From Pseudofrankia inefficax (GTDB lineage: Bacteria; Actinomycetota; Actinomycetes; Frankiales; Frankiaceae), in NCBI RefSeq assembly GCF_000166135.1, contig NC_014666.1, positions 8,060,001-8,124,000 on the forward strand: 64,000 bases of DNA. The letters run 5' to 3'. Each line of letters starts with the position of its first letter. Positions within the stretch are counted from its first letter, which is position 1. Both the position numbers and the translations under genes were made by a program. Of the stretch, positions 1 to 64,000 are shown one piece after another. The notes beneath the pieces are model-generated. The model saw only the letters and a program-made list of their open reading frames with translations, was not told where the DNA came from and ran no database searches.

Positions 1-90
1 CAGGCCCACCCTGGGCCGGCCCTGCGGCGCTCGGCCGTTTCCACTCCCGGAAGAGCCGAAGCCGGGCCGGGCGGGACCAGCTCGCGCGCC

Positions 91-1167
91 TTGACGACCA
101 GCTCACGGAAGGACGTTGCGTTGCCCGCTCCCCACACGGACCGCCTGCCGGTCGACGGACCGCGGCCACGGCGGGACCAGCCGCCCCGACGCCCTTCTGA
201 CGAGCCCACGCGCCCGACGACGAGCTGGCGGCCACGGTTCACGGGACGACGGCAGGTGGCCACGGTTGTCGCCCTGGCCACGAGCAGCCTCGCGGTGTCG
301 ACCGCGGGCTTCGCCGCGACGACCTCGACCGCCGGGACCGGGAGCGACGGCGCCTTGGCCGACGCCGGTTCGGTTGCCCAGGCGTCGATCTTCGGGGGTG
401 GCGGGGCCGCGGTCTCGCCGCACCCGGCCGCCTCACTGGCCGAGGCGCTCGCCAACCCGACGCCCGACTTCACCAGCACGACGATCGAGGCCGCGAAGTC
501 CACGATCAGCCCGAACGCGGAGGCACGCTTCACGATCACCGTGCGCGACGCCCTGTCGGGAACGCCGGTCGTGGACGAGGACGTGCACGTCGTCGTCGTG
601 ACCGGAACGCGCTGGTCGACGAGCGCGACACTGCGGACGGACGAGCACGGGGCCGCGCAGATCGGCGCGCGGCTACTCTCGACGACCACGGTGACCGCTG
701 TCTTCGACGGCTCGGTGGCGCTACGCCCGTCGGTCGCCAGCGCCACGACCGTCACCGTGGCCAGTTCCCCGGGCGCGGGCAGCACAAGTGGCAGCGTGTC
801 GGTGATCCCGGGCAGCACTATCGGGGCCAGAGCGGTCTATCTGGCGTCCCTGCAAAAGGGCAAGCCGTACGTCTGGGGTGCCACCGGCCCGTATGCGTTC
901 GACTGTTCCGGCTTCTCGCAGTACATCTACAAACAGCTTGGCCGCTATTTGCCCCGCACCGCCCAGGAGCAGTTCTACGCGACACTGCGCGTGCCCCAGT
1001 CCGCCAAACAGCCAGGCGATCTGATCTTCTTCGGGACGCCGAACAACATCTACCACATGGGTATCTACGCCGGTAACGGCTACATGTGGGCGGCGCCCCA
1101 GACCGGCGACGTGGTCAAGCTGGAGCCGATCTACACCAGCAGGTACTACGTGGGCCGAGTCCTGTAG
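91..1167 (+). CDS. NlpC/P60 family cell-wall hydrolase
   Basis: A 358-residue protein whose last ~110 residues form an NlpC/P60 cysteine peptidase domain; this family cleaves peptide crosslinks or stems in peptidoglycan. The catalytic Cys272 lies in DCSGFSQY and the catalytic His322 in YHMGIYAG. Residues 1-55 are polar and proline-rich, residues ~56-76 are hydrophobic (signal peptide or anchor), and residues ~120-225 look like one Ig-like or bacterial adhesin fold before a Gly/Ser linker. The chosen start is TTG at 91; the long basic N-terminus before the hydrophobic segment is unusual for a signal peptide, so a start nearer residue 50 is possible. It stands alone. The domain call is firm; the exact bond cut is not known. 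Confidence 0.85.
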   Translation: MTTSSRKDVALPAPHTDRLPVDGPRPRRDQPPRRPSDEPTRPTTSWRPRFTGRRQVATVVALATSSLAVSTAGFAATTSTAGTGSDGALADAGSVAQASIFGGGGAAVSPHPAASLAEALANPTPDFTSTTIEAAKSTISPNAEARFTITVRDALSGTPVVDEDVHVVVVTGTRWSTSATLRTDEHGAAQIGARLLSTTTVTAVFDGSVALRPSVASATTVTVASSPGAGSTSGSVSVIPGSTIGARAVYLASLQKGKPYVWGATGPYAFDCSGFSQYIYKQLGRYLPRTAQEQFYATLRVPQSAKQPGDLIFFGTPNNIYHMGIYAGNGYMWAAPQTGDVVKLEPIYTSRYYVGRVL

Positions 1168-1302
1168 ATCCGTGTGACGGACATCCCGGAATACACGGTG
1201 TATCGGTGTTCGAGCCGGGCTTGGACGGTCCGCGCTCGCGGGCGATGACGCGTTCCCGTCCAATGAACGGACACCCAGACGACTACCTCTTGCGAGGGAT
1301 TC

Positions 1303-1956
1303 ATGAAACGACTGTTTCTGCTGCTCGCCGGCGTGCTGGCCGCTCTCGTGGTCGCCGCCTGCGGCGCCACGTCGACCGGCAACACCGCGAACGCCTCCAC
1401 CACCACGGGCGGCACGGCCGCCGGTGCCGGCCACGACACCGCGGATGTGAGCTTCGCGCAGGGCATGATCGCCCACCACCGGCAGGCCATCGAGATGGCC
1501 GACCTGGCTGGGACCCGGGCGTCCTCGCCGGATGTGAAGACGCTGGCGCGGAAGATCCGCGAAGCCCAGGCCCCGGAGATCACCACGATGACCGGCTGGC
1601 TGACCAGCTGGGGCGAACCGACAGCCGGGCCCAGCCCCCACGGGGGGATGGGCAACGGCGCCATGCCGCCCACGCCCACGACGCCCATGCACTCGGTGCC
1701 GATGGCCACGTCGACTGCGTCGATGGGCGGCATGATGAGCGACGCGGACATGGCCCTGCTGGGCAACGCCTCGGGCCGTGACTTCGACCGGATGTTCCTC
1801 ACCATGATGATCCAGCACCACCGGGGCGCGATCGCCATGGCGACCACCGAGCAACGCGACGGCCGCTACAGCCCGGCCACCCAGCTGGCCAGCTCGATCA
1901 TCACCAGCCAGACCGCCGAGATCACCACCATGCAGACACTTCTCCAGAAGGTCTGA
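1303..1956 (+). CDS. DUF305 family lipoprotein
   Basis: A 217-residue lipoprotein. The N-terminus is a basic start, a hydrophobic stretch and a VAAC lipobox (lipid-carrying Cys near residue 20). The mature part has two copies of the DUF305 signature: FAQGMIAHHRQAIEMA near residue 50 and FLTMMIQHHRGAIAMA near residue 165, separated by a Pro/Gly/Met-rich linker. DUF305 proteins are ferritin-like four-helix proteins often found beside copper or metal genes; the His and Met residues suggest metal binding, which is inference here. A GAGGG ribosome site precedes the ATG. No metal transporter is adjacent; the next genes are the BlaI/M56 pair. Confidence 0.85.
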   Translation: MKRLFLLLAGVLAALVVAACGATSTGNTANASTTTGGTAAGAGHDTADVSFAQGMIAHHRQAIEMADLAGTRASSPDVKTLARKIREAQAPEITTMTGWLTSWGEPTAGPSPHGGMGNGAMPPTPTTPMHSVPMATSTASMGGMMSDADMALLGNASGRDFDRMFLTMMIQHHRGAIAMATTEQRDGRYSPATQLASSIITSQTAEITTMQTLLQKV

Positions 1957-2224
1957 CCCTCCCGCCCAGGCGGCTGGCCCCTAGCGAGCCCCGGCCGGCC
2001 GCTTGGGCGATGCGGGCCGACCACCCAATGGCCGGCCACTCGAGAGCTCACCTGCCACTCGAAGGCTCAGCAGTGCGCGGAAGAACGGCGACACTCCAGG
2101 GAGACCGCGAGAACCGCGCACGGCGACACATGGCCGCTCGAACGAGGACGCGCCAACCGTGGCAGCATCGCAACGTCTAGGACCCGCTGGACCATGTGCA
2201 CGCGGACGGCGGTAGGGAGGTGGG

Positions 2225-2596
2225 ATGGAGCTGCTCGGCGACCTTGAGGCCGAGGTGATGGACCGGATGTGGGCACGGATCGAGCCGGCCACGGTCCGCG
2301 ACATCCTCGAGGAACTGCGGCCTGTCCGCCCACTCGCGTACACCACCGTCATGACCGTGATGGACCGGCTTTTCCAGAAGGGCTGGCTGACCCGCGAACG
2401 CGCCGGCCGGGGATACGCCTACACCACCACCCTCTCGCGTAGCGAGTACACCGCCCGGCAGCTGAGCGAGGTGCTGTCCACCACCGACAACCGCGGTATG
2501 GCGCTCCTGCACTTCGTCCGGGCGATGGACACCGCCGAGGCCGAAGCGCTCAGCGACGCACTGCGCTGGCGGGCACAGGAGAAGGGCCCCAGCTGA
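2225..2596 (+). CDS. BlaI/MecI/CopY family repressor
   Basis: A 123-residue winged-helix repressor. The segment LGDLEAEVMDRMW at the N-terminus and AYTTVMTVMDRLFQKGWL (residues ~38-55) are typical of the BlaI/MecI DNA-binding domain, and the length matches the family. These repressors are inactivated by proteolysis under the control of an M56 sensor protease, which is exactly the next gene, one base after the stop codon. A strong GGGAGG ribosome site precedes the ATG. The pair probably responds to a cell-wall stress or beta-lactam, but no beta-lactamase is nearby, so the target genes are unknown. Confidence 0.9.
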   Translation: MELLGDLEAEVMDRMWARIEPATVRDILEELRPVRPLAYTTVMTVMDRLFQKGWLTRERAGRGYAYTTTLSRSEYTARQLSEVLSTTDNRGMALLHFVRAMDTAEAEALSDALRWRAQEKGPS

Positions 2597-2597
2597 C

Positions 2598-3626
2598 GTG
2601 GTGACCCCTCTGCTCCTCGGCTACCTGTTCACCATGCTGTTCCTCACGCCGCGGCTGCTGCGGGGCGCCTCCTGGACGCGCCGGGCACCCCGGCTCGGCA
2701 TCACCCTGTGGCTCGCAGCCTGTCTGTCCACCATCGCCGCCTTCTGCCTCGTCGGCGTCGTGCTGGTCCTACCGGTGACGACCGTCGGCCACGCGATCAT
2801 TTCGCTGGTCCTGACGTGCGCGATCTCCCTGCATCATGTGTCCCGAACCGCGGCCTCGCTGGCGATGGACGCGGCCGGAGCCAGCGCGCTGGCGGCCGTC
2901 GCCGCCCGCCTGCTGTACGCGACAGCCACCGTCGCGCTGCCCAGACGGCGGCTGCGCCGACAGCACGCAGCCACGCTGCGCCTGCTCGGCCGGCACCATC
3001 CCAGCCACGACGGTGTCCTCGTCGTCGCGCATCCCGTCCCAGCGGTCTACTGCCTACCCGCCCGAGGCCGGCTCGTCGTCGTCTCCGAAGGCGCCCTGTC
3101 GCTGCTCGACCCACCGCTTCTCGACGCGGTCATCGCCCACGAGCACGCCCACCTACGCGGACGCCACTACCTGATCACCACCGTCAGCGCGGTTCTCGCC
3201 CGAGCCTTCCCGGGACTGCCGCTGTTCGCCGCAGCAGACATCGAGATCCACTGTCTGGTCGAGATGGCCGCCGACGACAGCGCCGCCCGACGCTCCACGC
3301 CGGGCACGGTCGCCCGCGCTCTGCTCGACCTGGTGGCCGGACAGCCACCCGCATCGGTGCTCGCGATGGCCGGCGGCAGCACAGCCGAACGGGTACGCCG
3401 CCTGCTCAGCCCGCACCCGCCACTCAGCCTCGCCGGCCGCTACCTCGCCGCCAGCAGCGCCCTCACCCTGTTGGTCCTACCCATCGCCCTACCAGCCGTC
3501 CCCGCATACGTCGACCACACGACTCACTGCCCACCAGCCGCCACCGCAACGAGCATGACGGCGCCCGATCACCGCGTCGACGGGCCGGACCACGGCTCCT
3601 GGTCGCGTCTTTTCACCCTCATATAG
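2598..3626 (+). CDS. M56 family membrane metallopeptidase (BlaR1-like)
   Basis: A 342-residue membrane protease. Three hydrophobic segments occupy residues ~1-110, followed by a cytosolic zinc-protease domain with HEHAH (His181, Glu182, His185) and a downstream glutamate in the helix EIHCLVEMAADD, the usual third zinc ligand region. A final hydrophobic segment lies at ~275-305. The family senses a signal and cleaves the partner BlaI repressor. It starts at GTG one base after blaI and is clearly in the same operon. There is no extracellular penicillin-binding sensor domain, so this is the short actinobacterial form rather than a full BlaR1, and the signal is unknown. Confidence 0.88.
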   Translation: MVTPLLLGYLFTMLFLTPRLLRGASWTRRAPRLGITLWLAACLSTIAAFCLVGVVLVLPVTTVGHAIISLVLTCAISLHHVSRTAASLAMDAAGASALAAVAARLLYATATVALPRRRLRRQHAATLRLLGRHHPSHDGVLVVAHPVPAVYCLPARGRLVVVSEGALSLLDPPLLDAVIAHEHAHLRGRHYLITTVSAVLARAFPGLPLFAAADIEIHCLVEMAADDSAARRSTPGTVARALLDLVAGQPPASVLAMAGGSTAERVRRLLSPHPPLSLAGRYLAASSALTLLVLPIALPAVPAYVDHTTHCPPAATATSMTAPDHRVDGPDHGSWSRLFTLI

Positions 3627-3725
3627 GCGGGTACCTGTCGCCACCGGCCGTTTCCAAAGACCATGGGCCGCTGTATCGGTTGAAGGCTGAGAGGCTGGAG
3701 CGCTGGGAACGTTGACTGACGCGAT

Positions 3726-6695
3726 CTAGACGCCAGCCAACGCGGGGCGGGGCCGGCTGGCGCCGGGCGGCTCGGACAGCAGCGCGGCAGCGAGCTGGCG
3801 GCGTGAGGTGATGGCTAGCTTCCGGAAGACTTTGCGCAGGTGGTAGTCGATGGTGTTCGGGCTGAGGTAGAGCTTCGCCGCGATCTCGGCGTTGGTCTCA
3901 CCGGCGGCGGCAAGCCGGGCGATGTGCGCTTCCTGCGTCGTCAGTTCAGTGGCCGTCGGGAGCGGCCGCGCCCGCAGGTGCGATTGCGCGCCGGTAGCAC
4001 CGAGTTCCACGCGGGCGCGCTCGGCGAACCCGGCTGAACCGAGCGACTCGAACAGCTCCAGGGCGCGCCGAAGCTGGTCGCGCGCCTGGTTGCGGTGTTT
4101 CTGGCGACGCAGCCACTCGCCGTAGAGGAGGTGCGTGCGGGCGGTCTCGAGTCCGTTCGTCGCGTCGGTGCACAGGTGGTCGAGCGCCTCGCGGTAGAGC
4201 GCGTCGGCATCAAGGCCTGTCGCGAGCACTGCGCGGGAGCGGGCGAGCAGACCACGGGCGGCCGTGGTACCGGCCGCCGTCGCGGCCTCGGTCAGCGTCG
4301 TCAATGCCGCCTGTGCCGCGGCCCGGTCACCAGCGCGGGCGGCGGCTTCGACGGCGTCGGGGAGCACTTCGGTGCGCGCGATCGGGCAGCCGCTCGCCAT
4401 CGCCGAGCGGGCGTGCCGCAGCGCCAGCGGGTAGTCCCTATGGCCGAGGTGAAACGTGGTCAGGACGCGGTCCAAGGAGGCTTGCAGCGGCGGGTCGGCC
4501 GGTAGTGCCCGCAGGGACACCGCGGCCGCCATCGTGGCCTGCCGGTCGCCGAGCCAGGCGTGGTATTCGGCCGCGGTGAGTTCGGCGGCGCCTGGGCCGC
4601 CGGCTGCCTTGCATGCCTCCAGCGCCCGTGCGTGCCAGACGTCGGCGCCTTCTCGATCTCCCTTCCATATGGCCGCGCGCGTGCGGGCACGCAGCACGAC
4701 GACGTGGGCGGCGAGGCTCTGCGGTTCCCGGGTGCTCGCGTCGAGGCGGGTCATGACGACGTCGAGTCCGTCGTGGTCCCAGGCCATCCGAAAGACGCCG
4801 GAGACCAGCCAGGCCCAGCGGGCCAGCGCGCGGTCGGGGATCGCGCCCGCGACGATCGCGGATCGGCTCGCCTCGAGCGCGCGCGCCGCTTCCCGATAGC
4901 CGTCGCGCAAGAGAAGGAGTAGGCAGGGCAGCAGAACGGCGATGGCGGTGGGCGACGGGGTAATGACCTCGCCGACGGGTGTGGGCAGGGCGAGCTCGGC
5001 CGCCACGTCGTCGATCCCGCCGCCGATGAGCGCCGCCTGGAGCGTCTCGAGTGCGGCCGGCGGGCCGAGCAGGGCGGCCGCCGTCGCGCCGGCCGCCGCG
5101 CCCAGCAGAACGGCCGCCTCGCGGTAGCGGTGGCGGGCGAACAGCACCAGACCGCGCACCCGGGTGAGTCTGGCTTGTTCGAGGTCGCCCCGCAGGTGCG
5201 GTTCGGCCAGTTTGACCAGGTCGGCAGCGCGGTCTTGCTGACCTGAGAGAACGGCTGCCTCGGCTGCCGCGGCGCGGCGCTCGGCCGCGTGCCCGGGCCG
5301 GGGGGTGAGCTCGGCCGCGCGCTCCAGCAGGGCGATCTGCTCGACCGGACGGTTGGTCCGCGCGGCGTGCTCGGCCTGGTCCGCGAGCAGGCGTGCGACG
5401 TCCTCGTCGGTTCCGGCGCTCGCCGCGGCGCTGTGCCACGCGGTCCGCTCCAGGTCACCGACCGTCGCCGCCGCGGCGGCGAGGGTTTGGTGAGCGGCTC
5501 GGCGGTCTGCCGGGTTCGCCCCGGCGTAGGCGATGGCGCGTAGGAGGGGTCGGCGGAACCCCGGTGTGGCATCGACCACGGTCAGTCCGGCCGCCTCGGC
5601 GGCGTCCAGGGCGTCGACCCCGAGCTTTAGGCGTTCAGCGGCGTCTCGGATGAGGTGGCTGTTGCTGGCCGGCTCGGCCGCCGCCAGTAGCAGTAGTTTT
5701 CGTGCCGCTTCCGGCAGGTCCTGGGTCTCGCGGGCGAACTCGGCTGTGAGCTGCGCCGGTACGGGTAGCGGCTGGAAGCCAGCCGAGGCCCGAACGAGGT
5801 CGACGGCGCTCAGCCTGCTGGCGACGTCGACCAGGGCGAGCGGGTGACCGCCGAGGTCGGTGAGTGTCCGGGCCACCACCTCGGCGGGCAGCGGGCCGGC
5901 GGCGGAGTGCCGGAGCAGGGTCTCAGCGTCGGGTCCGGCCAGCTCGCCGACCTGAAGCGCCGGGAGGTCCGCGAGCGGATGCGTTCCGTCGAGGCCGGGC
6001 CGTCTGGTCAGCGGAACGCGGAAGGCAAAGACGACGACAGCCTTGCCGCGGTGCGGCCGACGTGCGCAGAACGCCAGCGCATCCAGCGATTCTCGGTCGA
6101 TCCACTGCGCGTCGTCGACGACGGCCAGCAGCGGTCGGTCGTCCGACGCCAGGCGTGTCAGGAGCCCGAGGGCGGCCAGACCGACCAGGAACCGGTCCAC
6201 CGCGGCGGTCTCGCCGTCGCCCAGCGCCGCCTCCAGTGCGGCGCGCCGGGTCGACGGGAGGTCGCCGACATCGCCGAGCACGGGCGCGAGGAAGCGATGC
6301 AGCGCCGCGTACGCGAGCCCGTGTTCGTGTTCCACGCCGCGCAGCCTGACGACGGTGAAATCACGGGCCTGGCCGACCAGGTGCTCGAGCAGCGCGGTCT
6401 TGCCGATGCCTGCTTCCCCTCGGATGACCAGCGCCTCGCCATGTCCGGCGCGCGCCGCGCCGAGCAGGGCCTCGAGCCGGCGGCGCTCGCGTGCACGGCC
6501 AACGAGTCCGCGCGCTGTCGGGACGTCCCGACTGAACGGTTCGGCAACTGGCTCGCGGGGCGTCGGGCCGGGGCGCCGCACCTCCATCCTGACGTTGCCG
6601 GAATCGGCGAGACCGGAGTCCTGTCGGCGCAGGGCGACACCGCGCACTCCTCTGTTGGGAAGGCGGTCGGGACACTGCGGAGCAAGCGAAGCCAT
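3726..6695 (-). CDS. LAL-type LuxR transcriptional regulator with AAA ATPase domain
   Basis: A 989-residue LAL (large ATP-binding LuxR) regulator. The ATPase domain begins near residue 60 with LVGRARERRRLEALL and has the P-loop GEAGIGKT at ~93-100 and Walker B LLAVVDDAQWID. A long helical repeat region follows, and the C-terminus (~915-970) is a LuxR helix-turn-helix: LTTQEAHIARLAAAG, then TIDYHLRKVFRKLAI. LAL proteins switch on catabolic or secondary-metabolite genes when a ligand and ATP bind. The ATG start at 6695 is kept; an internal ATG at 6587 would remove 36 poorly conserved residues. Its target is not evident; the closest neighbour on the same strand is the permease upstream. Confidence 0.88.
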   Translation of the reverse strand: MASLAPQCPDRLPNRGVRGVALRRQDSGLADSGNVRMEVRRPGPTPREPVAEPFSRDVPTARGLVGRARERRRLEALLGAARAGHGEALVIRGEAGIGKTALLEHLVGQARDFTVVRLRGVEHEHGLAYAALHRFLAPVLGDVGDLPSTRRAALEAALGDGETAAVDRFLVGLAALGLLTRLASDDRPLLAVVDDAQWIDRESLDALAFCARRPHRGKAVVVFAFRVPLTRRPGLDGTHPLADLPALQVGELAGPDAETLLRHSAAGPLPAEVVARTLTDLGGHPLALVDVASRLSAVDLVRASAGFQPLPVPAQLTAEFARETQDLPEAARKLLLLAAAEPASNSHLIRDAAERLKLGVDALDAAEAAGLTVVDATPGFRRPLLRAIAYAGANPADRRAAHQTLAAAAATVGDLERTAWHSAAASAGTDEDVARLLADQAEHAARTNRPVEQIALLERAAELTPRPGHAAERRAAAAEAAVLSGQQDRAADLVKLAEPHLRGDLEQARLTRVRGLVLFARHRYREAAVLLGAAAGATAAALLGPPAALETLQAALIGGGIDDVAAELALPTPVGEVITPSPTAIAVLLPCLLLLLRDGYREAARALEASRSAIVAGAIPDRALARWAWLVSGVFRMAWDHDGLDVVMTRLDASTREPQSLAAHVVVLRARTRAAIWKGDREGADVWHARALEACKAAGGPGAAELTAAEYHAWLGDRQATMAAAVSLRALPADPPLQASLDRVLTTFHLGHRDYPLALRHARSAMASGCPIARTEVLPDAVEAAARAGDRAAAQAALTTLTEAATAAGTTAARGLLARSRAVLATGLDADALYREALDHLCTDATNGLETARTHLLYGEWLRRQKHRNQARDQLRRALELFESLGSAGFAERARVELGATGAQSHLRARPLPTATELTTQEAHIARLAAAGETNAEIAAKLYLSPNTIDYHLRKVFRKLAITSRRQLAAALLSEPPGASRPRPALAGV

Positions 6696-6877
6696 CGCGG
6701 GATCGGCTGCCTTTCTCGTCCGGACTCGGTCCGGCCGGCGAGAATCACCGGCACATAACGAGAATCGCCCTCCATCCGTGTTCTGTCGCTGCCGCTGGCC
6801 ACCGATTCCGCTGCCGCTGGCCGGTCCTTGTCGGTAGTGCTAGCGGTAGTGCCGAAGGGCGGGCCAAGAAGATCAGG

Positions 6878-8296
6878 CTAACCGGTGGTCGCTGGAGCCC
6901 GCTCGGTTCCCGAGGCAGTGGCGTCGCGGCCGGGGAACCGCAGCGCGGCCAGGTAGAACACCACCCCTGCGACACCGCCGACCACCCACGAGATATCGAT
7001 ATCCCCCATCGGGCCGACGAGCGGGCCGGTGTAGAAGGCCTGGTCGATGAACGGCACCTGGACGGCGACCGCCAGCACGTACGCGACGAGCCCGCGCCAG
7101 AGGAATCCGCCGTAGCTCCCGCGCGGGGTGAAGAACGAGGCGACGTCGTAGTGGCCACGTTTGACCAGGAAGTAGTCGGTCAGGTTCAGGGCGCTCCACG
7201 GGATGAACACGTACAGCAGCACGTTGAGGAAGTTCGACAGGTTGTTGACGAAGTGCCGGTAGCCGAGCAGGGCGCAGATCGTGCCAGCGGCGACCAGCAG
7301 CAACGAGCCGAGTACCCGGACGGCCACGGAGCGGCCGACGTCGCGAAAGCAGCTGACGATGCTCGCCACCGCCAGCATCCCGGTGTAGCAGTTCGCCACG
7401 TCGGAACCGATGAGGCTGATGGCCATGACCAGCAGCGCCCAGTCCCCGGACACCTGGCCGACGGCCGCGACGGTCGAGGTCTGGTCCGGCAGCGACGCGG
7501 CCAGGTACGCGCCGAGGATCGCGCAGAAGACGGCGGGGATCGCGGAGCCCAGTGCGACAGCCCAGAAGGTCCGGGCCCGCCCGACGTTCTCCGGCAGGTA
7601 GCGCGAGTAGTCCGACACATAGGGCGCCCAGCTGGCCAGCGAGATGACGAAGAGCCCGGTGCCGCCCAGGAACAACGCGATCGACGGCGGGTGGCCGGAG
7701 GCCGCGGCGCCGGTCGGCGAGCCGTGCACGAGGGCCTGGATGAAGACGACGACGAACGTGGCGGCGAGGAGCACGGTCATCCACCGTTGCCAGCGGTGGA
7801 TCCAGTCATAGCCGTAGATCGTGAGCACGATGACGGGAAGTGCCAGGATCGCGATCCAGACGGGCATGCTGACGCTACCGACCACGAGGTTCAGCGCCTC
7901 CGCCTGGATGACCAACTGCGCGGCGAAGAAGCCGAAGTCCAGCACGATCGAGAGCGCGAAGACCAGGACCGCGCCGTAGAACCCGAACTGGCCGCGGCTC
8001 TGGATCATCTGGGGTACGCCCAGTCGTGGGCCCTGCAGCGCGTGGAGGCCGAGCAGGAGCAGGCCGATGGCCACGCCGAGCACGATCGCCGCGCACGCCC
8101 AGGGAAAGCTCAGGCCCATGAACACCGTGACCCCGCCGACCACGACGGGGAAGATGTTCGCGTTCAGCGCGAACCACAGGGTGAACTGGTCCCGGACCCT
8201 GCCATGCCGTTCCTCGGCCGGGATCCGGTCGATCGAGCGGACCTCGATCCGCCCGGCACGGCCGAATCGGGTCACCGCTGTTGTATCGGCTGTCAC
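6878..8296 (-). CDS. NCS1 family permease (cytosine/purine/hydantoin type)
   Basis: A 472-residue membrane transporter of the nucleobase-cation-symport-1 family, with about twelve hydrophobic helices. After a cytosolic N-terminus containing RIPAEERHGR comes the conserved first-helix pattern (FTLWFALNANIFPVVVG). The motif WAPYVSDYSRYLP near residue 225 and the GSDVANCYTGMLA segment near 285 are typical of the cytosine and purine permease branch. Substrates in the family include cytosine, uracil, hydantoins, allantoin and thiamine precursors; no catabolic gene lies beside it, so the substrate cannot be named. It is divergent from the GAF histidine kinase. Confidence 0.88.
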   Translation of the reverse strand: MTADTTAVTRFGRAGRIEVRSIDRIPAEERHGRVRDQFTLWFALNANIFPVVVGGVTVFMGLSFPWACAAIVLGVAIGLLLLGLHALQGPRLGVPQMIQSRGQFGFYGAVLVFALSIVLDFGFFAAQLVIQAEALNLVVGSVSMPVWIAILALPVIVLTIYGYDWIHRWQRWMTVLLAATFVVVFIQALVHGSPTGAAASGHPPSIALFLGGTGLFVISLASWAPYVSDYSRYLPENVGRARTFWAVALGSAIPAVFCAILGAYLAASLPDQTSTVAAVGQVSGDWALLVMAISLIGSDVANCYTGMLAVASIVSCFRDVGRSVAVRVLGSLLLVAAGTICALLGYRHFVNNLSNFLNVLLYVFIPWSALNLTDYFLVKRGHYDVASFFTPRGSYGGFLWRGLVAYVLAVAVQVPFIDQAFYTGPLVGPMGDIDISWVVGGVAGVVFYLAALRFPGRDATASGTERAPATTG

Positions 8297-8605
8297 CGGT
8301 TCCTCTTCGACGGACGATCAGGTTGTAGGCACAACGGGGGCATCGTGCGGCAAGTCTCCTGGGCAGGCCGTCTGGCGGCGAATCCCGCTGGCGGGCGGAA
8401 CCCTGGTAGTGCCAGCTGCATTGCGCGGTCCGCGCCGGATTGCGACGCTGGGGTGCTAGTCCTCCGCCACCAAGGCGCAGCCAGGACGTCGCCGCGGTCA
8501 CCTGCGACCACGGCGGCCGGGTGAGCTGGGAGCCCAGGATGCGGGAGCCGCGGAGACGGCCGTCGGCTGGTCGTCCGGCGCGCGCGCGGAGGGCCGGGCT
8601 GCTCA
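8297..8605. other. Divergent intergenic region, permease / histidine kinase
   Basis: A 309-base stretch between two divergent starts. It must hold both promoters, but no convincing -35/-10 pair could be picked out. The permease leader was checked for a TPP-type or purine-type riboswitch; only an isolated ACCTGATC-like string was found and no partner helices, so none is called. Confidence 0.4.
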
Positions 8606-10603
8606 GTGTTGGGTGAGACGGATCGCAACCTGGCGCGGTCGCTGTGCGAGGAGCAGGCGTTGCGGCGGGTGGCCACACTGATCGCCGAAGGCTCGGCCGA
8701 CGACGTGGCACTCGCCGCGGTCGTGGCCGAGGCCGCCGAGCTGTACGCCCCGGCGCACGTCCAGGTCGTGCACCCAGCGGGCGTCGCGACGACCGAAGCC
8801 CGGTTCGCGGTCGAGGCTCCCGTCCTCGTCGATGGCACGCTGTGGGGAGTGCTGGTCGCCGCTTCGGACGAGCCGCTGGCACCCAGCTGCGCGGCCCGAC
8901 TGGCCGATTTCGCCCACCTGATGGCCACCGCGATCGCCAACGGCAGGACCCGCGATGAGCTGCGGGCCGTCGCGGAGGCGCAGGGCTCGCTGCGCAAGGT
9001 CGCGACGCTGGTGGCGCAGGATGCGAGCCCGCAGGCGGTCTTCGCCGCGGTCGCCGTCGAAGCTGCCCGCATCCTGCGCGTAGGCGCGGTCAGCCTGGTC
9101 AAGTTCGACGCCGACACGCTGATCTACACCAAGATCTATGGAACGCACGGCGAGCGTGCCGCGGTGGTCGACGGCGGTACCTGGCCGATCGAGGACTGCC
9201 CGGAGGGCGCGCTGATCCTCCAGACCGGGCAGCCGGTTCGGATCGACGACTGGACCTTCCTGCCCGGCCCGGTCGCGGCCCGGCACCGGGAACAGGGATT
9301 CGGCCAGTGCGTCGCCGCGCCGGTCCACCTCGACGGCGCGCTGTGGGGCCACATCGCCGCCTTCGGTGAGGCCGACGACGTGCTCCCGGATGGTTCCGAG
9401 ACCCGGCTCGCCGACTTCACCCAGCTGATGGCCAGCGCTATCGCGAACGCACAGGCCCGGGAGCATCTGCGGTCGCTGGCCGAGCAGCAGGGCGCGGCGC
9501 TGCGGCGGGTGGCGACCCTCGTCGGCCAGCGCGCCTCACCTGGAATGATCTTCGATGCCGTCGCGGCCGAGGCCAGTCGCGCACTGAGGGTGTCTCGGGT
9601 CGACGTCGGTCGCTGTCATGGTGACGGCCGGGTGACACTGCTCGGCTCGACCGACGACCTGGTCCGGTCCAACGGGCGGGCCTTCTCCCGCGGCGGCGAG
9701 CTGGTCACGGCACGGGTGCGCGAGACGGGCAGCGCCGCCCGGATCGACGACTGGGCGGCGCTGCCCACCGAGGCCGCCGGCGTGGCGGCGCGGGAGGGTT
9801 TCCGGTCGGTCGTCGGCGCACCGATCCGCGTGGACTCGACGCTGTGGGGCGTGATCGTCGTGCTGGCGGAGGAGCCGCTGGCTGCCGGCATCGAGACCCG
9901 GCTGACCGACTTCACCCACCTGGTCGCGAGCTCGGTCGCCAACGTGCAGGCCCGGGACAATCTGATCGCGTCGCGGGCGCGGATCGTCGCCGCGAGCGAC
10001 GAGGTCCGCCGCAGGATCGAGCGCGACCTCCATGACGGCCTGCAGCAGCGGCTCATCGCCCTGGGCCTCGGCCTGCGCGCGGCTCGGGCGAAGTCCGCGC
10101 TCCCGGCCGATCTCCATGACGCGCTGACGGATGTGGCGCGTGGGCTGGACGACGTGCTGGAGGAGGTCCGGATCTACTCCCAGGGCCTGCACCCGCCGTT
10201 GCTGTCCCGCTCCGGCCTCGGCCCGGCGTTGCGTACCCTGGCGCGCCGCGCGCCGATTCCCGTCGCGCTCACGGCTGACGGCGTCCCACGGCTACCCGAA
10301 CCGGTCGAGACGGCCGTCTATTACACGGTTTCCGAGGCACTCGCGAACGCGGCCAAGCACTCCCAGGCGCCAGAGGTGACGGTCTCGGTCGAGGCCGACG
10401 CCGGCACCGTCCGGGCAACCATCGCCGACCAGGGCGTCGGCGGAGCGGCGATCGGGCCGGGATCGGGTCTGGTCGGCCTCGTCGACCGCATCGAGGCCCT
10501 TGGCGGACGGTTCACCCTGGTAAGCCCAATCGGGCAGGGAACCCGGATTGACATCGAACTGCCGCTGACCGCCCAGACGATAGGCGACCTACCCACACCA
10601 TGA
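8606..10603 (+). CDS. Triple-GAF sensor histidine kinase (NarL/DegS type)
   Basis: A 665-residue soluble kinase. Three GAF-like units begin with near-identical helices (LRRVATLIAEG, LRKVATLVAQD, LRRVATLVGQR); units two and three are complete, while the first lacks the central ~55 residues. The kinase core has HisKA_3 motif IERDLHDGLQQRLI with the phosphorylated His near residue 478, then an HATPase_c domain with N-box EALANAAKHS and a G-rich GPGSGLVGL. Having no membrane segment, it should sense a cytoplasmic ligand, redox state or gas. The GTG start at 8606 is chosen. Its stop overlaps the start of the response regulator by four bases (ATGA), so the two form a two-component system. Confidence 0.9.
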   Translation: MLGETDRNLARSLCEEQALRRVATLIAEGSADDVALAAVVAEAAELYAPAHVQVVHPAGVATTEARFAVEAPVLVDGTLWGVLVAASDEPLAPSCAARLADFAHLMATAIANGRTRDELRAVAEAQGSLRKVATLVAQDASPQAVFAAVAVEAARILRVGAVSLVKFDADTLIYTKIYGTHGERAAVVDGGTWPIEDCPEGALILQTGQPVRIDDWTFLPGPVAARHREQGFGQCVAAPVHLDGALWGHIAAFGEADDVLPDGSETRLADFTQLMASAIANAQAREHLRSLAEQQGAALRRVATLVGQRASPGMIFDAVAAEASRALRVSRVDVGRCHGDGRVTLLGSTDDLVRSNGRAFSRGGELVTARVRETGSAARIDDWAALPTEAAGVAAREGFRSVVGAPIRVDSTLWGVIVVLAEEPLAAGIETRLTDFTHLVASSVANVQARDNLIASRARIVAASDEVRRRIERDLHDGLQQRLIALGLGLRAARAKSALPADLHDALTDVARGLDDVLEEVRIYSQGLHPPLLSRSGLGPALRTLARRAPIPVALTADGVPRLPEPVETAVYYTVSEALANAAKHSQAPEVTVSVEADAGTVRATIADQGVGGAAIGPGSGLVGLVDRIEALGGRFTLVSPIGQGTRIDIELPLTAQTIGDLPTP

Positions 10604-11328
10604 ACGACGACGCTAGCCGCGCTTCAGACCCGAAAGTATCCTCACTGGCCATGCCCGACCTGGCCCAGGACAGCCGCGGCCACGGCCGGGTCGTCGTCGC
10701 CGACGACGACGTGCTGCTGCGCGAGGGCATCGCCAGCGTGCTCCGTGACGAGGGTTTCCAGGTCGTCGGCCAGGCCGGAGACCCCACATCGCTGACGGAG
10801 CTCGTGCGGGACACGGAACCGGATCTCGCCATCGTCGACATCCGGATGCCGCCGACCCACATGTGGGAGGGCATCGACGTCGCCCGCGCGATTCGTCGGG
10901 ACTTCCCGCAGGTCGGGATCCTGCTGCTGTCGGCCCATGTCGAGCTCGAGACCGCGATGGATCTGCTCGGCGGCGGAGAGCGGGTCGGCTACCTGCTCAA
11001 GAGCCGGGTCACCCACGTCGCCGAGCTGGTCGACGCGCTCGAGCGCATCGCGGGCGGCGGGTCGGTGATCGACCCCGCGTTGGTCCAGGAGCTGTTCGCC
11101 CGCCGATCTCGGGTGGACCCGCTGGCTCAGTTGACCGCCCGCGAGCGCGAGGTGCTGGCACTGGTCGCCGAGGGCCGCTCCAACGCGGGCATCGCGCGCC
11201 GGCTGTGGATCTCCGAAGGCGCCGTCGAGAAGCACGTCCGCAGCATTCTGGCGAAGCTGCAGCTGCCGGCCGGCGAAGAGGACCACCGCCGGGTGCTGGC
11301 CGTGCTCACCTTTCTCGACAACCGCTGA
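10600..11328 (+). CDS. NarL/FixJ-family response regulator
   Basis: A 242-residue response regulator paired with the GAF kinase through an ATGA overlap. The receiver domain has the acidic pair ADDD near residue 31, the phospho-acceptor Asp in LAIVDIRMPP, and the conserved Lys in YLLKSRV. The LuxR-type output domain starts with LTAREREVLALVAEG and ends with AVEKHVRSILAKLQL. Two later ATG or GTG codons could serve as the start because residues 1-17 are not conserved. Targets are unknown; an autoregulatory role or control of the divergent permease is possible but not shown by any visible operator. Confidence 0.92.
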   Translation: MNDDASRASDPKVSSLAMPDLAQDSRGHGRVVVADDDVLLREGIASVLRDEGFQVVGQAGDPTSLTELVRDTEPDLAIVDIRMPPTHMWEGIDVARAIRRDFPQVGILLLSAHVELETAMDLLGGGERVGYLLKSRVTHVAELVDALERIAGGGSVIDPALVQELFARRSRVDPLAQLTAREREVLALVAEGRSNAGIARRLWISEGAVEKHVRSILAKLQLPAGEEDHRRVLAVLTFLDNR

Positions 11329-11389
11329 CCGCGAGGCCAGAGCCGGTGCGCTGCCGGCCAGCCGCCCGACGTGACGGCCGCCCGGAGGA

Positions 11390-11743
11390 TCAGCTCAGCA
11401 GCCGCGTGATCGCCTCGGCGGTCAGGTCCTGCTTCGTGAGGAAGCCGAGCCCCGAGTCGGACGGCACCAGCTCGCGCAGCGCCTGCCGGTCGTGGCTGGA
11501 GATCAGGATGACCGTCGGCGAGGCCGGGTGCGCGGCGAGCCGGCCCGCCACGCCGATGCCGTCCTCGTCGCCGAGTTCCACATCGACGAGCACCACGTCC
11601 GGGGCGAGCGCGTCCACGAGCTCCAGCGCGTCGGCGCCCGTGCGGGAGCGGCCGACGACCGTCAGGCCCTGCGCCTCGAGCAGGCGAGTGGCCGCATCCA
11701 GGAACTCCTGGCTGTCGTCGACGATCAAGCAGTGAACAGGCAC
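11390..11743 (-). CDS. Stand-alone response regulator receiver domain
   Basis: A 117-residue receiver protein with no output domain. It has the acidic pair IVDDS at ~6-10, phospho-acceptor Asp in VLVDVELGDEDG, the Thr/Ser in LISSHD and the Lys in FLTKQDL. The GTG at 11743 is chosen because the conserved fold starts directly there; an upstream ATG at 11782 would add 13 unsupported residues. Single-domain receivers act as phosphate shuttles or through protein contacts. It lies convergent to the GAF kinase/regulator pair and downstream of a LAL regulator, so it might receive phosphate from the same kinase; this is inference. Confidence 0.8.
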   Translation of the reverse strand: MPVHCLIVDDSQEFLDAATRLLEAQGLTVVGRSRTGADALELVDALAPDVVLVDVELGDEDGIGVAGRLAAHPASPTVILISSHDRQALRELVPSDSGLGFLTKQDLTAEAITRLLS

Positions 11744-11856
11744 GGTCTGGCCATCCTGGCAGAACGCGGCGAGCGAGCACAACGCCAGCTAGCGCTACCT
11801 TGTCGGCTTCTTCGCCACCGAGAGGCGGCCGCCAGCGGCGACTCGACCGTCTACCG

Positions 11857-14706
11857 TCAGCACGCCGGCGCCCGCTGCACCAGCGCGTCCCGTAGGGCAG
11901 CCCGGGACGTGATCCCAAGTTTCGGGAAGACGCGGTGAAGGTGGGCACCCACCGTGCGGGGCGAGACGAACAGCCGCTCGGCGATCTGCCTGTTCGTCAG
12001 GCCCGACGCGGCGAGCTCGGCGATCTGGAGCTCCTGCGGGGTGAGACCACCCTGCCCGGGCCGCCTGCCCTGGCCGGTCGCGGCGAGCTCCTTGTTCGCG
12101 CGCCGCGCCCAGGCGTGCGCGCCGAGAGCGGTGAAGGCCTCCTCTGCGAGCTTCAGCTGGCCGGCCGCGCGCACGGTGGAACGCCGCCGGCGCAGCCACT
12201 CCCCGCAGGCGAGCCGGGCCCGCGCCCGTTCGAAGGGCCAGAGCTCGGCCTGAGGCCCGCCCGGCCACCGCGGCGACGGATCGTCGACAAGCCGCAGCGC
12301 CGCCTCGAACAGGGGGCCGGCGGCGTCGACCGGCGCGACGAGGGCCTGCGACACGGCCGCGACGAGCGCCAGCCGCGTCGACCCGCCGACCGCCTCGTCA
12401 TCGGCGAGCGCCGCGACCCGCAAGCGGGCCAGCTCGGGTCGGCCAAGCCTGGCGGCCGCGTCGGCGAGGTCGAGCGTCGCCGCCATCCGTTCACCCGCCA
12501 GCACCGCGCCCGCGACCGGCGCCGCACCGACGACCAGGGCGTGGCGCAGCGCGTCTTCCGCGTCGCCGGCCGCGAGTGCCGCCAGGGCTCGCAGCCGGGA
12601 CGCGAGCAGGTTCACCGCGCCGGCGGCCCGCGACGCCGACCACCCGGCCAGCTCGCCGGCCGCGGTGGATGCCGCGTCGACGTCGCCGCGGGCCGCCGCG
12701 AGCATCCCGTCGACATAGTGAAACGGCCAGGCCTCGGCGGCGAGGCCCGCCGCCTCGATCAGCGCCAGGCCTTCGGCGACGAGAAGGCCCGCCTGGTCCC
12801 AGTGGCCGCTCCACAGCTGGTCCAGACAGAGGTGTCCAAGTGACGCCAGGCGTCCCCGGGTGATCGGCAGCTCGCGCCCGTTGACCACCGCGCGGACAAC
12901 CCAGTGGCGCAGCCCGGCGAGCTGGTCGATGCTCGCGAGGACGAACCCCGCGTGGCGGACCAGCTCCTGATCGGGCCGTTCCGCGCAGCCGGCCAGCAAC
13001 GCCGCCACCTGACGCGGCAAGGGCTCCGCTGGTGGAAGCTCACCGGTCGCGGCGCTTATGCCGGCCTGCGCGAGCGTGGCTGTGGCACGCAGGAAAGCCG
13101 GCGGCTGGGGGCGGACGAGGCGCAGCAGGCGGTCATGCTCAGCCCAGTGGTCGGCGCGGCCGGTGAGCGCGCAGAGCCGGGCCAGTTGGCGCAGCCCCGC
13201 GAACAACGCGTCATCAGCCGGCTCGTCGACCGCCGTCGCCAGTGCGCCGGCGAGCAGCCGATACGCGGCATCCAGGTCGCCACCGCCCTCGATGACGATC
13301 TGAACCGCGACACACGCATACAGCGGTGTCTGTGTGATGGCGGGGTGTGCCCAGCGTGCCCGGCTCAGCAGCGTCGCCGCGCCCGTGCAGTCGCCGGTGA
13401 ACGCGCGGAGCCCAGCCGTCCTGGCGAGCCTCGTGGCCCGCCCGGCCGGATCGGTGCTCAGGTCGGCAGCCCGGGAGTACACGCGCTCCGCGGTGGTCGC
13501 GTCGCCATCCTGGGCGGCGAGGGCTCCGACGTCGTCGAGCCGACGAGCGACGAGTTCGTCCGGGCCGACGGCCGCCTCGGCCAGGTGCCAGGCATGACGG
13601 GCTGGGTGCGCGGACAGCACCGACGCCAAGGCCGCATGGGCCTGCCTGCGCCGCTCGCCACCCGACGCCGCGACGACCGCCGCCTGGATGACGGGGTCTA
13701 CGAAGCTCACGCGGTCCTGGGCCACGACGAGCCCGACCCGGCGGCTGGGCTCCGCCCGCACCGTCTGCTCGCCGCGCAGCACCGTCAACGCCGCCTCGAC
13801 CATGCGGAGGTCACCGACACCTTCAAGGGCGGTGATCAACGCGAAGTCACGGTCGGCCGGTGCCAGCCCGGCCAGCCGCGCCTCGACCAGCCGACGAAAC
13901 GCGTCCGTGACCGTCGGCCCACTCCCCTGCCGATCGGCCACCCGTTCGGCGAGCGCCGCGGCCGCGATCTCGAGCAGGCCGCGCGGATTGCCCTCGGCCA
14001 GGACGACCGCTCGGCGCCGCCAGACCGGCGCGAGGTCGGGGAACTCCCGGTCGACCAGCTCGGCCGCGGCGTGCTCGTCCAGGCCGGTCAGTGTCCATTC
14101 CTCGGCGGCGAGGTCCAGTCCATCGGGCCGGGCGGCGAAGGCGAACACGATGCCCACGGGCACGGCGGCGAGCCGTGCCGCGGTGAACGTGAGGGCGGCG
14201 GCCGTCGGGCCGTCGAGCCGGGCGGCGTCGTCCACGACGAGCAGCACCGGCCGGCTGGCGGACAGACGCCACATCAGCTCAAGCAACGCGGTCCCGACCA
14301 CGAGCGGCGTGGGACTCGGTCCCTCGCGCAGCCCGATCGCGGTCTCGAGCGTCCGGCGCGGGCCGGGTGGCACCACGACCAGCTCGCCGGCGACGGGCAG
14401 CAGCAGCCGGTTGAGCCCGGCGTACCCGAGATCGGCTTCGGCAGCGGCGCCGCGCGTCCGCAGGACCGTCAGGCCGGCGGCCGCCGCCAGCCGCGCGCCG
14501 GCCGTGAGCAGCGCCGACTTTCCTATCCCGCGGTCACCCGTGACGAGCCGCACCTCGCTCTCGGTCCGCACACGGCCGACGAAATCGGCGAGCTCGGCGA
14601 GCTCGTGGTCACGCCCGACCAACCCGGCCGGTGCTCTCCGGCTTCCGGCTGGCGCCGGCCGCGCACCACGGTGCGGCGCCGGCCGCGCCGGCCAGAGCTG
14701 ATCCAT
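11857..14706 (-). CDS. LAL-type LuxR transcriptional regulator with AAA ATPase domain
   Basis: A 949-residue LAL regulator when started at the ATG at 14706; the open frame runs upstream to 14898 but those 64 residues are arginine-rich and unlike the family. The ATPase domain has LVGRDHELAELADF, P-loop GDRGIGKS (57-64) and Walker B VLLVVDDAARLDG. A long helical region follows, then a C-terminal LuxR HTH: LTPQELQIAELAASG and TVGAHLHRVFPKLGI. The Asp-Arg in the P-loop is a small departure from the usual GEAG. It is divergent from the TDT/DHA2 transporter operon and could control it; no operator was identified. Confidence 0.86.
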   Translation of the reverse strand: MDQLWPARPAPHRGARPAPAGSRRAPAGLVGRDHELAELADFVGRVRTESEVRLVTGDRGIGKSALLTAGARLAAAAGLTVLRTRGAAAEADLGYAGLNRLLLPVAGELVVVPPGPRRTLETAIGLREGPSPTPLVVGTALLELMWRLSASRPVLLVVDDAARLDGPTAAALTFTAARLAAVPVGIVFAFAARPDGLDLAAEEWTLTGLDEHAAAELVDREFPDLAPVWRRRAVVLAEGNPRGLLEIAAAALAERVADRQGSGPTVTDAFRRLVEARLAGLAPADRDFALITALEGVGDLRMVEAALTVLRGEQTVRAEPSRRVGLVVAQDRVSFVDPVIQAAVVAASGGERRRQAHAALASVLSAHPARHAWHLAEAAVGPDELVARRLDDVGALAAQDGDATTAERVYSRAADLSTDPAGRATRLARTAGLRAFTGDCTGAATLLSRARWAHPAITQTPLYACVAVQIVIEGGGDLDAAYRLLAGALATAVDEPADDALFAGLRQLARLCALTGRADHWAEHDRLLRLVRPQPPAFLRATATLAQAGISAATGELPPAEPLPRQVAALLAGCAERPDQELVRHAGFVLASIDQLAGLRHWVVRAVVNGRELPITRGRLASLGHLCLDQLWSGHWDQAGLLVAEGLALIEAAGLAAEAWPFHYVDGMLAAARGDVDAASTAAGELAGWSASRAAGAVNLLASRLRALAALAAGDAEDALRHALVVGAAPVAGAVLAGERMAATLDLADAAARLGRPELARLRVAALADDEAVGGSTRLALVAAVSQALVAPVDAAGPLFEAALRLVDDPSPRWPGGPQAELWPFERARARLACGEWLRRRRSTVRAAGQLKLAEEAFTALGAHAWARRANKELAATGQGRRPGQGGLTPQELQIAELAASGLTNRQIAERLFVSPRTVGAHLHRVFPKLGITSRAALRDALVQRAPAC

Positions 14707-15011
14707 CGCCTGGTCCCCTCGTCCCGGCCGCCGGGCGCGGCCTCCAGACCAGCGTCGGGCCACCGGCGACGGCGCGAATCCCGCGTCGCACGTAGTCCAC
14801 GCCCGGCCGGTTCGTAGCGCCGTCCACGCGATCGGCTTCCGGTGTCGTCCGGCCGCGGCGCGCAGGACTACGGACATACGTCGCCGACTGCCGGTCATCT
14901 GACCGATGTAGCGGCGCAGTGCGTGGAGCGACGCTTCGCGTTGTCCACACGCCGCTCCGCCGAGCCCGGACCGCAGGTCATCGGCGGCATCTCCGAGCGG
15001 GGTCGCCGTTC
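14707..15011. other. Divergent intergenic region, LAL regulator / TDT transporter
   Basis: About 305 bases between two divergent starts. Open frames run through it in both directions but their translations are arginine-rich and resemble no family. It should contain the promoters of both units; none could be identified with confidence. Confidence 0.35.
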
Positions 15012-16055
15012 ATGCGTACCGCCCCTGACCATCCGCCGCACGCACGCACCGCCGGTCTCACCCGGCGCATACCGCTCAACTTCTTCGGGATGCCCTTCGG
15101 CCTGACCGGGCTTGCCACCTGCTGGTCCACCGCGGCCGGCTACGGTCTCGTGCCCGCCGCCGTCGGCGAGGCGCTCGCCGCCTTGGCAGGTCTCGTCTGG
15201 CTCGTTCTCGTCACCGCCTACCTGCGTTGCGCGGTCGCCATCCGCGGTGCGCTGCGCCGTGACCTGGGCGATCGGCTTCTCAGCCCGTTCGCGGCGCTCG
15301 TCCCGCTCACGCCGATGCTGCTGTGCGCCACGGCGCTGCGCCCGCACGCGGCGATGCCGGCGCGGGTCGCCGTCGACGTGCTCGTCGCGGCCGTCGTGCT
15401 GCTCGGCGGCTGGCTCACCGGCGACTGGATCTACGGCCCGTTGCGGGTGGACCAGGTCCACCCCGGCTACCTGCTGCCGACGGTCGCGGGCGGTCTGATC
15501 GCCGGCGCCGCGGCGGCCATGGTCGGCCAGCCCCGGCTGGGTTACGTGCTGGCTGGACTCGGCGGAGTCTGCTGGCTGGCGCTGGGGTCGATCGTGCTCG
15601 CCCGGCTGCTCACCCGACCCCTGCCGCCCGTGGCGCTGCTGCCGACGCTGGCGATCGAGATGGCGCCGCCCGCGGTCGCGAGCCTCGCCTGGTTCGCGCT
15701 GGCCGGAGACCGCCTCGGCCCGGTCGCCGAGGCCCTCGGCGGCTACACACTGCTGATGGTGCTGGCCCAGCTGCGCCTGGTGCCGTGCTACCTGCGGCTG
15801 CGCTTCACCCCCGGGTTCTGGGCGTTCGCCTTCAGCTCGGCGGCGGTGGCGACGATCGGGCTGCACTGGCTGCACGACGCGGCCCCGCCCGGTGGGCGCT
15901 GGGGCGCGTACGCGGTCCTGGTCGTCATCAGCGTGTTCATCGGCGGCCTCGCGGCCAGGACCACCCGTGCATTCGTCGGCGGACAGCTGCTGCCGCCCGT
16001 CACCGCCCTATTCCCCGACCCGAACCTGTCCGACAGGGAGCCCGCGCATGTCTGA
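15012..16055 (+). CDS. TDT family transporter (TehA/SLAC1-like)
   Basis: A 347-residue integral membrane protein with about ten hydrophobic helices. The opening NFFGMPFGLTGLATCW and the repeated Pro-Gly-breaking helices are those of the tellurite-resistance/dicarboxylate transporter (TDT) family, which includes TehA and plant SLAC1 anion channels. The ATG at 15012 is chosen because the frame before it is not family-like. It overlaps the next gene, a DHA2 exporter, by eight bases, so they are translationally coupled. Substrate is unknown: tellurite, malate, sulfite or small anions are all possible within the family. Confidence 0.8.
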   Translation: MRTAPDHPPHARTAGLTRRIPLNFFGMPFGLTGLATCWSTAAGYGLVPAAVGEALAALAGLVWLVLVTAYLRCAVAIRGALRRDLGDRLLSPFAALVPLTPMLLCATALRPHAAMPARVAVDVLVAAVVLLGGWLTGDWIYGPLRVDQVHPGYLLPTVAGGLIAGAAAAMVGQPRLGYVLAGLGGVCWLALGSIVLARLLTRPLPPVALLPTLAIEMAPPAVASLAWFALAGDRLGPVAEALGGYTLLMVLAQLRLVPCYLRLRFTPGFWAFAFSSAAVATIGLHWLHDAAPPGGRWGAYAVLVVISVFIGGLAARTTRAFVGGQLLPPVTALFPDPNLSDREPAHV

Positions 16056-17685
16056 CCTGACCAGTACCCGTATCGACCTGCCCGCCCGGCACGTCACCGT
16101 GCCGGGCGGCCTCACCCGGGCCGGCCGCGGGCTCGCACTGACCGCCATGATCTTCGCGGTGGCGATGACGTTCATCGACCAGACCATCGTCGCCGTCGCC
16201 GCACCGAAGATCCAGACCGATCTGGGCCTGTCCAGCACCGGGCTGCAGTGGGCGGTGAACGCCTATCTGCTGGCGCTCGCGGCGCTGTTCGCCTTCGGTG
16301 GCCGGCTCGCCGACACGGTCGGCCACCGGCGGATGGTCGTGATCGGGGTCGTCGTGTTCGCCGCCGCCTCCGCGCTGTGCGGGCTGACGCCGTCGGGACC
16401 GGCCGCCGAGGGCTGGCTGGTGGCCTTCCGCGCGGTGCAGGGAGCGGGCGGAGCGCTGATGTACCCGGCCGCCCTCGCGATCGTCGTGGGCTCCTACGAC
16501 GTGCGCACCCGCGGCCGGGCCCTCGCGCTGTTCTTCGGCATCGCCGGCGGGCTCACCGCCGTCGGCCCCGGCTTCGGCGGGTATCTGACCGCGTGGACCT
16601 GGCGGGCGATCTTCTGGGTGAACATCCCGATCGCGCTGATCGCGCTGGTGCTGATCGCCGTGGCCCGCCCCGAGAACGAACGGCGACCCGCCCCGATGGA
16701 CTACCGCGGTCTCGTGCTGATCGTCAGCGGGGTCGGGCTGAGCGTCTTCGGCCTCCAGCAGTCAGCCCGCTGGGGCTGGTCGAGCCCGTCGACCTGGCTG
16801 TGCGTCGCCCTCGGCCTCGTACTGATCGCCGCTTTCACTCGCGTCGAGCTGCACGCCGACGCTCCGCTGATCAACGTGCGCGCCTTCCGTGACCGGGTCT
16901 TCCTCACGGACAACGCGATCTTGACGATCGCCATGACGGTGTTCGTCCCCGTCTTCTTCTTCGCCAGCGAGTACGCGCAGATCTCCCTGGACGAGTCGCC
17001 GTCACAGGCGAGCCTGCTGCTGCTCTACTTCTTCGCCGGGTACGTGGTCGCCGCCCAGCTCGGCGGACGGATGCTCGACCGGTCCGGCGCCCGGCGACCG
17101 GTCGTGATCGGCTGCGCGCTGGCCTGCGCCGGGCTCGCCCTGTGGGGGCAGCGGGTGACGACGCTCGACGTCGGCCAGCAGGTCTGGTGCATCGTGCTCG
17201 CCGGCGCGGGCATGGGCCTGATGCTCGGCCAGGCGAACACCGACGCGCTCAACCACTCACCGGCGGACGCCTACGGCGAGTCGACCGGTCTCACCCAGAC
17301 AGTCCGCAACTACGGCGCCGCGCTCGGCCTCGCGGTGCTCGGGACGATCCTCGTCACCGTCCTGCGCTCGCACCTCGCGACCTCGCTGACGGCTCTCGGC
17401 GTGCCGGCGGGTCAGGCACAGCGGGAGGCGGCCTCGATCGCGCAACAGGCGAGCTCCGGCGGAGGCGGGCGACACGGCTCCTCGATCCCGGCGTTCGTGC
17501 GGACCGACTTCGCGGCGGCCACCCAGGCGGTCCTGTACACGATGGCCGGCGTCATGGGCTTCGCCGGTCTCGTCGGGCTGCGCGGCCTCGCCCGGCTCAG
17601 CGGCACCCGGCGATCCCGGACGGGCAGGCGGGCCTCCCCGCACAACGCAGAGCTGGGAGAGGACTCCAGGGCGAGTGGCGCATGA
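16048..17685 (+). CDS. MFS transporter, DHA2 (EmrB/QacA-like) drug exporter
   Basis: A 545-residue major facilitator of the 14-helix DHA2 group. Seen in the sequence are the motif FIDQTIVAVAAPKI in helix 1, WAVNAYLLALAALFAFGGRLADTVG split over helix 2 and loop 2-3 (motif A), motif C GGLTAVGPGFGGYL in helix 5, and many further hydrophobic stretches. The family exports drugs, dyes and secondary metabolites by proton antiport. The ATG at 16048 lies inside the end of the TDT gene. Its own stop overlaps an ATG that opens a broken oxidoreductase gene, suggesting the operon once had a third member. Confidence 0.88.
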   Translation: MSDLTSTRIDLPARHVTVPGGLTRAGRGLALTAMIFAVAMTFIDQTIVAVAAPKIQTDLGLSSTGLQWAVNAYLLALAALFAFGGRLADTVGHRRMVVIGVVVFAAASALCGLTPSGPAAEGWLVAFRAVQGAGGALMYPAALAIVVGSYDVRTRGRALALFFGIAGGLTAVGPGFGGYLTAWTWRAIFWVNIPIALIALVLIAVARPENERRPAPMDYRGLVLIVSGVGLSVFGLQQSARWGWSSPSTWLCVALGLVLIAAFTRVELHADAPLINVRAFRDRVFLTDNAILTIAMTVFVPVFFFASEYAQISLDESPSQASLLLLYFFAGYVVAAQLGGRMLDRSGARRPVVIGCALACAGLALWGQRVTTLDVGQQVWCIVLAGAGMGLMLGQANTDALNHSPADAYGESTGLTQTVRNYGAALGLAVLGTILVTVLRSHLATSLTALGVPAGQAQREAASIAQQASSGGGGRHGSSIPAFVRTDFAAATQAVLYTMAGVMGFAGLVGLRGLARLSGTRRSRTGRRASPHNAELGEDSRASGA

Positions 17686-17974
17686 CGGGCCGTCCGGGGA
17701 CGACGGCCGCCCTCGTCCTCGACGCGTTCGGCGGGGCGCTGGTGCCGCGAGACGTCCCGCGCCCGGTGCCCACCCTGCGCCCCTGCCGACCGGACGGCGG
17801 CGCCCGCATCACGGGGAGATCCTCGCCGCCGCGGCCGACCTCGTCGACGCCGGGCAGATAGGCCCCCACCTGGACGAGACGGTCTACGGCTGGGCGGACG
17901 TCGAGCACGCCCACCGCCGAGTGGGCTCCGGCAGTGCCCGAGGCAAGGTCGTCATCGATCTCACCAGGCCTTAA
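17682..17974 (+). pseudogene. Remnant of an NADPH:quinone / zinc-type oxidoreductase (MDR family)
   Basis: Two pieces of one medium-chain dehydrogenase/reductase remain. The ATG at 17682 overlaps the exporter stop (ATGA) and opens the typical N-terminus ALVLDAFGGALVPRDVPRP. Around 17770-17812 the match stops, and in another frame from 17813 the C-terminus continues as EILAAAADLVDAGQIGPHLD and WADVEHAHRRVGSGSARGKV, ending in KVVIDL before the stop at 17974. A whole gene of this family has ~320 residues; only ~85 are left, so roughly 700 bases including the Rossmann fold have been deleted, with a frame change. It cannot make an active enzyme. Confidence 0.7.
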
Positions 17975-18050
17975 AGCCCCTCCCCGAGCGCCCCCGGCAA
18001 ACCGCCTACAGAGCGAATTCTTCGCCGCGCGGACACGAAAGAGGACCTTG

Positions 18051-18566
18051 ATGAACCGGCAGATCGCCGACAAGGATCTGATCGACCCAGCCCCCGATCT
18101 CGTCAAACCACTGTCCCTGACCGTCGACGGCAACCACACCGAGAAGTCGGCCCGCTATCTGGTGCGGATCGCCCAGCTCCTCTACACCTTCTGGCACACC
18201 GGCGACGCCTACTACCTCGACCGAGCCGTCGACCTGGCGTTCGTGGACAACACCCTGCCACCAGGTCGCGTCCAGGGCCCGCAGGGCCTGATAGCAGCAT
18301 CGACGGCCTTCCGGGCAGCCGTCCCAGACCTCACCTGTGAACTGTCTGACCTGCTCATCGCAGGCGACAAGCTGGCGGTACGGCTCCGGTTCCACGGGTC
18401 TTTCACTGGCGTGTTCAACGGGATCGCGGGCTCGGGGCAAGAAATCGACTTCATTGCCTTCGATATTCAACATGTCGGCTCGGTCCGGATCACCGAGGAC
18501 TGGCACCTCGAGGACAACCTCACCTTTCTGTCCCAGGCGGGCCTCGTTACCGTCGCCCACGGCTGA
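18051..18566 (+). CDS. SnoaL-like / ester cyclase family protein
   Basis: A 171-residue protein with the NTF2-like alpha+beta fold of the SnoaL group. Supporting features are the length, the central GLIAASTAFRAAVPDLTCEL (SnoaL proteins carry a similar FRAAFPDL pattern) and the later HGSFTGVFNGIAGSG and ITEDWHLEDNLTFL. The ATG at 18051 has a GAGGA site upstream; an earlier in-frame start at 17934 gives a non-conserved arm that overlaps the oxidoreductase remnant. Members include polyketide cyclases and many proteins of unknown reaction, and no biosynthetic genes are nearby, so only the fold is assigned. The aquaporin gene follows after two bases. Confidence 0.72.
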   Translation: MNRQIADKDLIDPAPDLVKPLSLTVDGNHTEKSARYLVRIAQLLYTFWHTGDAYYLDRAVDLAFVDNTLPPGRVQGPQGLIAASTAFRAAVPDLTCELSDLLIAGDKLAVRLRFHGSFTGVFNGIAGSGQEIDFIAFDIQHVGSVRITEDWHLEDNLTFLSQAGLVTVAHG

Positions 18567-18568
18567 CC

Positions 18569-19385
18569 GTGACGACTCGCCCGCCGCGCGACGGCTGGCA
18601 CTGGGCCGAGTGGGCCGCGGAACTCGCCGGCACCGCGGTGCTGATGTTCGCGGTCGTCAGTGCCAAGTACCTGGCGGTTCGAGCGGGAGCGCCCTACGGC
18701 GACCTGTGGGCCCGCATCATCATCGTCGGCGCAGTCGCCGGAGCCGTCGTCGTGGCCGTCGCCGCCAGCCCGCTCGGCCGCCGATCAGGAGCGCACCTCA
18801 ACCCGGCCGTGACGTTCGGCCTGTGGCTGCAGCGTGCCGTCGGCGACGGCGACCTGATCGGCTACACCCTCGCGCAGACCGCCGGCGGGATCTGCGGGTT
18901 CGCCGCCGGTGCCATGTGGGGCGCCGGCGTCGGCCGGGCACCCGTCAGCTGGGCCGTGATCGCGCCGTCGGTCAACGAGCTGGCCAGCGCGCTGATCGAG
19001 GCGGCGGCGACCGCGGCGCAGCTCGGCCTCGTCTTCTGGCTGGGCGCGATGGGCAGCGCCCGCTGCCGCGGCCCTGCTCACCTTCGCGGTGATCGGCCTC
19101 GCCACAACCAGCGGTGCCGGGTTCAACCCGGTGCGTGGACTCGCCCCCGACGTCATCGCGGGAAGGTACCCGGGCATCTGGACCTTTGTGGCCGGCCCAC
19201 TGGCCGGGGGCGCTCTCGCCGGCGGCGTGTTCCGCCTCGCGCACGCCCGACAACCCGTCACCGGCAAGCTGCGCCACGACCCCGAGAAGCCCTGCTATCT
19301 CAGCTGCGATCTGCCCCACCACGCCGCCCGCTCGATGAACCCCGACAGCGACCTCGTCCCCGTGGAGATGCGGTCACCCGGGTGA
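18569..19385 (+). pseudogene. MIP family channel (aquaporin/glycerol facilitator), frameshifted
   Basis: Read in one frame from the GTG at 18569, the protein has a first half typical of aquaporins, with the channel motif SGAHLNPAVTFG near residue 75. The frame loses similarity near 19050-19060. In the +1 frame the family continues as ALLTFAVIGLATTSGAGFNP, giving the second channel motif (NPV instead of NPA), and ends at 19385 after FVAGPLAGGALAGGVF. The two halves together make about 270 residues, the normal MIP length. One base in the run GATGGGCAGCGCCCGC would restore the frame. It is either a true inactivating frameshift or a sequencing error. Confidence 0.75.
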
Positions 19386-19684
19386 CCGCACCGACTCTCG
19401 ACGAGATCAGCGCCCTTCGACGTCGCCGGGACGCCGTGGCTGCCGCCGCCTGACTTCCCATCCTCATCGTCGAACGCGCCCCCGCGCCCATCAGCGGACT
19501 CCCCGGCCGGACGACCTGACGCCCCGACTCCGGCCATCAAGGCCGCCACCAGCCCGGCGGAGAGGCTGACCGTCTCGGTGAGACCGTGGCCGTTGGGCCG
19601 AAGCCTCCTTTCGTCCAGGTTGGCCGTCGCGCCGTGGACGTCGTTGTCGGCGCGGCGCGACGGCACCTGGAATGCGCGATGCGG
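19386..19684. other. Intergenic region between aquaporin and hydrolase genes
   Basis: About 300 bases between convergent genes. A minus-strand open frame of ~120 codons crosses it (19295-19666), but its translation resembles no known family and it overlaps the aquaporin end. No terminator hairpin with a clear stem was found. Confidence 0.3.
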
Positions 19685-20503
19685 TCAGGTCGTGGCCGGG
19701 GTCGCGAGGTGGGCGAGGGCCCAGTCGAGGGCGTAGTCCGCGACGTTCTCCCAGCCCTCCTGGCCAATGGTGAAGTGGGCGCGGCCGGGGAATTCCCGGT
19801 AGTCGGTGACCGCCGCGGATCTGCGGTAATGCCTGGACGCCGACCGGTCGACGGAGGCGGGGACGGTGTGGTCCGCGCCGCCGGCGATCAGGAGCAGGGG
19901 GGCGCGGTCGTCGTTGCCGAAGTCGACCTGGGTGGGCGCGTGTGGGTTGAAGTTGGCGAACGCGCCCTGGAAGAGCACGCGGCCCGGGCCGGGCACCGCA
20001 TAGCGCTCGTACGCCGCCCGGGCCCCGTCCTCGGTCATCGCGTTGGCGAAGGCGTACCGGAACTCCTCGAAGGTCAGCGCGACCGAGCGGTGGGCGTTGG
20101 CCGGGTTCTTCAGGACGGGGAACGCCGATCGCAGCTGCGCGAGCGGGAGCCGGGTGATGCCCTTGACGGCGGCGGCGTCGATCGCCACGCCGGCGGCGCC
20201 GAGGCCGCGGTCGAGCAGGATCTCCGTGAACGCGCCACCGAAGGAGTGGCCCATGATGATCGGCGGGGTGTCCAGCTCGCGGATGATGGCGTCGTAATGG
20301 TCGACGATCTCCTCGATGCCGAGATGGTCCACGACACTCGGGTCGGCGCGCAGTTGCTCGACGCCCGTGTCCATGCCGGGCCAGGCCGGCGCCAGGACCC
20401 GGTGGCCGCGGGCGCGGTACCGGTCGATCCAGTGCTCCCAGCTCAGCGGTGTCATCCACAGGCCGTGGATCAGCACGATCGTCTGGGTCGGGTCGGTGTT
20501 CAT
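19685..20503 (-). CDS. Alpha/beta hydrolase
   Basis: A 272-residue alpha/beta hydrolase. The oxyanion-hole motif is VLIHGLWM near residue 12, the nucleophile elbow is MGHSFGGA near 95 (Ser), the acid is likely in the LIAGGADHTVP segment, and the catalytic His is in FPGRAHFTIGQEGW near the end. The ATG at 20503 is preceded by AGGAGG; an upstream ATG in frame would overlap the SDR remnant and is rejected. The family covers esterases, haloperoxidases and C-C hydrolases; this one resembles the haloperoxidase-like group, but the substrate is unknown. Confidence 0.85.
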   Translation of the reverse strand: MNTDPTQTIVLIHGLWMTPLSWEHWIDRYRARGHRVLAPAWPGMDTGVEQLRADPSVVDHLGIEEIVDHYDAIIRELDTPPIIMGHSFGGAFTEILLDRGLGAAGVAIDAAAVKGITRLPLAQLRSAFPVLKNPANAHRSVALTFEEFRYAFANAMTEDGARAAYERYAVPGPGRVLFQGAFANFNPHAPTQVDFGNDDRAPLLLIAGGADHTVPASVDRSASRHYRRSAAVTDYREFPGRAHFTIGQEGWENVADYALDWALAHLATPATT

Positions 20504-20517
20504 CGGTGCTCCTCCTG

Positions 20518-20650
20518 TCACGTGGTTGTGATGAGGCCGCCGCCGATCACCCAGTTCGCTCCGGTGACGTTGGCGGTGAAGTTCAGCTGCAAGGTCGCCT
20601 CGAAATCGCCGTCCCGGACGCCGAGGAATCCGCCGATCCGGCTCCAGGTC
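20518..20650 (-). pseudogene. Remnant of a short-chain dehydrogenase/reductase
   Basis: On the minus strand, just before the hydrolase, a frame reads through DFEATLQLNFTANVTGANW and ends in VIGGGLITTT with a TGA at 20518-20520. The last part is the usual SDR C-terminus (VTGANWVIDGGL...). The part before it, FEATLQLNFTA, looks like the mid-protein SDR segment around the N of the catalytic tetrad, so an internal deletion seems to have joined the two. There is no Rossmann N-terminus and no start. It was probably the gene upstream of the hydrolase in the same operon. The remaining 250 bases up to 20906 hold nothing recognisable. Confidence 0.5.
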
Positions 20651-20906
20651 CATGCGCAGCAAGTTAGGCGTTTCGGTGCGCGAGTCGCTTCAGCACGATG
20701 ACTGCACCGACGACGTAGGAATGCGGGCGCGACCGCCGTCCGGCGGCATTGAAATCATGGTGCCCGCTTCGGGGGACCGTTCCCTTTCGCAGTCGAATGA
20801 CGCAAGCCGTCCGTCAGTCCGCTGTCTACCGTCTACGAGGACAGGTGATCATTAGGTCGATCCCCGATTTGGAGGCCGGCCGACAATCCGACGGGAAGGT
20901 GCGCCC

Positions 20907-21830
20907 ATGTCGGGTCGCGACGTCCTCGCCGCTCCCTCCGGCGACGTGTCCGCGAAGACGGCGGAACCGGCGGCGCGGTCGCGCCGGGTCAGGTCGGGCG
21001 GCGAAAGACGACCGATCGTGCTGGTCCTCGGCAGCGACCTGACCCGCCCGGCCGGAACACGGGTGCGCCCCCGCGACGGTGCGCGCCGCGGCCCGGCGGC
21101 TACCGGAGCGGCCCGCACCGTCGCCGGCCGGCCCGCCGCCCCGGACGAAGGCCGTCACTTCCCGCCGACGCCGAACATGCTCGCCGCCGGCCGAAGCCGG
21201 GCGGCGTACGAAGGCGACCCGGGCGACTTCCTGGACCTGTTTCCCACCGGCCCCGGCCGGTGGGGCCTCGTCCTTGGCGACGTCTGCGGCCACGATGCCA
21301 AGGCCGCCGGCCTCGCGGCGTGGGCGCGCACGACCGTCCGCCAGGCAGCCGGCCCCGGCCAGGGCCCGCGCGGCGTCCTCGGGCTGCTCAACACGGGCCT
21401 GCTCCGCCAGGCGCCGGACGACGAACGTTTCCTCACCGCCGTCTACCTCGACCTGCGACCGGCGCGAGACGGCTGTCGCGCCGTTCTGTGCTCGGCCGGC
21501 CATCTACCCGCTCTGATCCGCCGCCGGGACGGCACCCTCCACGAGGCCGGCACCGGCGGCATCGTCCTCGGGGTGACCGCCGACCCTCGGCTCACCGAGA
21601 CGTCGCTGTTCCTCGAACCCGGCGACACGGTCCTGCTCTACACCGACGGCGTGACCGAGGCCTGCCGCGGCGGCGAGCGGTACGGCGAACAGAGACTGCG
21701 CCAGCTACTGTCCCGCGTCGGCCATCGCCAGCCCGACGTCCTCGCGCGGACCATCGAACGCACCGCCCTGGAGTTCGGCGACCGCGACCATCGCGACGAC
21801 ATCACCGTCGCCGTCCTGCGGATCACCTGA
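20907..21830 (+). CDS. SpoIIE/RsbU-type PPM protein phosphatase
   Basis: A 307-residue PP2C-like (PPM) serine phosphatase. The domain spans ~85-305 with the metal-binding acids in GLVLGDVCGHDAKAAGLAA, the segment AGHLPALIRR, LLYTDGVTEA and the closing RDDITVAVLRI. The phosphatase starts directly with FPPTPNMLAAGRSRAAYEGD and has no PAS or GAF sensor; residues 1-80 are low-complexity. In actinobacteria such proteins dephosphorylate anti-sigma-factor antagonists (STAS proteins) or act in partner-switching. No anti-sigma or STAS gene is adjacent. GGAAGG lies upstream of the ATG. Confidence 0.87.
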   Translation: MSGRDVLAAPSGDVSAKTAEPAARSRRVRSGGERRPIVLVLGSDLTRPAGTRVRPRDGARRGPAATGAARTVAGRPAAPDEGRHFPPTPNMLAAGRSRAAYEGDPGDFLDLFPTGPGRWGLVLGDVCGHDAKAAGLAAWARTTVRQAAGPGQGPRGVLGLLNTGLLRQAPDDERFLTAVYLDLRPARDGCRAVLCSAGHLPALIRRRDGTLHEAGTGGIVLGVTADPRLTETSLFLEPGDTVLLYTDGVTEACRGGERYGEQRLRQLLSRVGHRQPDVLARTIERTALEFGDRDHRDDITVAVLRIT

Positions 21831-21895
21831 CCTCCGCGGCGAGGGAGGGCGACCGGGGGAGGTAGCAGGGCGCCGACTCCGTCGCGCCTCGCCGA

Positions 21896-24637
21896 TCAGA
21901 CGTTGTCGAGGCGGGTGGCGAGCTGGTTTCGGGACGTTATGTCGAGCTTGGGGAACAGGCGGTAGAGGTGCGAGCCCACCGTCCGAGGGGACAGGTAGAG
22001 ACGTTCGCCGATCTCCTTGTTCGACAGGCCCTCCGCGGCCAGCCGGGCGATCTGCATCTCCTGCGCGGTGAGCACGCTGACCGGGGAGGCCGCGCCGGCC
22101 GTGGTCCGTTCGCCGGCGGCGCGCAGTTCCGTCCGCGCCTGCTCGGCCCAGGACCTCGCGCCGATCAGTTCGAACGTCCTGAGCGCGGACCGCAGCGGAA
22201 CGCGGGCCTCGCTGGCCCGCCGCTGGCGGCGCAGCCAGGCGCCGTAGGCGAACTCCAGGCGGGATCTGGCCCAGGGCCAGCGGACCAGGTCCTGGCGCAG
22301 CGCGTCGGTGAACCGGGCCTCGGCCTCGTCGTCGGGGGCGAGGACGGCGCGCGCGTAGGAGAGGTGGATGTGCAGGGTCGTCGACGGCGTCGTCGTGGCG
22401 GTGTCCTCCAGCTCGGCGATGACGGCCTCGGCGTCGGCTCGCTGGTCGGCGTGCACGGCGGCCTCGGCGAGGCACATGATCCCGTGGAACCGCTCGGTGG
22501 CGTGGTAGGCGGAGTCATGCGGGTCGAACAGGCGGCGCAGCTCGTGGTAGGCGCGGCTGTGCTGCCCGGCGCTGAGCCAGCCGTACCCGCGGGCGAGCTG
22601 CACGCAGGCCAGCAGGTTGTTCAGCCGGCGGTTGCCCGCGTCCCGCTCGGCGTCGTCGGCCATCTTCTGGGCACGGTCGTTGTCGCCGCCCAGGGCGATG
22701 GCCATCGCCGCGAGCGTGCGCGTTCCCGTGTCCCAGATGGGCTGGCCGGTGTCCTGGGCGAGGCGTGCCGCGTCCTCCAGGGCGAAGTCCGCCCGCTGCC
22801 ACTCACCGAGCTCGATCCGGTCGACGGCGCCCATGGTCAGGACGTGGGACAGCAGGCCGAGCCGGCCCTGTTCGCGCAGCTTCGACTCGGCCCGGTCCAG
22901 GAAGTCCAAGGCCCGGTCCGCCATCCCGATGGCATGGGCGGCCATCCCGAGCAGCCGCAGCGCGTCGGCGTCCACGACGGTCTCCACCGCGATCCGCGTC
23001 AGCTTCGCCGCCACCGGCACCGCGCGCAGCAGCGGCTCGGAGACCGCGAGCGCCGCGAGATACCGCGGGTCGTGGTCGGCGCCGACCAGCTCCTCGGTGA
23101 CGGCCGCGACCCGCGCACGGGCGAGCGGGCCGGTGTCGGCCCACCAGCAGCGCAGGGCAGCGCCCAGCAGAAGGTTCAGCGCCAGATCGTTGTTGCCGGA
23201 ACGCGCGGAGCGCCGGGCGATGTCACACAGCTCGAACACCCGGGTGGCGTCGCCGGGGATGCCGTCGTTGAAGATCTCGCGGAGCCATTCCATCCGGGCT
23301 CGGTCCAGCTCGGAGAGGCTGTTGCGGCTGGCCGCGGTCAGCAGCCGGTTGACGAGGTCTGCGCGGCCGAGGCCGAAGCTCAGCTCGGCGGCCAGCAGCA
23401 GCCGGCGGCCTCTCGTCGGCGCGGCGGTGCTCAGCGCGGCCGACCGCTCCAGCGCCGCGATCGCCTCGGTGACCGAGCCGCGCCGCAGGCTCGTCAGGTG
23501 CGCGGCCTCCAGCTCGTCGGCGACCTCGTCGTGCGGCCCGACGACCCCGTGCGCCCGGTGCCAGGTGCGGCGGTAGGGCTCGTCGACGAGTACCTCGGCG
23601 AGTGCGGCGTGGGCCGACTGGCGGCGGTGGACCGACTCCGTCTGCAGGATGCCGGACCGGACCAGCGGGTGGCGGAAACGGATGCTGTGCGCGTCGAGGT
23701 AGATCAGGCCGGCGTCGACGGCGGCGGTGAGCGCGTCCACGTCCGTCGGCTGCCCGGCGAGGATCTCGGCCGCCGCGAGGATCTCGGCGATCCGGTTGTC
23801 GTAGTCGACCGAGGCGACGAGCAGCGCGTCACGTGTCTTCGCCGGCAGCGTCGTCACCCGGCCGGCGAAGCTGCGCTCCAGCCGGGCGCTCAGCGGCAGG
23901 TACGGCGGGAGCACGTCCGAGATCGGGGTCTCGGCCGAGCGCCAGGCGGCGGGCAGCTCCACCAGCGCCAACGGGTTGCCGTCCGCCTCCCGCAGGATCC
24001 GCTCGCGGTCCACGGGCCGCAGGTCGGCCGCCGAGACGGCCAGGATCTCGCGGGCCGCCGCCTCATCGAGCCGGCCCAGATCCAGGTGACGCCGAGCCGA
24101 GGCGAGAAAGGGCCCGTGATGGCCCTTGCGCACGACGCCGACGATGAGGATCGGGTCGTTGGAGACCCTGCGGGCCAGGAAGGCGAGGACCTCGTGGCTG
24201 GGCGCGTCCAACCACTGGACGTCGTCGACGAGCATGACCAGCGGAACCCGCGCCGAGGCGTGCGTGAGCAGGTTGAGTGCCGCCAACGAGATCAGGAACG
24301 GCTCCGGCGGTGGGCCGTCCTCGACTCCGAGCGCCGAGAGCAGGGCCCGTCGCTGCCCGCCGGGAAGGACGTCCGCGTCGGCCACGAACGGGCTCAGCAG
24401 CTGGTGCATCCCCGCGAAGGGAAGCTGAGCCTCGGCCTCCATGCCGACGACCTCGAGGACCCGCCACCCGGCCGCCGCGGCGTGGGTCGCAGTCGCCTGC
24501 AGCAGGCTCGACTTGCCGATGCCGGCGTCGCCGAGCAGGACCAGGGAGTCGCCGTGGTCAGCGACGCCGCCAACCGCTTCGGCCAGGGCGCGCAGCTCGG
24601 TCTCCCGGCCGAAGAGCCTGCTCGTCTCGGTCACCAC
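21896..24637 (-). CDS. LAL-type LuxR transcriptional regulator (second gene of a tandem pair)
   Basis: A 913-residue LAL regulator. The ATPase begins at LFGRETELRALAEAV, with P-loop GDAGIGKS at ~36-43 and Walker B LVMLVDDVQWLDAPSHE. The middle is helical repeats and the C-terminus (~850-905) is a LuxR HTH: LTAQEMQIARLAAEG and TVGSHLYRLFPKLDI. The start is a GTG at 24637, only 34 bases after the stop of its upstream paralogue, so the two are one operon. The paralogue shares the ATPase and the repeat region (for example RCWWADTGP in both), showing a tandem duplication. Only this copy can bind DNA. Confidence 0.88.
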   Translation of the reverse strand: MVTETSRLFGRETELRALAEAVGGVADHGDSLVLLGDAGIGKSSLLQATATHAAAAGWRVLEVVGMEAEAQLPFAGMHQLLSPFVADADVLPGGQRRALLSALGVEDGPPPEPFLISLAALNLLTHASARVPLVMLVDDVQWLDAPSHEVLAFLARRVSNDPILIVGVVRKGHHGPFLASARRHLDLGRLDEAAAREILAVSAADLRPVDRERILREADGNPLALVELPAAWRSAETPISDVLPPYLPLSARLERSFAGRVTTLPAKTRDALLVASVDYDNRIAEILAAAEILAGQPTDVDALTAAVDAGLIYLDAHSIRFRHPLVRSGILQTESVHRRQSAHAALAEVLVDEPYRRTWHRAHGVVGPHDEVADELEAAHLTSLRRGSVTEAIAALERSAALSTAAPTRGRRLLLAAELSFGLGRADLVNRLLTAASRNSLSELDRARMEWLREIFNDGIPGDATRVFELCDIARRSARSGNNDLALNLLLGAALRCWWADTGPLARARVAAVTEELVGADHDPRYLAALAVSEPLLRAVPVAAKLTRIAVETVVDADALRLLGMAAHAIGMADRALDFLDRAESKLREQGRLGLLSHVLTMGAVDRIELGEWQRADFALEDAARLAQDTGQPIWDTGTRTLAAMAIALGGDNDRAQKMADDAERDAGNRRLNNLLACVQLARGYGWLSAGQHSRAYHELRRLFDPHDSAYHATERFHGIMCLAEAAVHADQRADAEAVIAELEDTATTTPSTTLHIHLSYARAVLAPDDEAEARFTDALRQDLVRWPWARSRLEFAYGAWLRRQRRASEARVPLRSALRTFELIGARSWAEQARTELRAAGERTTAGAASPVSVLTAQEMQIARLAAEGLSNKEIGERLYLSPRTVGSHLYRLFPKLDITSRNQLATRLDNV

Positions 24638-24671
24638 ACCACCTTCGACATCGTCACAAGTCTGGCCCAGG

Positions 24672-27200
24672 TCAGCAGTGCGCGAGTTCCACGCGGGCCA
24701 GCTGCGCCCAGGTGATCGCGCCGAGGCCGCCGAGAACCTGGTGGGAGTGGCGCAGCCAGCCGCGGGCGTCCTCGCACCGGCCGGCCCGGCGCAGCCAGGT
24801 GCCGTAGGCGAGCTCGATGCGTGCCCGCACCCAGGGCCACTGGCTCAGGTCGTCGTCGAGGGCCGCCCGGAACTGCGCCTCCGCGTCGGCGGGCCGCGCG
24901 AGCACGGCGCGGGCGTACCGAAGCTGGACGTGCAGCAGCGGGGACGGCGTCACCGCGGCGACGCGTTCCAGGTCCGCGAGCACGGCCAGGGCGTCCTCGC
25001 GGCGCCCGACCAGCACGGCCGCCTCCGCGAGGAACATCACCGCGTCGAACCGCTCGCGCTGGTGATAGCTCGCCGAGTCGGGGTCGAACAGCGCCCGGTA
25101 GGCGTCGTAGGCGGCCTCGTAGCGGCCCTCGGTGAACCACGCGATGCCGCGCGCCAGCTGCACGCAGGACAGCAGGTCGTTCAGCCGCTGCTGGTTGGCC
25201 GCGAGCTCCGCCTGGCCGGCCAGGTCCAGGGCGCGCTCCGCGTCCCCCCGCAGTGCCTGGGCCCGCGCGTCGCAGACCAGGGTTCCGGTCGTCCAGATGG
25301 GCTGCCCGGTGTCCTCGGCCAGGCGGCGGCCCTCGGCGGCGGCCGCCGCGGCCCGGTCCCAGCTCCCGAGCTCCAGCCGGACGACGACCTGCATGCTCAG
25401 CACGTGCGCGAGCAGCCCGAGGCGGCCCTGGTCCCGCAGCAGGGTCTCGGCGCGGTCGAGCAGCTCGGCCGCCCGCGGGCTGTCGCCGATCGCGTGCGCG
25501 GCCATCCCGAGCAGCCGCAGAGACGCCGGATCGTCGACGATGTCGATCACGACGCGGTCCAGCAGCCGCGTGACCTCCGCGCCCTGAAGGACGGGCTCGG
25601 CGACGGCGAGAGCCGCGATGAACCTCGGATCGCCGGACTGGCCCGGCAACGTCGCGAGGACCTCGGTGACACGAGCCCTGGCGGCCGGCCCGGTGTCGGC
25701 CCACCAGCAGCGCATTCCGGCACCCAGCAGCAGGTTGAGCGCCAGGCTGACGTCGCCGGCCTGGGCCGAGCGTCGAGCGACGTCACAGAGCTCGAACACG
25801 CGGGTCGCGTCGCCGGGTATCCCGTCGTGGAAGATCTCGCGGAGCCACTGCGTCCGGGCCCAGTCGAGCTCGTCGAGGTCGTTGCGGACGGCGGCCTTGA
25901 TGAGCCGGCTGACAAGGTCCGCGCGCCCCAGGCCGAACGCGTGCTCGGCGGCCACGAGCAGCCGGTGGCCGCGCCGGGCCGGACCGGTGGTCAGCTGCGC
26001 GGCCCGCTCCAGCGTCGCGATGGCCGACATGACCGCGCCCCGCTTCAACGAGACGGCCGCGGCCGCGTCGAGGCCGTCGGCGATGTCGTCATCCGGGCCG
26101 ACGACCGACTGCGCCCGGTGCCAGGTCTGCCGGTACGGCTCGTCGACCAGGACCCGTGCCAGCGCGGCGTTCGCGGACTGTCTGCGCCCCAGCGGCTCGG
26201 ACTGCAGGACACCCGATCGCACCAGCGGGTGCCGGAACTCCACGCAGCGGCCGGACACGCGCAGCAGCCCCGCCCCGACCGCCGGATCCAGCACCTCCGC
26301 GGAGACCGGCCCCTGACTGAGCACGGCCGTCGCCGCGAGGATCTCCGACACCGTGTTCTCGCCGTCGACCGCGGCCACCAGCACGGCATCCCGGGTCTGG
26401 GCCGGCAGGTCCGTGATCCGGCCGCCGAACGCCCGCTCCAGCCGCGCGGACAGGCTCAGCGGCGCTCCCTCGAAGGGAGCGCCGCCGGACAGCCGCCAGG
26501 ACTCGGGCAGTTCGAGCAGGGCCAGCGGGTTCCCGGCCGACTCCCGCAGGATGCGACGCCGGTCGGGCATCGGCAGGTCGCCCGCATGACGACCGAGGAT
26601 GTGCTCGGCCGAGGCGTCGTCCAGGCCGGTGACCACCAGCTCGCGCAGGCCCACCGCGAGGAACGGGCCAGGGTGGCCAGTCCGCGCCGCCCCGACGACC
26701 ACCAACCCGGCCTGCGCCGACCGCCTGGCCAGGAACGCCAGCACCTCATGCGTCTGCGGGTCGAGCCACTGCACGTCGTCCGCGATCAGCGCCACCCGGG
26801 CCCCGTCCGCGAGCGAGGTCACCAGGCTCAGGACGGCACGCGCGATCAGGAACCCCTCCGGCCTCGGGCCGTCGGACATGCCGAACGCCGAGAGCAGCGC
26901 GTCGCGCTCCGCGGCCGGCACCCCGTCCAGGCTCCGCAGGACGGGCTGGAGGAGCTGATGCAGACCGGCGAACGGCAGCTGCGCCTCCGCCTCCACCCCC
27001 ACGGTCGTCAGAACGCGGCAGCGACGGGCCCGTGCTCGGCGTTCCAGCTCACCCAGCAGCGCCGACTTGCCGATTCCCGCCTCGCCGACCAGGACGAGCG
27101 CGCCGCCCCGCGACGAGGTGCCATCGAGCACCTCGTCCAGCACCGCGAGCTCGCGTTCCCTGCCGGTCAGAGCGGACATAGCCATCGACGGCCCTGTCAT
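24672..27200 (-). CDS. LAL-like ATPase lacking the LuxR DNA-binding domain
   Basis: An 842-residue paralogue of the following gene. ATPase domain with LTGRERELAVLDEVL, P-loop GEAGIGKS (39-46) and Walker B VALIADDVQWLDPQTHE, then the same helical repeat region (RCWWADTGPAARARV; WPWVRARIELAYGTWLRR). It stops at ARVELAHC, exactly where the linker to the HTH begins in its neighbour; no HTH follows in any frame before the next start. The ATG at 27200 is chosen; the frame extends to 27281 without family likeness. It may pair with the complete copy as a ligand-sensing or dominant-negative partner, which is inference. The alternative is simple decay. Confidence 0.82.
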   Translation of the reverse strand: MTGPSMAMSALTGRERELAVLDEVLDGTSSRGGALVLVGEAGIGKSALLGELERRARARRCRVLTTVGVEAEAQLPFAGLHQLLQPVLRSLDGVPAAERDALLSAFGMSDGPRPEGFLIARAVLSLVTSLADGARVALIADDVQWLDPQTHEVLAFLARRSAQAGLVVVGAARTGHPGPFLAVGLRELVVTGLDDASAEHILGRHAGDLPMPDRRRILRESAGNPLALLELPESWRLSGGAPFEGAPLSLSARLERAFGGRITDLPAQTRDAVLVAAVDGENTVSEILAATAVLSQGPVSAEVLDPAVGAGLLRVSGRCVEFRHPLVRSGVLQSEPLGRRQSANAALARVLVDEPYRQTWHRAQSVVGPDDDIADGLDAAAAVSLKRGAVMSAIATLERAAQLTTGPARRGHRLLVAAEHAFGLGRADLVSRLIKAAVRNDLDELDWARTQWLREIFHDGIPGDATRVFELCDVARRSAQAGDVSLALNLLLGAGMRCWWADTGPAARARVTEVLATLPGQSGDPRFIAALAVAEPVLQGAEVTRLLDRVVIDIVDDPASLRLLGMAAHAIGDSPRAAELLDRAETLLRDQGRLGLLAHVLSMQVVVRLELGSWDRAAAAAAEGRRLAEDTGQPIWTTGTLVCDARAQALRGDAERALDLAGQAELAANQQRLNDLLSCVQLARGIAWFTEGRYEAAYDAYRALFDPDSASYHQRERFDAVMFLAEAAVLVGRREDALAVLADLERVAAVTPSPLLHVQLRYARAVLARPADAEAQFRAALDDDLSQWPWVRARIELAYGTWLRRAGRCEDARGWLRHSHQVLGGLGAITWAQLARVELAHC

Positions 27201-27314
27201 GTCGGCATGCCCACCTTTCCTACCGTCGCCGCTGAGATCAGCCGAAGGTAGTAAATGATCACGGTGGGCGGCTTCAGTCATCCGACTGCACCTGCCCTCG
27301 GCTGCGGCGGGGCG

Positions 27315-28253
27315 TCACCGGACGACGAGGACCGTCTTGCCCGGTGGCCGCGGGCCGCGGCCGCTCTCGAACGCCTCGCGGCCCTGGGCCAGCGGGTAGG
27401 TCCGCGCGACCACCGGGCGCAGCCTTCCGTCGTCGACCAGCGCGGCGAGGCGGTTGAGCTCGGTGCGGTCGGGCCGTACGACGAAGAAGATCGCCCGTAC
27501 CCCGTAGCCGTCCGCCACCTCCGCGGACGGCGGCGCCCCCAGCGTGACGAGCCGGCCACCCGGACGCAGGACGCGATACGACCGGTCGAGCGTGCTCCCG
27601 CCGACGGTGTCGAGCACGACGTCCACGTCGGCGGTGACCTCGTCGAAGGCGGTGGCGGTGACGTCGATGAACGTCTCGGCGCCGAGTTCCCGCACGAACC
27701 GCTCATGCGCCGGCAGGTCGGTCGCCGTCACGTGTGCTCCCAGGATCGCCGCGAGCTGGACGCCGTAGACACCGACTCCGCCGGCGCCGCCGTGCACCAG
27801 CACCCGCTCGCCGGGCCGCAGCCCCGCGTGGTCGACAAGCGCCTGCCAGGCGGTGAGAGCGGCGAGCGGGAGCGCGGCGGCCTCGACGTGCGACGCCCGC
27901 GCGGGCTTGGCGCCGAGATCGGCCGCCGGCACGGCCACGTAATCCGCCGCGGCACCGTCCCGGTCAAAATCGATCAGGCCGAAGACCTCGTCGCCCACCG
28001 CCATCCCGTCGACGCCCGCGCCCACGGCGGCGACGACCCCCGACACCTCGTGCGACGGAATCATCGGGGTTCGATCGGCGCCGTTCCGGGTCGTCCACGA
28101 CTGCTCCCAGGTGAGCTCGGCGAAGGTGATCGCCGCCGCGTGCACGGCGACAAGCACCTCCCCCGGCCCGGGCACCGGCCTCGGGGCCTTCTCGTAGACC
28201 AGCTCTTCCGCGCCGCCGCGCGCGTGGGCACGAAGCGCCATCATGACGTCCAT
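27315..28253 (-). CDS. NADP-dependent MDR oxidoreductase (quinone reductase-like)
   Basis: A 312-residue medium-chain reductase without zinc. The N-terminal GroES-like domain carries the typical PRPVPGPGEVLVAVHAA, and the Rossmann fold has VLVHGGAGGVGVYGVQLA near residue 145 with TATDLPAHERF after it. The end FESGRGPRPPGKTVLVV is the usual closing strand. Zinc-binding cysteines are absent, which fits the quinone oxidoreductase group. The ATG at 28253 has AAGGAG upstream; the longer frame is rejected. It follows the secreted hydrolase gene on the same strand at ~110 bases, so the two may be co-transcribed. Substrate unknown. Confidence 0.86.
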   Translation of the reverse strand: MDVMMALRAHARGGAEELVYEKAPRPVPGPGEVLVAVHAAAITFAELTWEQSWTTRNGADRTPMIPSHEVSGVVAAVGAGVDGMAVGDEVFGLIDFDRDGAAADYVAVPAADLGAKPARASHVEAAALPLAALTAWQALVDHAGLRPGERVLVHGGAGGVGVYGVQLAAILGAHVTATDLPAHERFVRELGAETFIDVTATAFDEVTADVDVVLDTVGGSTLDRSYRVLRPGGRLVTLGAPPSAEVADGYGVRAIFFVVRPDRTELNRLAALVDDGRLRPVVARTYPLAQGREAFESGRGPRPPGKTVLVVR

Positions 28254-28360
28254 CCGCACTCTCCTTTGTCTGTGCAATGTGTTGACGCGTCGGATTTCAC
28301 GTCGGACCACCGCCGCGTCCCGTTTCCGGGACGCGGCGGCGAAACCACTCGGGTGACAGC

Positions 28361-29218
28361 TCACGCGACGCCGCGCGACGCGCTTTCGATGAGGCCCGTG
28401 ACCGCGTCCGGCCGCGAAATGAGCACGGCATGCGACGCGTTCACCTCCGCCGTGTGCGCGCCCGCGCGTCGAGCCATGAACCGCTCCGTGGCCGGCGGGA
28501 TCGCCTGGTCGGCGGATGCCACCAGATACCACGACGGGATCGTCTTCCACGCCGCCGACGTGGCGGACTCCTGTAGGGCGGAAAGCGTCACCGGGCGCTG
28601 GGACGCGGCCAGGACGGCCGCGGTCGTCGCCGGCAGGTCAGCCGCGAAGACCTGGGAGAACCGTGCGCTGTTGATATAGACGTCGACGCCGTCATCGCCA
28701 CCGGTTCCGGCGAACGGCAGCGAGGTCACGGCGGTCGGCAGCGCGCTGCCCGGGTTCATTCCAATCAGCCCGAACGCACTCTCACCGACCGTGGGCGCGA
28801 AGGCGGCGACATAGACGAGGGCCTTCACGTTCGGCGCCGCCGCGGCGGCCTGGGTGATGACCGCGCCGCCGTACGAGTGGCCCACCAGGATCACCGGCCC
28901 GGGGATCGTGTGGAGCACGCTGTCGAGATAGGTCGCGTCGCTGGCCAGACCGCGCAGCGGGTTCGCGGGCGCCACGACCGGGTAGCCGGCACGCTGCAGA
29001 CGCGTCACGACGCCACTCCAGCTGGACGCGTCCGCGAACGCACCGTGTACCAGGACAATGGTCGGCTTCGGCGGGCCGCCGTTCGGCTGCCCGGCATCCG
29101 CCCGCGGGGCGAGCACCATGAGCAGTACGCCGAGCACGGCCAGCGCACCCATCAGGCGCACCGGTCGCAGGGCGAACAGACGACGAAACGGCCGACTGAC
29201 CGGACGGCCAGAGGACAT
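28361..29218 (-). CDS. Secreted alpha/beta hydrolase
   Basis: A 285-residue alpha/beta hydrolase with a signal peptide: basic RPFRRLFALRPVR, a hydrophobic run to about residue 38, and an ADA-type cleavage region. The mature domain has IVLVHGAFADASSW (oxyanion site), nucleophile VGHSYGGAVITQ (Ser), an acid in LVASADQAIPP and the catalytic His near ASHAVLISRP. This arrangement matches the esterase/EstA-like group often annotated as alpha/beta hydrolases with salicylate- or pyrethroid-esterase resemblance. GGGAGG precedes the ATG at 29218. The natural substrate is unknown. Confidence 0.85.
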   Translation of the reverse strand: MSSGRPVSRPFRRLFALRPVRLMGALAVLGVLLMVLAPRADAGQPNGGPPKPTIVLVHGAFADASSWSGVVTRLQRAGYPVVAPANPLRGLASDATYLDSVLHTIPGPVILVGHSYGGAVITQAAAAAPNVKALVYVAAFAPTVGESAFGLIGMNPGSALPTAVTSLPFAGTGGDDGVDVYINSARFSQVFAADLPATTAAVLAASQRPVTLSALQESATSAAWKTIPSWYLVASADQAIPPATERFMARRAGAHTAEVNASHAVLISRPDAVTGLIESASRGVA

Positions 29219-29625
29219 GAACAGCCTCCCAAAATGGTCGCCAGAAGACGGCGAACGACCTACGGCTTTCCGGCAGGGAAAATCGAGCCCGGCCATGCGA
29301 ATGCCAGGCAGCATTCCAGCTGAGCATCCGGTTCCCGTCCGCGCCGTAACCGCCGATACGCAGCAGGCTGGCAGGGGTGAAAGAGGAGTACAGGGCAAAG
29401 AATCAAAGTTCGTGGACCAGCACCGTGGCCATCACGCTAGACAGCGACACCCCGGCTGAGCTTGCGTCATCCGACTGCAATCCCCACACGAGTCACCAGA
29501 GCCCACCCGACGACCCGCGGAACCGGACTGTGACCGACGACGTCGAGGCTCGCGACAAGGGAGTCCCGGAACCCGGAGGACATACACCACCGAACGCGGC
29601 ATGGACCCCGCCGAGGCGACCCTAA
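29219..29625. other. Gene-poor stretch upstream of the secreted hydrolase
   Basis: About 400 bases with several short open frames that resemble no family. It must include the hydrolase promoter. The composition is less GC-biased than in the neighbouring genes, consistent with decayed sequence leading into the substrate-binding-protein remnant. Confidence 0.3.
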
Positions 29626-29856
29626 GTCGGCAGGACGGACGTCACTACACGCGAGGCGTTCATCCAGAACCTGCGGCAGGTCAAGTCCTTCACCGGCAGC
29701 GGCCTGATCGCTCCGGTCGACCTCTCCCAGCCCAAGCTCCCGACAACCTGCAAGACCTTCCTCCGAGTCGACCCGACCGGCCGCGACTTCGTCGCGGTAT
29801 CGCCACCCGCCGCGCTGAACCACAACGGCTACTGGTGCGGCCAGCCGCTCCAGTGA
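29626..29856 (+). pseudogene. C-terminal remnant of an ABC transporter substrate-binding protein
   Basis: After an in-frame TAA, a 76-codon open frame reads TREAFIQNLRQVKSFTGSG, then LIAPVDLSQPKLPTTCKTFL, then RVDPTGRDFVAVSP and closes with NHNGYWCGQPLQ and TGA at 29856. This layout (a helix, a short Pro-rich segment with Cys, a final strand and a YWCG end) is the C-terminus of periplasmic substrate-binding proteins of the branched-chain amino-acid type that are abundant in these actinomycetes. The rest of the ~400-residue protein and its transporter are missing, so this is a relic. The family call comes from pattern memory and is moderate. Confidence 0.5.
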
Positions 29857-29945
29857 CGCCGAGGACCCCCGTCCCGCCTTCGCGGCCACCGCGGCCCGGG
29901 GGCCGAGGACCATCGACCGAGCTCGGCGCTTGCGACCTCACCGCG

Positions 29946-29992
29946 TTTTACGTTAGAGTTCATATCGAATCGTAATTTGGAGAGGGGGTGCC
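29946..29992 (+). promoter_or_regulatory. Promoter/operator region of the TetR gene
   Basis: An AT-rich island immediately before the TetR gene contains TTTACG, a short inverted repeat TTC-ATATC-GAA (29959-29969) and CGTAAT, and then a strong GGAGAGGGGG ribosome site at ~29979-29989. The repeat is a candidate autoregulatory TetR site. Confidence 0.35.
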
Positions 29993-30571
29993 GTGCGGGA
30001 CGAGCTGGCTCGTGGCCGGCCACGGGACCCCGGGATCGACGCGCGGGCGCTCGCCAGCGCCCGGGAGATCCTCGCCGAGGGCGGATTCGCGGCGACGACC
30101 GTGCAGGCCGTTGCCCGCCGCGCCGGAGTCGGCGCCTCGGCGATCTACCGGCGCTGGCCGTCGCGCGTCGCGCTCGTCGAGTCCGCTGTCTTCCCTGGGC
30201 CTGATGCTCTGAACCTGACCCACACCGGGGACATCGACGCCGACGTTCGCCGGCTGGTGGCCGCCTACTGTGGGCTGTTCGACTCGCCCGCGGCGCGAGC
30301 CGCCATCCCCGGTCTGTTCGCGGCCTACCAGTCCCAGCCAGACCGGCATCGCGTTGTGGTGGACCGGGTTGGCGAGGGTGTCCGACCCGCCTTCCGGGCC
30401 ATGCTCGCCGCCGCCGCGCCGGGGAGCGTCGAGCCGGGCCTGGACCCGGACACCGTCCTGGACGTCCTGATCGGCGCCGCGCTGTACCGATCGTTCGTGC
30501 ATCCCTTCACCGGGCGGGACAACCCACCGGATCGCATCGCCGAGTTCCTGCTGCGCGCACTGCGGCCCTGA
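29993..30571 (+). CDS. TetR/AcrR family transcriptional regulator
   Basis: A 192-residue TetR regulator. The N-terminal HTH spans ~20-65 with ARALASAREILAEGGFAATT and TVQAVARRAGVGASAIYRRW; the C-terminal ligand-binding part is helical with DRVGEGVRPAFRAML and DVLIGAALYRSFVHPF, the TetR_C_11-like style. The start is GTG at 29993 with a strong ribosome site. It lies 75-90 bases before the zinc alcohol dehydrogenase on the same strand and probably controls it, a common pairing. Confidence 0.88.
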   Translation: MRDELARGRPRDPGIDARALASAREILAEGGFAATTVQAVARRAGVGASAIYRRWPSRVALVESAVFPGPDALNLTHTGDIDADVRRLVAAYCGLFDSPAARAAIPGLFAAYQSQPDRHRVVVDRVGEGVRPAFRAMLAAAAPGSVEPGLDPDTVLDVLIGAALYRSFVHPFTGRDNPPDRIAEFLLRALRP

Positions 30572-30658
30572 CCGGCGTCCGCGGCCGGCGGAATTCTCGA
30601 TTGATTGTCACACGCACTGTGAATCGACGAATGCGTCGAGGCGGAGATGAGGGTCTGC

Positions 30659-31746
30659 ATGCGAGCGGCGGTGCTGCGGGGTAGGCGGATAGAGGTCCGG
30701 GAAACCACGGATCCGGTGCCGGGCCCCGGCCAGATCCTCGTACGGACGTTGTCGTGCGCGATCTGCGCGTCCGACCTGCATTTCATGGACAACCCGGAGG
30801 GCGTGGCCGAGGACGACAGCGGTTTGTGGGACTACCACGAGGACCGCGACATCGTGATGGGTCACGAGTTCGTCGGCGAGATCGTCTCCTTCGGACCGGA
30901 CACCGAGCAACGGCTGCCGGCCGGCACGCGGGTGACCAGCCTGCCAGTTCTCGTCGGGGCTGGACCGGTCCGCATCATTGGGTGCAGCCCGGAGGCGCCG
31001 GGAGGGTTCGGCGAGCTGATGCTGCTGACCGAATCGCTGGCCCGCGCGGTTCCCGACCACATTCCACCCGACCAGGTCGCGCTCGCGGACGCGTTCGCTG
31101 TCGGTGAGTACTACGTCCGGCGGGCGGCGCTCGACTCCCGCGACGTCCCCCTCGTGATCGGCGCGGGCGCGATAGGTCTGTCCGCCGTTGCCGCCCTGCG
31201 CCTACGCGGCGTCAGCCCGATTCTCGTGTCGGACTACAACACCGACCGGTTGGAGACGGCGCGCGTGCTAGGTGCCACCCACACGGTCAATCCGGCCGAC
31301 GGGTCCCCGTACGACCTGTGGCGGGAGGTGGCGCTCGGCGGCGGTCCGGGCCGGCCCGCGTTCGGCGGCGCCGACCCGTCGGCACCGCGGTGTGTGGTGT
31401 TCGAGTTCGTCGGAAGGCCCGGTGTCCTCGACGGAATCATCCAGCAGTGCGAGCGTGGTACCCGCATCCTGACGGCGGGCGGCCCTCCGGAAGGCGACCA
31501 CATCTCCTCCCTGGTGGCCAAGCGAAAAGGCGTCAACATCCAGTTCGGCGGTGGGCCGGACCGGAGGACTGGTACGGCACCCTGGACGCGATCTGCGCCG
31601 GCGAACTGGACGTGAGCCCGGTCATCGGGATGACGGTCGATCTGGACGGCGTCCCCGACGCCCTCCAGCTTGCCCGACGGGCCGACGGCCCGGCCCGCAT
31701 CATGATCCGGCCCGCGGGCGGCAGGGGCGGGGAGGAAATCCGATGA
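30659..31746 (+). pseudogene. Zinc-dependent alcohol dehydrogenase, frameshifted near the C-terminus
   Basis: The frame opens with MRAAVLRGRRIEVRE and the catalytic zinc site CAICASDLH, then VMGHEFVGEIV, and the Rossmann motif VIGAGAIGLSAVAALR. It is intact to about 31548, then runs into a stop at 31615 after unrelated residues. In the +2 frame the family resumes at EDWYGTLDAICAGELDVSPV and IGMTVDLDGVPDALQLAR, ending at 31746. One extra C in GGACCGG (31556-31562) would restore a normal ~360-residue protein. ATG 30659 is preferred over 30647 because GAGGG lies at the right distance. The structural zinc lobe is reduced. True mutation or sequencing error cannot be told apart here. Confidence 0.75.
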
Positions 31747-31865
31747 GCGACACCGAACCGCTCGCGCAGCTGCGGGCGACCGTGGCCGCCCTCGGCGGGG
31801 GCCCCCGAGACGATGCGAGGGGTCGGCTCCATCGAGCTGTACGCCGAGCTCTACCGCTGACGTAG
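31743..31865 (+). pseudogene. Broken small gene coupled to the dehydrogenase
   Basis: An ATG overlaps the dehydrogenase stop (ATGA) and opens MSDTEPLAQLRATVAALGGG, which then runs to a stop after 40 residues. Shifting frame at the GGCGGGGGCCCCC run gives APETMRGVGSIELYAELYR, a better-looking continuation that is itself cut by TGA at 31858-31860 and continues as SHRTGLTLPADDGFVRRSRP. The pattern suggests a degraded downstream gene of the operon. I do not recognise the family. Confidence 0.4.
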
Positions 31866-31975
31866 TCACCGCACCGGCCTGACGCTGCCGGCCGACGACG
31901 GATTCGTCAGACGATCACGCCCGTACCTCACGCGGCTGGGCTGCGCTCTGGCGACTGGTTCGGTAGCGGCCGGGA

Positions 31976-33199
31976 CTAACGCAGCCCTCGGAAGGTCCGG
32001 CGCAGGTCGCTGACCCAGGCCTCAGGGTTCTCCCAGGGGATGAAGTGGCCGCCGTGCTCGTGAGCGTTGACGTTGACGTGGTTGCTCCAGGCGGCTTGCG
32101 GGCTGGCCTTGAACGCGCGGACGCGTTCGTCGGTGGTGTGGATGCCGGGTGGGTTCTCGTAGCTGACGAAGGTGAGGCCGACGGGGGCCTGCACCACCGG
32201 GACGCGGTCGTGGGCTGGGGTCCAGGGGTAGCGGTTGGCGTTGGCGTAGTAGCGCATCGATGTGGCGATGGAGTTGTTCGCCCAGTAGATCGTGGCGTGG
32301 GTGAGCAGGTCGTCCTTGGTGAAGACCGATTCAAGGTCGCCGCCGTTGTCGCTCCAGGCGTTCCAGCGTTCCAACAGCCAGGCGAGCAGTCCGGCGGGTG
32401 AGTCGCTCAGGCCGTGGGCGAGGGTGGCGCCGTCGAGCATGTGCACGGCGAGGTGGGACGCCGAGCGGCGGTCGCGCTCGATGATGCGGGCGCGGATGTC
32501 GGCGGGCTGGTCGTCGGTGAGGGGCTGCTTCTGGGCGAGGTCCCAGGCGCGCGGGCCGGTGAAGAAGTCGAGCGGCAGCCCGGAGGCGATGTGGATGCCG
32601 TAGAGCTCGTCGGGGTACTTGTGGCCCAGCTGGCTGCTGATAAGCCCGCCGATGTCGCAGCCGCCGGCCGCGTACTTCTCGTACCCCAGGGTCTCGGTCA
32701 TCAGGGTGTGCCAGAGGTCGGCGACCTTCCAGAAGTTGACGTCGGGAAAGTCGGTGAGTGGGCCGGGGAAACCGAAGCCGGGCAGCGAGGGCACGAGAAC
32801 GTCGAACGCGTCGGCGGGGTCGGCGCCGAACGCGCCCGGGTCGGCGAGCGGGTCGATCACCTTCGACCAGTGCCAGAACGTCCAAGGCCAGCCGTGGGTC
32901 AGAATCAACGGGATCGGGCGAGGCCCGCGGCCGGGCCTGCGCAGGAAGTGCACCGGGACACCGGAGACGTCCACCTGGTAGTGCTCGTAGGCGTTGATGG
33001 CCGCCTCGGCCCCGCGCCAGTCGTAGCCGTCCCGCCAGTAGGCGACAAGATCACCCAGATAGCTTTCCGGGACGCCGTAGAACCAGTCCGCATTCCCCTC
33101 GTCCAGTGGCGGACGGGTGAGTGTGAGACGGACACGGAGGTCATCGAGGACCTCGTCGGAGACGCGGATCGGGGTTGGCTCCAGGGGAAATCGGGTCAT
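31976..33199 (-). CDS. Epoxide hydrolase
   Basis: A 407-residue epoxide hydrolase of the EHN group. The N-terminal EHN cap segment starts RVSDEVLDDLRVRLTLTRPP with an internal WFYGVPESYLGDLVAYW; the alpha/beta core has the oxyanion motif LTHGWPWTFWHW near residue 108, the Asp nucleophile in GGCDIGGLIS near 182, and the C-terminal His in AHEHGGHFIPWENPEAW. These enzymes open epoxides, including juvenile-hormone-like and aromatic epoxides. It follows a MarR gene after one base and is the regulated gene of that operon. Confidence 0.9.
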   Translation of the reverse strand: MTRFPLEPTPIRVSDEVLDDLRVRLTLTRPPLDEGNADWFYGVPESYLGDLVAYWRDGYDWRGAEAAINAYEHYQVDVSGVPVHFLRRPGRGPRPIPLILTHGWPWTFWHWSKVIDPLADPGAFGADPADAFDVLVPSLPGFGFPGPLTDFPDVNFWKVADLWHTLMTETLGYEKYAAGGCDIGGLISSQLGHKYPDELYGIHIASGLPLDFFTGPRAWDLAQKQPLTDDQPADIRARIIERDRRSASHLAVHMLDGATLAHGLSDSPAGLLAWLLERWNAWSDNGGDLESVFTKDDLLTHATIYWANNSIATSMRYYANANRYPWTPAHDRVPVVQAPVGLTFVSYENPPGIHTTDERVRAFKASPQAAWSNHVNVNAHEHGGHFIPWENPEAWVSDLRRTFRGLR

Positions 33200-33200
33200 G

Positions 33201-33689
33201 TCATTCTCCTCGCCCGCGGTCGGGACCGCTCGACGGCTCGGTCGGTGCCTCGTGGGCGATGGCGACCAGCCGGGACAGGACTTCCTGGGCCTCGGCGAGC
33301 ACAGCCCGGTCGTGGTCGTCCAGCCGGTCGGTCAACCGCTCCAGCCGCGCGACTCGGTCGGCGTGCCGGGACTGGACGACCGTCTCGCCGGCCGAGGTCA
33401 GCGAGAGCAGCGCCGCACGGCCGTCGCTCGGATCAGGCCGGCGGGATACCAGGCCGGCCGCCTGCAGTTTTGCGACCAGGCTGGTCAGAGCCGGCTGTTT
33501 GATCTGCTCGGTCGCCAACAGCTCGGTGAGCCGCATCGGCCCGCCACGCGAGAGGCTATGGAGCACCGACAGCGTCGAGAAGTTCAGTCTCTGCACCGAC
33601 GCGAGCCGGATGAAGACCGTGTTGAAGTCCTCGATCACCGTCGCCAGGCGATCGACATCGAGCGATCTGCCTGTCGCTGATCGACCCAC
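33201..33689 (-). CDS. MarR family transcriptional regulator
   Basis: A 162-residue MarR repressor with a winged helix at ~65-125: LTELLATEQIKQPALTSLVA, then GLVSRRPDPSDGRAALLSLT and AGETVVQ. The start is a GTG at 33689 that sits about seven bases from a TATAGT -10 box, so the mRNA is probably leaderless. The epoxide hydrolase starts one base after its stop. An epoxide or its precursor is the likely ligand, which is inference. Confidence 0.88.
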   Translation of the reverse strand: MGRSATGRSLDVDRLATVIEDFNTVFIRLASVQRLNFSTLSVLHSLSRGGPMRLTELLATEQIKQPALTSLVAKLQAAGLVSRRPDPSDGRAALLSLTSAGETVVQSRHADRVARLERLTDRLDDHDRAVLAEAQEVLSRLVAIAHEAPTEPSSGPDRGRGE

Positions 33690-33695
33690 ACCCCG

Positions 33696-33721
33696 ACTAT
33701 ATCAATCTTCGATGTAAATCG
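33696..33721 (-). promoter_or_regulatory. Leaderless promoter and inverted repeat of the marR-epoxide hydrolase operon
   Basis: On the minus strand TATAGT (33701-33696) lies directly before the GTG start. Overlapping its upstream side is CGAT-TTAC-ATCG (33710-33721), a perfect inverted repeat in the likely spacer, a suitable place for a MarR dimer. AT-rich against the genome average. Confidence 0.45.
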
Positions 33722-33782
33722 TTGCGCGAGGAGCTGGACCTGGCCAGGCGGCACACGACCGTCCAGCACCGGCCGCGGACCG

Positions 33783-34046
33783 TCAGGGGGGCGGCGCGGT
33801 GTCGGCCTTCCATCCCCTAAAGGCCGCGAGCAGCTTGTCGCGCATGTCCGGTCGAAGCTCGTCCTGCTGGAGCGTGCCGGCCAGCCGGATGGTGTCGCGC
33901 ATCTGCTCGACGTAGGCGTCGCAGCCGTCGCACAGGTCGAGGTGTTCGGTGAATCGCCGACGGGTGTCCGCGTCCAGCGCTCCTTCGAGATAGTCGGTGA
34001 CGATCTCGACGAGCTCATCGCAGTCGATCTCCAGGCCGCGGGTCAT
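33783..34046 (-). CDS. Zinc-finger anti-sigma factor
   Basis: An 87-residue protein with the zf-HC2 pattern: Cys9 in IDCDEL, then His35, Cys39 and Cys42 in TEHLDLCDGC. The family binds zinc and holds an ECF sigma factor. The ATG at 34046 overlaps the sigma stop as ATGA. No transmembrane helix is present, so this is a soluble form, likely to respond to a cytoplasmic (possibly thiol or redox) signal. The longer frame upstream is a shadow of the sigma gene. Confidence 0.87.
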   Translation of the reverse strand: MTRGLEIDCDELVEIVTDYLEGALDADTRRRFTEHLDLCDGCDAYVEQMRDTIRLAGTLQQDELRPDMRDKLLAAFRGWKADTAPPP

Positions 34047-34708
34047 GCCTGTGCCTCGTTCATGTAGTCCTCCAGCACCTGCCGCAGCCTGGCCCGCCCG
34101 CGGTGCAGCAGCACCCGCTGGTTGCCCGGTTCGATGTCGAGCAGCGCGCAGACCTCGTCCGCGTCCAGCCCCTGCACGTCGCGCAGGTGCACGACGGTGC
34201 GTTGCCGGGACGGCAGCGCGTCGAGGGCGGCGCGCAGCCGGGTGCGGACCTCGTGGGACAGCAGGGCCGACTCGGGCAGGTCCCAGGGCCGGGGCGCGGT
34301 CGCCCAGTGCCCCGGCCACTCGTCGCCGGGTGGGCGGAACCGGCTGGGGTTGACCGTCGGGCCGCTCTCGCCCTCGGGAAACGCGGTGCTGAACGGGACA
34401 CTGCGGCGCTCGCGCGCGCCCCGGCTTCGGGCGAGATTGAGCAGGATGGCGAACACCCAGGTTCGTAGGCTGGACCGGCCCTCGAACCGGTCGAGGCCGG
34501 TCAGCACGGCCAGCCACGTCTCCTGTACGACCTCCTCAGCCACGGTCCGGCTAGGCACATGGCCCGCCGCGACCGCCAGCATCGCCGGTGCCATCCGGTC
34601 GACCAGGTCCGCGAAGGCCGCCTCGTCACCGGACCGCAGCGCCTGAACGACGCGGGCGTCCTCGGTGCTCGCAGCCGAGCTGGCCGGCGCAGTCCCTCGA
34701 ACCTCCAC
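34043..34708 (-). CDS. ECF-type RNA polymerase sigma factor
   Basis: A 221-residue sigma factor. Region 2 is DEAAFADLVDRMAPAML through TWVFAILLNLARSR; region 4 is LRAALDALPSRQRTVVHLRD and GLDADEVCALLDIEPGNQR with LLHRGRARLR. The chosen start is GTG 34708, where the conserved part begins; the long frame upstream is proline- and arginine-rich and not family-like. It forms an operon with its anti-sigma factor through an ATGA overlap. The divergent region contains a possible ECF-type promoter in front of the Rieske-glutamate synthase gene, a candidate target. Confidence 0.9.
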   Translation of the reverse strand: MEVRGTAPASSAASTEDARVVQALRSGDEAAFADLVDRMAPAMLAVAAGHVPSRTVAEEVVQETWLAVLTGLDRFEGRSSLRTWVFAILLNLARSRGARERRSVPFSTAFPEGESGPTVNPSRFRPPGDEWPGHWATAPRPWDLPESALLSHEVRTRLRAALDALPSRQRTVVHLRDVQGLDADEVCALLDIEPGNQRVLLHRGRARLRQVLEDYMNEAQA

Positions 34709-34875
34709 GAAACGGAACCTAGGCGGCACCGGGCGGCACCACAATCTCCCGCGCCCACCGCGCCCAGGGAGTTTGGCCGGGCGCCCCGGCGCTCGCGGGA
34801 AACGGTCAGTCCAGAGGTTGTCGATGAGCAGGCGCTGCCTGATGACTGTCGCGCGCGCGACGTTGTGGGGTTCCG

Positions 34876-34901
34876 TGTAACGCCTGGCCTTCTGTGACGA
34901 C
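34876..34901 (+). promoter_or_regulatory. Candidate ECF-type promoter
   Basis: TGTAAC (34876-34881) and CGAC (34898-34901) are separated by 16 bases, the spacing and style of ECF promoters, 40 bases before the Rieske-glutamate synthase gene and divergent from the sigma gene. A related TGTAACGG occurs at 39361 before an MFS gene but without a matching -10. Suggestive only. Confidence 0.3.
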
Positions 34902-34941
34902 TGTGCTGGCGTCCGAGTAGCGCGGTGACGGGGAGGCCCGG

Positions 34942-36705
34942 ATGACGGGTGCGGAGATGGTCGTCGAAGCGGTGGCGGCCGACGAGGTCGCGGGCGGTGC
35001 GCCGTGGGAGGTCGTGATTGCCGACTGGGCGGCGCTGCCAGCACGGGAGCCCGTCCGGGCGGTGGTGGACGGCCTCGACCTGGTGGTGGTGCGTCTGCGC
35101 TCGGACAGTCCGGGAAGCGGGGCGGCGGGCGCGGACGGTGCCGATGGGGCTGACAGGGCCGATGGGGCTGACAGGGCCCACCTGGCTGATGGGGCGGTGG
35201 CGGTGTACGAGGGGCGGTGCCCGCACCGCGGCGCGCTCCTGGCCGACGGCCGGATCGAGGGGCACAGCATCGTGTGCGGCGTGCACGGCTGGGACTTCCG
35301 GCTGGACACCGGGGTGAGCGACTACGACCCTTCGCAGCGGCTGCACCGCTTGCCGGCCCGGGTGCGCGCGGACCGGATGGTCGTGGTCGACCGGCGCGAG
35401 CTGGACGCCTACCGGGCGGTGAAGCCGCAGACGGCGGTGACCGACGTGTACGCCCGGCTGTTCGCCGACCCTCATCAGGCCAGTGCGGAGGAGCCGTACG
35501 TCGGGGAGATCCACGAGCTGGCCGCGGACGGGCTGACCAGGCTCGGTCACCACGGCCGGACGGCGGCGATGGGCGTGCCACGGACCGAGCTGCCGAAATG
35601 GGAGGACCTGCAGATCCTCACCGCACAGCTGTCCCGGTTTCCGCTGCTGGACGACGAACCGGTCGGCACCGACGTGGTGATCGGGCCAGCAGCGGCGCGG
35701 CCGTTGCGGCTGGACATTCCGCTGTTCGTCTCCGACATGAGCTTCGGCGCGCTGTCCGCCGAGGCCAAGCGAGCGCTGGCTGCCGGCGCGGAGGCGGCCG
35801 GGACCGCGATCTGCTCGGGCGAGGGCGGGATGCTGCCGGAGGAGCAGCAGGCCTGCTCCCGCTACCTCTACGAGCTGGCGTCGGCGCGGTTCGGCTGGGA
35901 CGAGGGGCACCTGGCGCAGGTGCAGGCGCTGCACCTCAAGCTCGGGCAGGGAGCGAAGACCGGCACCGGCGGGCACCTGCCAGGCCACAAGGTCACCGGC
36001 CGGATCGCGCAGGTCCGCGGGCTGCGGGAGGGCCAGCCGGCGATCTCGCCGGCTCGCTTCCGGGACTGGCGGTCGCTGGATGACGCCCGCGACCTGGTGA
36101 ACCGGGTGCGCGAGGTCTCCGGGGGCATCCCGGTCGGGGTGAAGATGTCCGCGCAGCACGTGGAGTCCGACCTGGACGCCGCCCTGTCGCTTGGCGTGGA
36201 CTACGTGATCCTCGACGGCCGGGGTGGCGGTACCGGTGCCGCACCGACGATCTTCCGGGACAACATCAGTGTGCCGTCGATGGCGGCGCTGGCCCGGGCC
36301 CGCCGCCATCTCGACCGGGTCGGCGCGGAGCAGGTCAGTCTGGTCGCGACCGGCGGACTGCGCCGGCCCGCGGACTTCGTCAAGGCACTCGCGCTGGGCG
36401 CGGACGCAGTGGCCGTGTCGAACTCCGCGCTGCAGGCCATCGGCTGCGTGGGGATGCGCGCCTGCCACACCGACAACTGCCCGATGGGCATCGCCACCCA
36501 GAAGCCACACCTGCGGGCCCGGCTGCCGGTCGAGCGGGCCGCCGGCCAGCTGACGCGGTTCCTGACCTCGTCGGTCGAGCTGATGGCGGTACTGGCCCGG
36601 GCGTGCGGCCACCGGCACCTGTCCGGGTTCAGCGCGGACGATCTGACGAGCTTCAAGCGGGACGTGGCCGATCTGGTCGGCGTGGCCTACGCCGGCGTCC
36701 GCTGA
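34942..36705 (+). CDS. Rieske [2Fe-2S] domain fused to an FMN-binding glutamate synthase-like domain
   Basis: A 587-residue fusion. Residues ~20-135 are a Rieske domain with ligands Cys93, His95, Cys112 and His115 (RCPHRG; VCGVHGW). From about 190 the protein is the FMN barrel of glutamate synthase: FVSDMSFGALSAEAKRAL, KLGQGAKTGTGGHLPGHKV, ILDGRGGGTGAAP, and a 3Fe-4S-type cluster with Cys502, Cys508 and Cys513. There is no amidotransferase domain, so glutamine-driven glutamate synthesis is not expected; electron transfer to an FMN oxidoreductase with unknown substrate is more likely. Between strands of the Rieske domain is an Ala-Asp-Gly-rich insertion made by an 18-base tandem repeat. It is unlinked to other nitrogen genes. 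Confidence 0.88.
   Translation: MTGAEMVVEAVAADEVAGGAPWEVVIADWAALPAREPVRAVVDGLDLVVVRLRSDSPGSGAAGADGADGADRADGADRAHLADGAVAVYEGRCPHRGALLADGRIEGHSIVCGVHGWDFRLDTGVSDYDPSQRLHRLPARVRADRMVVVDRRELDAYRAVKPQTAVTDVYARLFADPHQASAEEPYVGEIHELAADGLTRLGHHGRTAAMGVPRTELPKWEDLQILTAQLSRFPLLDDEPVGTDVVIGPAAARPLRLDIPLFVSDMSFGALSAEAKRALAAGAEAAGTAICSGEGGMLPEEQQACSRYLYELASARFGWDEGHLAQVQALHLKLGQGAKTGTGGHLPGHKVTGRIAQVRGLREGQPAISPARFRDWRSLDDARDLVNRVREVSGGIPVGVKMSAQHVESDLDAALSLGVDYVILDGRGGGTGAAPTIFRDNISVPSMAALARARRHLDRVGAEQVSLVATGGLRRPADFVKALALGADAVAVSNSALQAIGCVGMRACHTDNCPMGIATQKPHLRARLPVERAAGQLTRFLTSSVELMAVLARACGHRHLSGFSADDLTSFKRDVADLVGVAYAGVR
35141..35176 (+). repeat. Exact 18-bp tandem duplication in the Rieske domain
   Basis: CCGATGGGGCTGACAGGG occurs twice in direct succession (35141-35158, 35159-35176), coding for ADGADR repeats in a loop of the Rieske domain. 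Flanking imperfect copies on both sides suggest slippage expansion. Confidence 0.9.
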
Positions 36706-36775
36706 CCCCCCGCTGCCGGGACCTACGCCGCTCCGTCGCACAGCCAACAACGACCGACAGGATCGTGGAGACCAG

Positions 36776-37489
36776 ATGAGCGAGAACATCAGCCGGCACT
36801 CCGGTGTCGACGACACCTTCGTCCGTACCCGGGCGGCGCTGCACGCCGTCGCCGAGCACGTGCTGGCCGCCGCGCGGTACCGAGCCATCGGCCGCATCGG
36901 TCTGGTCGTCACCCCGGGTGGGTTCGGTACGCCGCCGTTCGGTGCCGAAGAGCGGGTCGTCGCGGTCGACGGCACCGACCTGGTCGTCAGGTCCGGCGGT
37001 ACGGACGGGGCTTCGGCCGTGAGACGGGCGCCGCTGCGCACCCTGGCCGCGGCCGCGGCGCTCACCGGGCTGCCCGCGCCCGGAGGCCCGGCCGACGTCT
37101 ACCACCTGAACACGCCGTGCGACCCGGACGCGGCGCTGGACGTCGACCCGGACGCGGCCCGCCGCATCGCCGACTGGTACGCGCTCGGCGACGCGGCGCT
37201 GCGCCAGTGGTGTGCCGAGATCCCTGCCGACGAACCCAGCGGCGTCACGCTCTGGCCCGAGCACGCTGACGTCGCGATCCGTGCCGCGGACATCAACTAT
37301 GGCGCGTCGCCCGGCGACGATTACGTCTCCGAGCCCTACCTCTACGTCGGCCCGCCGGCGCCCCCGCCGCCAACCGAGGACGGGTTCTGGAACGCGCCCT
37401 TCGGGGCGTTCCTCACCTGGGACAAGGTGAGCTCCGTCGCCGACGCCGTCGACTTCTTCCGTCAGGGCCGCCAACTCGCCCGCCGCTGA
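36776..37489 (+). CDS. Conserved-looking hypothetical protein
   Basis: A 237-residue soluble protein of family unknown to me. It has no signal peptide or membrane segment. Visible features are HAVAEHVLAAARYRAIGRI near residue 22, a Trp-rich VTLWPEHADVAIRAADINY segment near 160, then GASPGDDYVSEPYLYVGPP and a C-terminal region of charged residues. It lies 70 bases after the Rieske-glutamate synthase gene on the same strand and may be co-transcribed. The DYVSEPYLYV pattern looks like a beta-rich binding core, but no function is assigned. The ATG at 36776 is preceded by GGATCGTGGAG. Confidence 0.65.
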   Translation: MSENISRHSGVDDTFVRTRAALHAVAEHVLAAARYRAIGRIGLVVTPGGFGTPPFGAEERVVAVDGTDLVVRSGGTDGASAVRRAPLRTLAAAAALTGLPAPGGPADVYHLNTPCDPDAALDVDPDAARRIADWYALGDAALRQWCAEIPADEPSGVTLWPEHADVAIRAADINYGASPGDDYVSEPYLYVGPPAPPPPTEDGFWNAPFGAFLTWDKVSSVADAVDFFRQGRQLARR

Positions 37490-37550
37490 CGGCTGGCGGC
37501 GGGCGAGTCGGCGGCGACGGCCACGGAGGGCCCAGGGATGACGGCGTCGG

Positions 37551-38270
37551 TCAGCCGGCGAGGGTGCGCTCGAGGGCGAGCGGGTCGCCGAGGTAGAGCG
37601 AGCCAGCCCCCGCCGAGGCGTCGTCGGGCCAGATCACCGTCTGCCCGGCGGTGAGCCCGGCGACGATCCTTTCCGCGACGGTCTCGGGCGCGGCCTTGTC
37701 GGCGTCGACTCCGGCGAGCATGTCGGTGTCGATGCCGCCGGGGTAGGCACCGATGACCTCGACGCCCTTGCCCCGCAGCTCGGCCCGCAGCGACTGGGTG
37801 ATCGAATGCGCGGCGGCCTTCGAGGCGCAGTAGCCCGCCATTCCTGCCACGGGCGCCAGCGCGATCAGGGTGAGCACGTTGACGATCGCGCCCGGGGCGT
37901 TCGTGGTCAGAACCGGGGCGAAGGCCTGGCTCACTCGCAGCAGACCGATGTAGTTGGTCAGCGCGTCACGCTGGAAGAGATCCAGGTCCGCGTCGAGGGC
38001 GGTGCCGAACCCGAGCACCCCGGCGTTGTTGACCAGCAGGGTGACGTCCGCCGCCGCCTTCGCCGCCGCGTCCACGCTCGCCTGGTCGGTCACGTCCAGG
38101 GCCAGCGTGCTGACCCGCGGGTGGCTGCTGACGACCGGGTCGACGGTGTGGGGGTCGCGCGCCGTGGCGTAGACCTTGCTGGCGCCGGCGTCCAGGAGGC
38201 GGTCAACCAGCCGGGCGCCCAGGCCTCGGTTGGCACCGGTCACCAGGGCGATGCTGCCGTCGACGTTCAT
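37551..38270 (-). CDS. Short-chain dehydrogenase/reductase
   Basis: A 239-residue classical SDR. The cofactor motif is VTGANRGLGARLV near residue 10; NNAGVLG near 82; the catalytic Tyr and Lys are in GYCASKAAAHS near 148. These enzymes oxidise or reduce alcohols and ketones with NAD(P). The ATG at 38270 has GGAAGG upstream, favouring it over the ATG at 38300. It is divergent from an AraC-type regulator that probably controls it; the shared ~140-base region is notably AT-rich. Confidence 0.9.
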   Translation of the reverse strand: MNVDGSIALVTGANRGLGARLVDRLLDAGASKVYATARDPHTVDPVVSSHPRVSTLALDVTDQASVDAAAKAAADVTLLVNNAGVLGFGTALDADLDLFQRDALTNYIGLLRVSQAFAPVLTTNAPGAIVNVLTLIALAPVAGMAGYCASKAAAHSITQSLRAELRGKGVEVIGAYPGGIDTDMLAGVDADKAAPETVAERIVAGLTAGQTVIWPDDASAGAGSLYLGDPLALERTLAG

Positions 38271-38408
38271 GGTTCGCCTTCCGGTTGAAGTGTGGGACAC
38301 GAAAACCGTATGGCGCAGATAGTCGGCAATCGATGCTAGAAAATCTCAGATTCTTGTCCAAACGTCTCACCGAACGATGCATCGGGTACCTATCGGTAGT
38401 GTGCGATC

Positions 38409-39341
38409 GTGGATCTGCTCGCCGACGTGCTGGACGTCGCCGGAGTGCGTGGCACCGTCGCCGCCACGGTGCACGCCGGTGACCCGTGGGGGCTGCGGCT
38501 GTTCGGGGTCCCAGGCGCCGCCTTCCACGCCGTGACCGCGGGCGCCGCCTGGCTGCGCCTCCCCGGAGAACCGCCGCTGCGGCTCATGCCGGGCGACGTG
38601 GTCCTCCTGCCGACCGGTTCCGAGCATGGGCTCGCGGGGGATCCCGCCGGTCCGCTGGAGCCCTTCGACCACGCCGCGTCGAAGGCCGCGCTCGCCGCCG
38701 GTGGCCGGCTCGACCTCGGACCACCCCCCGCGCGGACCAGGATCCTGTGCGCCTCCTACCGGCACGACCCGGCCGTCACCACCCCGCTGTTCACCCTGCT
38801 GCCCGAAGTCGTCCACGTGCCCGCGGGGGCGCCGGGAGCCGGCCTGCTCGCCGACACCGTCCGGTTGCTGTCCGGCGAGCTCGCCGAGCCCGGGCCAGCC
38901 AGCACCACGCTGCTCGACCGGCTCGTCGACGTGCTGCTCATCCAGGTCCTGCGAGCCTGGCTGCGCGCCGAACCCGCGTCGCCGTCGCTCTCCTGGCTGC
39001 GCGCCCTCAACGATCCGACCATCAGCGCGGCACTCACCGCGCTGCACGCCGACCCGGGCCGGGCCTGGACGCTGCCCGCGCTCGCCGACCACGTCGCCGT
39101 CTCCCGAGCCACCCTCGCCCGGCGCTTCCCCGGCCTCGTCGGCGAGACGCCGGCCGCCTACCTGACCCGCTGGCGCATGGACCTGGCGGCACGCCGCCTG
39201 CGCGACACCGACGACCCGATCGACACCGTCGCCCGTTCCGTCGGCTACACGTCGGAGTACGCGTTCTCCCGCGCCTTCTCCCGTGGCCGCGGCCTCCCGC
39301 CGGGCCGCTACCGGGCGCAGGCACGCGGGAAGATCACTTAA
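38409..39341 (+). CDS. AraC family transcriptional regulator with cupin_6 domain
   Basis: A 310-residue AraC regulator. Residues ~10-170 form a cupin sensor of the cupin_6 group (WGLRLFGVPGAAFHAVTAG; LMPGDVVLLPTGSEHGL). The DNA-binding pair of HTH motifs is at ~205-300: LPALADHVAVSRATLARRF and TVARSVGYTSEYAFSRAFSR. The GTG at 38409 starts the conserved part and may be leaderless, since TAGTGT lies seven bases upstream. Targets are likely the divergent SDR and the MFS gene that follows. Confidence 0.9.
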   Translation: MDLLADVLDVAGVRGTVAATVHAGDPWGLRLFGVPGAAFHAVTAGAAWLRLPGEPPLRLMPGDVVLLPTGSEHGLAGDPAGPLEPFDHAASKAALAAGGRLDLGPPPARTRILCASYRHDPAVTTPLFTLLPEVVHVPAGAPGAGLLADTVRLLSGELAEPGPASTTLLDRLVDVLLIQVLRAWLRAEPASPSLSWLRALNDPTISAALTALHADPGRAWTLPALADHVAVSRATLARRFPGLVGETPAAYLTRWRMDLAARRLRDTDDPIDTVARSVGYTSEYAFSRAFSRGRGLPPGRYRAQARGKIT

Positions 39342-39427
39342 GCGGCTCCGTCCACCGGCGTGTAACGGTTGGCCACTGTCAGGGGACTTGGGTGGCGTCC
39401 ACAGCTCGCACGACTGGGAGGCACCCG

Positions 39428-40708
39428 ATGAGTGACACCGCGCCGGCCGCCCCGTCCAGGCTGGCCCGGCGGCTGGTGCCGTTGCAGGTCGCGGTGGGTC
39501 TGTCCGGCATGGTCCTATGGGTCCCCGTCGAGAAGCTGTTCATGACGCAGATCGGCTTCACGCCAGGAACGGTCGCGATCATGGCCGCCGCGTACGCCGC
39601 CGTCGTCCCGCTGCTGGAGGTGCCCTCGGGGATCCTCGCCGACCGCTGGAGCCGCAGCCGCCTCATGGTGTGCGCCAGCGTCGCGCTGCTCCTGAGCACG
39701 GTGCTGGGCGGTCTGAGCAGGAACGTGCCGACCTACATCGCCGCGGCCATGATCCTCGGTGTCTACTTCGCGCTCAGCTCCGGGACGGTGGACAGCATCG
39801 TCTACGACGCGGTGATGGAGGAGACCGGGTCGAGCGACGAGTACGAGACCTGGATCGGCCGCGTGAACATGGTCGAGAGCGGCTCGCTCGTGATCAGCGC
39901 CCTGGGTGGCGGCCTGATCGCCGGCTGGACCTCCGCGCGGGTGACCTACTTCGCCACGCTTCCGTTCGTGGCGGCGTCGGCTGTCGCGTTCCTGCGCTTC
40001 ACCGAGCCGCGGCTGCACCGCGCCGCGGAGCCAGTACCGCTGCGCAGCCAGGTCGCCGTCACCTACCGCACGATGATCCGGATGCCGAAGGTGCGCCAGG
40101 TGATGCTCCTGTCAGCGCTGACCGCGATGCTCGCGCAGGCGGTGTTCGAGTTCGGCCCGCTGTGGCTCGTAGCGCTGGCCGCCCCAGCGGCGCTGTTCGG
40201 CCCGTACTGGGCAGCGGTCGTCTCCACCCTCGGCATCGGTGGCTATCTCACGGGCAAGCTGAACATGAGCAGCCGCGCCGTCGTGGCCGCACTCGCGCTG
40301 GCCACGCCAGCAGTCACCCTCGCTCTGACGCTGACCAGGTCACTCGCCGCGGTGATCGTCGCGCAGACTCTGCTGTCGCTCCTCCTCGCGATCATCAGCA
40401 TCCGGGCGGGCAAGCTCCTGCACGACGGTGTTCCCGCGACGATCCGGGCCGGCGTGTCCTCAGGCGCCGGCACCCTGTCCTGGCTGCTTTTCCTGCCCTT
40501 CTCCCTGGTGTTCGGGTGGTTCGCGCACGCTCACGGAGTGCGCCCGGCCGGCTGGTTCCTGACCGGCGCGGCTCTCGTCGCGGCCTGGCTGCTCGTCGGC
40601 TCCGCCCGCCGCGACGCCGAGGGCGATCCTGCCTCGGTCATCACGATGCCGGCCGTCATCCCGCGGCCGGCCGATCGGTCAGCGGTGGGTTGTCGGGAGC
40701 TGCGGTAG
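39428..40708 (+). CDS. MFS transporter
   Basis: A 426-residue major facilitator with about twelve hydrophobic helices. The cytosolic loop 2-3 has PSGILADRWSRSRLM, a motif-A variant (G-x-L-x-D-R-x-x-R). The N-terminal Thr/Ala/Pro-rich tail then runs into LVPLQVAVGLSGMVLW. The ATG at 39428 is chosen because the earlier frame runs through the AraC gene. It follows the AraC gene with a gap of 86 bases. Substrate unknown; the family includes drug exporters. Confidence 0.85.
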   Translation: MSDTAPAAPSRLARRLVPLQVAVGLSGMVLWVPVEKLFMTQIGFTPGTVAIMAAAYAAVVPLLEVPSGILADRWSRSRLMVCASVALLLSTVLGGLSRNVPTYIAAAMILGVYFALSSGTVDSIVYDAVMEETGSSDEYETWIGRVNMVESGSLVISALGGGLIAGWTSARVTYFATLPFVAASAVAFLRFTEPRLHRAAEPVPLRSQVAVTYRTMIRMPKVRQVMLLSALTAMLAQAVFEFGPLWLVALAAPAALFGPYWAAVVSTLGIGGYLTGKLNMSSRAVVAALALATPAVTLALTLTRSLAAVIVAQTLLSLLLAIISIRAGKLLHDGVPATIRAGVSSGAGTLSWLLFLPFSLVFGWFAHAHGVRPAGWFLTGAALVAAWLLVGSARRDAEGDPASVITMPAVIPRPADRSAVGCRELR

Positions 40709-41012
40709 CGGTGCCGGCGTGCACCGCCAGGAAACGGGCGGAGGCCACCTGCTGGGGAATGAAGTGGACGCGGCGGCCCGTGCGATCGTCGTCGCCCGGG
40801 ATGCCCACGCTGGTCCATTCCACGGCGGCTCGTCCGAAGCCGGCTCGTTCGGCGCGACGCTCGCCACCAGCATCCAGGCTCCTCACTCGTCGGCCCGCGT
40901 CCGATGTCGGCTGGCCGATGGACGTCTCCGACCGGCCTCGATGCGTGTGAGGCTGGACCATCCGTCGCGAGGCCGGTTCCAGTGCCTCGCCCTGGGCGCC
41001 GGAGATCAGCCA
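40709..41012. other. Intergenic region before the sulfite-oxidase-like gene
   Basis: About 300 bases. A minus-strand frame (40656-40961) gives 101 codons with a protein-like stretch ERAGFGRAAVEWTSVGIPGD and RVHFIPQQVASARFLAVHAG, but it overlaps the MFS gene end, has no ribosome site, and I recognise no family. It may be a remnant; I do not call it a gene. No promoter could be assigned. Confidence 0.3.
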
Positions 41013-42143
41013 ATGACGTCGGTACAGAGCCTGAGTTCGCCAGCCCGGCTAGCCTCGCCGGAGGAGGGCATCTCCACCGACGAACTGGCCCTGGCCGCCC
41101 GTAACCACGGTCTGCCGCTGGAGGCGTTGCGGTACGACCTCACCCCGCCCGGCCTGCACTATCTCCTGATCCACTACGACATTCCGTTCGCGACTGACGC
41201 CGAGTGGATGGTCACGGTCACCGGGTCGGTTGCCCGGTCGTTGACGCTCGACATGGCCGCGATTCGGGAGCTGCCCCGCCGGACCGTGGCGGTCACGATG
41301 GAATGCGCTGGCAATGGTCGCGCCCGCCTGCACCCGAGGCCGGTGAGCCAGCCGTGGATGGTTGAGGCCGTCGGAACGGCGAACTGGACCGGTACCCCAC
41401 TCGCCGGAGTTCTGGAGGCGGCCGGTGTGACGCCGGACGCGGTCGAGGTGGTCTTCACCGGTGCCGACCACGGCGTGGAGCGTGGTGTCGAGCAGGACTA
41501 CCAGCGCAGCCTGTCATTGACGGATGCCATGGCCGATGACGTCCTGCTGTGCTACGAGATGAACGGCGAACCGCTGCTACCGCAGCACGGATTCCCGCTA
41601 CGGCTGATCGTGCCGGGCTGGTACGGCATGGCACACGTCAAGTGGCTGCGGGACATCACCGTCGTCGACACGCCGTTCCAAGGCTTCCAACAGGTCACCG
41701 CTTATCGCCTTCGGCAGGAGCCAGACGAGGTCGGCGAACCGGTGACGCGAATCTTCCCCCGCGCGTTGCTGGTGCCACCTGGTTTTCCGGACTTCATGTC
41801 TCGGCGGAGATTCGCCAGACCGGGGCCGATCATGATCGAGGGACGGGCCTGGTCAGGCTGGGGCCCGGTCGTCTCCGTCGAGGTCAGCGCGGATGGCGGG
41901 GCGACCTGGGCACCGGCGACGATCGACGCGCATTCCGACGCAGCTGCCGACGGCGCCGCCGATCCGGTACGAAGGTGGGCCTGGCAGCGATGGACGTTCC
42001 TGTGGGACGCGACCCCCGGTGCTCATGAGCTGTGCGCTCGGGCGACCGACGGCACCGGGCGGGTGCAGCCTCTCGATGACCGCTGGAACAGGGGCGGTTT
42101 CGCGAACAACGCCGTCCAGCGTGTCCCCGTGACCGTCGAGTAG
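41013..42143 (+). CDS. Sulfite-oxidase-like molybdopterin oxidoreductase
   Basis: A 376-residue protein of the sulfite oxidase/MSRP fold. The molybdenum-coordinating Cys98 lies in TMECAGNGRARL and the flanking segments (DITVVDTPFQGFQQ, MYRLR-like TAYRLRQEPDEV) match the Moco domain; the C-terminal ~110 residues form the dimerisation domain (MIEGRAWSGWGPVVSVEVS). There is no heme-binding cytochrome domain and no Tat signal, so it is a cytoplasmic form. Enzymes of the group oxidise sulfite or reduce S-oxides. GGAGATC precedes the ATG. It stands alone. Confidence 0.87.
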   Translation: MTSVQSLSSPARLASPEEGISTDELALAARNHGLPLEALRYDLTPPGLHYLLIHYDIPFATDAEWMVTVTGSVARSLTLDMAAIRELPRRTVAVTMECAGNGRARLHPRPVSQPWMVEAVGTANWTGTPLAGVLEAAGVTPDAVEVVFTGADHGVERGVEQDYQRSLSLTDAMADDVLLCYEMNGEPLLPQHGFPLRLIVPGWYGMAHVKWLRDITVVDTPFQGFQQVTAYRLRQEPDEVGEPVTRIFPRALLVPPGFPDFMSRRRFARPGPIMIEGRAWSGWGPVVSVEVSADGGATWAPATIDAHSDAAADGAADPVRRWAWQRWTFLWDATPGAHELCARATDGTGRVQPLDDRWNRGGFANNAVQRVPVTVE

Positions 42144-42207
42144 CCGGGGGCGCACGACTTCCCCGCCTGGTGGGTGTCATCTCCTCTGTCCAGTTGGAAC
42201 CTCGGCG

Positions 42208-42747
42208 TCAGGCCTCGGCGCGGTCCTCGTCGGCAAGCCGGCGGGCGAGGGCGACGGTCTGCTTGTGGTCGGGCCGCAGACCGAGCACCGCCGCCAGGCC
42301 CTCGCGCAAGCCCCGCAGCCCGTCCTCGCCGAGGACGCCGACCAGCCGTCGCGTGTCGCGTTCACGCAGCTGGCGGGCGGCCAGAATCGCCCCTCCGGCC
42401 CGGGGAGTGATCACGAGGCGCACTCGCCGACGGTCGGCTTCGTCGATCGCGCGGTCGAGGTAACCGCGGGCGGCGAGGCTGTCGACGACCTTGCTGACCG
42501 CCTGCTTGCTCACCTCGAACAGGCCGGCCAGCTCCCCGACGGACGCGACGCCACCGTCAACCAGACGAAGGAGCTGCAGGTCGGACGGCCGCAGGTCGCC
42601 GTAGCCGCTCTCGGCGAGGGCCCCGGCGAGCCGCGCGCGCCACACCTGGCTCGCCGTCGCCAACGCGAGGCCCAGCTCCCAGTCGGTCGACGGCGTGCCG
42701 GAGGGACCCTCGCCGCTCGGGCATGGCTCAGCGGGGGCCGGTGTCAC
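42208..42747 (-). CDS. MarR family transcriptional regulator
   Basis: A 179-residue MarR repressor: ATASQVWRARLAGALAESGY, helix and wing RPSDLQLLRLVDGGVASVGE, recognition LFEVSKQAVSKVVDSLAARG and wing IDEADRRRVRLVITPRAGG. It is divergent from the LpqC-like esterase gene; two overlapping inverted repeats lie in the esterase promoter, a clear candidate operator. The ligand is unknown, possibly a substrate of the esterase. Confidence 0.9.
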   Translation of the reverse strand: MTPAPAEPCPSGEGPSGTPSTDWELGLALATASQVWRARLAGALAESGYGDLRPSDLQLLRLVDGGVASVGELAGLFEVSKQAVSKVVDSLAARGYLDRAIDEADRRRVRLVITPRAGGAILAARQLRERDTRRLVGVLGEDGLRGLREGLAAVLGLRPDHKQTVALARRLADEDRAEA

Positions 42748-42772
42748 AGCCAGAGCATATCCGTCTCCGCCG

Positions 42773-42801
42773 GTTGACAGTCAACCTAGGTTGTCTATTC
42801 T
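42773..42801 (+). promoter_or_regulatory. Leaderless sigma-70 promoter with overlapping MarR-type operators
   Basis: TTGACA (42774-42779) and TATTCT (42796-42801) are separated by 16 bases and lie so close to the ATG at 42808 that transcription should begin at or next to it. The spacer holds two perfect inverted repeats: GTTGAC-a-GTCAAC (42773-42785) and AACCTAGGTT (42783-42792). Their position over the -35 and spacer would block RNA polymerase when bound by the divergent MarR protein. Confidence 0.65.
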
Positions 42802-42807
42802 CGGGCC

Positions 42808-43812
42808 ATGCCTCCGCCCGTCGACGTCCAGTCCCCGCGAAGCCGGCGCCCACCGCGTGCCGCCCTCCTGACCGCCGTCGCGCTGCTCTGCGTCCTGGCC
42901 GGCTGCGGCTCGGGAGGAACTCCGGCGCGCGGGCTCACGACCACCGCCGCCAGCACGACCGGGCCGGGCTGCGCCTCGAGCCGACCGGCGACCGGGGCAC
43001 AGACACTGCGGTACGACGGCCATGATCGCGCCTACCTGCTCAGCCTTCCGACCGGCTACGACGCGCGCCGCCCCTATCCGCTCGTCCTCGACTTCCACGG
43101 CGCTGGCGGCACCAAGGAAGCCCAGGAGGCGAACACCTTGATGGCGCGGACGGGCACAGCTCGCGGCTTCATCGTCGTCACCCCGGACGCACTGGGCGAC
43201 CCGCGCAAGTGGAACGTCTTCGAGGCACCCGCCGCGGCCGACGACGTCGGCTTCGTCCACGCCCTCGTCGCCGAGCTGAATCAACACCTCTGCGTCGACC
43301 CCACCCGGATCTACGCGGCCGGACACTCCAACGGGTCCGCCTTCGCCGCGACACTCGTGTGCCAAACCCCCTACGTCTTCGCCGCCGTGGCCATGGTGTC
43401 CGCGACCACCCCCGCGGCCTGCCCGACCGGCGTGGCCCCGGCGACACTGGCGATCGCCGGCACAGCCGACCCGCAGGTGCCCTACGCCGGCGGAACAGTC
43501 CGCAGCACCACGACCCGCATCCCCGCTGCCACCGCGGTGGTCGACAGCTACGCCACCCGCTACGGATGCGCCCGGCCGCCTCACCACGACCGGCCCTTCC
43601 CCGAGGTCGAACGCCTCACCTATTCGGGCTGCGCCGACGGCGCCGCGGTCGTCCTCGACACGGTCAGCGGCGGCACCCACGCGTGGCCAGGCGGCCCAGC
43701 AGCCAACGGCGACAGCCCATCGGCCGCCGGCGAAAGCCAGGCCGGCAAATCCTTCCCGGCCACCGCTCAGATCCTCGACTTCTTCGCCTCGCACTCCCGA
43801 ACCATGCGATGA
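42808..43812 (+). CDS. LpqC-like lipoprotein esterase (PHB depolymerase / feruloyl esterase fold)
   Basis: A 334-residue lipoprotein. Signal peptide with a lipobox LAGC (lipid Cys near residue 32), then the esterase domain with VLDFHGAGGTKEAQEAN and the nucleophile Ser174 in AAGHSNGSAFAATL; the acid is in AGTADPQVPYAGG and the catalytic His in SGGTHAWPGG. LpqC proteins of mycobacteria and CE1 esterases have this layout. It should cleave ester bonds at the cell surface; substrates are unknown. It is under a leaderless promoter with MarR-type inverted repeats. Confidence 0.87.
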   Translation: MPPPVDVQSPRSRRPPRAALLTAVALLCVLAGCGSGGTPARGLTTTAASTTGPGCASSRPATGAQTLRYDGHDRAYLLSLPTGYDARRPYPLVLDFHGAGGTKEAQEANTLMARTGTARGFIVVTPDALGDPRKWNVFEAPAAADDVGFVHALVAELNQHLCVDPTRIYAAGHSNGSAFAATLVCQTPYVFAAVAMVSATTPAACPTGVAPATLAIAGTADPQVPYAGGTVRSTTTRIPAATAVVDSYATRYGCARPPHHDRPFPEVERLTYSGCADGAAVVLDTVSGGTHAWPGGPAANGDSPSAAGESQAGKSFPATAQILDFFASHSRTMR

Positions 43813-43869
43813 CCCGACTCGCTTTCCCGGACTTGACGCACAGTCCCCCTGGCGACCCTCGGTCGGTGT

Positions 43870-44916
43870 CTAGGCCGCAAGCCGGAATGAGGTCCCGGAA
43901 CTGCTCGGGACCCAGGCCTCGGGGAGTGCCGTGGCCAGCGCCTGCTGGGCGCGCCAGCCGCTGCAGTGGCCGCTGGCGACGAGGTCGGGAGCCATGTCGG
44001 TCAGCGCGCTGACCGTCGGCGCGATGACCGGTTCGAAGGCGGTCCCGCTCAGGTGCAGGCCGCCAATCAGCGCATGCAGCCGGTCGACGCCGGTAAGCCG
44101 CAGTGCGTGTCGCGCGATGTTGACCACACCCGCGTGCCCACACCCGGTCAAGACCACGAGTCCTCTATCCCTGACCTGCACGACGAGGGCCTGATCGTCG
44201 AGAACGAGTGGGTCATGACGCCAGCCGGCGCCGTCCCAGGCCTGGTGCGCGCGGGGCATTCCCCGTTCGAAATCGGTCGTGCGGTCGATCTCGCCGGTGA
44301 TCAGTACGCTGCCGTCGACCAGCAGCGACGGAGACCGTCGCTCGATCACCTCGAAGCCCTCCGACTCCAGCGCGCGCCTGCTCAGCGTCGGTAGCGGTGA
44401 CGGGTCGAGGCCGGGGGGTGCCAGCCGGCGGCGGGTCCAGACCAGCGGGTGCACCGTCATCGGTAGGCCACGGACCCCCCGACGGCCCGCCAGGCCGGCA
44501 AGACCCCCCGCGTGATCGAAATGGCCATGGCTGAGCACGACGCCCTGCACGTCCCCGAGATCGATTCCGAGACGCTCGGCATTGCTCACCATGCCGTCCG
44601 GCGAAACACCGGTATCGAACAGCAGGGTGGTGACCGCGTCGCCGCGCCTGACCTGGACCAACGCGGAAAACCCGTGCTCGGCGCGCAGACCGACCGTCGT
44701 CAGGCCGTCCTCGAACTGGGGCGCCTCGACCAGGCCGGCCCCGATCGGCGCCCGCCTCACCCGGTCGTCGCTTGCCAGCAACGCGTCAAAGGTGTTGTCG
44801 ACGAGCGTCGTGACGACTACCTCGTCCACCGGAACCAACGACACCGGGTCGAACGCCACACCGGCGACCGGCCGGGGAAAGGCCGCCCGCAAACCCGAGG
44901 CATCGTCGTCACACAT
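43870..44916 (-). CDS. MBL-fold metallo-hydrolase
   Basis: A 348-residue metallo-beta-lactamase-fold protein. The metal motif is VVLSHGHFDHAGGLAGL near residue 130, with later ligand positions in TGCGHAGVVNIARH (His) and the ISALIGGLHLSG-like LHALIGGLHLSG near the end. This pattern resembles the 7,8-dihydropterin-6-methyl-4-(beta-D-ribofuranosyl)-aminobenzene-5'-phosphate synthase-like group often found in archaea and actinobacteria. The ATG at 44916 is chosen since residues upstream are Arg-rich. The substrate cannot be named; it is a single gene. Confidence 0.85.
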   Translation of the reverse strand: MCDDDASGLRAAFPRPVAGVAFDPVSLVPVDEVVVTTLVDNTFDALLASDDRVRRAPIGAGLVEAPQFEDGLTTVGLRAEHGFSALVQVRRGDAVTTLLFDTGVSPDGMVSNAERLGIDLGDVQGVVLSHGHFDHAGGLAGLAGRRGVRGLPMTVHPLVWTRRRLAPPGLDPSPLPTLSRRALESEGFEVIERRSPSLLVDGSVLITGEIDRTTDFERGMPRAHQAWDGAGWRHDPLVLDDQALVVQVRDRGLVVLTGCGHAGVVNIARHALRLTGVDRLHALIGGLHLSGTAFEPVIAPTVSALTDMAPDLVASGHCSGWRAQQALATALPEAWVPSSSGTSFRLAA

Positions 44917-44954
44917 ACTCCGGACCCTAGGTCGCCGGGCTTTGGCCCGCAGAT

Positions 44955-45050
44955 CTACCGCACCCACGCGGCGAGAACACCGTCGAAGTCGAGCCAACGG
45001 TCCGACCGAGCTCGGCGCCCGCCGCCGTCGATCTCCCACCACCCCGCCAT
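44955..45050 (-). other. Possible very short ORF
   Basis: A 31-codon minus-strand frame starting with ATG reads MAGWWEIDGGG, then RSDRWLDFDGVLAAWVR and stops. The Trp- and Asp-rich composition is more protein-like than random GC-rich sequence, and the frame stays open upstream for some 20 more codons. I do not know the family; a relic or a small real protein are both possible. The rest of 44917-45205 holds nothing I recognise. Confidence 0.2.
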
Positions 45051-45205
45051 CGACAGCGTGATCGTCGTTTCGGCCCTCCGGTGGCTGTCTCTCGGCTCGG
45101 ATCGCGACCACTGGAGGGCCGCAACAGCGATCTACCCCACCGAACCGGCCAGCGCGCCGTCGCCCTGAGCCACCGCGCCAGTCCGGCGGGCGGTGGCAAG
45201 GATGG

Positions 45206-46402
45206 TCAGCTCCCTACATAGGGCCAGCTGGTGGTCCGACCGGACGGACCGGCGGCGTAGACGAGCGTCCCCCGCGGCGGCGCCTCGATGGTCACGTAGC
45301 CGCTGACCTCCGCTCGGGCGGCGAGCACGCCGGTGTCGAGCGCCGGTTCCTGGCCTCCGGCGACGATGGGCTCGTAGCGGGCTCCGTTCGGCCCGACCAC
45401 GCTGAAATACAGCGGGTTGTAGACGAGACCGTCGCGCGCGGCGCGCACCGTGACCCGGAAGGTCAGGAACGACCCGCTGCTCGCCGTCACACCGGCGACC
45501 TGCGCGGCGGGGGCTGGGGTGTCGACCTCGATCGTGCCGGCCAGCTGGCCGTCCTGGCTGACGCCGACCGGCTGGCCGAACCGGGTGGCCTCCACGGCCG
45601 GAACGGCCGCGACCGGCTGACGGGCGACGGTCGGGGTCGCGCCGGCCAGGTCCCGATGCCGTGAGCCCGCTTTGTCGCCATGACCACCGATTGTGATCAC
45701 AACTCCGACGGCGGTCACCAGCAGCAGGACGACCACCGCGGCCACCAGCCCGATCTCGCGGCTCCGGTCCGGCCACCTCAGCCGCTGGATCGCCCCGGGC
45801 GACCGGCGGGGACGCGACCTGCGGTGGCCGGCCGCCGCGGGCGTGGCGGTGCCGCCGACGGCCACGGGAGTGTCGGCGGCCGGCAGGCCCTTCGAGATCT
45901 TCGGCGGCCTGCCAGCCTTCGGCGGCTTGGCGGCTTTCGGGACCCGGTGAGCCTTCGGCTGCTTCGGAGCCTTCGCCAGCCGGGGCGGCGCCGCGTACCT
46001 GGCCGGAACCACCGACCGGGGCGGAACCACCGAACTGGACGAGACCACCGAACTGGGCGGAACCACCGAACTGGGCGGCAGCACAGGCTTGGGCGGCACC
46101 ACACGCTCGGACGGGGCCACCGGAGACACCCCCGCCGCGGCCGGCGGCGCCTTTGTCACGGGCACCGCGGCCTCGAACGGAGCCCTGGTCACCGGCGACG
46201 ACTCGGCCGCGGCGGGCGCCTTCGTGCCTTTCGCCGCTTTGGCCTGTGCCTTGGCGGCTGCCGCGGCGGCGGCGCGCGCCCGGCGCGCGCACGCCTCGCA
46301 GGGGCAGCCGGCCGACGCGGGTCGCCGGGCGGCCGGCGTCGGGACCCGGAGCGGGCCGCTCGCCGCGGGATCGGGCCTGACGGGACCGGGCATGTGACTC
46401 AC
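45206..46402 (-). CDS. Membrane-anchored protein with Pro/Ala/Lys-rich N-terminus and extracellular DUF4352-like domain
   Basis: A 398-residue protein. Residues ~1-205 are low complexity: a CPCEACARRAR cysteine pair near 33, then Lys/Ala/Pro stretches and a tandem VVPPSS repeat. A single transmembrane helix lies at ~217-238 (IGLVAAVVVLLLVTAVGVV). The C-terminal ~130 residues are outside the cell and look like an immunoglobulin-like DUF4352 domain (FLTFRVTVRAARDGLVYNPL). DUF4352 proteins are lipoproteins or anchored factors of unknown role. The next gene to the left on the same strand starts further off; the sortase/DUF4397 pair lies upstream, so the three may form a surface-protein cluster. 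Confidence 0.7.
   Translation of the reverse strand: MSHMPGPVRPDPAASGPLRVPTPAARRPASAGCPCEACARRARAAAAAAAKAQAKAAKGTKAPAAAESSPVTRAPFEAAVPVTKAPPAAAGVSPVAPSERVVPPKPVLPPSSVVPPSSVVSSSSVVPPRSVVPARYAAPPRLAKAPKQPKAHRVPKAAKPPKAGRPPKISKGLPAADTPVAVGGTATPAAAGHRRSRPRRSPGAIQRLRWPDRSREIGLVAAVVVLLLVTAVGVVITIGGHGDKAGSRHRDLAGATPTVARQPVAAVPAVEATRFGQPVGVSQDGQLAGTIEVDTPAPAAQVAGVTASSGSFLTFRVTVRAARDGLVYNPLYFSVVGPNGARYEPIVAGGQEPALDTGVLAARAEVSGYVTIEAPPRGTLVYAAGPSGRTTSWPYVGS
46013..46081 (-). repeat. Imperfect 18-bp tandem repeats in the Pro/Ser/Val-rich segment
   Basis: Units of the form GGAACCACCGAACTGGGC are repeated about four times with small changes, coding for a V-V-P-P-S-S type repeat in the cytosolic low-complexity arm. 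Confidence 0.75.
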
Positions 46403-46460
46403 CCTTCAGTCGCGGCCGGCGGGAGGCGGGGGCAGGACAGCGGCCGGGCGCTCGCGCGGA

Positions 46461-47210
46461 TCAGATCGGTTCGGCGAGGACGATGAGGTTGTCCAGGTAG
46501 CTGTGGGTGGCGGTGTCGAATCCGCCGCCGCAGGTGATGAGCGCGAGCCGGTTCGCCCCGTCGGCCCGGAAGACGTCGGTGTCGGCCAGCGCCGCCTTGG
46601 CGACATGGCGGCGGGTCACGACTCGGTAGCGGTGGGCGCTGCCGGCGTCGTCCGTGACGGTGACGACGTCGCCGATCCTGATCAGATCGAGGCGGAAGAA
46701 GACGCCCTCCCGCCCGTCGTAGTCGACGTGGGCGGCGAGGACGACGGTGCCGCGGCCGGCGCCCGGCTCCGCTCCGGCGGCCCACCAGACGACGGTGGTG
46801 GCGTTGGCCGGCACCTCCAGCGCGCGGGTCTCCGGGTCGACGCCGGCTGGCACGACGGCGGCGTCGATGCCGGTCGTGGGCTCGCTCAGGCGGACCGGTG
46901 GGCGGATCGCGCCGGAGTCGAGGTCGGCGAGCCGACCGGGCCGGCTGGTCAGCAGGTCATCCGACGCCGCCCCCGCCGGGGCCACGCCTGGCCGGGTCGA
47001 GGCCGACGTGCCGGTCGCCTCTGCCGGGCCCTCGGCGGAGGCGACGAGCGTTCCGCTGTCGGGCGGTGGGGCCGTCGAGCGCCACCACAGCAGCCCGCCG
47101 CCGCCGAGGATGGCGGCGCCGAACGCGACACCGGCGATCGAGCGGCGCAGCAGCCTGCGGCGCCGGGTCCGGACCAGCCGGCTCCCGGGGTGCCGAAGCC
47201 AGTGGATCAC
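46461..47210 (-). CDS. Class F sortase
   Basis: A 249-residue sortase. An N-terminal Arg-rich part (RRRRLLRRS) precedes a membrane anchor SIAGVAFGAAILGGGGLLWW at about 30-50; the catalytic domain has VVLAAHVDYDGREG (His), the Cys in LITCGGGFD and a closing YLDNLIVLA. The arrangement is that of class F, found mainly in actinobacteria. GTG at 47210 is chosen because its GTGA overlaps the stop of the DUF4397 gene; an in-frame ATG at 47258 lies inside that gene. The partner gene encodes the probable substrate. Confidence 0.87.
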   Translation of the reverse strand: MIHWLRHPGSRLVRTRRRRLLRRSIAGVAFGAAILGGGGLLWWRSTAPPPDSGTLVASAEGPAEATGTSASTRPGVAPAGAASDDLLTSRPGRLADLDSGAIRPPVRLSEPTTGIDAAVVPAGVDPETRALEVPANATTVVWWAAGAEPGAGRGTVVLAAHVDYDGREGVFFRLDLIRIGDVVTVTDDAGSAHRYRVVTRRHVAKAALADTDVFRADGANRLALITCGGGFDTATHSYLDNLIVLAEPI

Positions 47211-48097
47211 GTCGTCCCGGGCTGGCCACGCCGGGCGAGCCAGACGCGCCGACGCCGCCATCCGACCAGGCCGGCCGCCGCCACGACGGCGACGCCGAGC
47301 AGCGCCGGGAGGACCGCCGGCGGCGTGGAGTGGTCCGCGACGAGCCCACTCGTTCCGGTGTTGACCCGGTCGGGCGTCGCGGTCGCGACCTGGTCTGCCA
47401 GCCAGGTGTAGGAGCCGGGGCGACCGATGAGGTACAGCACGCTGGCGGTGCTCGGGCGCACCGGGACGGTCTGCGCCTTGACCAGCGTCGTCGTGCCCGC
47501 CGTGTCGGTGACCGTCACCGTGTGTGAACCGGTCGTGGCGACCGTCGCCCGCTGGGAACTGTTGACCACCGACCCGGCTCCGGCCGCGCCGCCGAGAGGG
47601 GCGCCGTCGAGGCTGGCCCGGGCGTCGGCGACGTCGGCGACGTTGCGCACGATCACCCCGGCCGCGCCGGCCGCCAGGCCACTGGCCGCGTCGTCGTAGA
47701 CGTGCGCCATCGGCTGGCCGGCCGCGTCGAGGCCGACCGCCACCGACAGCCGCGAGCCCGCCGCGATCGCGAACGAGCCCGACACGGCCGGCGCGGACGT
47801 GGGCGCGGCGCCGGCCGGACGGACCGCGAACTGGTGGACTCCGGCGGGAAGGCTGAGCGGGTCGGTGATCCGTTCCGGCGCGAAGCTCTTGATGACCTCT
47901 TTGCCGTCGACGGTCACGTCGGCGACGACGCCGGGCAGGCCGTGGACCAGCGTCACCGTTCCGGTCGCTGTCGTGGTGGCGGCCGGAGCCGCGGCAGCCG
48001 GCGACGCCAGCGCCGGGACCCCCACCGCCGCGCCGACGGCGACCGCCAGCAGAGCCATGGTCCGCCAACGGCGCGGCGCGGTCAGTCCTCTAGTCAC
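47207..48097 (-). CDS. DUF4397 domain surface protein, probable sortase partner
   Basis: A 296-residue secreted protein. Signal peptide (basic then LLAVAVGAAVGVPALASPA), then one DUF4397 domain: VTLVHGLPGVVADVTVDGKE, followed by SLPAGVHQFAV, and a second similar part. The end has a sorting-like tail: hydrophobic PALLGVAVVAAAGLVGW and a basic RRRRVWLARR, but no LPxTG or LAxTG upstream; STPPAVLP is the nearest. GTG at 48097 is the chosen start. It overlaps the class F sortase by four bases, so the pair is co-translated. Confidence 0.8.
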   Translation of the reverse strand: MTRGLTAPRRWRTMALLAVAVGAAVGVPALASPAAAAPAATTTATGTVTLVHGLPGVVADVTVDGKEVIKSFAPERITDPLSLPAGVHQFAVRPAGAAPTSAPAVSGSFAIAAGSRLSVAVGLDAAGQPMAHVYDDAASGLAAGAAGVIVRNVADVADARASLDGAPLGGAAGAGSVVNSSQRATVATTGSHTVTVTDTAGTTTLVKAQTVPVRPSTASVLYLIGRPGSYTWLADQVATATPDRVNTGTSGLVADHSTPPAVLPALLGVAVVAAAGLVGWRRRRVWLARRGQPGTT

Positions 48098-48237
48098 GAT
48101 GCGACCCCCACTAGCCAAACGGTTCCAGGCGCTTTGGACCCCAGTGCCCATAAACGTCGGGACTTCGGACCCTAACCGCTCAAGCCGGCATATGCGCCTT
48201 TTCCGTCAGCTAAGAGCACTAAACGTGCCATTGAGCG

Positions 48238-48261
48238 CACCGTGACCGCCCGGTCACGGTG
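48238..48261. terminator. Perfect 10-bp inverted repeat with 4-base loop
   Basis: CACCGTGACC-GCCC-GGTCACGGTG forms a perfect hairpin ~90 bases past the stop of the AhpD-like gene and ~140 bases before the DUF4397 start. There is no T-run after it in either direction, which is common for terminators in high-GC bacteria. It could instead be a dimer operator. The rest of 48098-48348 holds no gene. Confidence 0.4.
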
Positions 48262-48348
48262 ATCGAGACTGTGGCCGAGCCAGGCGACACGGGGTCCACG
48301 GGTACCGCTGTGGGCGCGACACCCCGGCCGGGGCGTCAGGGCTGGGCG

Positions 48349-48852
48349 TCAGGGCTGGTAGGAGCCTGGCTCCCAGGCCTGGGTGGTGACGCCGAGGGTG
48401 TTCCAGGCGTTGATCGCCACGATCAGCGCGATCAGCGCCGCGACCTCGTCGGGGCTGAACTGCGCGGCCACCGCGTCGTAGGCCGCGGTCGGCACGTGGT
48501 CGACGGCCATCAGGGTGACCGCCTCGGTGAACGCGAGGGCGGCGCCCTCCCGCTCGGTGAAGAAGGGCGTCTCGGCCCAGACGGACAGCGCGTAGAGGCG
48601 CTGCTCGGTCTCACCGATCGCCCGGGCGTCCTTCGTGTGCATGTCGACGCAGTAGGCGCAGCCGTTGAGCTGCGAGGCCCGCACGCGGACCAGCTCACGC
48701 AGCCGCGGGTCGAGGCCGACCCGGTCCAGCTCCTTCGTCGCAGCGTGGTCGAGGTGCGAGACCGCACGGTAGAACGCGCCGGCGTGGCTCTCGAAGTCCA
48801 GGCGGACCGGGACCGAACGGGCGGGGGACGCGGGGGTCGGAGTCGTTGTCAT
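48349..48852 (-). CDS. Carboxymuconolactone decarboxylase family (AhpD-like) protein
   Basis: A 167-residue protein of the AhpD/CMD fold. The redox motif C-x-x-C plus His lies in GCAYCVDMHTKDARAIGE near residue 65; the flanking LRELVRVRASQLN is typical. The family includes alkylhydroperoxidases and small decarboxylases, and with the CxxC motif a peroxidase-type activity is more likely. It is divergent, by 47 bases, from a MocR-type regulator that likely controls it. Confidence 0.88.
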   Translation of the reverse strand: MTTTPTPASPARSVPVRLDFESHAGAFYRAVSHLDHAATKELDRVGLDPRLRELVRVRASQLNGCAYCVDMHTKDARAIGETEQRLYALSVWAETPFFTEREGAALAFTEAVTLMAVDHVPTAAYDAVAAQFSPDEVAALIALIVAINAWNTLGVTTQAWEPGSYQP

Positions 48853-48899
48853 GGCACCTACGCTAGGCCCGGATTAGCCCGCGAGTAAGGTCCATTTCT

Positions 48900-50345
48900 G
48901 TGCCAGAAATCTGGGCCACTTCGGGATTCGACCTGCATCTGGACCTGACCGGCCCACGGGTGCGGACGGCGCTGGAGGGCGCGCTGCGGGACGCCGTGCG
49001 GACCGGCCGCCTGGCCGCGGGGACGCGGCTGCCGTCGTCGCGCTCGCTGGCGCGGGATCTGGGGATAGCCCGCAACACGGTCGCCGAGGCCTACGGCCAG
49101 CTCGTCGGCGAGGGCTGGCTGGTCGCCCGGCAGGGCTCCGGCACCAGCGTCGCCGACCGCCCTGCCAAGCCCGGACCGGCCCGCGGACCGGGTCGCCGTG
49201 CCGGCGCTGAGACTGCGGTTGCTCCCGGTGACGCGCCACCCCGGTACAACCTGCGGGCCGGCTCGCCCGACCTCGCCTCGTTCCCGCGGGCCGGCTGGCT
49301 CGCGGCCTCCCGGCGGGCGCTGCTCGCCGCGCCGTCGGACGCCCTCGGCTACACCGACCCACGCGGGCGCCCGGAACTGCGCGCCGCGCTGGCCGAGTAC
49401 CTCGCCCGTGCCCGCGGTGTCCGAGTGACCCCCGACCGGATCGTCGTCTGCTCCGGGTTCACCCAGGCTCTGGGCCTGCTCTGCCAGGTGCTGCGGACCC
49501 GCGGGGCGACCACCATCGCCACCGAGGCCTTCGGCCTGACCGGCATCGCCGACACGGTGGCCAGCCAGGGACTGCGCCCGCTCTTCCTGCCCGTCGACCC
49601 GCAGGGCGCCCGGGTCGGCGGCGCCACCGGCGCCGACGCCGTGCTGCTGACCCCCGCGCACCAGTTCCCGCTCGGCCAGCCCCTCTCCCCCGCGCGGCGC
49701 ACCGAGGTGGTCCGCTGGGCCGCCGACACCGGCGGTCTGATCATCGAGGACGACTACGACGGCGAGTTCCGGTACGACCGCCAGCCGATCGGCGCCCTGC
49801 AGTCACTCGCTCCCGATCACGTCGTCTATGCCGGTACCGCGAGCAAGACCCTCGCGCCCGGACTGCGGCTGGCCTGGCTGGTCGCGCCAGCGCCGCTCGT
49901 CGCCGAACTCGCCGCGGCCAAGGCGGCGGCCGACCGGCAGTGCGGCGCGCTGGACCAGCTGACCCTGGCCGAGTTCCTCGCCTGCGGCGAGTACGACCGG
50001 CACGTCCGCCGCCGCCGGCTCGCCTACCGGCGCCGCCGTGACCGCCTCGTCGAGACGCTGCGCCGCGACGTCCCGCACCTGCGGGTCCGGGGGATCGCGG
50101 CCGGTCTGCACGCGGTGGTCGACCTGCCCGACGGCCAGACCGAGGGCGCGGCGGTGGCCCTGGCGGCGCGGCGCGGGCTCGCCGTCGAGGGCCTGGACGC
50201 CTACAACCTCGCGCGGCAGCCGCACCGGCCGGCGCTCGTCGTCGGCTACGCCACCCCGCCCGACCACGCCTTCACCGCCGCGCTCGCCCGGCTGTCCGCC
50301 CTGCTGGCCGAACCAGGCGAGTCCACCGCCGCCACCGCCCGCTGA
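48900..50345 (+). CDS. MocR/PdxR-type GntR regulator with aminotransferase domain
   Basis: A 481-residue fusion: an N-terminal winged helix (LEGALRDAVRTGRLAAGTRL, then LARDLGIARNTVAEAYGQLV) and a fold-type-I aminotransferase-like domain. PLP-binding features are visible: the Asp in IIEDDYDGEFRYDR, and the lysine in GTASKTLAPGLRLAWL; the end ATPPDHAFTAALARLSALLA is also typical. Such proteins bind PLP and act as regulators of B6, GABA or taurine genes. The GTG at 48900 is close to a TAAGGT -10-like box, so the mRNA may be leaderless. Divergent from the AhpD-like gene, its probable target. Confidence 0.9.
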   Translation: MPEIWATSGFDLHLDLTGPRVRTALEGALRDAVRTGRLAAGTRLPSSRSLARDLGIARNTVAEAYGQLVGEGWLVARQGSGTSVADRPAKPGPARGPGRRAGAETAVAPGDAPPRYNLRAGSPDLASFPRAGWLAASRRALLAAPSDALGYTDPRGRPELRAALAEYLARARGVRVTPDRIVVCSGFTQALGLLCQVLRTRGATTIATEAFGLTGIADTVASQGLRPLFLPVDPQGARVGGATGADAVLLTPAHQFPLGQPLSPARRTEVVRWAADTGGLIIEDDYDGEFRYDRQPIGALQSLAPDHVVYAGTASKTLAPGLRLAWLVAPAPLVAELAAAKAAADRQCGALDQLTLAEFLACGEYDRHVRRRRLAYRRRRDRLVETLRRDVPHLRVRGIAAGLHAVVDLPDGQTEGAAVALAARRGLAVEGLDAYNLARQPHRPALVVGYATPPDHAFTAALARLSALLAEPGESTAATAR

Positions 50346-50505
50346 CCCCGAACCTTCGTTGCTGACAGGCCGCACTGGCTTGACCTGGGGTTGTACTGGA
50401 GGCTGCCCGTCCGCAATCGCCCTGCTGCGTTCCGCTTGTTCGGGTTAGGCGCGGTTGATGCCTGATCCGGGTAGCGTGATGAGACAGGTCCCCAGGGAGT
50501 GCGCT

Positions 50506-53500
50506 ATGGATCTCATCGGCGGAGATCAGGGTGCTACGGGTGGCTCCGGACCGAACCCGCCGTGGCGGATCTTCATCAGCCACACCAGCGAGCTTGCCCG
50601 GCACCCTGCGCGCCTGCCGTTCGTCGTGGCCGCGAAAAGAGCCATTACGGACTCCGGTCATGTCGCGGTCGACATGTCCGGTTTCGAGCCCGAGGACAGC
50701 GATCCCGCCGAGATGTGTCGGCGCCGGGTCGGCGACTGCTCGATCTACCTCGGAATCATTGGATTCCGGTACGGCTCCCCCGTGCGCGGCCACGAGGCCG
50801 TCTCCTACACGGAGCTGGAGTTCGACACGGCGACCGCGCTCGGGCTGGAACGCCTGGTGTTCCTCCTCGACGAGAAACGCACCGTGGGAACGCACGAGTG
50901 GCTCGCCGACGTCAGCTACGGCGAACGCCAGCTGGCCTTCCGCACCCGGATCATGGATGACCTGGTCGCGACGTCGGTCGCGTCGCCCGAGGAACTCGAA
51001 GCAAAGATCATTCGCGCGCTCGTGGGCCTACAGGAGCGCCGGGCGCGGGCGGAACGCCGGGCGGCGGCCGCCGTCCTCGTCCACCCGCCCGCGCTGCCGT
51101 TGCGGTCACGGCGGCCCCTCGAGCACGTCGTGGAGCGGCCCGAGCTGACGGGGAGGCTGATCACGGCGCTCACCTCGGACGGCTCCGCGCCGGTCGCCGT
51201 CCGGGGCGGTGGCGGGTTCGGCAAGTCGACGCTGGCCACCGTCATCGCCGACCGGCCCGAGATCCTGGCCCGGTTTCCCGACGGGCACATCTGGATGGAC
51301 ATCGGCCCCGACCTGGCCGGCCCCCGGCTCGCCGCGAAGATCAACGAATGCGCGACCTGGCTCGGGGCGGTCGGGCCCGGGCCGGCGGACCCGCACCTGG
51401 CCGGCGTGCGGCTGGGCGACCTGCTCGGCGAGCGCCGGCTGCTGATCATCATCGACGACGTGTGGCGGGCGGAGCAGCTCCAGCCGTTCCGGGAGGGCGG
51501 GCGCAACTGCCGCCGGCTGGTCACCACCCGCGACCGGGCCGTCCTGCCGATGGACGCCGTGCTGGTCGACGTCGACGTCATGGCACCCGGCCAGGCGGTA
51601 CGCCTGCTCACCGAGGCGGTTCCCGGGCTGGACGACGACCGGGCCGGGCCGCTCGCCCAGCGCTGCGGCTACTGGCCGGTGCTGCTGCGGCTGGTCGCCG
51701 GCCACCTGCACGGCATGCTGCTCGACGGCCGCCCGCTGGACGGGGCGCTCACGGAGGTCACCGACGGTCTGGACGAGGAGGGCCTGGCGGCGTTCGACGA
51801 CAGCACCCGCCGCGAGCGGGCCGTCGCGGCGACCGTCGAGGCGAGCCTGCGGCTGCTCGGCGAGATGGACGCCTTCGGTGACGGGGCGCTCGAACGCTTC
51901 CAGGACCTGGCCGCGTTCCCGCGGGGCGCGACGATCCCGCGGGACCTGCTGGACGTGCTCTGGCGGCACACCGCCGGGTGGGGCCGGCTGCAGACCAGCC
52001 GGTTCTGCCTGCGGCTGACCGACCTGTCCCTGGTCCTCGCCGTGCCTGGGGAGGATGGCGGGCTGCGGCTGCACGACGTCATGCACGAGTACCTCCAGAT
52101 GCAGCTCGGCCCGCGGCTGCCCGAGGTCCACGTCCGGCTGCTCGCCGCGCGGGCCCGTGACCTGCCCGTCGAGGACGGGCAGCCGGCCTGGTCCCAGCTG
52201 CCGGAACAGGAGCGGTACCTGTGGGAGCACCTGGCCGTGCACCTGGCCGAGGCCGGCGAGCGCGCCAGGCTCGTCGCGCTGGTGCAGGACCTGCGCTGGG
52301 TGGCGGCCAAGATCCGCCTGGTCGGGCCCGCCAGCGTGGAGGCGGACATGGCGCTGCTCGGGGCGCATCCGGTCGCGCTCGCGCTGGCCCGGCTCGTGCG
52401 GCAGACGGCGAACCTGCGGGACACCGGCGATGCGCCGCAGGCCGTCGTCGCGACGCTCGCCGCCTACGCCGCCGGCATCGAGGTGCTCGCGCCGGCCGCG
52501 CGCCGCGCGCTGCGTCGGCTGCCGGGCCAGGCGCTGCGGCCGATGGTGCCGCCGCTGCCCGACCAGCCCGACCCGGCGCTGCTGCGGACCCTGACCGGGC
52601 CGATCGGCCACATCACCGGACTGGCGGTGGCCGACGACGAGTCCTGGCTCGCCGCCGGCGGTGGCGCGGACGCGGGCGACGGCGAGGGCACCGTGGTGAT
52701 CTGGCACCTGCCCACCGGGGGTGAACGGGTCCTGCGCGCCGGCCACAGCGGTCCCGTCTCGGCGCTCGCGGCCTCCCGGGACGGGTCCTGGCTGGCGTCG
52801 GCCGACCGGGACGGGACCGTGCGGATCTGGGACGTCGAGACCAGCCGGCTGCGGCACACGCTGACCGGTCACAGCGGCCGGGTCGCGATCCTGGTGGCGG
52901 CGCCGGACGGGTCCTGGCTCGCCTCGGGCGGGGCGGGCGACGGGACGGTCCGGATCTGGAACACGGCGGACGGCACGCTGCGCCACGTGCTGCCGAGCGC
53001 CGGCGCCTGGATCTCCGCGATGGCCGTCGGCCCGGACGGGCACTGGCTCGCCGTCGGTGCCGGCGACGGGTCGCTGCGGGTCTGGGATCCGGCGACCGGC
53101 GCCTGCTCGGCGTCGACGCAGGCACACGCCGGCTGGGTGTCGGAGCTGGCGGTCGAGCCGGGCGGGTCCTGGCTGGCGTCCGGCGGCGGTGACGGCACCG
53201 TGCGGCTATGGGCTCCCGCCGCGCTGCTCGCCGAGGGCTCCAGCCCGCCGGCCCCGCCCGCGCGGCCCAGTGGCGCCGGCGGTCCCGCCGGCCCGGCGAC
53301 CCTGGTCGCGGCCCCGGACGGCTCGTGGCTGGCCTCCGGCGGCGGTGACGGCCGTGTGCGGCTCTGGGATCCGGTCCACGGCGTCGAGCGCCGGGTCCTG
53401 AGCGGGCACGCCGGCGACGTCACCGCGCTCGTCGTCGCGCCCGACGGCTCGTGGCTGGCCTCGGCCGCCGGGGACGGGACGATCCAGGTCGCCGACCCGC

Positions 53501-54648
53501 GGGCGGTCAGCGACCGTGTGCTGGTGCCCGGCCACGCCCGTCCGGCGCACGCGCTGGTGGCGGCACCGAACGGGTCGTGGCTCGCGTCCGCCGGGGGCGA
53601 CGGGACGGTGCGCATGTGGGACCCGGCCGCGGTCGGGGCCGAACGGGCCGAGCCGGTCGGCCGGATCCGCGGGGTGACCGCGATCGAGTCAGCCGGGTCC
53701 GACGGCTGGCTGGCCGTCGGCTCCGGCGACGGGGTGATCCGGCTGTGGGACGCCCAGGCGGGAGCCGAACGCGCCGCGCTCACCGGGCACCCGGCCTCGG
53801 TCCGAGCCCTCGCCGCCCCGTCCGACGGGCGGTGGCTCGCCTCGCTGGACGACGACAACGTGGCGCGGGTCTGGGATCCGCGCGAGGGCGCGCACACCAG
53901 GCTCGCCTCGGCCGGTCTCACCACGCGGGTCTCGGCGTTGCTGGCCGACCCGCGCGGATCGTGGCTGGCCTCCGGTGGGCCGGACGCCGTCGTCCGGCTG
54001 TGGGACCCGGTCTCCGGCGCGGAACGCGCGGTGCTTCCCGGGCATGGCCAGGGCGTCCTGGCGCTGGCCGCGCCGGCCGACGGGTCCTGGCTCGCTTCGG
54101 CGGGCGGCGACGCGACCGTCCGCGTCTGGGACCCGGCCGAAGGGCAGGGCGCGTCACCGCTGCATGTCTTCGACGGTCACACCAGCCGCGTGCAGTGGCT
54201 GGCGGCGGCACCGAACGGGTCCTGGCTCGCCTCGGCCGGCATCGACGGGACCATCCGGATCTGGGACGTCGGCACGGGAACGCGCCGCCTGGTCCTCGGC
54301 GGCGACCTGCACGACGTCTGGGCCTTGGCCGCGGCGCCGGACGGGTCCTGGCTCGCCTCGGGCGGGGCGGACGCCTGCGTCCGGATCTGGGATCCGGTCG
54401 GCGGGGTCGAACGGCACGTGCTGACCGGTCACCGCGAGGGCGTCGTGGCGCTCGCGGTCTCGCCGGACGGCGCCTGGATCGCGTCGGTCAGCAGCCGGGA
54501 CCGCACCGCCCGCATCTGGACTCCGGGCGGCACGGCGGCCACCATGATCCGGCTCGACGGTGCGCTGCAGTGCTGCCGGTGGACCGGCCCGACCCGGCTG
54601 GCCGTCGGCGGCGCTCGCGGGCTGTACCTGTTCGACCTCGCGGGCTGA
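50506..54648 (+). CDS. STAND protein: DUF4062, NB-ARC ATPase and WD40 repeats
   Basis: A 1380-residue signalling protein. Residues ~20-170 are a DUF4062 domain: WRIFISHTSELARHP, MCRRRVGDCSIYLGIIGFRY and a closing AVSYTELEFDTATALGL. An NB-ARC ATPase follows with P-loop RGGGGFGKST (232-241), Walker B LLIIIDDVW and LVTTRDRAVLP. From about 695 to the end are some fifteen WD40 repeats with the -DGSWLASGGGDGTVRLWDP- pattern. STAND proteins rest inactive and assemble on ligand binding; WD40 repeats usually are the sensor and the N-terminal domain the effector. DUF4062 is TIR-related in fold (inference). The ATG at 50506 has AGGGAG upstream. It is convergent with the SIR2/nSTAND1 operon. Confidence 0.88.
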   Translation: MDLIGGDQGATGGSGPNPPWRIFISHTSELARHPARLPFVVAAKRAITDSGHVAVDMSGFEPEDSDPAEMCRRRVGDCSIYLGIIGFRYGSPVRGHEAVSYTELEFDTATALGLERLVFLLDEKRTVGTHEWLADVSYGERQLAFRTRIMDDLVATSVASPEELEAKIIRALVGLQERRARAERRAAAAVLVHPPALPLRSRRPLEHVVERPELTGRLITALTSDGSAPVAVRGGGGFGKSTLATVIADRPEILARFPDGHIWMDIGPDLAGPRLAAKINECATWLGAVGPGPADPHLAGVRLGDLLGERRLLIIIDDVWRAEQLQPFREGGRNCRRLVTTRDRAVLPMDAVLVDVDVMAPGQAVRLLTEAVPGLDDDRAGPLAQRCGYWPVLLRLVAGHLHGMLLDGRPLDGALTEVTDGLDEEGLAAFDDSTRRERAVAATVEASLRLLGEMDAFGDGALERFQDLAAFPRGATIPRDLLDVLWRHTAGWGRLQTSRFCLRLTDLSLVLAVPGEDGGLRLHDVMHEYLQMQLGPRLPEVHVRLLAARARDLPVEDGQPAWSQLPEQERYLWEHLAVHLAEAGERARLVALVQDLRWVAAKIRLVGPASVEADMALLGAHPVALALARLVRQTANLRDTGDAPQAVVATLAAYAAGIEVLAPAARRALRRLPGQALRPMVPPLPDQPDPALLRTLTGPIGHITGLAVADDESWLAAGGGADAGDGEGTVVIWHLPTGGERVLRAGHSGPVSALAASRDGSWLASADRDGTVRIWDVETSRLRHTLTGHSGRVAILVAAPDGSWLASGGAGDGTVRIWNTADGTLRHVLPSAGAWISAMAVGPDGHWLAVGAGDGSLRVWDPATGACSASTQAHAGWVSELAVEPGGSWLASGGGDGTVRLWAPAALLAEGSSPPAPPARPSGAGGPAGPATLVAAPDGSWLASGGGDGRVRLWDPVHGVERRVLSGHAGDVTALVVAPDGSWLASAAGDGTIQVADPRAVSDRVLVPGHARPAHALVAAPNGSWLASAGGDGTVRMWDPAAVGAERAEPVGRIRGVTAIESAGSDGWLAVGSGDGVIRLWDAQAGAERAALTGHPASVRALAAPSDGRWLASLDDDNVARVWDPREGAHTRLASAGLTTRVSALLADPRGSWLASGGPDAVVRLWDPVSGAERAVLPGHGQGVLALAAPADGSWLASAGGDATVRVWDPAEGQGASPLHVFDGHTSRVQWLAAAPNGSWLASAGIDGTIRIWDVGTGTRRLVLGGDLHDVWALAAAPDGSWLASGGADACVRIWDPVGGVERHVLTGHREGVVALAVSPDGAWIASVSSRDRTARIWTPGGTAATMIRLDGALQCCRWTGPTRLAVGGARGLYLFDLAG
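52590..54645 (+). repeat. Tandem WD40-coding repeat array
   Basis: About fifteen imperfect repeats of ~126-135 bases, each coding for a GSWLAS...DGTVRIWD blade. The tight similarity at protein level (DGSWLASGG recurring) suggests recent internal duplication and makes this stretch prone to recombination and assembly error. Confidence 0.85.
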
Positions 54649-54710
54649 CCTCGTCGCGGACGCTCGTCGTCAGAACCCTCGCCGTCAGAACCCCAGGTCT
54701 CGGCGCGAGG

Positions 54711-56561
54711 TCAGGCCGGCGGTGCCAGTGGCCCGGGCTCGTCGGTCTCCCCGCGCAGCCGCCGCACCCGTTCGCGCGCCGCCGCCACGTCCGGCCGCCG
54801 CGCCGTCTGCGGCGACAGCCGCTCGACCATCTCCAGGTCGCGCAGCGCCGCCGCGATCGAGCCGCTCTCGGCGTGCAGGGTCCCACGCAGCGCCAGCGCC
54901 TCGATGTTGCCGAGCTCCAGGGCCAGCGCGCTGTTGAGCACGCCGATGGCCGCGTGCCGCTGGCCAGCCTGGGCAAGGGCCTTGGCGTGGTCGGTACGCA
55001 GGTCGATGTCGCCGGGCAGCCGCGCCGAGGCGGAGGCGAGCTCGTCGGCGGCGTTCGCGACCTGTCCGTGGCGCAGCAGCAGCCGGCCGAGCGAGGCGAG
55101 CACCCGGCCGCCGGCGGTCAGGTCGCCGAGCGCGTCGAAGGCCGCCGCCGCGGTGCGGTACCGCTCGGCGGCCTCGTCCGGCCGGTTGCGCCCGGCGGCG
55201 ATGTGCGCCACCAGCGCCTCCACCTCGGCCCGGAAGCGGCCGTCGCCGGGGTCGGTACTGAAGCGGACCGCCTCGGTGGCGTACTGCTCGGCCAGCGCCA
55301 GGTCCCCGTCGGCCAGCGCGCTCTCGGCGGTACGCAGCAGCAGCGCGTTGCGGGACTGGGTCGGCTCCTCCTCGACGCCCGACCACGACCGCGTGCCCGC
55401 GCGGATCGGCTCGATCAGCCGGTCATGCAGCAGCTCGTACCAGCGGGAGCCGGCCCGGTCGTCGGCCTTCAGCAGGTGCAGCCGGGCCAGTTCCCGGGGG
55501 ATCGAGTTGGTCATCCCCGCGGTCGAGCTGATCCCCTCGTAGACCGTGCTGCGGGTGCCCAGCTCGGTGATGAACTGGGCCCGCACCCACCGCCACAGCT
55601 CGGCCGTCGGCAGCCCGTGCTGCGCGGCCACCTCCGCGATCGCCCGCGCGCAGACGTTGCCGAGCATGCGGTCGATGTCCGCGTGGTCCAGCAGGTACTG
55701 GGACGAGATCAGCTCGACGTCCTCGGGCAGCGCGTCCCACAGGGCGGAGCAGACCATCTGCAGGTGGCTGGGCTCGACGGTGTCGGAGGCGACGGTCCGC
55801 CGCTCACCGAGCGTGTTGGTGAACGTGACCGCGCGCAGGTCCGCCACCAGCCGCTCGGCGACGCCTGGCGCGAAGGCACGGCCGGTACCGGCGAGCGGAC
55901 CGGTCACGGCCGCGAGGGCGGCTTCGGGGCGCATCGACGCCATCGAGTACCGGCAGGCGCCGGACGGGACGATGTCCTGCTCGTAGGGCAGCAGGCGGGC
56001 GAGCGCGTCCTCCCGGATCGAGACGAGCAGCCGCAGCCGCGGCACCGCCGCCACCGCCTCCCGCAGGTCGGCGATGAAGTCCTCGCGGTAGCCGATCCGG
56101 TGCGGGAGGTCCGAGAACAGCTCCTCGAACTGGTCGATCGCGCCGTAGAGCGGCACCGGGTCACCGAACCGGTCCCGCTGGTCCTCCACACCGCGCAGGA
56201 ACGCGGTGATCGACATGCCGGTCAGCTGAGCCGGCGACGTCGCCCGCGACCAGGTCGAGAGCAGCGAGTAGGTGTAGGGGTTGAGGTTCGGCATGCCGGC
56301 CGTCGGGAACGCGGTGCCCTGCGAGACGCGGCCGAGCGGCAGCACCTCGGCCGCCTCGCCGCCGAACCGGGGCAGGACCCCCGCCCGCAGCAACGACGTC
56401 TTGCCGACCCCGGACTGGCCGAACAGCACCACCAGCCGGTGGGACTCCCACAGCGCCCGGACGGTCTCGCTCTCCTGGTCGCGGCCATGGAACAGGTGCC
56501 GGTCACCGACGTCAAAGGAACGCAGGCCGAGATACGGGCGCCCCGCGGCCATCAGGCCCAC
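54711..56561 (-). CDS. nSTAND1-type NTPase with C-terminal TPR-like repeats
   Basis: A 616-residue STAND NTPase. It begins with RPYLGLRSFDVGDRHLFHGR, the usual entry of nSTAND1 proteins, and the P-loop FGQSGVGKTSLL (48-57); Walker B is YGAIDQFEELFSD (142-149), with the sensor region LLVSIREDALARLL and ELARLHLLKADD near the winged helix. Residues ~410-600 are helical repeats like TPRs. It starts ten bases before the end of the SIR2-like gene, so both are made from one message. In known Avs-type defence systems similar NTPases sense phage proteins and a fused SIR2 degrades NAD; here the two parts are split between two genes. Confidence 0.88.
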   Translation of the reverse strand: MGLMAAGRPYLGLRSFDVGDRHLFHGRDQESETVRALWESHRLVVLFGQSGVGKTSLLRAGVLPRFGGEAAEVLPLGRVSQGTAFPTAGMPNLNPYTYSLLSTWSRATSPAQLTGMSITAFLRGVEDQRDRFGDPVPLYGAIDQFEELFSDLPHRIGYREDFIADLREAVAAVPRLRLLVSIREDALARLLPYEQDIVPSGACRYSMASMRPEAALAAVTGPLAGTGRAFAPGVAERLVADLRAVTFTNTLGERRTVASDTVEPSHLQMVCSALWDALPEDVELISSQYLLDHADIDRMLGNVCARAIAEVAAQHGLPTAELWRWVRAQFITELGTRSTVYEGISSTAGMTNSIPRELARLHLLKADDRAGSRWYELLHDRLIEPIRAGTRSWSGVEEEPTQSRNALLLRTAESALADGDLALAEQYATEAVRFSTDPGDGRFRAEVEALVAHIAAGRNRPDEAAERYRTAAAAFDALGDLTAGGRVLASLGRLLLRHGQVANAADELASASARLPGDIDLRTDHAKALAQAGQRHAAIGVLNSALALELGNIEALALRGTLHAESGSIAAALRDLEMVERLSPQTARRPDVAAARERVRRLRGETDEPGPLAPPA

Positions 56562-57544
56562 CCCAGCCGGTCACCGAGGGCCGTGCAGAACTCGGCGAGG
56601 TCTCCCCAGAAGACCGCGATGTTCCATCGCTGAAAATAGCCCGCCAGATAGCGCTGCGCCTCGGCGACACGTTCCGGATCATCTTCGGGACCCGGTGGGG
56701 AGAGTTGCAGGACGGCGCGCCGCCGCGGCTCCATCGCGGCGACCGTCCGCAGCAGCCCGTGAAAAAGGAACCGGAACGTCCAGTCGTGGATGTCGTATCC
56801 GAGGAAGAGCAGCGGCCGGGTGGTGAGCGACGGGCGAAGCTGTGTCGGTATCAGCTGCCGGCCGTTGCCCCGGTCCGCCGCGAGGCCTAGCAGGAAGTCC
56901 AGGTGATCCTCTTCGGTGACGACCATCGAGCGCGGGTTACTGGCGTTTCCGTGCAGATGGTAGACGACCGGCTCGCGGGAGTTCGGGAAGCGCAGCAGTC
57001 CTTCTTCGGCGGCCCGGGATCCGACCGCCTCGGCGTTGAGATTCCAGGGGCAGATAGCAGAACGTGGATTCTTTCCCTGCCGGCGCAGCGCCTGCGCGAG
57101 GAATCCGTCGTAGTTCGTGGTCAGATACACCGGCAGCGGCAGCCGGGCGAGGAGCGCGTGTGGCTCGGTCTGCACCTCGAAATCCGGCGGCGGGACGGCC
57201 AGGATCTCGTCGGCGAGCTGTTGGCGCACGAACGCCGGCTCCCGCCGGTGGATCGAGTCGACCGCCGCGGCGCGTTCGCCGGCTCCGCCGGCCGGCGCGG
57301 GACCGGCCGTCCCCGGACCGGACGTGGCGGGCCCGAACGTAGCGGCGAGACCGTCGAGAAGACTCGGTGGCGCAGCATGAACCGGGCCGACCGGCCGCTC
57401 GCCGCGACCGTCGCGCGGCATCGCTCCAGCCCCGAGCAGCGGCGTGCACGCCCCGTTCTTGAGCTGGTCGACGAGCCGGCTCCAGTCCTTGTCGTCCACC
57501 CGTGGCCCCCGCCGATCCGGCCCGTGGCCAGTGCCTTTGGCCAT
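56552..57544 (-). CDS. SIR2-like NAD-binding protein (candidate NADase effector)
   Basis: A 330-residue protein with the SIR2_2-type fold. Seen are PLLGAGA (~36-41), YLTTNYDGFL (N144, D146), the catalytic His198 in VYHLHGN and LLFLGYDIHDWTFR near 247. In prokaryotic defence (Thoeris, DSR, Avs5, SPARSA and others) SIR2 domains cleave NAD to stop phage growth. The gap between the first two motifs (~100 residues, Pro/Ala-rich) is a long insertion. Start ATG 57544 has a weak ribosome site; GTG 57499 is an alternative. It forms an operon with the nSTAND1 gene (10-base overlap). Confidence 0.82.
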   Translation of the reverse strand: MAKGTGHGPDRRGPRVDDKDWSRLVDQLKNGACTPLLGAGAMPRDGRGERPVGPVHAAPPSLLDGLAATFGPATSGPGTAGPAPAGGAGERAAAVDSIHRREPAFVRQQLADEILAVPPPDFEVQTEPHALLARLPLPVYLTTNYDGFLAQALRRQGKNPRSAICPWNLNAEAVGSRAAEEGLLRFPNSREPVVYHLHGNASNPRSMVVTEEDHLDFLLGLAADRGNGRQLIPTQLRPSLTTRPLLFLGYDIHDWTFRFLFHGLLRTVAAMEPRRRAVLQLSPPGPEDDPERVAEAQRYLAGYFQRWNIAVFWGDLAEFCTALGDRLGWA

Positions 57545-57947
57545 GCCTGCCGCCGCCCGCGCCGCCTACGTCGACGACATGGCGGCCGAAGGCTCGTCGC
57601 ATTTTTGTATACCCGACGGCGACCGCGGACAGAGGCGAATTCGACGAGCCCGCAGCCGTTCGTTTCTCGGTAACCCGGTGGTAGGACGAGCGGGCCGCGC
57701 CGGACGGGGTGTGCCGACGAGGTACCAGCTGCGCGGCCCTCCCGAGCGAATGCGGATCGACCGATGAATACGGAACGGCAAACGCTCCCGCGCGGGCCCG
57801 ACCGGATGCGATGATGAGGACGGTGGCTCTTCGTCTCGGCGTGTGCCCACCGGGCATCGCGCCGGTTGTCGTTCGTCGCGGCAAAGCTCGGCGGCGGCCT
57901 GCGTCGATGTCGTGGAGGCTTGGCCAGCACCTTTGCAAGGGGGATAC
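57545..57947. promoter_or_regulatory. Divergent promoter region, SIR2 operon / FxsT-like gene
   Basis: A 403-base region without a gene. On the minus strand TATACA (57611-57606) in an AT-rich island (57601-57612) lies ~60 bases before the SIR2 start and is a likely -10. No -35 fits well. A strong ribosome site AAGGGGG lies before the ATG at 57948. Both units may be controlled from here together. Confidence 0.4.
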
Positions 57948-60503
57948 ATGGCCGTCGTCGAGCCCCGGGACCTGCCGGTGCGCGCGGTTCCCGTAGTCTG
58001 GGGCAACGTTCCACAGCGGAACAAGAACTTCACCGGTCGGCAAACCCTGCTGGAAAAGCTGCGCGCGAACATGACCTCGGACGGCATGGCCCTGCTGCCG
58101 CATGCCCTGCAAGGGCTGGGCGGTGTGGGTAAGACGCAGCTGGCGGTCGAGTACGCGTATCGCTTCGCGCACGACTACCAGGTCGTGTGGTGGATTCCCG
58201 CGGACCAGGCCGCGCTGGCCCGGGCCGCGCTCGCGGCGCTCGCGACCCGGCTGGGCATCACGGGCGCGACCCGGATCGAGGACGCGGTGTCCGCGGTGCT
58301 GGACGCGCTGCGCCGGGGCGAGCCGTTCGGGCACTGGCTGCTGATCTTCGACAACGCGGACCAGCCGGAGACGATCCGCGAGCTGATGCCGCACGGCCCG
58401 GGGCATGTCCTGGTGACCTCCCGCAACCATCGCTGGCACAGCATGGTCGACACGGTCGAGGTCAACGTGTTCAGCCAGGCGGAGAGCCTGGAGTTCCTGA
58501 CGCGGCGAGTGCCCGGCATCGACGAGGGCGACGCGAAGCGGCTCGCCGAGGAGCTCGGCGACCTGCCGCTGGCGTTGGAGCAGGCAGGTGCCCTGCAGGC
58601 CGAGACCGGCATGTCGGTGGACGACTACCTCGGCCTTCTCGCCAGAGCGACGACCGAGGTGCTGCAGGAGAATCCGCCGTCGGACTATCCAGTCCCCGTC
58701 GCCGCCGCCTGGAGCCTGTCGATGGCCCGGCTGCGCGACCAGATGCCGTTCGCGCTGGAGATCCTGCGCCGGTGCGCGTTCTTCGGGCCGGAGCCGATCT
58801 CCCGCGAGCTGCTCGTCCTCGGCCGCTACGTGCTCGACCCGCCACTACGGGACCTGGTGGCCGATCCGATCATGATGAGCCGGGCCACCCGGGAGCTGGG
58901 ACGATACGCGCTCGCCCGGATCGACAACCACCGTCGCACCCTGCAGGTGCACCGACTGATCCAGCGCCTCATCCAGGACGAGTTGGACGACGACGTGGCG
59001 GCCGGCATCCGCAACGAGGTGCACGCGATGCTCGCCGCGGCCACTCCCGATGACGCCGACGCGGAAGAGCGCTGGCCCGACTTCGAGCTGGTGCTGCCGC
59101 ACGTCGAACCATCCGGGGCGGTCGCCAGCCGCCGACCGGAGGTGCGCCGGCTGGTCAGCAACGTCGTTGGATACTTCTACAACGTCGGAGACACCCTGGG
59201 CAGTCTCTCCCTCGCGGACGAGGCGCTGGCTCAGTGGATCTACGACGACGGCAGCGCCGAGAGCCGGGCCGTCCTTGAGCTCAACCGCCGCAAGTCCGCC
59301 GGGCTATGGGCGCTCGGGCGTTACGCGGAAGCGTACGAGCTGCGCCGCACCACGCTCGACCTGATGCGGCGGGTGCTCGGCGAGGACGACGAGGAGACCC
59401 TGCGTATCACCAACGGGCACGGCGCCGATCTGCGCGCCAGGGGCGAGTTCGACACGGCGCGGTCGCTCGACGAGGACTCGTTGGCCCGTCATCGCCGGGT
59501 GTTCGGGGAGGACCACCCGGAGACCTTCCGCGCCTCGAACAACCTGGCCGTCGACCTGGAGCTGACCAGCGACTACCGGGCCGCCTACGAGGCGGACGAG
59601 AAGACCCGGCAGGACCGGCTCGACTTCTACGGCCGCGACGACAACATCCTCGTCATCTTCTCGATGAACGCGGTCGCCCGAGACCTGCGCCAGCTCGGCC
59701 GCTACCACCAGGCCCGGGACCTCGCCGAGCAGGCCTACCTGCTCTTCCAGGACGTCGTCGCGCGCAACGTGCTGCGCGAGAACCACGCGTGGGTGCTGCT
59801 GCAGGCCAAGGACCTCTCCGTCGCGCGCCGGATGGCCGGCGACTTCGCGGCGGCGCTGGAGCTCGCCCGAGACGTCCACGAGCGCTACGTCCGGGATTTC
59901 ACCTCGACCCACCCGGACACGCTCGCGGCGGCGATCAACCTCGGCAACGCGCTGCGCCGGACCGGAGATCTCGACGGGGCAGCGGTACTGATCGAGCAGA
60001 CGGTCGACGGCTACCGGCGCGCGCTCGGCGAAGGGCATCCGTTCACCCACGCCAGCATTCTCAATCTGGCGATCATCCAACGGCAGATCGCCAGCCGCAC
60101 CGGCGACCTGGGCCGGGTCGAGGTGGCCAGGACCGCGCTCCAGTCCGCGATGGAGAGCCTCACCGCGACGGTCGGCCCGGACCATCACTACACACTGACC
60201 TGCGCCTCCAGTCTTGCCACCGCCCACGCCGACCTCGGCGAGGTCGAGGAGGCGCGAGCACTCGGCGAGCAGGTCCTGCCAATGCTGCGCGTCGTTCTCG
60301 GGGAGGACCACCCGCACACCCTGATGTGCGCGGCCAACCTCACCCTCGACCTACGCGCGCAGCAGCGCGACCACGAAGCCGACGAACTGCTCGCGGACAC
60401 GCTGCTGCGCTACCGAGCGGTGCTGGGCGAGGATCATCCAGATGTTCTGGAGGTCGCGGACGGTGTCCGCGTCGACTTCGTGTTCGAGCCGTCGCCGCTG
60501 TGA
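57948..60503 (+). CDS. fxsT: FxsT-like NB-ARC/TPR protein of the FxSxx-COOH system
   Basis: An 851-residue protein. It starts with VVWGNVPQRNKNFTGRQTLL, the entry typical of the FxSxx-COOH system tetratricopeptide proteins; the NB-ARC has P-loop GLGGVGKTQ (56-64), LLIFDNADQ (131-139) and LVTSRNHRW. Residues ~400-840 are TPR repeats (for example RRVLGEDDEETLRITNGHG and EDHPETFRASNNLAVDLEL). The ATG at 57948 has a clear AAGGGGG site; the frame runs 35 codons further upstream with no family likeness. These proteins occur beside FxsB-type radical SAM and HExxH genes, as here. Its role is unknown; a peptide-sensing switch is proposed. Confidence 0.82.
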   Translation: MAVVEPRDLPVRAVPVVWGNVPQRNKNFTGRQTLLEKLRANMTSDGMALLPHALQGLGGVGKTQLAVEYAYRFAHDYQVVWWIPADQAALARAALAALATRLGITGATRIEDAVSAVLDALRRGEPFGHWLLIFDNADQPETIRELMPHGPGHVLVTSRNHRWHSMVDTVEVNVFSQAESLEFLTRRVPGIDEGDAKRLAEELGDLPLALEQAGALQAETGMSVDDYLGLLARATTEVLQENPPSDYPVPVAAAWSLSMARLRDQMPFALEILRRCAFFGPEPISRELLVLGRYVLDPPLRDLVADPIMMSRATRELGRYALARIDNHRRTLQVHRLIQRLIQDELDDDVAAGIRNEVHAMLAAATPDDADAEERWPDFELVLPHVEPSGAVASRRPEVRRLVSNVVGYFYNVGDTLGSLSLADEALAQWIYDDGSAESRAVLELNRRKSAGLWALGRYAEAYELRRTTLDLMRRVLGEDDEETLRITNGHGADLRARGEFDTARSLDEDSLARHRRVFGEDHPETFRASNNLAVDLELTSDYRAAYEADEKTRQDRLDFYGRDDNILVIFSMNAVARDLRQLGRYHQARDLAEQAYLLFQDVVARNVLRENHAWVLLQAKDLSVARRMAGDFAAALELARDVHERYVRDFTSTHPDTLAAAINLGNALRRTGDLDGAAVLIEQTVDGYRRALGEGHPFTHASILNLAIIQRQIASRTGDLGRVEVARTALQSAMESLTATVGPDHHYTLTCASSLATAHADLGEVEEARALGEQVLPMLRVVLGEDHPHTLMCAANLTLDLRAQQRDHEADELLADTLLRYRAVLGEDHPDVLEVADGVRVDFVFEPSPL

Positions 60504-62761
60504 CTGCCCGCGCGCCCGCCGACCGACATCGCGGCCGAGGCCGGGGCCGCCGTTTGGGCGGCCATCCAGTCGGCGAGCTCGATCGGCGCCGCGACGGCGC
60601 CCTCCGCACGAAGGTGCGCGTGCAGAGCCATGAGCACCTCAGGTCGGCAAACCGGCGGATCGGCGTCACCACGCGCCCTGCGGCGCGAAAGGACGAGCCC
60701 AGCCCAATGGTCGATCCGTTGGGGCTCCGCCACGATCAGGTCGTGGTACAGCAGCGACGCGCCCGTCGTCTGCCCGGTGAGCAGGAGCAGGTCCGCGGGT
60801 GAGGCGGCGGGAAGCACCGGGCCCAGCCGGAATGGTTCCTCGAGAAACTGTTCGAAGCGCTCCGGCTCGCGCAGCCGCAGATAGCTCAGGCTGAGTCGAC
60901 CGGGCGCGACGAACCTCGGAGCGGTGGGAGCAAGGTCATCCGGCGGGGTGGGGCCGATGGCGGCCACCGCGCCAGGGCCACCGCTTGAGGGGACGCCGCT
61001 TGAGGGGAGGCCGTCTGAGGGGACACCGCCCGCGCTGATGCTGCTCGCGGGCAGCGACGGACAGGGCTGCCCGGCCCGCCAGGCCGCGCCGAGCGCGGCC
61101 ACGAACGCGGCGCGGGGGCGGACGTTGCGCAGCCGCCACGTGATCCGGTGCTCAGCACTGGCCAGATCCGCCAGGGCCACGACATCCTCGGGCACGTCGC
61201 CACCGGCGATCGCCGCAAGCCCCCGCCGCATGCCGCCCACGAAGCGCTCACCCAGACCCGTGAGCACCCCCGAGCTCAGCAGGGTGGCCATCACCCCGGG
61301 GAGCTCGGCCCGCCATCGTGCGTACTCGAACTGAGCCAGCCGGCCGCCGGCCCCCCGGACCGTCGACCGATGGTCGTTCCAGAAGTCGGTGAGCGCCAGG
61401 AACGCGAAGGCTCCCTGGGTCAGGCCCGGCACCGGTCGAGGGTCACGGCGCCAGGGCGAGTAGTGGACCGCCCGCCTGTCCGGCTCGAAAAGCGGCACCA
61501 GGCCGAGGAGCGCCGACAGCCGGCTGTGGGCGAGCTCGTGGATGAGCGACGCGGCGAGGGCCAGTCCGCTGTGCGGGAGAGTGAGGGAGACGGCTCCGAA
61601 CGCGTCCGCGGACGAGGCGCTCAGTACCTCGGCGTCGTTTGGTGCACGCAGCGGGATGAGCGACGCGAGGGCAGACGCGATCATCGAGGCGCGGCCGCGA
61701 TGGTGCGTCACGAGCAGTTCCCAGGCCTCATCGAGCCGGCGACGCCACACAGCCAGCTCGCCGTCGTCGAGCCGGGGCGCCGGCGGGACGTGGTTGAACG
61801 AGCGGAACGGGTCGATGTCGTCGAGGTCGACGACCAGACGGCAGCCGTCGACCTCACTGACCAGAGTCCTCAGCGGCAGCCAGGCCGGACCGCCCGGACC
61901 GCCCGCGGCGCCGGCCTCCGCGACCACCGCCAGCGCCCGGTGGACAACTCCGGTGCCGGTGCCCGCCCGGTCTCCGGGACGGGCGTCGAGCTCAAGCTCG
62001 AACCGCGCCAGGACCTCCGGCGTCCCGCTGTGCGCCAGCACCGACAGTGTGGCCCGGCGCGGGCCGGCCCGCCGCTCGTCGGGCGGCCGATCCCCAGGCG
62101 TCTGTCTCCCGGAGCCCTGTCCGACCGGTGGCTGTTCGATCGGTGGGAAGGTGACGCGGATCCGGACCCAGCCGGACAGTCCCGGGACCGTCGCCAGCCC
62201 CAGCGTCGGAAATGCCAGCGCACCGTCCAGGGCGTGCGCGACGACGTCGCACTCGCGGCCGAGGAGCAGGGCCGCTGCGGCCGACAAGGTGCCGAAACAG
62301 CCCAGCTGCGCGGCCAGGGTGCCGGAGCCAAGGCCGGCCCGACGCCGCGGCGCTTCCGGCCGGTTCGTCTCTGGGCCATGCCCGAACAGCAGTCGCAGGC
62401 AGCCCATCCCCCAGGCACCGATCTGCGGGTGCAGCAGCAGCCGGTCCACCTCGGCTCGATCCGCCCGGTGCGACGCCCGCAGCTGCGCCAACGACGCGTC
62501 GAGCTCTGCGAGCCCGGCCAGGTCAGGGCGGCGTTCCGCGGCGGCGCCGGCGAGCGCCTGGATGAGCAGCATGCGCCGGCTGAGCTGCCCGGCTCGCAGC
62601 GTGGCGAGGTCTCCGTGGCCGGCGGCGATGGCGTCGAACTCGTCAACGGCGAGGCGATGCCTGGTCAGGCCCGGGTGGCCGCTCGGGCGCGACTCGGCCG
62701 CGGACGCCTGCCCCGCGGGGTCGCCGGCAGGTTCGGTCGGCCCAGGGTCAGTAGTCAGCAC
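60434..62761 (-). CDS. HExxH-motif peptide-modification protein
   Basis: A 775-residue protein from GTG 62761, which overlaps the radical SAM stop by seven bases. The name-giving motif is His408-Glu-Leu-Ala-His412 in SLIHELAHSRLSALLG. The region before holds an HALDGALAFPTLGLAT segment typical of the FxSxx-associated HExxH family. These proteins have been linked to iron- and 2-oxoglutarate-dependent beta-hydroxylation of peptides; that this copy does so is inference. A Ser/Gly/Pro linker near residues ~570-600 is built from ~15-base tandem repeats. Its last 70 bases overlap the FxsT-like gene on the other strand. Confidence 0.82.
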   Translation of the reverse strand: MLTTDPGPTEPAGDPAGQASAAESRPSGHPGLTRHRLAVDEFDAIAAGHGDLATLRAGQLSRRMLLIQALAGAAAERRPDLAGLAELDASLAQLRASHRADRAEVDRLLLHPQIGAWGMGCLRLLFGHGPETNRPEAPRRRAGLGSGTLAAQLGCFGTLSAAAALLLGRECDVVAHALDGALAFPTLGLATVPGLSGWVRIRVTFPPIEQPPVGQGSGRQTPGDRPPDERRAGPRRATLSVLAHSGTPEVLARFELELDARPGDRAGTGTGVVHRALAVVAEAGAAGGPGGPAWLPLRTLVSEVDGCRLVVDLDDIDPFRSFNHVPPAPRLDDGELAVWRRRLDEAWELLVTHHRGRASMIASALASLIPLRAPNDAEVLSASSADAFGAVSLTLPHSGLALAASLIHELAHSRLSALLGLVPLFEPDRRAVHYSPWRRDPRPVPGLTQGAFAFLALTDFWNDHRSTVRGAGGRLAQFEYARWRAELPGVMATLLSSGVLTGLGERFVGGMRRGLAAIAGGDVPEDVVALADLASAEHRITWRLRNVRPRAAFVAALGAAWRAGQPCPSLPASSISAGGVPSDGLPSSGVPSSGGPGAVAAIGPTPPDDLAPTAPRFVAPGRLSLSYLRLREPERFEQFLEEPFRLGPVLPAASPADLLLLTGQTTGASLLYHDLIVAEPQRIDHWAGLVLSRRRARGDADPPVCRPEVLMALHAHLRAEGAVAAPIELADWMAAQTAAPASAAMSVGGRAGSHSGDGSNTKSTRTPSATSRTSG
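60990..61035 (-). repeat. Tandem ~15-bp repeats coding for a linker in the HExxH protein
   Basis: Three imperfect copies of a CGCTTGAGGGGACGC-like unit code for a P-S-S/D-G-V type linker (VPSDGLPSSGVPSSGG). Points to slippage at a site under little constraint. Confidence 0.7.
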
Positions 62762-63990
62762 TGGGGCGCCCTCCGCAGGCCGGTGAGATCCGCACGCACA
62801 CGAGCCTCGATATGCCGAACCAGGCGGAAGAGGTCCGGGCAGTAGACGGACGGGTTTCTGAAGCCCGAACCCACCCGATAGCGATGCGGATAGTAGCCAC
62901 CGCCGCAGATGCGACCGACGGAGCACGCCTGGCAGCTCTCACAGAGCGCCTCGGCACCGATCTGCCGGGCGATGATGGACGTCAAGCCGAGCGCGTCGTC
63001 GAAACTGTGGTTGAAGATGTCGAGCCCGGTGGCGGCGGCCCGGTCATAGGCGGACTTCAGTGTGTCCACCTGCTCCACCGCGCCGTCCGTTTCCACCACC
63101 ACCAGCCCAACCGGTGAAAGCCCAATGGCCTCCAGCCGGCTGGCGCCGCCGAGCACGAGCTGAATTATTTCCGCGAAAAGCCGGATGTTGGTCTCCTGTC
63201 GCGGCGCCGAATACCAGCGGTCGAACAGGGGAATCAACCACTCCGCATAGGGAGTGCTCTCGTTGGGAGTTCGCCCGGCGGGCGGAGTGTTCCAGTTACC
63301 ATGCGGGAGCAGGACATCGACGGCCGGCGGCGCCCAGGCGAGGAACTCGTCGTACAGCGCAAGAGGGTCGGTGTCGAGGTCGACGACAGCCAGCAGACCC
63401 GCGAAGATGCGCCGGTAAGGCGCGGACGTCAGGAGCTCCAAGGCCTCGCGCACCCGCGGGTAGCTGCGACGGCCGTCCGCGAACCGGCGATGCCGGTCGT
63501 GGGCGCCGGACGGGCCGTCCAGGCTCACGCAGACCGCGATGTCCCGCTCAACGAGCAGGTCCAGCAACCCGGCTCGCAGGGCGACACCGTTGGTCTGCGT
63601 GACGATCCGCACCCGGACTGGCGGGGGAATCTGTCGGCGCAGCTCGTCAGCCAGCCAGCCGACGAAGTCCGCTCCGGCCAGCAGCGGTTCACCGCCGTGC
63701 AGCACGATCTCGACCTGCGACAGGCCATGGGTGCGGGTGTGCTCGGCAATGCGCCGGATGGCCTGCTCCGCCGTGCGGCGGCTCATTCGGGGCGGTTGTC
63801 GGCGCCACCCGCTGTCCGCCGCCGAGTAGACGTAGCAATAGTCGCACGCCAGGTTGCACCGGCTGTGGATCTTGAGAATGAACTGACGGAACGGTCGGGC
63901 CCGCCAGCCACGCTCACGCAGCGCAGCCACGTCGAGAAGATCGCGCGGCCATTCTGGCGGGCTGGCCGGGGTCTGCGCGGGGCCGGCCAC
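62755..63990 (-). CDS. fxsB: FxsB-like radical SAM/SPASM peptide maturase
   Basis: A 411-residue radical SAM enzyme. The [4Fe-4S] motif CxxxCxxC is at Cys45, Cys49, Cys52 in HSRCNLACDYCYVYSAADS; HGGEPLLAG and VSLDGPSGAHDRHR follow. The C-terminal SPASM region has Cys350, 353, 356, 362 and 384, ending in GGGYYPHRYRVGSGFRNPSVYCPDLFRL-type sequence (given here in two parts: GGGYYPHRYRVG and FRNPSVYCPDLF). The family crosslinks residues in ribosomal peptides to give cyclophanes. The GTG at 63990 is the first visible start, but no stop occurs upstream before the window edge, so the gene may begin outside. Overlaps the HExxH gene; operon. Confidence 0.85.
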   Translation of the reverse strand: MAGPAQTPASPPEWPRDLLDVAALRERGWRARPFRQFILKIHSRCNLACDYCYVYSAADSGWRRQPPRMSRRTAEQAIRRIAEHTRTHGLSQVEIVLHGGEPLLAGADFVGWLADELRRQIPPPVRVRIVTQTNGVALRAGLLDLLVERDIAVCVSLDGPSGAHDRHRRFADGRRSYPRVREALELLTSAPYRRIFAGLLAVVDLDTDPLALYDEFLAWAPPAVDVLLPHGNWNTPPAGRTPNESTPYAEWLIPLFDRWYSAPRQETNIRLFAEIIQLVLGGASRLEAIGLSPVGLVVVETDGAVEQVDTLKSAYDRAAATGLDIFNHSFDDALGLTSIIARQIGAEALCESCQACSVGRICGGGYYPHRYRVGSGFRNPSVYCPDLFRLVRHIEARVRADLTGLRRAPQC

Positions 63991-64000
63991 AGCGGGATCA

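Follow-up and report, generated by a model that had tools for sequence, protein, structure and literature searches.

Does an LAL-type protein that has lost its DNA-binding domain persist as a remnant or as a maintained partner of the activator encoded beside it, and what would such a partner do? LAL activators turn on many actinomycete gene clusters. To our knowledge, little has been established about the way in which their activity is restrained or adjusted. Two adjacent genes of this type, P1 and P2, are located in a 64,000-nucleotide stretch of the Pseudofrankia inefficax genome (NC_014666.1, positions 8,060,001 to 8,124,000), referred to as the window.

Characteristics of P1 and P2

Tandem genes on the minus strand, separated by 34 bp (Table 1). 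The products are 57% identical (473/834 residues, 4 gaps). The ATPase and a MalT-like helical sensor are common to both. AAA_16 is found in both by Pfam (P1 E-value 9.1e-20, the ATPase starting at residue 11), and GerE (2.2e-15) is confined to P2. No GerE match, N-terminal DNA-binding domain or effector domain at either end was detected in P1 by Pfam, and an HTH model built from these loci gives it 0 bits. The first-pass annotation had described tandem LAL paralogues with shared ATPase and helical region, the upstream one HTH-less, and was right in this. Its intact frame of 842 codons also holds, and is preferred because the alternative start (ATG at 27281, 869 codons) would fall within the operator at 27271–27289. 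The P1/P2 alignment runs to P1 residue 839 and P2 residue 838; P1 stops three residues later. P1 was also examined as an AlphaFold model (mean pLDDT 89.1): the final helix spans residues 829–841, and in the model the truncation therefore coincides with a domain border. A frameshifted, hidden or downstream-fused HTH is ruled out, since the 34 bp ahead of P2 are too short for an HTH remnant.

The top Foldseek match of the P1 model is PH0952 (6mfv); the MalT NOD (8bob) and the MalT sensor (1hz4, Z 23.6) are also matched. TM-scores over the whole chain are low (0.23–0.42) and separate domain matches are good. An alignment-based PDB sequence search returned chiefly HTH domains and TPR proteins. P1 has the size of an LAL protein (842 aa, expected about 900 aa) and an N-terminal ATP-binding domain with Walker A. 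Judged by sequence, it is LAL-derived and outside the strict LAL definition in the excerpted text of PMC3282765, because the C-terminal LuxR-type HTH is missing. Size, Walker A and C-terminal HTH are all present in P2. In the model, P1 is predicted to have the STAND order of NOD (NBD, helical and winged-helix parts), arm and repeat sensor; the terminal effector domain, general but not universal among STAND proteins, was not detected by Pfam.

Table 1. Features of the P1–P2 locus, in window positions.
Feature	Position	Strand	Length	Basis or remark
P1, HTH-less LAL/STAND ATPase	24672..27200	(-)	842 codons / 842 aa	ORF, Pfam, alignment, AlphaFold model
P1 Walker A, GEAGIGKSA	27060..27086	(-)		GKS/GKT present in 12/12 P1-type genes
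P1 Walker B region, ALIADDVQWLD	26760..26792	(-)		DD present in 12/12 P1-type genes
P2, LAL activator with C-terminal LuxR-type HTH	21896..24637	(-)	913 codons / 913 aa	ORF, Pfam, alignment
GerE/LuxR HTH of P2, residues 854–908	21914..22078	(-)		Pfam; missing from P1
Candidate operator ahead of P1–P2 operon, GCAGTC-GGAT-GACTGAAGC	27271..27289	(-)		
-10-like TACCTT	27245..27250	(-)		21 nt past the P1–P2 operator
Candidate operator upstream of ABH2–QOR	29460..29478	(-)		in-register TAGCGT
Candidate operator upstream of ABH1	20687..20705	(-)		in-register TAACTT; weakest of the four window sites
Candidate operator upstream of SpoIIE-type phosphatase gene	20789..20807	(+)		in-register TACCGT
QOR, zinc-type (quinone) oxidoreductase	27315..28253	(-)		possible target with ABH2; ATG start inferred
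ABH2, alpha/beta hydrolase	28361..29218	(-)		likely target; ATG start inferred
ABH1, alpha/beta hydrolase	19685..20503	(-)		likely target; ATG start inferred
SpoIIE-type (PP2C-like) phosphatase	20907..21830	(+)		likely target

Distribution and gene order

P1-type genes are not peculiar to the window genome: 12 were found in 12 actinobacterial genomes, patchily and among distant relatives, one of them on a mobilizable Streptomyces plasmid. The patchiness and the plasmid copy make transfer likely, and vertical inheritance among the relatives of the window genome is not supported. No match above 43% identity was found in 57 other genomes (34 of the same family) among the 16 best first-look candidates scored per genome; the other genome searches scored the best 2–3, so that absences and per-genome counts are lower bounds. 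A phage search gave remote matches only.

The HTH was scored in 184 LAL bodies (183 of them distinct) from the loci before L205, counting only those that are complete and not interrupted where a contig stops. Scores of 57–106 bits were obtained for 171 bodies and of 0–23 bits for 13, P1 included; 12 of these 13 belong to the P1-type clade. The later HTH-positive match G1351 scores 94 bits. The HTH model was built from HTHs of the same loci, and Pfam agrees with it. The HTH is absent from five P1-type genes and short and degenerate in seven. The clean cut emphasized by the first-pass annotation thus stands for P1, and not for the set.

Every P1-type gene adjoins an HTH-positive homologue, in three arrangements. 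The two are on the same strand in 10/12 loci, the HTH-less gene being first in five and second in five (four of the latter are one Streptomyces lineage), and divergent in 2/12. The linkage therefore outlives rearrangement. Adjacency taken alone is a weak argument, because tandem LAL genes that each encode an HTH likewise occur often in the vicinity (L186–L188, L197, L198). L186 also contains a short LAL N-terminal fragment of about 100–120 residues, 39–48% identical and of ambiguous parentage, and L204 a 160-residue piece of 35% identity.

Oligomerised STAND proteins elsewhere recruit downstream proteins (excerpt of PMC10427625), and P1 might likewise have an output of its own, as a hub acting on other proteins with P2 unnecessary. 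This is very unlikely, given the invariable HTH-positive neighbour and a Pfam search of P1 and 10 relatives in which no terminal effector domain was found, except a partial, sub-threshold GerE in L039.

Selection on the HTH-less body

All 12 P1-type genes are open frames, and all have Walker A, Walker B, the sensor arginine and the GNPLAL motif. Body omega is 0.12–0.30 in six Streptomyces pairs of HTH-less genes (likelihood ratio against omega = 1: 57–241). Only these pairs are informative; dS is saturated in pairs involving window genes (P1 vs the plasmid gene, dS 8.5), and the HTH-positive partner pair of L041/G330 has an uninformative omega of 0.99 at dS 0.004. For two of these six, omega is higher in the HTH-less gene than in the HTH-positive partner (0.28 and 0.30 vs 0.20 and 0.19). 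Body identity within the HTH-less set is not below that within the partners, and no body segment diverging faster than in the partners was found. Degenerate HTH tails have 0.57 identity (21 pairs) vs 0.73 for partner HTHs (66 pairs). Only seven positions separate the two sets (e.g. Ala P1 381 vs His P2 380), too few to interpret. No long frame-broken P1 remnants were found beside HTH-positive genes in 14 loci.

The comparisons support the view that selection maintains P1-type proteins as ATPases that lack a DNA-binding output. This had been proposed in the first-pass annotation with a dN/dS comparison among relatives as the check, and that comparison showed neither relaxed selection nor frame breaks. 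Truncation to a pseudogene or an assembly artefact, which the loss of the family-defining domain could suggest, is extremely improbable for P1. Together with relaxed decay it is rejected for the P1-type set as a whole by an equal state in 12 genomes, the open frames and omega well below 1; the window genome, moreover, is one contig.

Retention of P1 could also be the outcome of a constructive neutral course: the duplicates would have co-assembled, one HTH would have decayed as half of the DNA-binding domains suffice, and P1 would now be kept only since its loss unbalances the complex. The several states of HTH decay, the more diverged tails and a single origin of HTH loss, compatible with the tree test (p-AU 0.25), are in line with such a course. 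A regulated function better fits a linkage that survives transfer and rearrangement, and better fits the four-member Streptomyces lineage, where the HTH-less gene has its own operator beside that of the partner. The neutral course is considered unlikely.

Phylogeny

One tree was built without LAL matches below 600 bits (except twelve hand-picked loci) and rows below 500 aa; congruence of P1 and P2 was assessed on 39 chosen rows. The trees are incongruent: the sister of P1 is the plasmid gene (100/99), and the G131/G245 copies are nearest to P2 (100/100). Distance matrices of P1-type genes and partners are weakly correlated over nine independent lineages (r 0.47, p 0.077), and just 1/12 P1-type genes has its own partner as the closest HTH-positive gene. 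Hence either partners were exchanged or P1 can be combined with whichever clade member adjoins it. This incongruence counts against the subunit reading proposed below.

Candidate operator

Palindromic, approximately (G/T)CAGTC-N4-GAC(T/G)(G/C)AAGC, often at a fixed register to a -10 hexamer. The element is new here and is present in 12/12 loci, upstream of the HTH-less gene in 10 and at the head of that gene's inferred operon in two; one site (G556) is weak, with a score of 14.1, and is lost at a stricter threshold. The matrix was seeded from these same loci. With each locus left out in turn (11 loci in the HTH-less group, L185 (G330) being omitted as a near copy of L041), 36 sites were recovered in 243 kb vs 0.67 in shuffles, and 20/36 have TANNNT at +20/21 (background 0.3%). 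Three of the four window sites pass, the ABH1 site being under the threshold. An in-register -10 was sought at the L040 and L202 sites and not found. In the whole 8.8 Mb genome, the only exact copy of the core CAGTCN4GACTGAAGC is that of the 27271 operator. Looser patterns are less discriminating: in the window alone 6 matches vs 2.83 in shuffles, a weak excess (2/100 shuffles reach 6); genome-wide fewer matches (28) than the reversed control (91); with a looser matrix on other LAL loci 14 matches vs 7.7 in shuffles.

P2 would be the reader of the operator, as its co-occurrence with the site suggests. HTH-positive clade members without a P1-type neighbour also have the operator (6/8 loci; of these six, L193 comes from a genome with a pair at another place, and at three a further HTH-positive LAL is adjacent), and P1 therefore seems accessory, not required.

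The same loci bear on a division of labour as in paired NLRs, in which P1 would take the ligand and nucleate oligomerisation of P2, and P2 would bind DNA. Retention of the whole sensor under selection in P1-type genes, high pLDDT across the TPR part of the P1 model and the first place of the HTH-less gene in 5/12 loci favour it. Such a sensor is rather unlikely, in view of operator-bearing HTH-positive members that do without it and of P1-type body segments that diverge no faster than those of the partners.

Neighbouring genes

Relatives of ABH1 lie near 5/11 HTH-less loci (vs 6/22 controls), of ABH2 near 4/11 (vs 4/22) and of QOR near 3/11 (vs 3/22); L185 is included in this survey and the window excluded, and the controls are of unequal length, 8.6–26.5 kb. 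No relative of the SpoIIE-type phosphatase was found in the 33 other loci tested. Because the hydrolases and the reductase also lie near other LALs, a conserved neighbourhood is only suggestive of a shared pathway.

Proposed function of P1

P1 is proposed, with a probability of about 0.5, to be an accessory subunit, competent for ATP and under feedback control, that becomes part of the STAND oligomer of P2 and modulates P2. A STAND subunit without effector domain, it would bind ATP and presumably turn it over as P2 does, and enter the ATP-dependent P2 oligomer via the shared NOD–arm–sensor body, forming a putative hetero-oligomer. The number and timing of HTH domains displayed by the oligomer would be modulated in this way. 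P2 would activate a small local regulon via the palindromic operator, placed as for LuxR-type class II activators. Since the P1–P2 operon itself carries the operator, P1 would rise along with the activator and provide feedback control. P1 is somewhat more likely to be a brake than a co-sensor of a presumed ligand.

A broader formulation is possible but doubtful: a bacterial two-protein STAND switch, comparable to paired NLRs, in which P1 would sense and gate, P2 would supply the DNA-binding output, and the two paralogous ATPases would form a mixed ring. The switch would move as a cassette that can be rearranged and has an operator code of its own, its P1 half having stayed HTH-less across several actinobacterial families. 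If an LAL is indeed conserved without DNA-binding output, it would be a handle, to be deleted to free the activator or used for finding the ligand, and would extend the paired-receptor logic of NLR immunity to bacterial transcription. Thanks to the operator, P2 could be assayed directly in vitro on a 22-bp site, in the presence and in the absence of P1.

Comparison with known systems

No HTH-less LAL/STAND partner or operator of the P1–P2 type was found in the literature searched (titles and abstract openings, subscription papers being outside the scope). LAL regulators of the MalT type resemble P1 in size, in the N-terminal ATPase with Walker A and B and in the MalT-like helical sensor; P1 differs in having no C-terminal HTH, and P2 is an ordinary member. 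PimR is not known to have a C-terminal LuxR HTH. The SARP regulators PimR and AfsR have an LAL-like or NOD-TPR body with a DNA-binding part other than a C-terminal LuxR HTH; theirs is an N-terminal SARP domain, and P1 has none. MalT is restrained by other proteins (MalY, Aes, MalK); MalY, a PLP-binding protein and not a STAND protein, masks an oligomerisation face (excerpt of PMC10427625). A STAND activator is thus checked by another protein, which in the case of P1 differs in being the activator's paralogue.

In paired NLRs (NAIP/NLRC4, plant sensor/helper pairs) two related STAND proteins are combined, one without the usual output. These are eukaryotic immune receptors, whereas P1 and P2 are a putative bacterial pair. 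In TrlR/TraR, CerN/CerM and FleT/FleQ, a paralogue without DNA-binding domain binds and alters the full-length regulator (excerpt of PMC11655674). Judged by its sequence, P1 is likewise a homologue without DNA-binding domain that keeps the assembly body. TrlR/TraR and CerN/CerM are AHL-type LuxR proteins and FleT/FleQ belongs to FleQ, whereas P1 is a large STAND ATPase with 57% identity to P2, and the P1-type gene, unlike those of this comparison, is conserved across several actinobacterial families.

The P1–P2 pair

P1, an HTH-less ATPase, and P2, the adjoining activator with a C-terminal LuxR/GerE HTH, lie on a single contig of 8,815,781 bases, in a window with a G + C content of 68–78% (2-kb steps). 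The first-pass annotation described tandem LAL paralogues, the upstream one without a DNA-binding domain, and this is confirmed: the proteins are 57% identical across 834 aligned residues and share an AAA_16 ATPase, and the GerE/LuxR HTH is present in P2 only (residues 854–908). P1 ends 3 residues beyond its last residue aligned to P2. Because P1 lacks the C-terminal HTH, a criterion of the LAL family (PMC3282765), it is classed as a LAL-derived STAND ATPase; P2 is a LAL. Counting two further LAL-type genes, the window holds four within about 24 kb.

Coordinates of genes and candidate operator sites (L, locus; G, genome; C, contig)
Feature	Location	Position	Strand	Remarks
P1	window	24672–27200	minus	842 codons
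P2	window	21896–24637	minus	913 codons; 34 bp past P1
LAL-type gene	window	11857–14898	minus	HTH present
LAL-type gene	window	about 3700–6800	minus	HTH present
LAL-like gene	L108	1072–4215	plus	Gemmatimonadetes MAG; no scoring HTH; 33-residue tail
HTH-bearing clade member	G473:C253	1318–3831		one in-frame TAG within matched stretch
LAL-like gene	MT839385.1	549–3053		full body, 32% identity
ABH1-type hydrolase	L202	8824–9475		two separate pieces
Perfect palindrome	L183	6808–6829		GCTTCAGTC-N4-GACTGAAGC
Plasmid site	L202	9992		before five co-directional genes
Variant palindrome	L195	17005		ACCGTCACATGACGTAAGC
Variant palindrome	L196	8730		ACCGTCACATGACGTAAGC
Variant palindrome	L050	8774

In the AlphaFold prediction (31-sequence alignment, pLDDT 89.1, pTM 0.74), P1 is a complete NOD-arm-TPR protein. 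The best Foldseek match is the STAND protein PH0952 (6mfv, E 6.6e-12) and the third is the MalT NOD (8bob); whole-chain TM-scores for both are low (0.23–0.42), as expected if the domains are differently set. With VIA-align, the model matches MalT's sensor domain (1hz4) at Z 23.6 with an rmsd of 4.1 over 318 residues, a result tied with Rap-type TPR proteins.

Relatives and loss of the HTH

Relatives were sought in public genomes (1984, counted with repeats), where the best few candidates per genome were scored, and in plasmids. Kin scoring higher against P1 than against P2 were taken as P1-type. At least 12 such genes were found: P1, Planotetraspora (L039), Hamadaea (L040), G556, G955, four Streptomyces (L041, L042, L043, G330), two from a Streptomyces genus search (G131, G245) and one on the mobilizable linear Streptomyces plasmid NZ_CP108071.1, where gene and partner are both annotated 'AAA family ATPase'. 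The HTH is wholly absent in five (window, Hamadaea, G556, plasmid, G955); seven retain a short degenerate remnant with an early stop. Pfam did not detect GerE in 9 of 10 relatives tested (G330 left out), and gave a partial GerE below threshold in L039 (21.3 bits, cut-off 23.5). HTH scores of 184 complete, stop-closed LAL bodies (183 distinct) from the loci collected are bimodal, with 171 at 57–106 bits and 13 at 0–23 bits. Twelve of the low-scoring bodies are P1-type; the other, the only one outside the P1 clade, is a distant Gemmatimonadetes protein (L108). A short phage-labelled record from human faeces (MT839385.1) that encodes a LAL-like body is probably bacterial DNA.

An HTH-bearing homologue adjoins the P1-type gene in all 12 loci, on the same strand in 10 and divergently in G131 and G245. 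The HTH-less gene comes first in the window, L039, G556, the plasmid and G955, and second in the four Streptomyces and in Hamadaea, where the two overlap by 4 bp. HTH-bearing clade members at eight loci (L186–L193) have no P1-type neighbour; one, L193, comes from the L039 genome, where the pair lies at another locus. Another HTH-bearing LAL adjoins some of the eight, which shows that pairing by itself is common among LALs. Clade members at L186, L187, L188, L197 and L198 adjoin a second LAL only about 31–41% identical to P1 or P2, and paired LALs may be a wider habit.

On trees of the body alone, HTH removed, the HTH-less genes cluster together. One state change suffices on a quick 64-row tree with 10 of them (support 79). 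The best careful tree (39 rows, all 12) has two, one sufficing in 32% of 200 bootstrap trees; shuffled labels average 10.5. HTH loss is thus old, with one or two origins; a single clade is compatible with these data (not rejected, p-AU 0.25) but not demonstrated. On the 39-row tree P1 is sister to the plasmid gene (100/99) and P2 clusters with the G131/G245 copies (100/100), so the halves do not strictly travel together. Partner distances correlate weakly across nine independent lineages (r 0.47, p 0.077); the value reaches r 0.76 (p 0.0002) when all 12 pairs enter, four close Streptomyces among them. The partner exchange visible in the trees makes an obligate, closely co-evolved form of the predicted P1–P2 complex less likely.

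Selection

The proposal that selection kept an ATPase without output was carried through a dN/dS and frame check, and neither relaxed selection nor frame breaks were found in the HTH-less genes. Body omega for the six pairs among four Streptomyces genomes is 0.12, 0.28, 0.15, 0.30, 0.14 and 0.20, every value far from 1 (likelihood ratio 57–241); their partner genes give 0.19–0.23 (five informative pairs). Mean pairwise identity of three body segments is 0.56/0.63/0.54 in HTH-less proteins versus 0.52/0.59/0.51 in partners. Degenerate tails are more diverged (0.57) than partner HTHs (0.73), and in Streptomyces their omega is also below 1 (0.03–0.33; short, noisy). All 12 P1-type genes retain both Walker motifs (A and B), the sensor arginine and GNPLAL.

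Candidate operator

A palindrome is common to the upstream regions of LAL genes and neighbouring enzymes. With leave-one-locus-out matrices, 36 merged sites were counted in 243 kb at 11 HTH-less loci (0.67 shuffled), 22 in 133 kb at clade loci with HTH-bearing genes only (0.0 shuffled) and 7 in 250 kb at other LAL loci (0.0 shuffled). The hexamer TANNNT, unused in motif discovery, stands exactly 20–21 nt past the site, on either strand, in 20/36, 7/22 and 5/7 cases, respectively (background 0.3%); in a 59-site set, 26 of 27 such downstream hexamers have these offsets. This register puts the palindrome over the −35 region, where LuxR-type class II activators sit.

Ten of the 12 loci have a site before the HTH-less gene, at a distance of 34–80 bp in nine and 414 bp in G245 (gene starts partly author-chosen); the G556 site is weak (14.1) and lost under leave-one-locus-out matrices. 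In Hamadaea and the plasmid a site stands instead at the head of the operon predicted to contain the gene, in Hamadaea 96 bp before the HTH-bearing gene; neither locus shows an in-register −10. On the plasmid, the ABH1-type (alpha/beta hydrolase) gene matches as if interrupted.

Four sites in the window, each with an in-register −10, precede P1–P2, ABH2–QOR (hydrolase and zinc-type oxidoreductase), ABH1 and a SpoIIE-type phosphatase. A count of loose matches restricted to the window (6 versus 2.83 shuffled) says less. The exact core occurs once genome-wide, before P1. Allowing up to 2 mismatches gives 28 matches at 25 places, with an in-register −10 at 4/4 window places versus 1/21 elsewhere. 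A reversed control gives 91 matches across the genome, where the pattern in itself thus shows no enrichment; the signal of this putative operator is local density plus register. Variant palindromes at three loci of more distant LALs (L195, L196, L050) are each followed by a −10 in register, a hint that the operator code may vary with the HTH.

Proposed function and comparison with known regulators

In STAND activators, ligand- and ATP-driven oligomerisation orders the C-terminal DNA-binding domains (PMC10427625, PMC6468293). P1, with a whole assembly body and intact ATPase but no HTH, would enter the P2 oligomer and alter its output; that P1 is such an accessory subunit is given even odds (about 0.5). 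The main rival for its role there is that of a co-sensor. A brake is slightly favoured, because HTH-bearing members without a P1-type neighbour have the operator, so that activation seems independent of P1, because P1 is itself under the activator's candidate operator, and because the known homologues without DNA-binding domains, TrlR, CerN and FleT, modulate or inhibit (PMC11655674). No report of such a partner for LAL/STAND activators was found in the literature searched; the logic of a partner without DNA-binding domain is already known in other regulator families.
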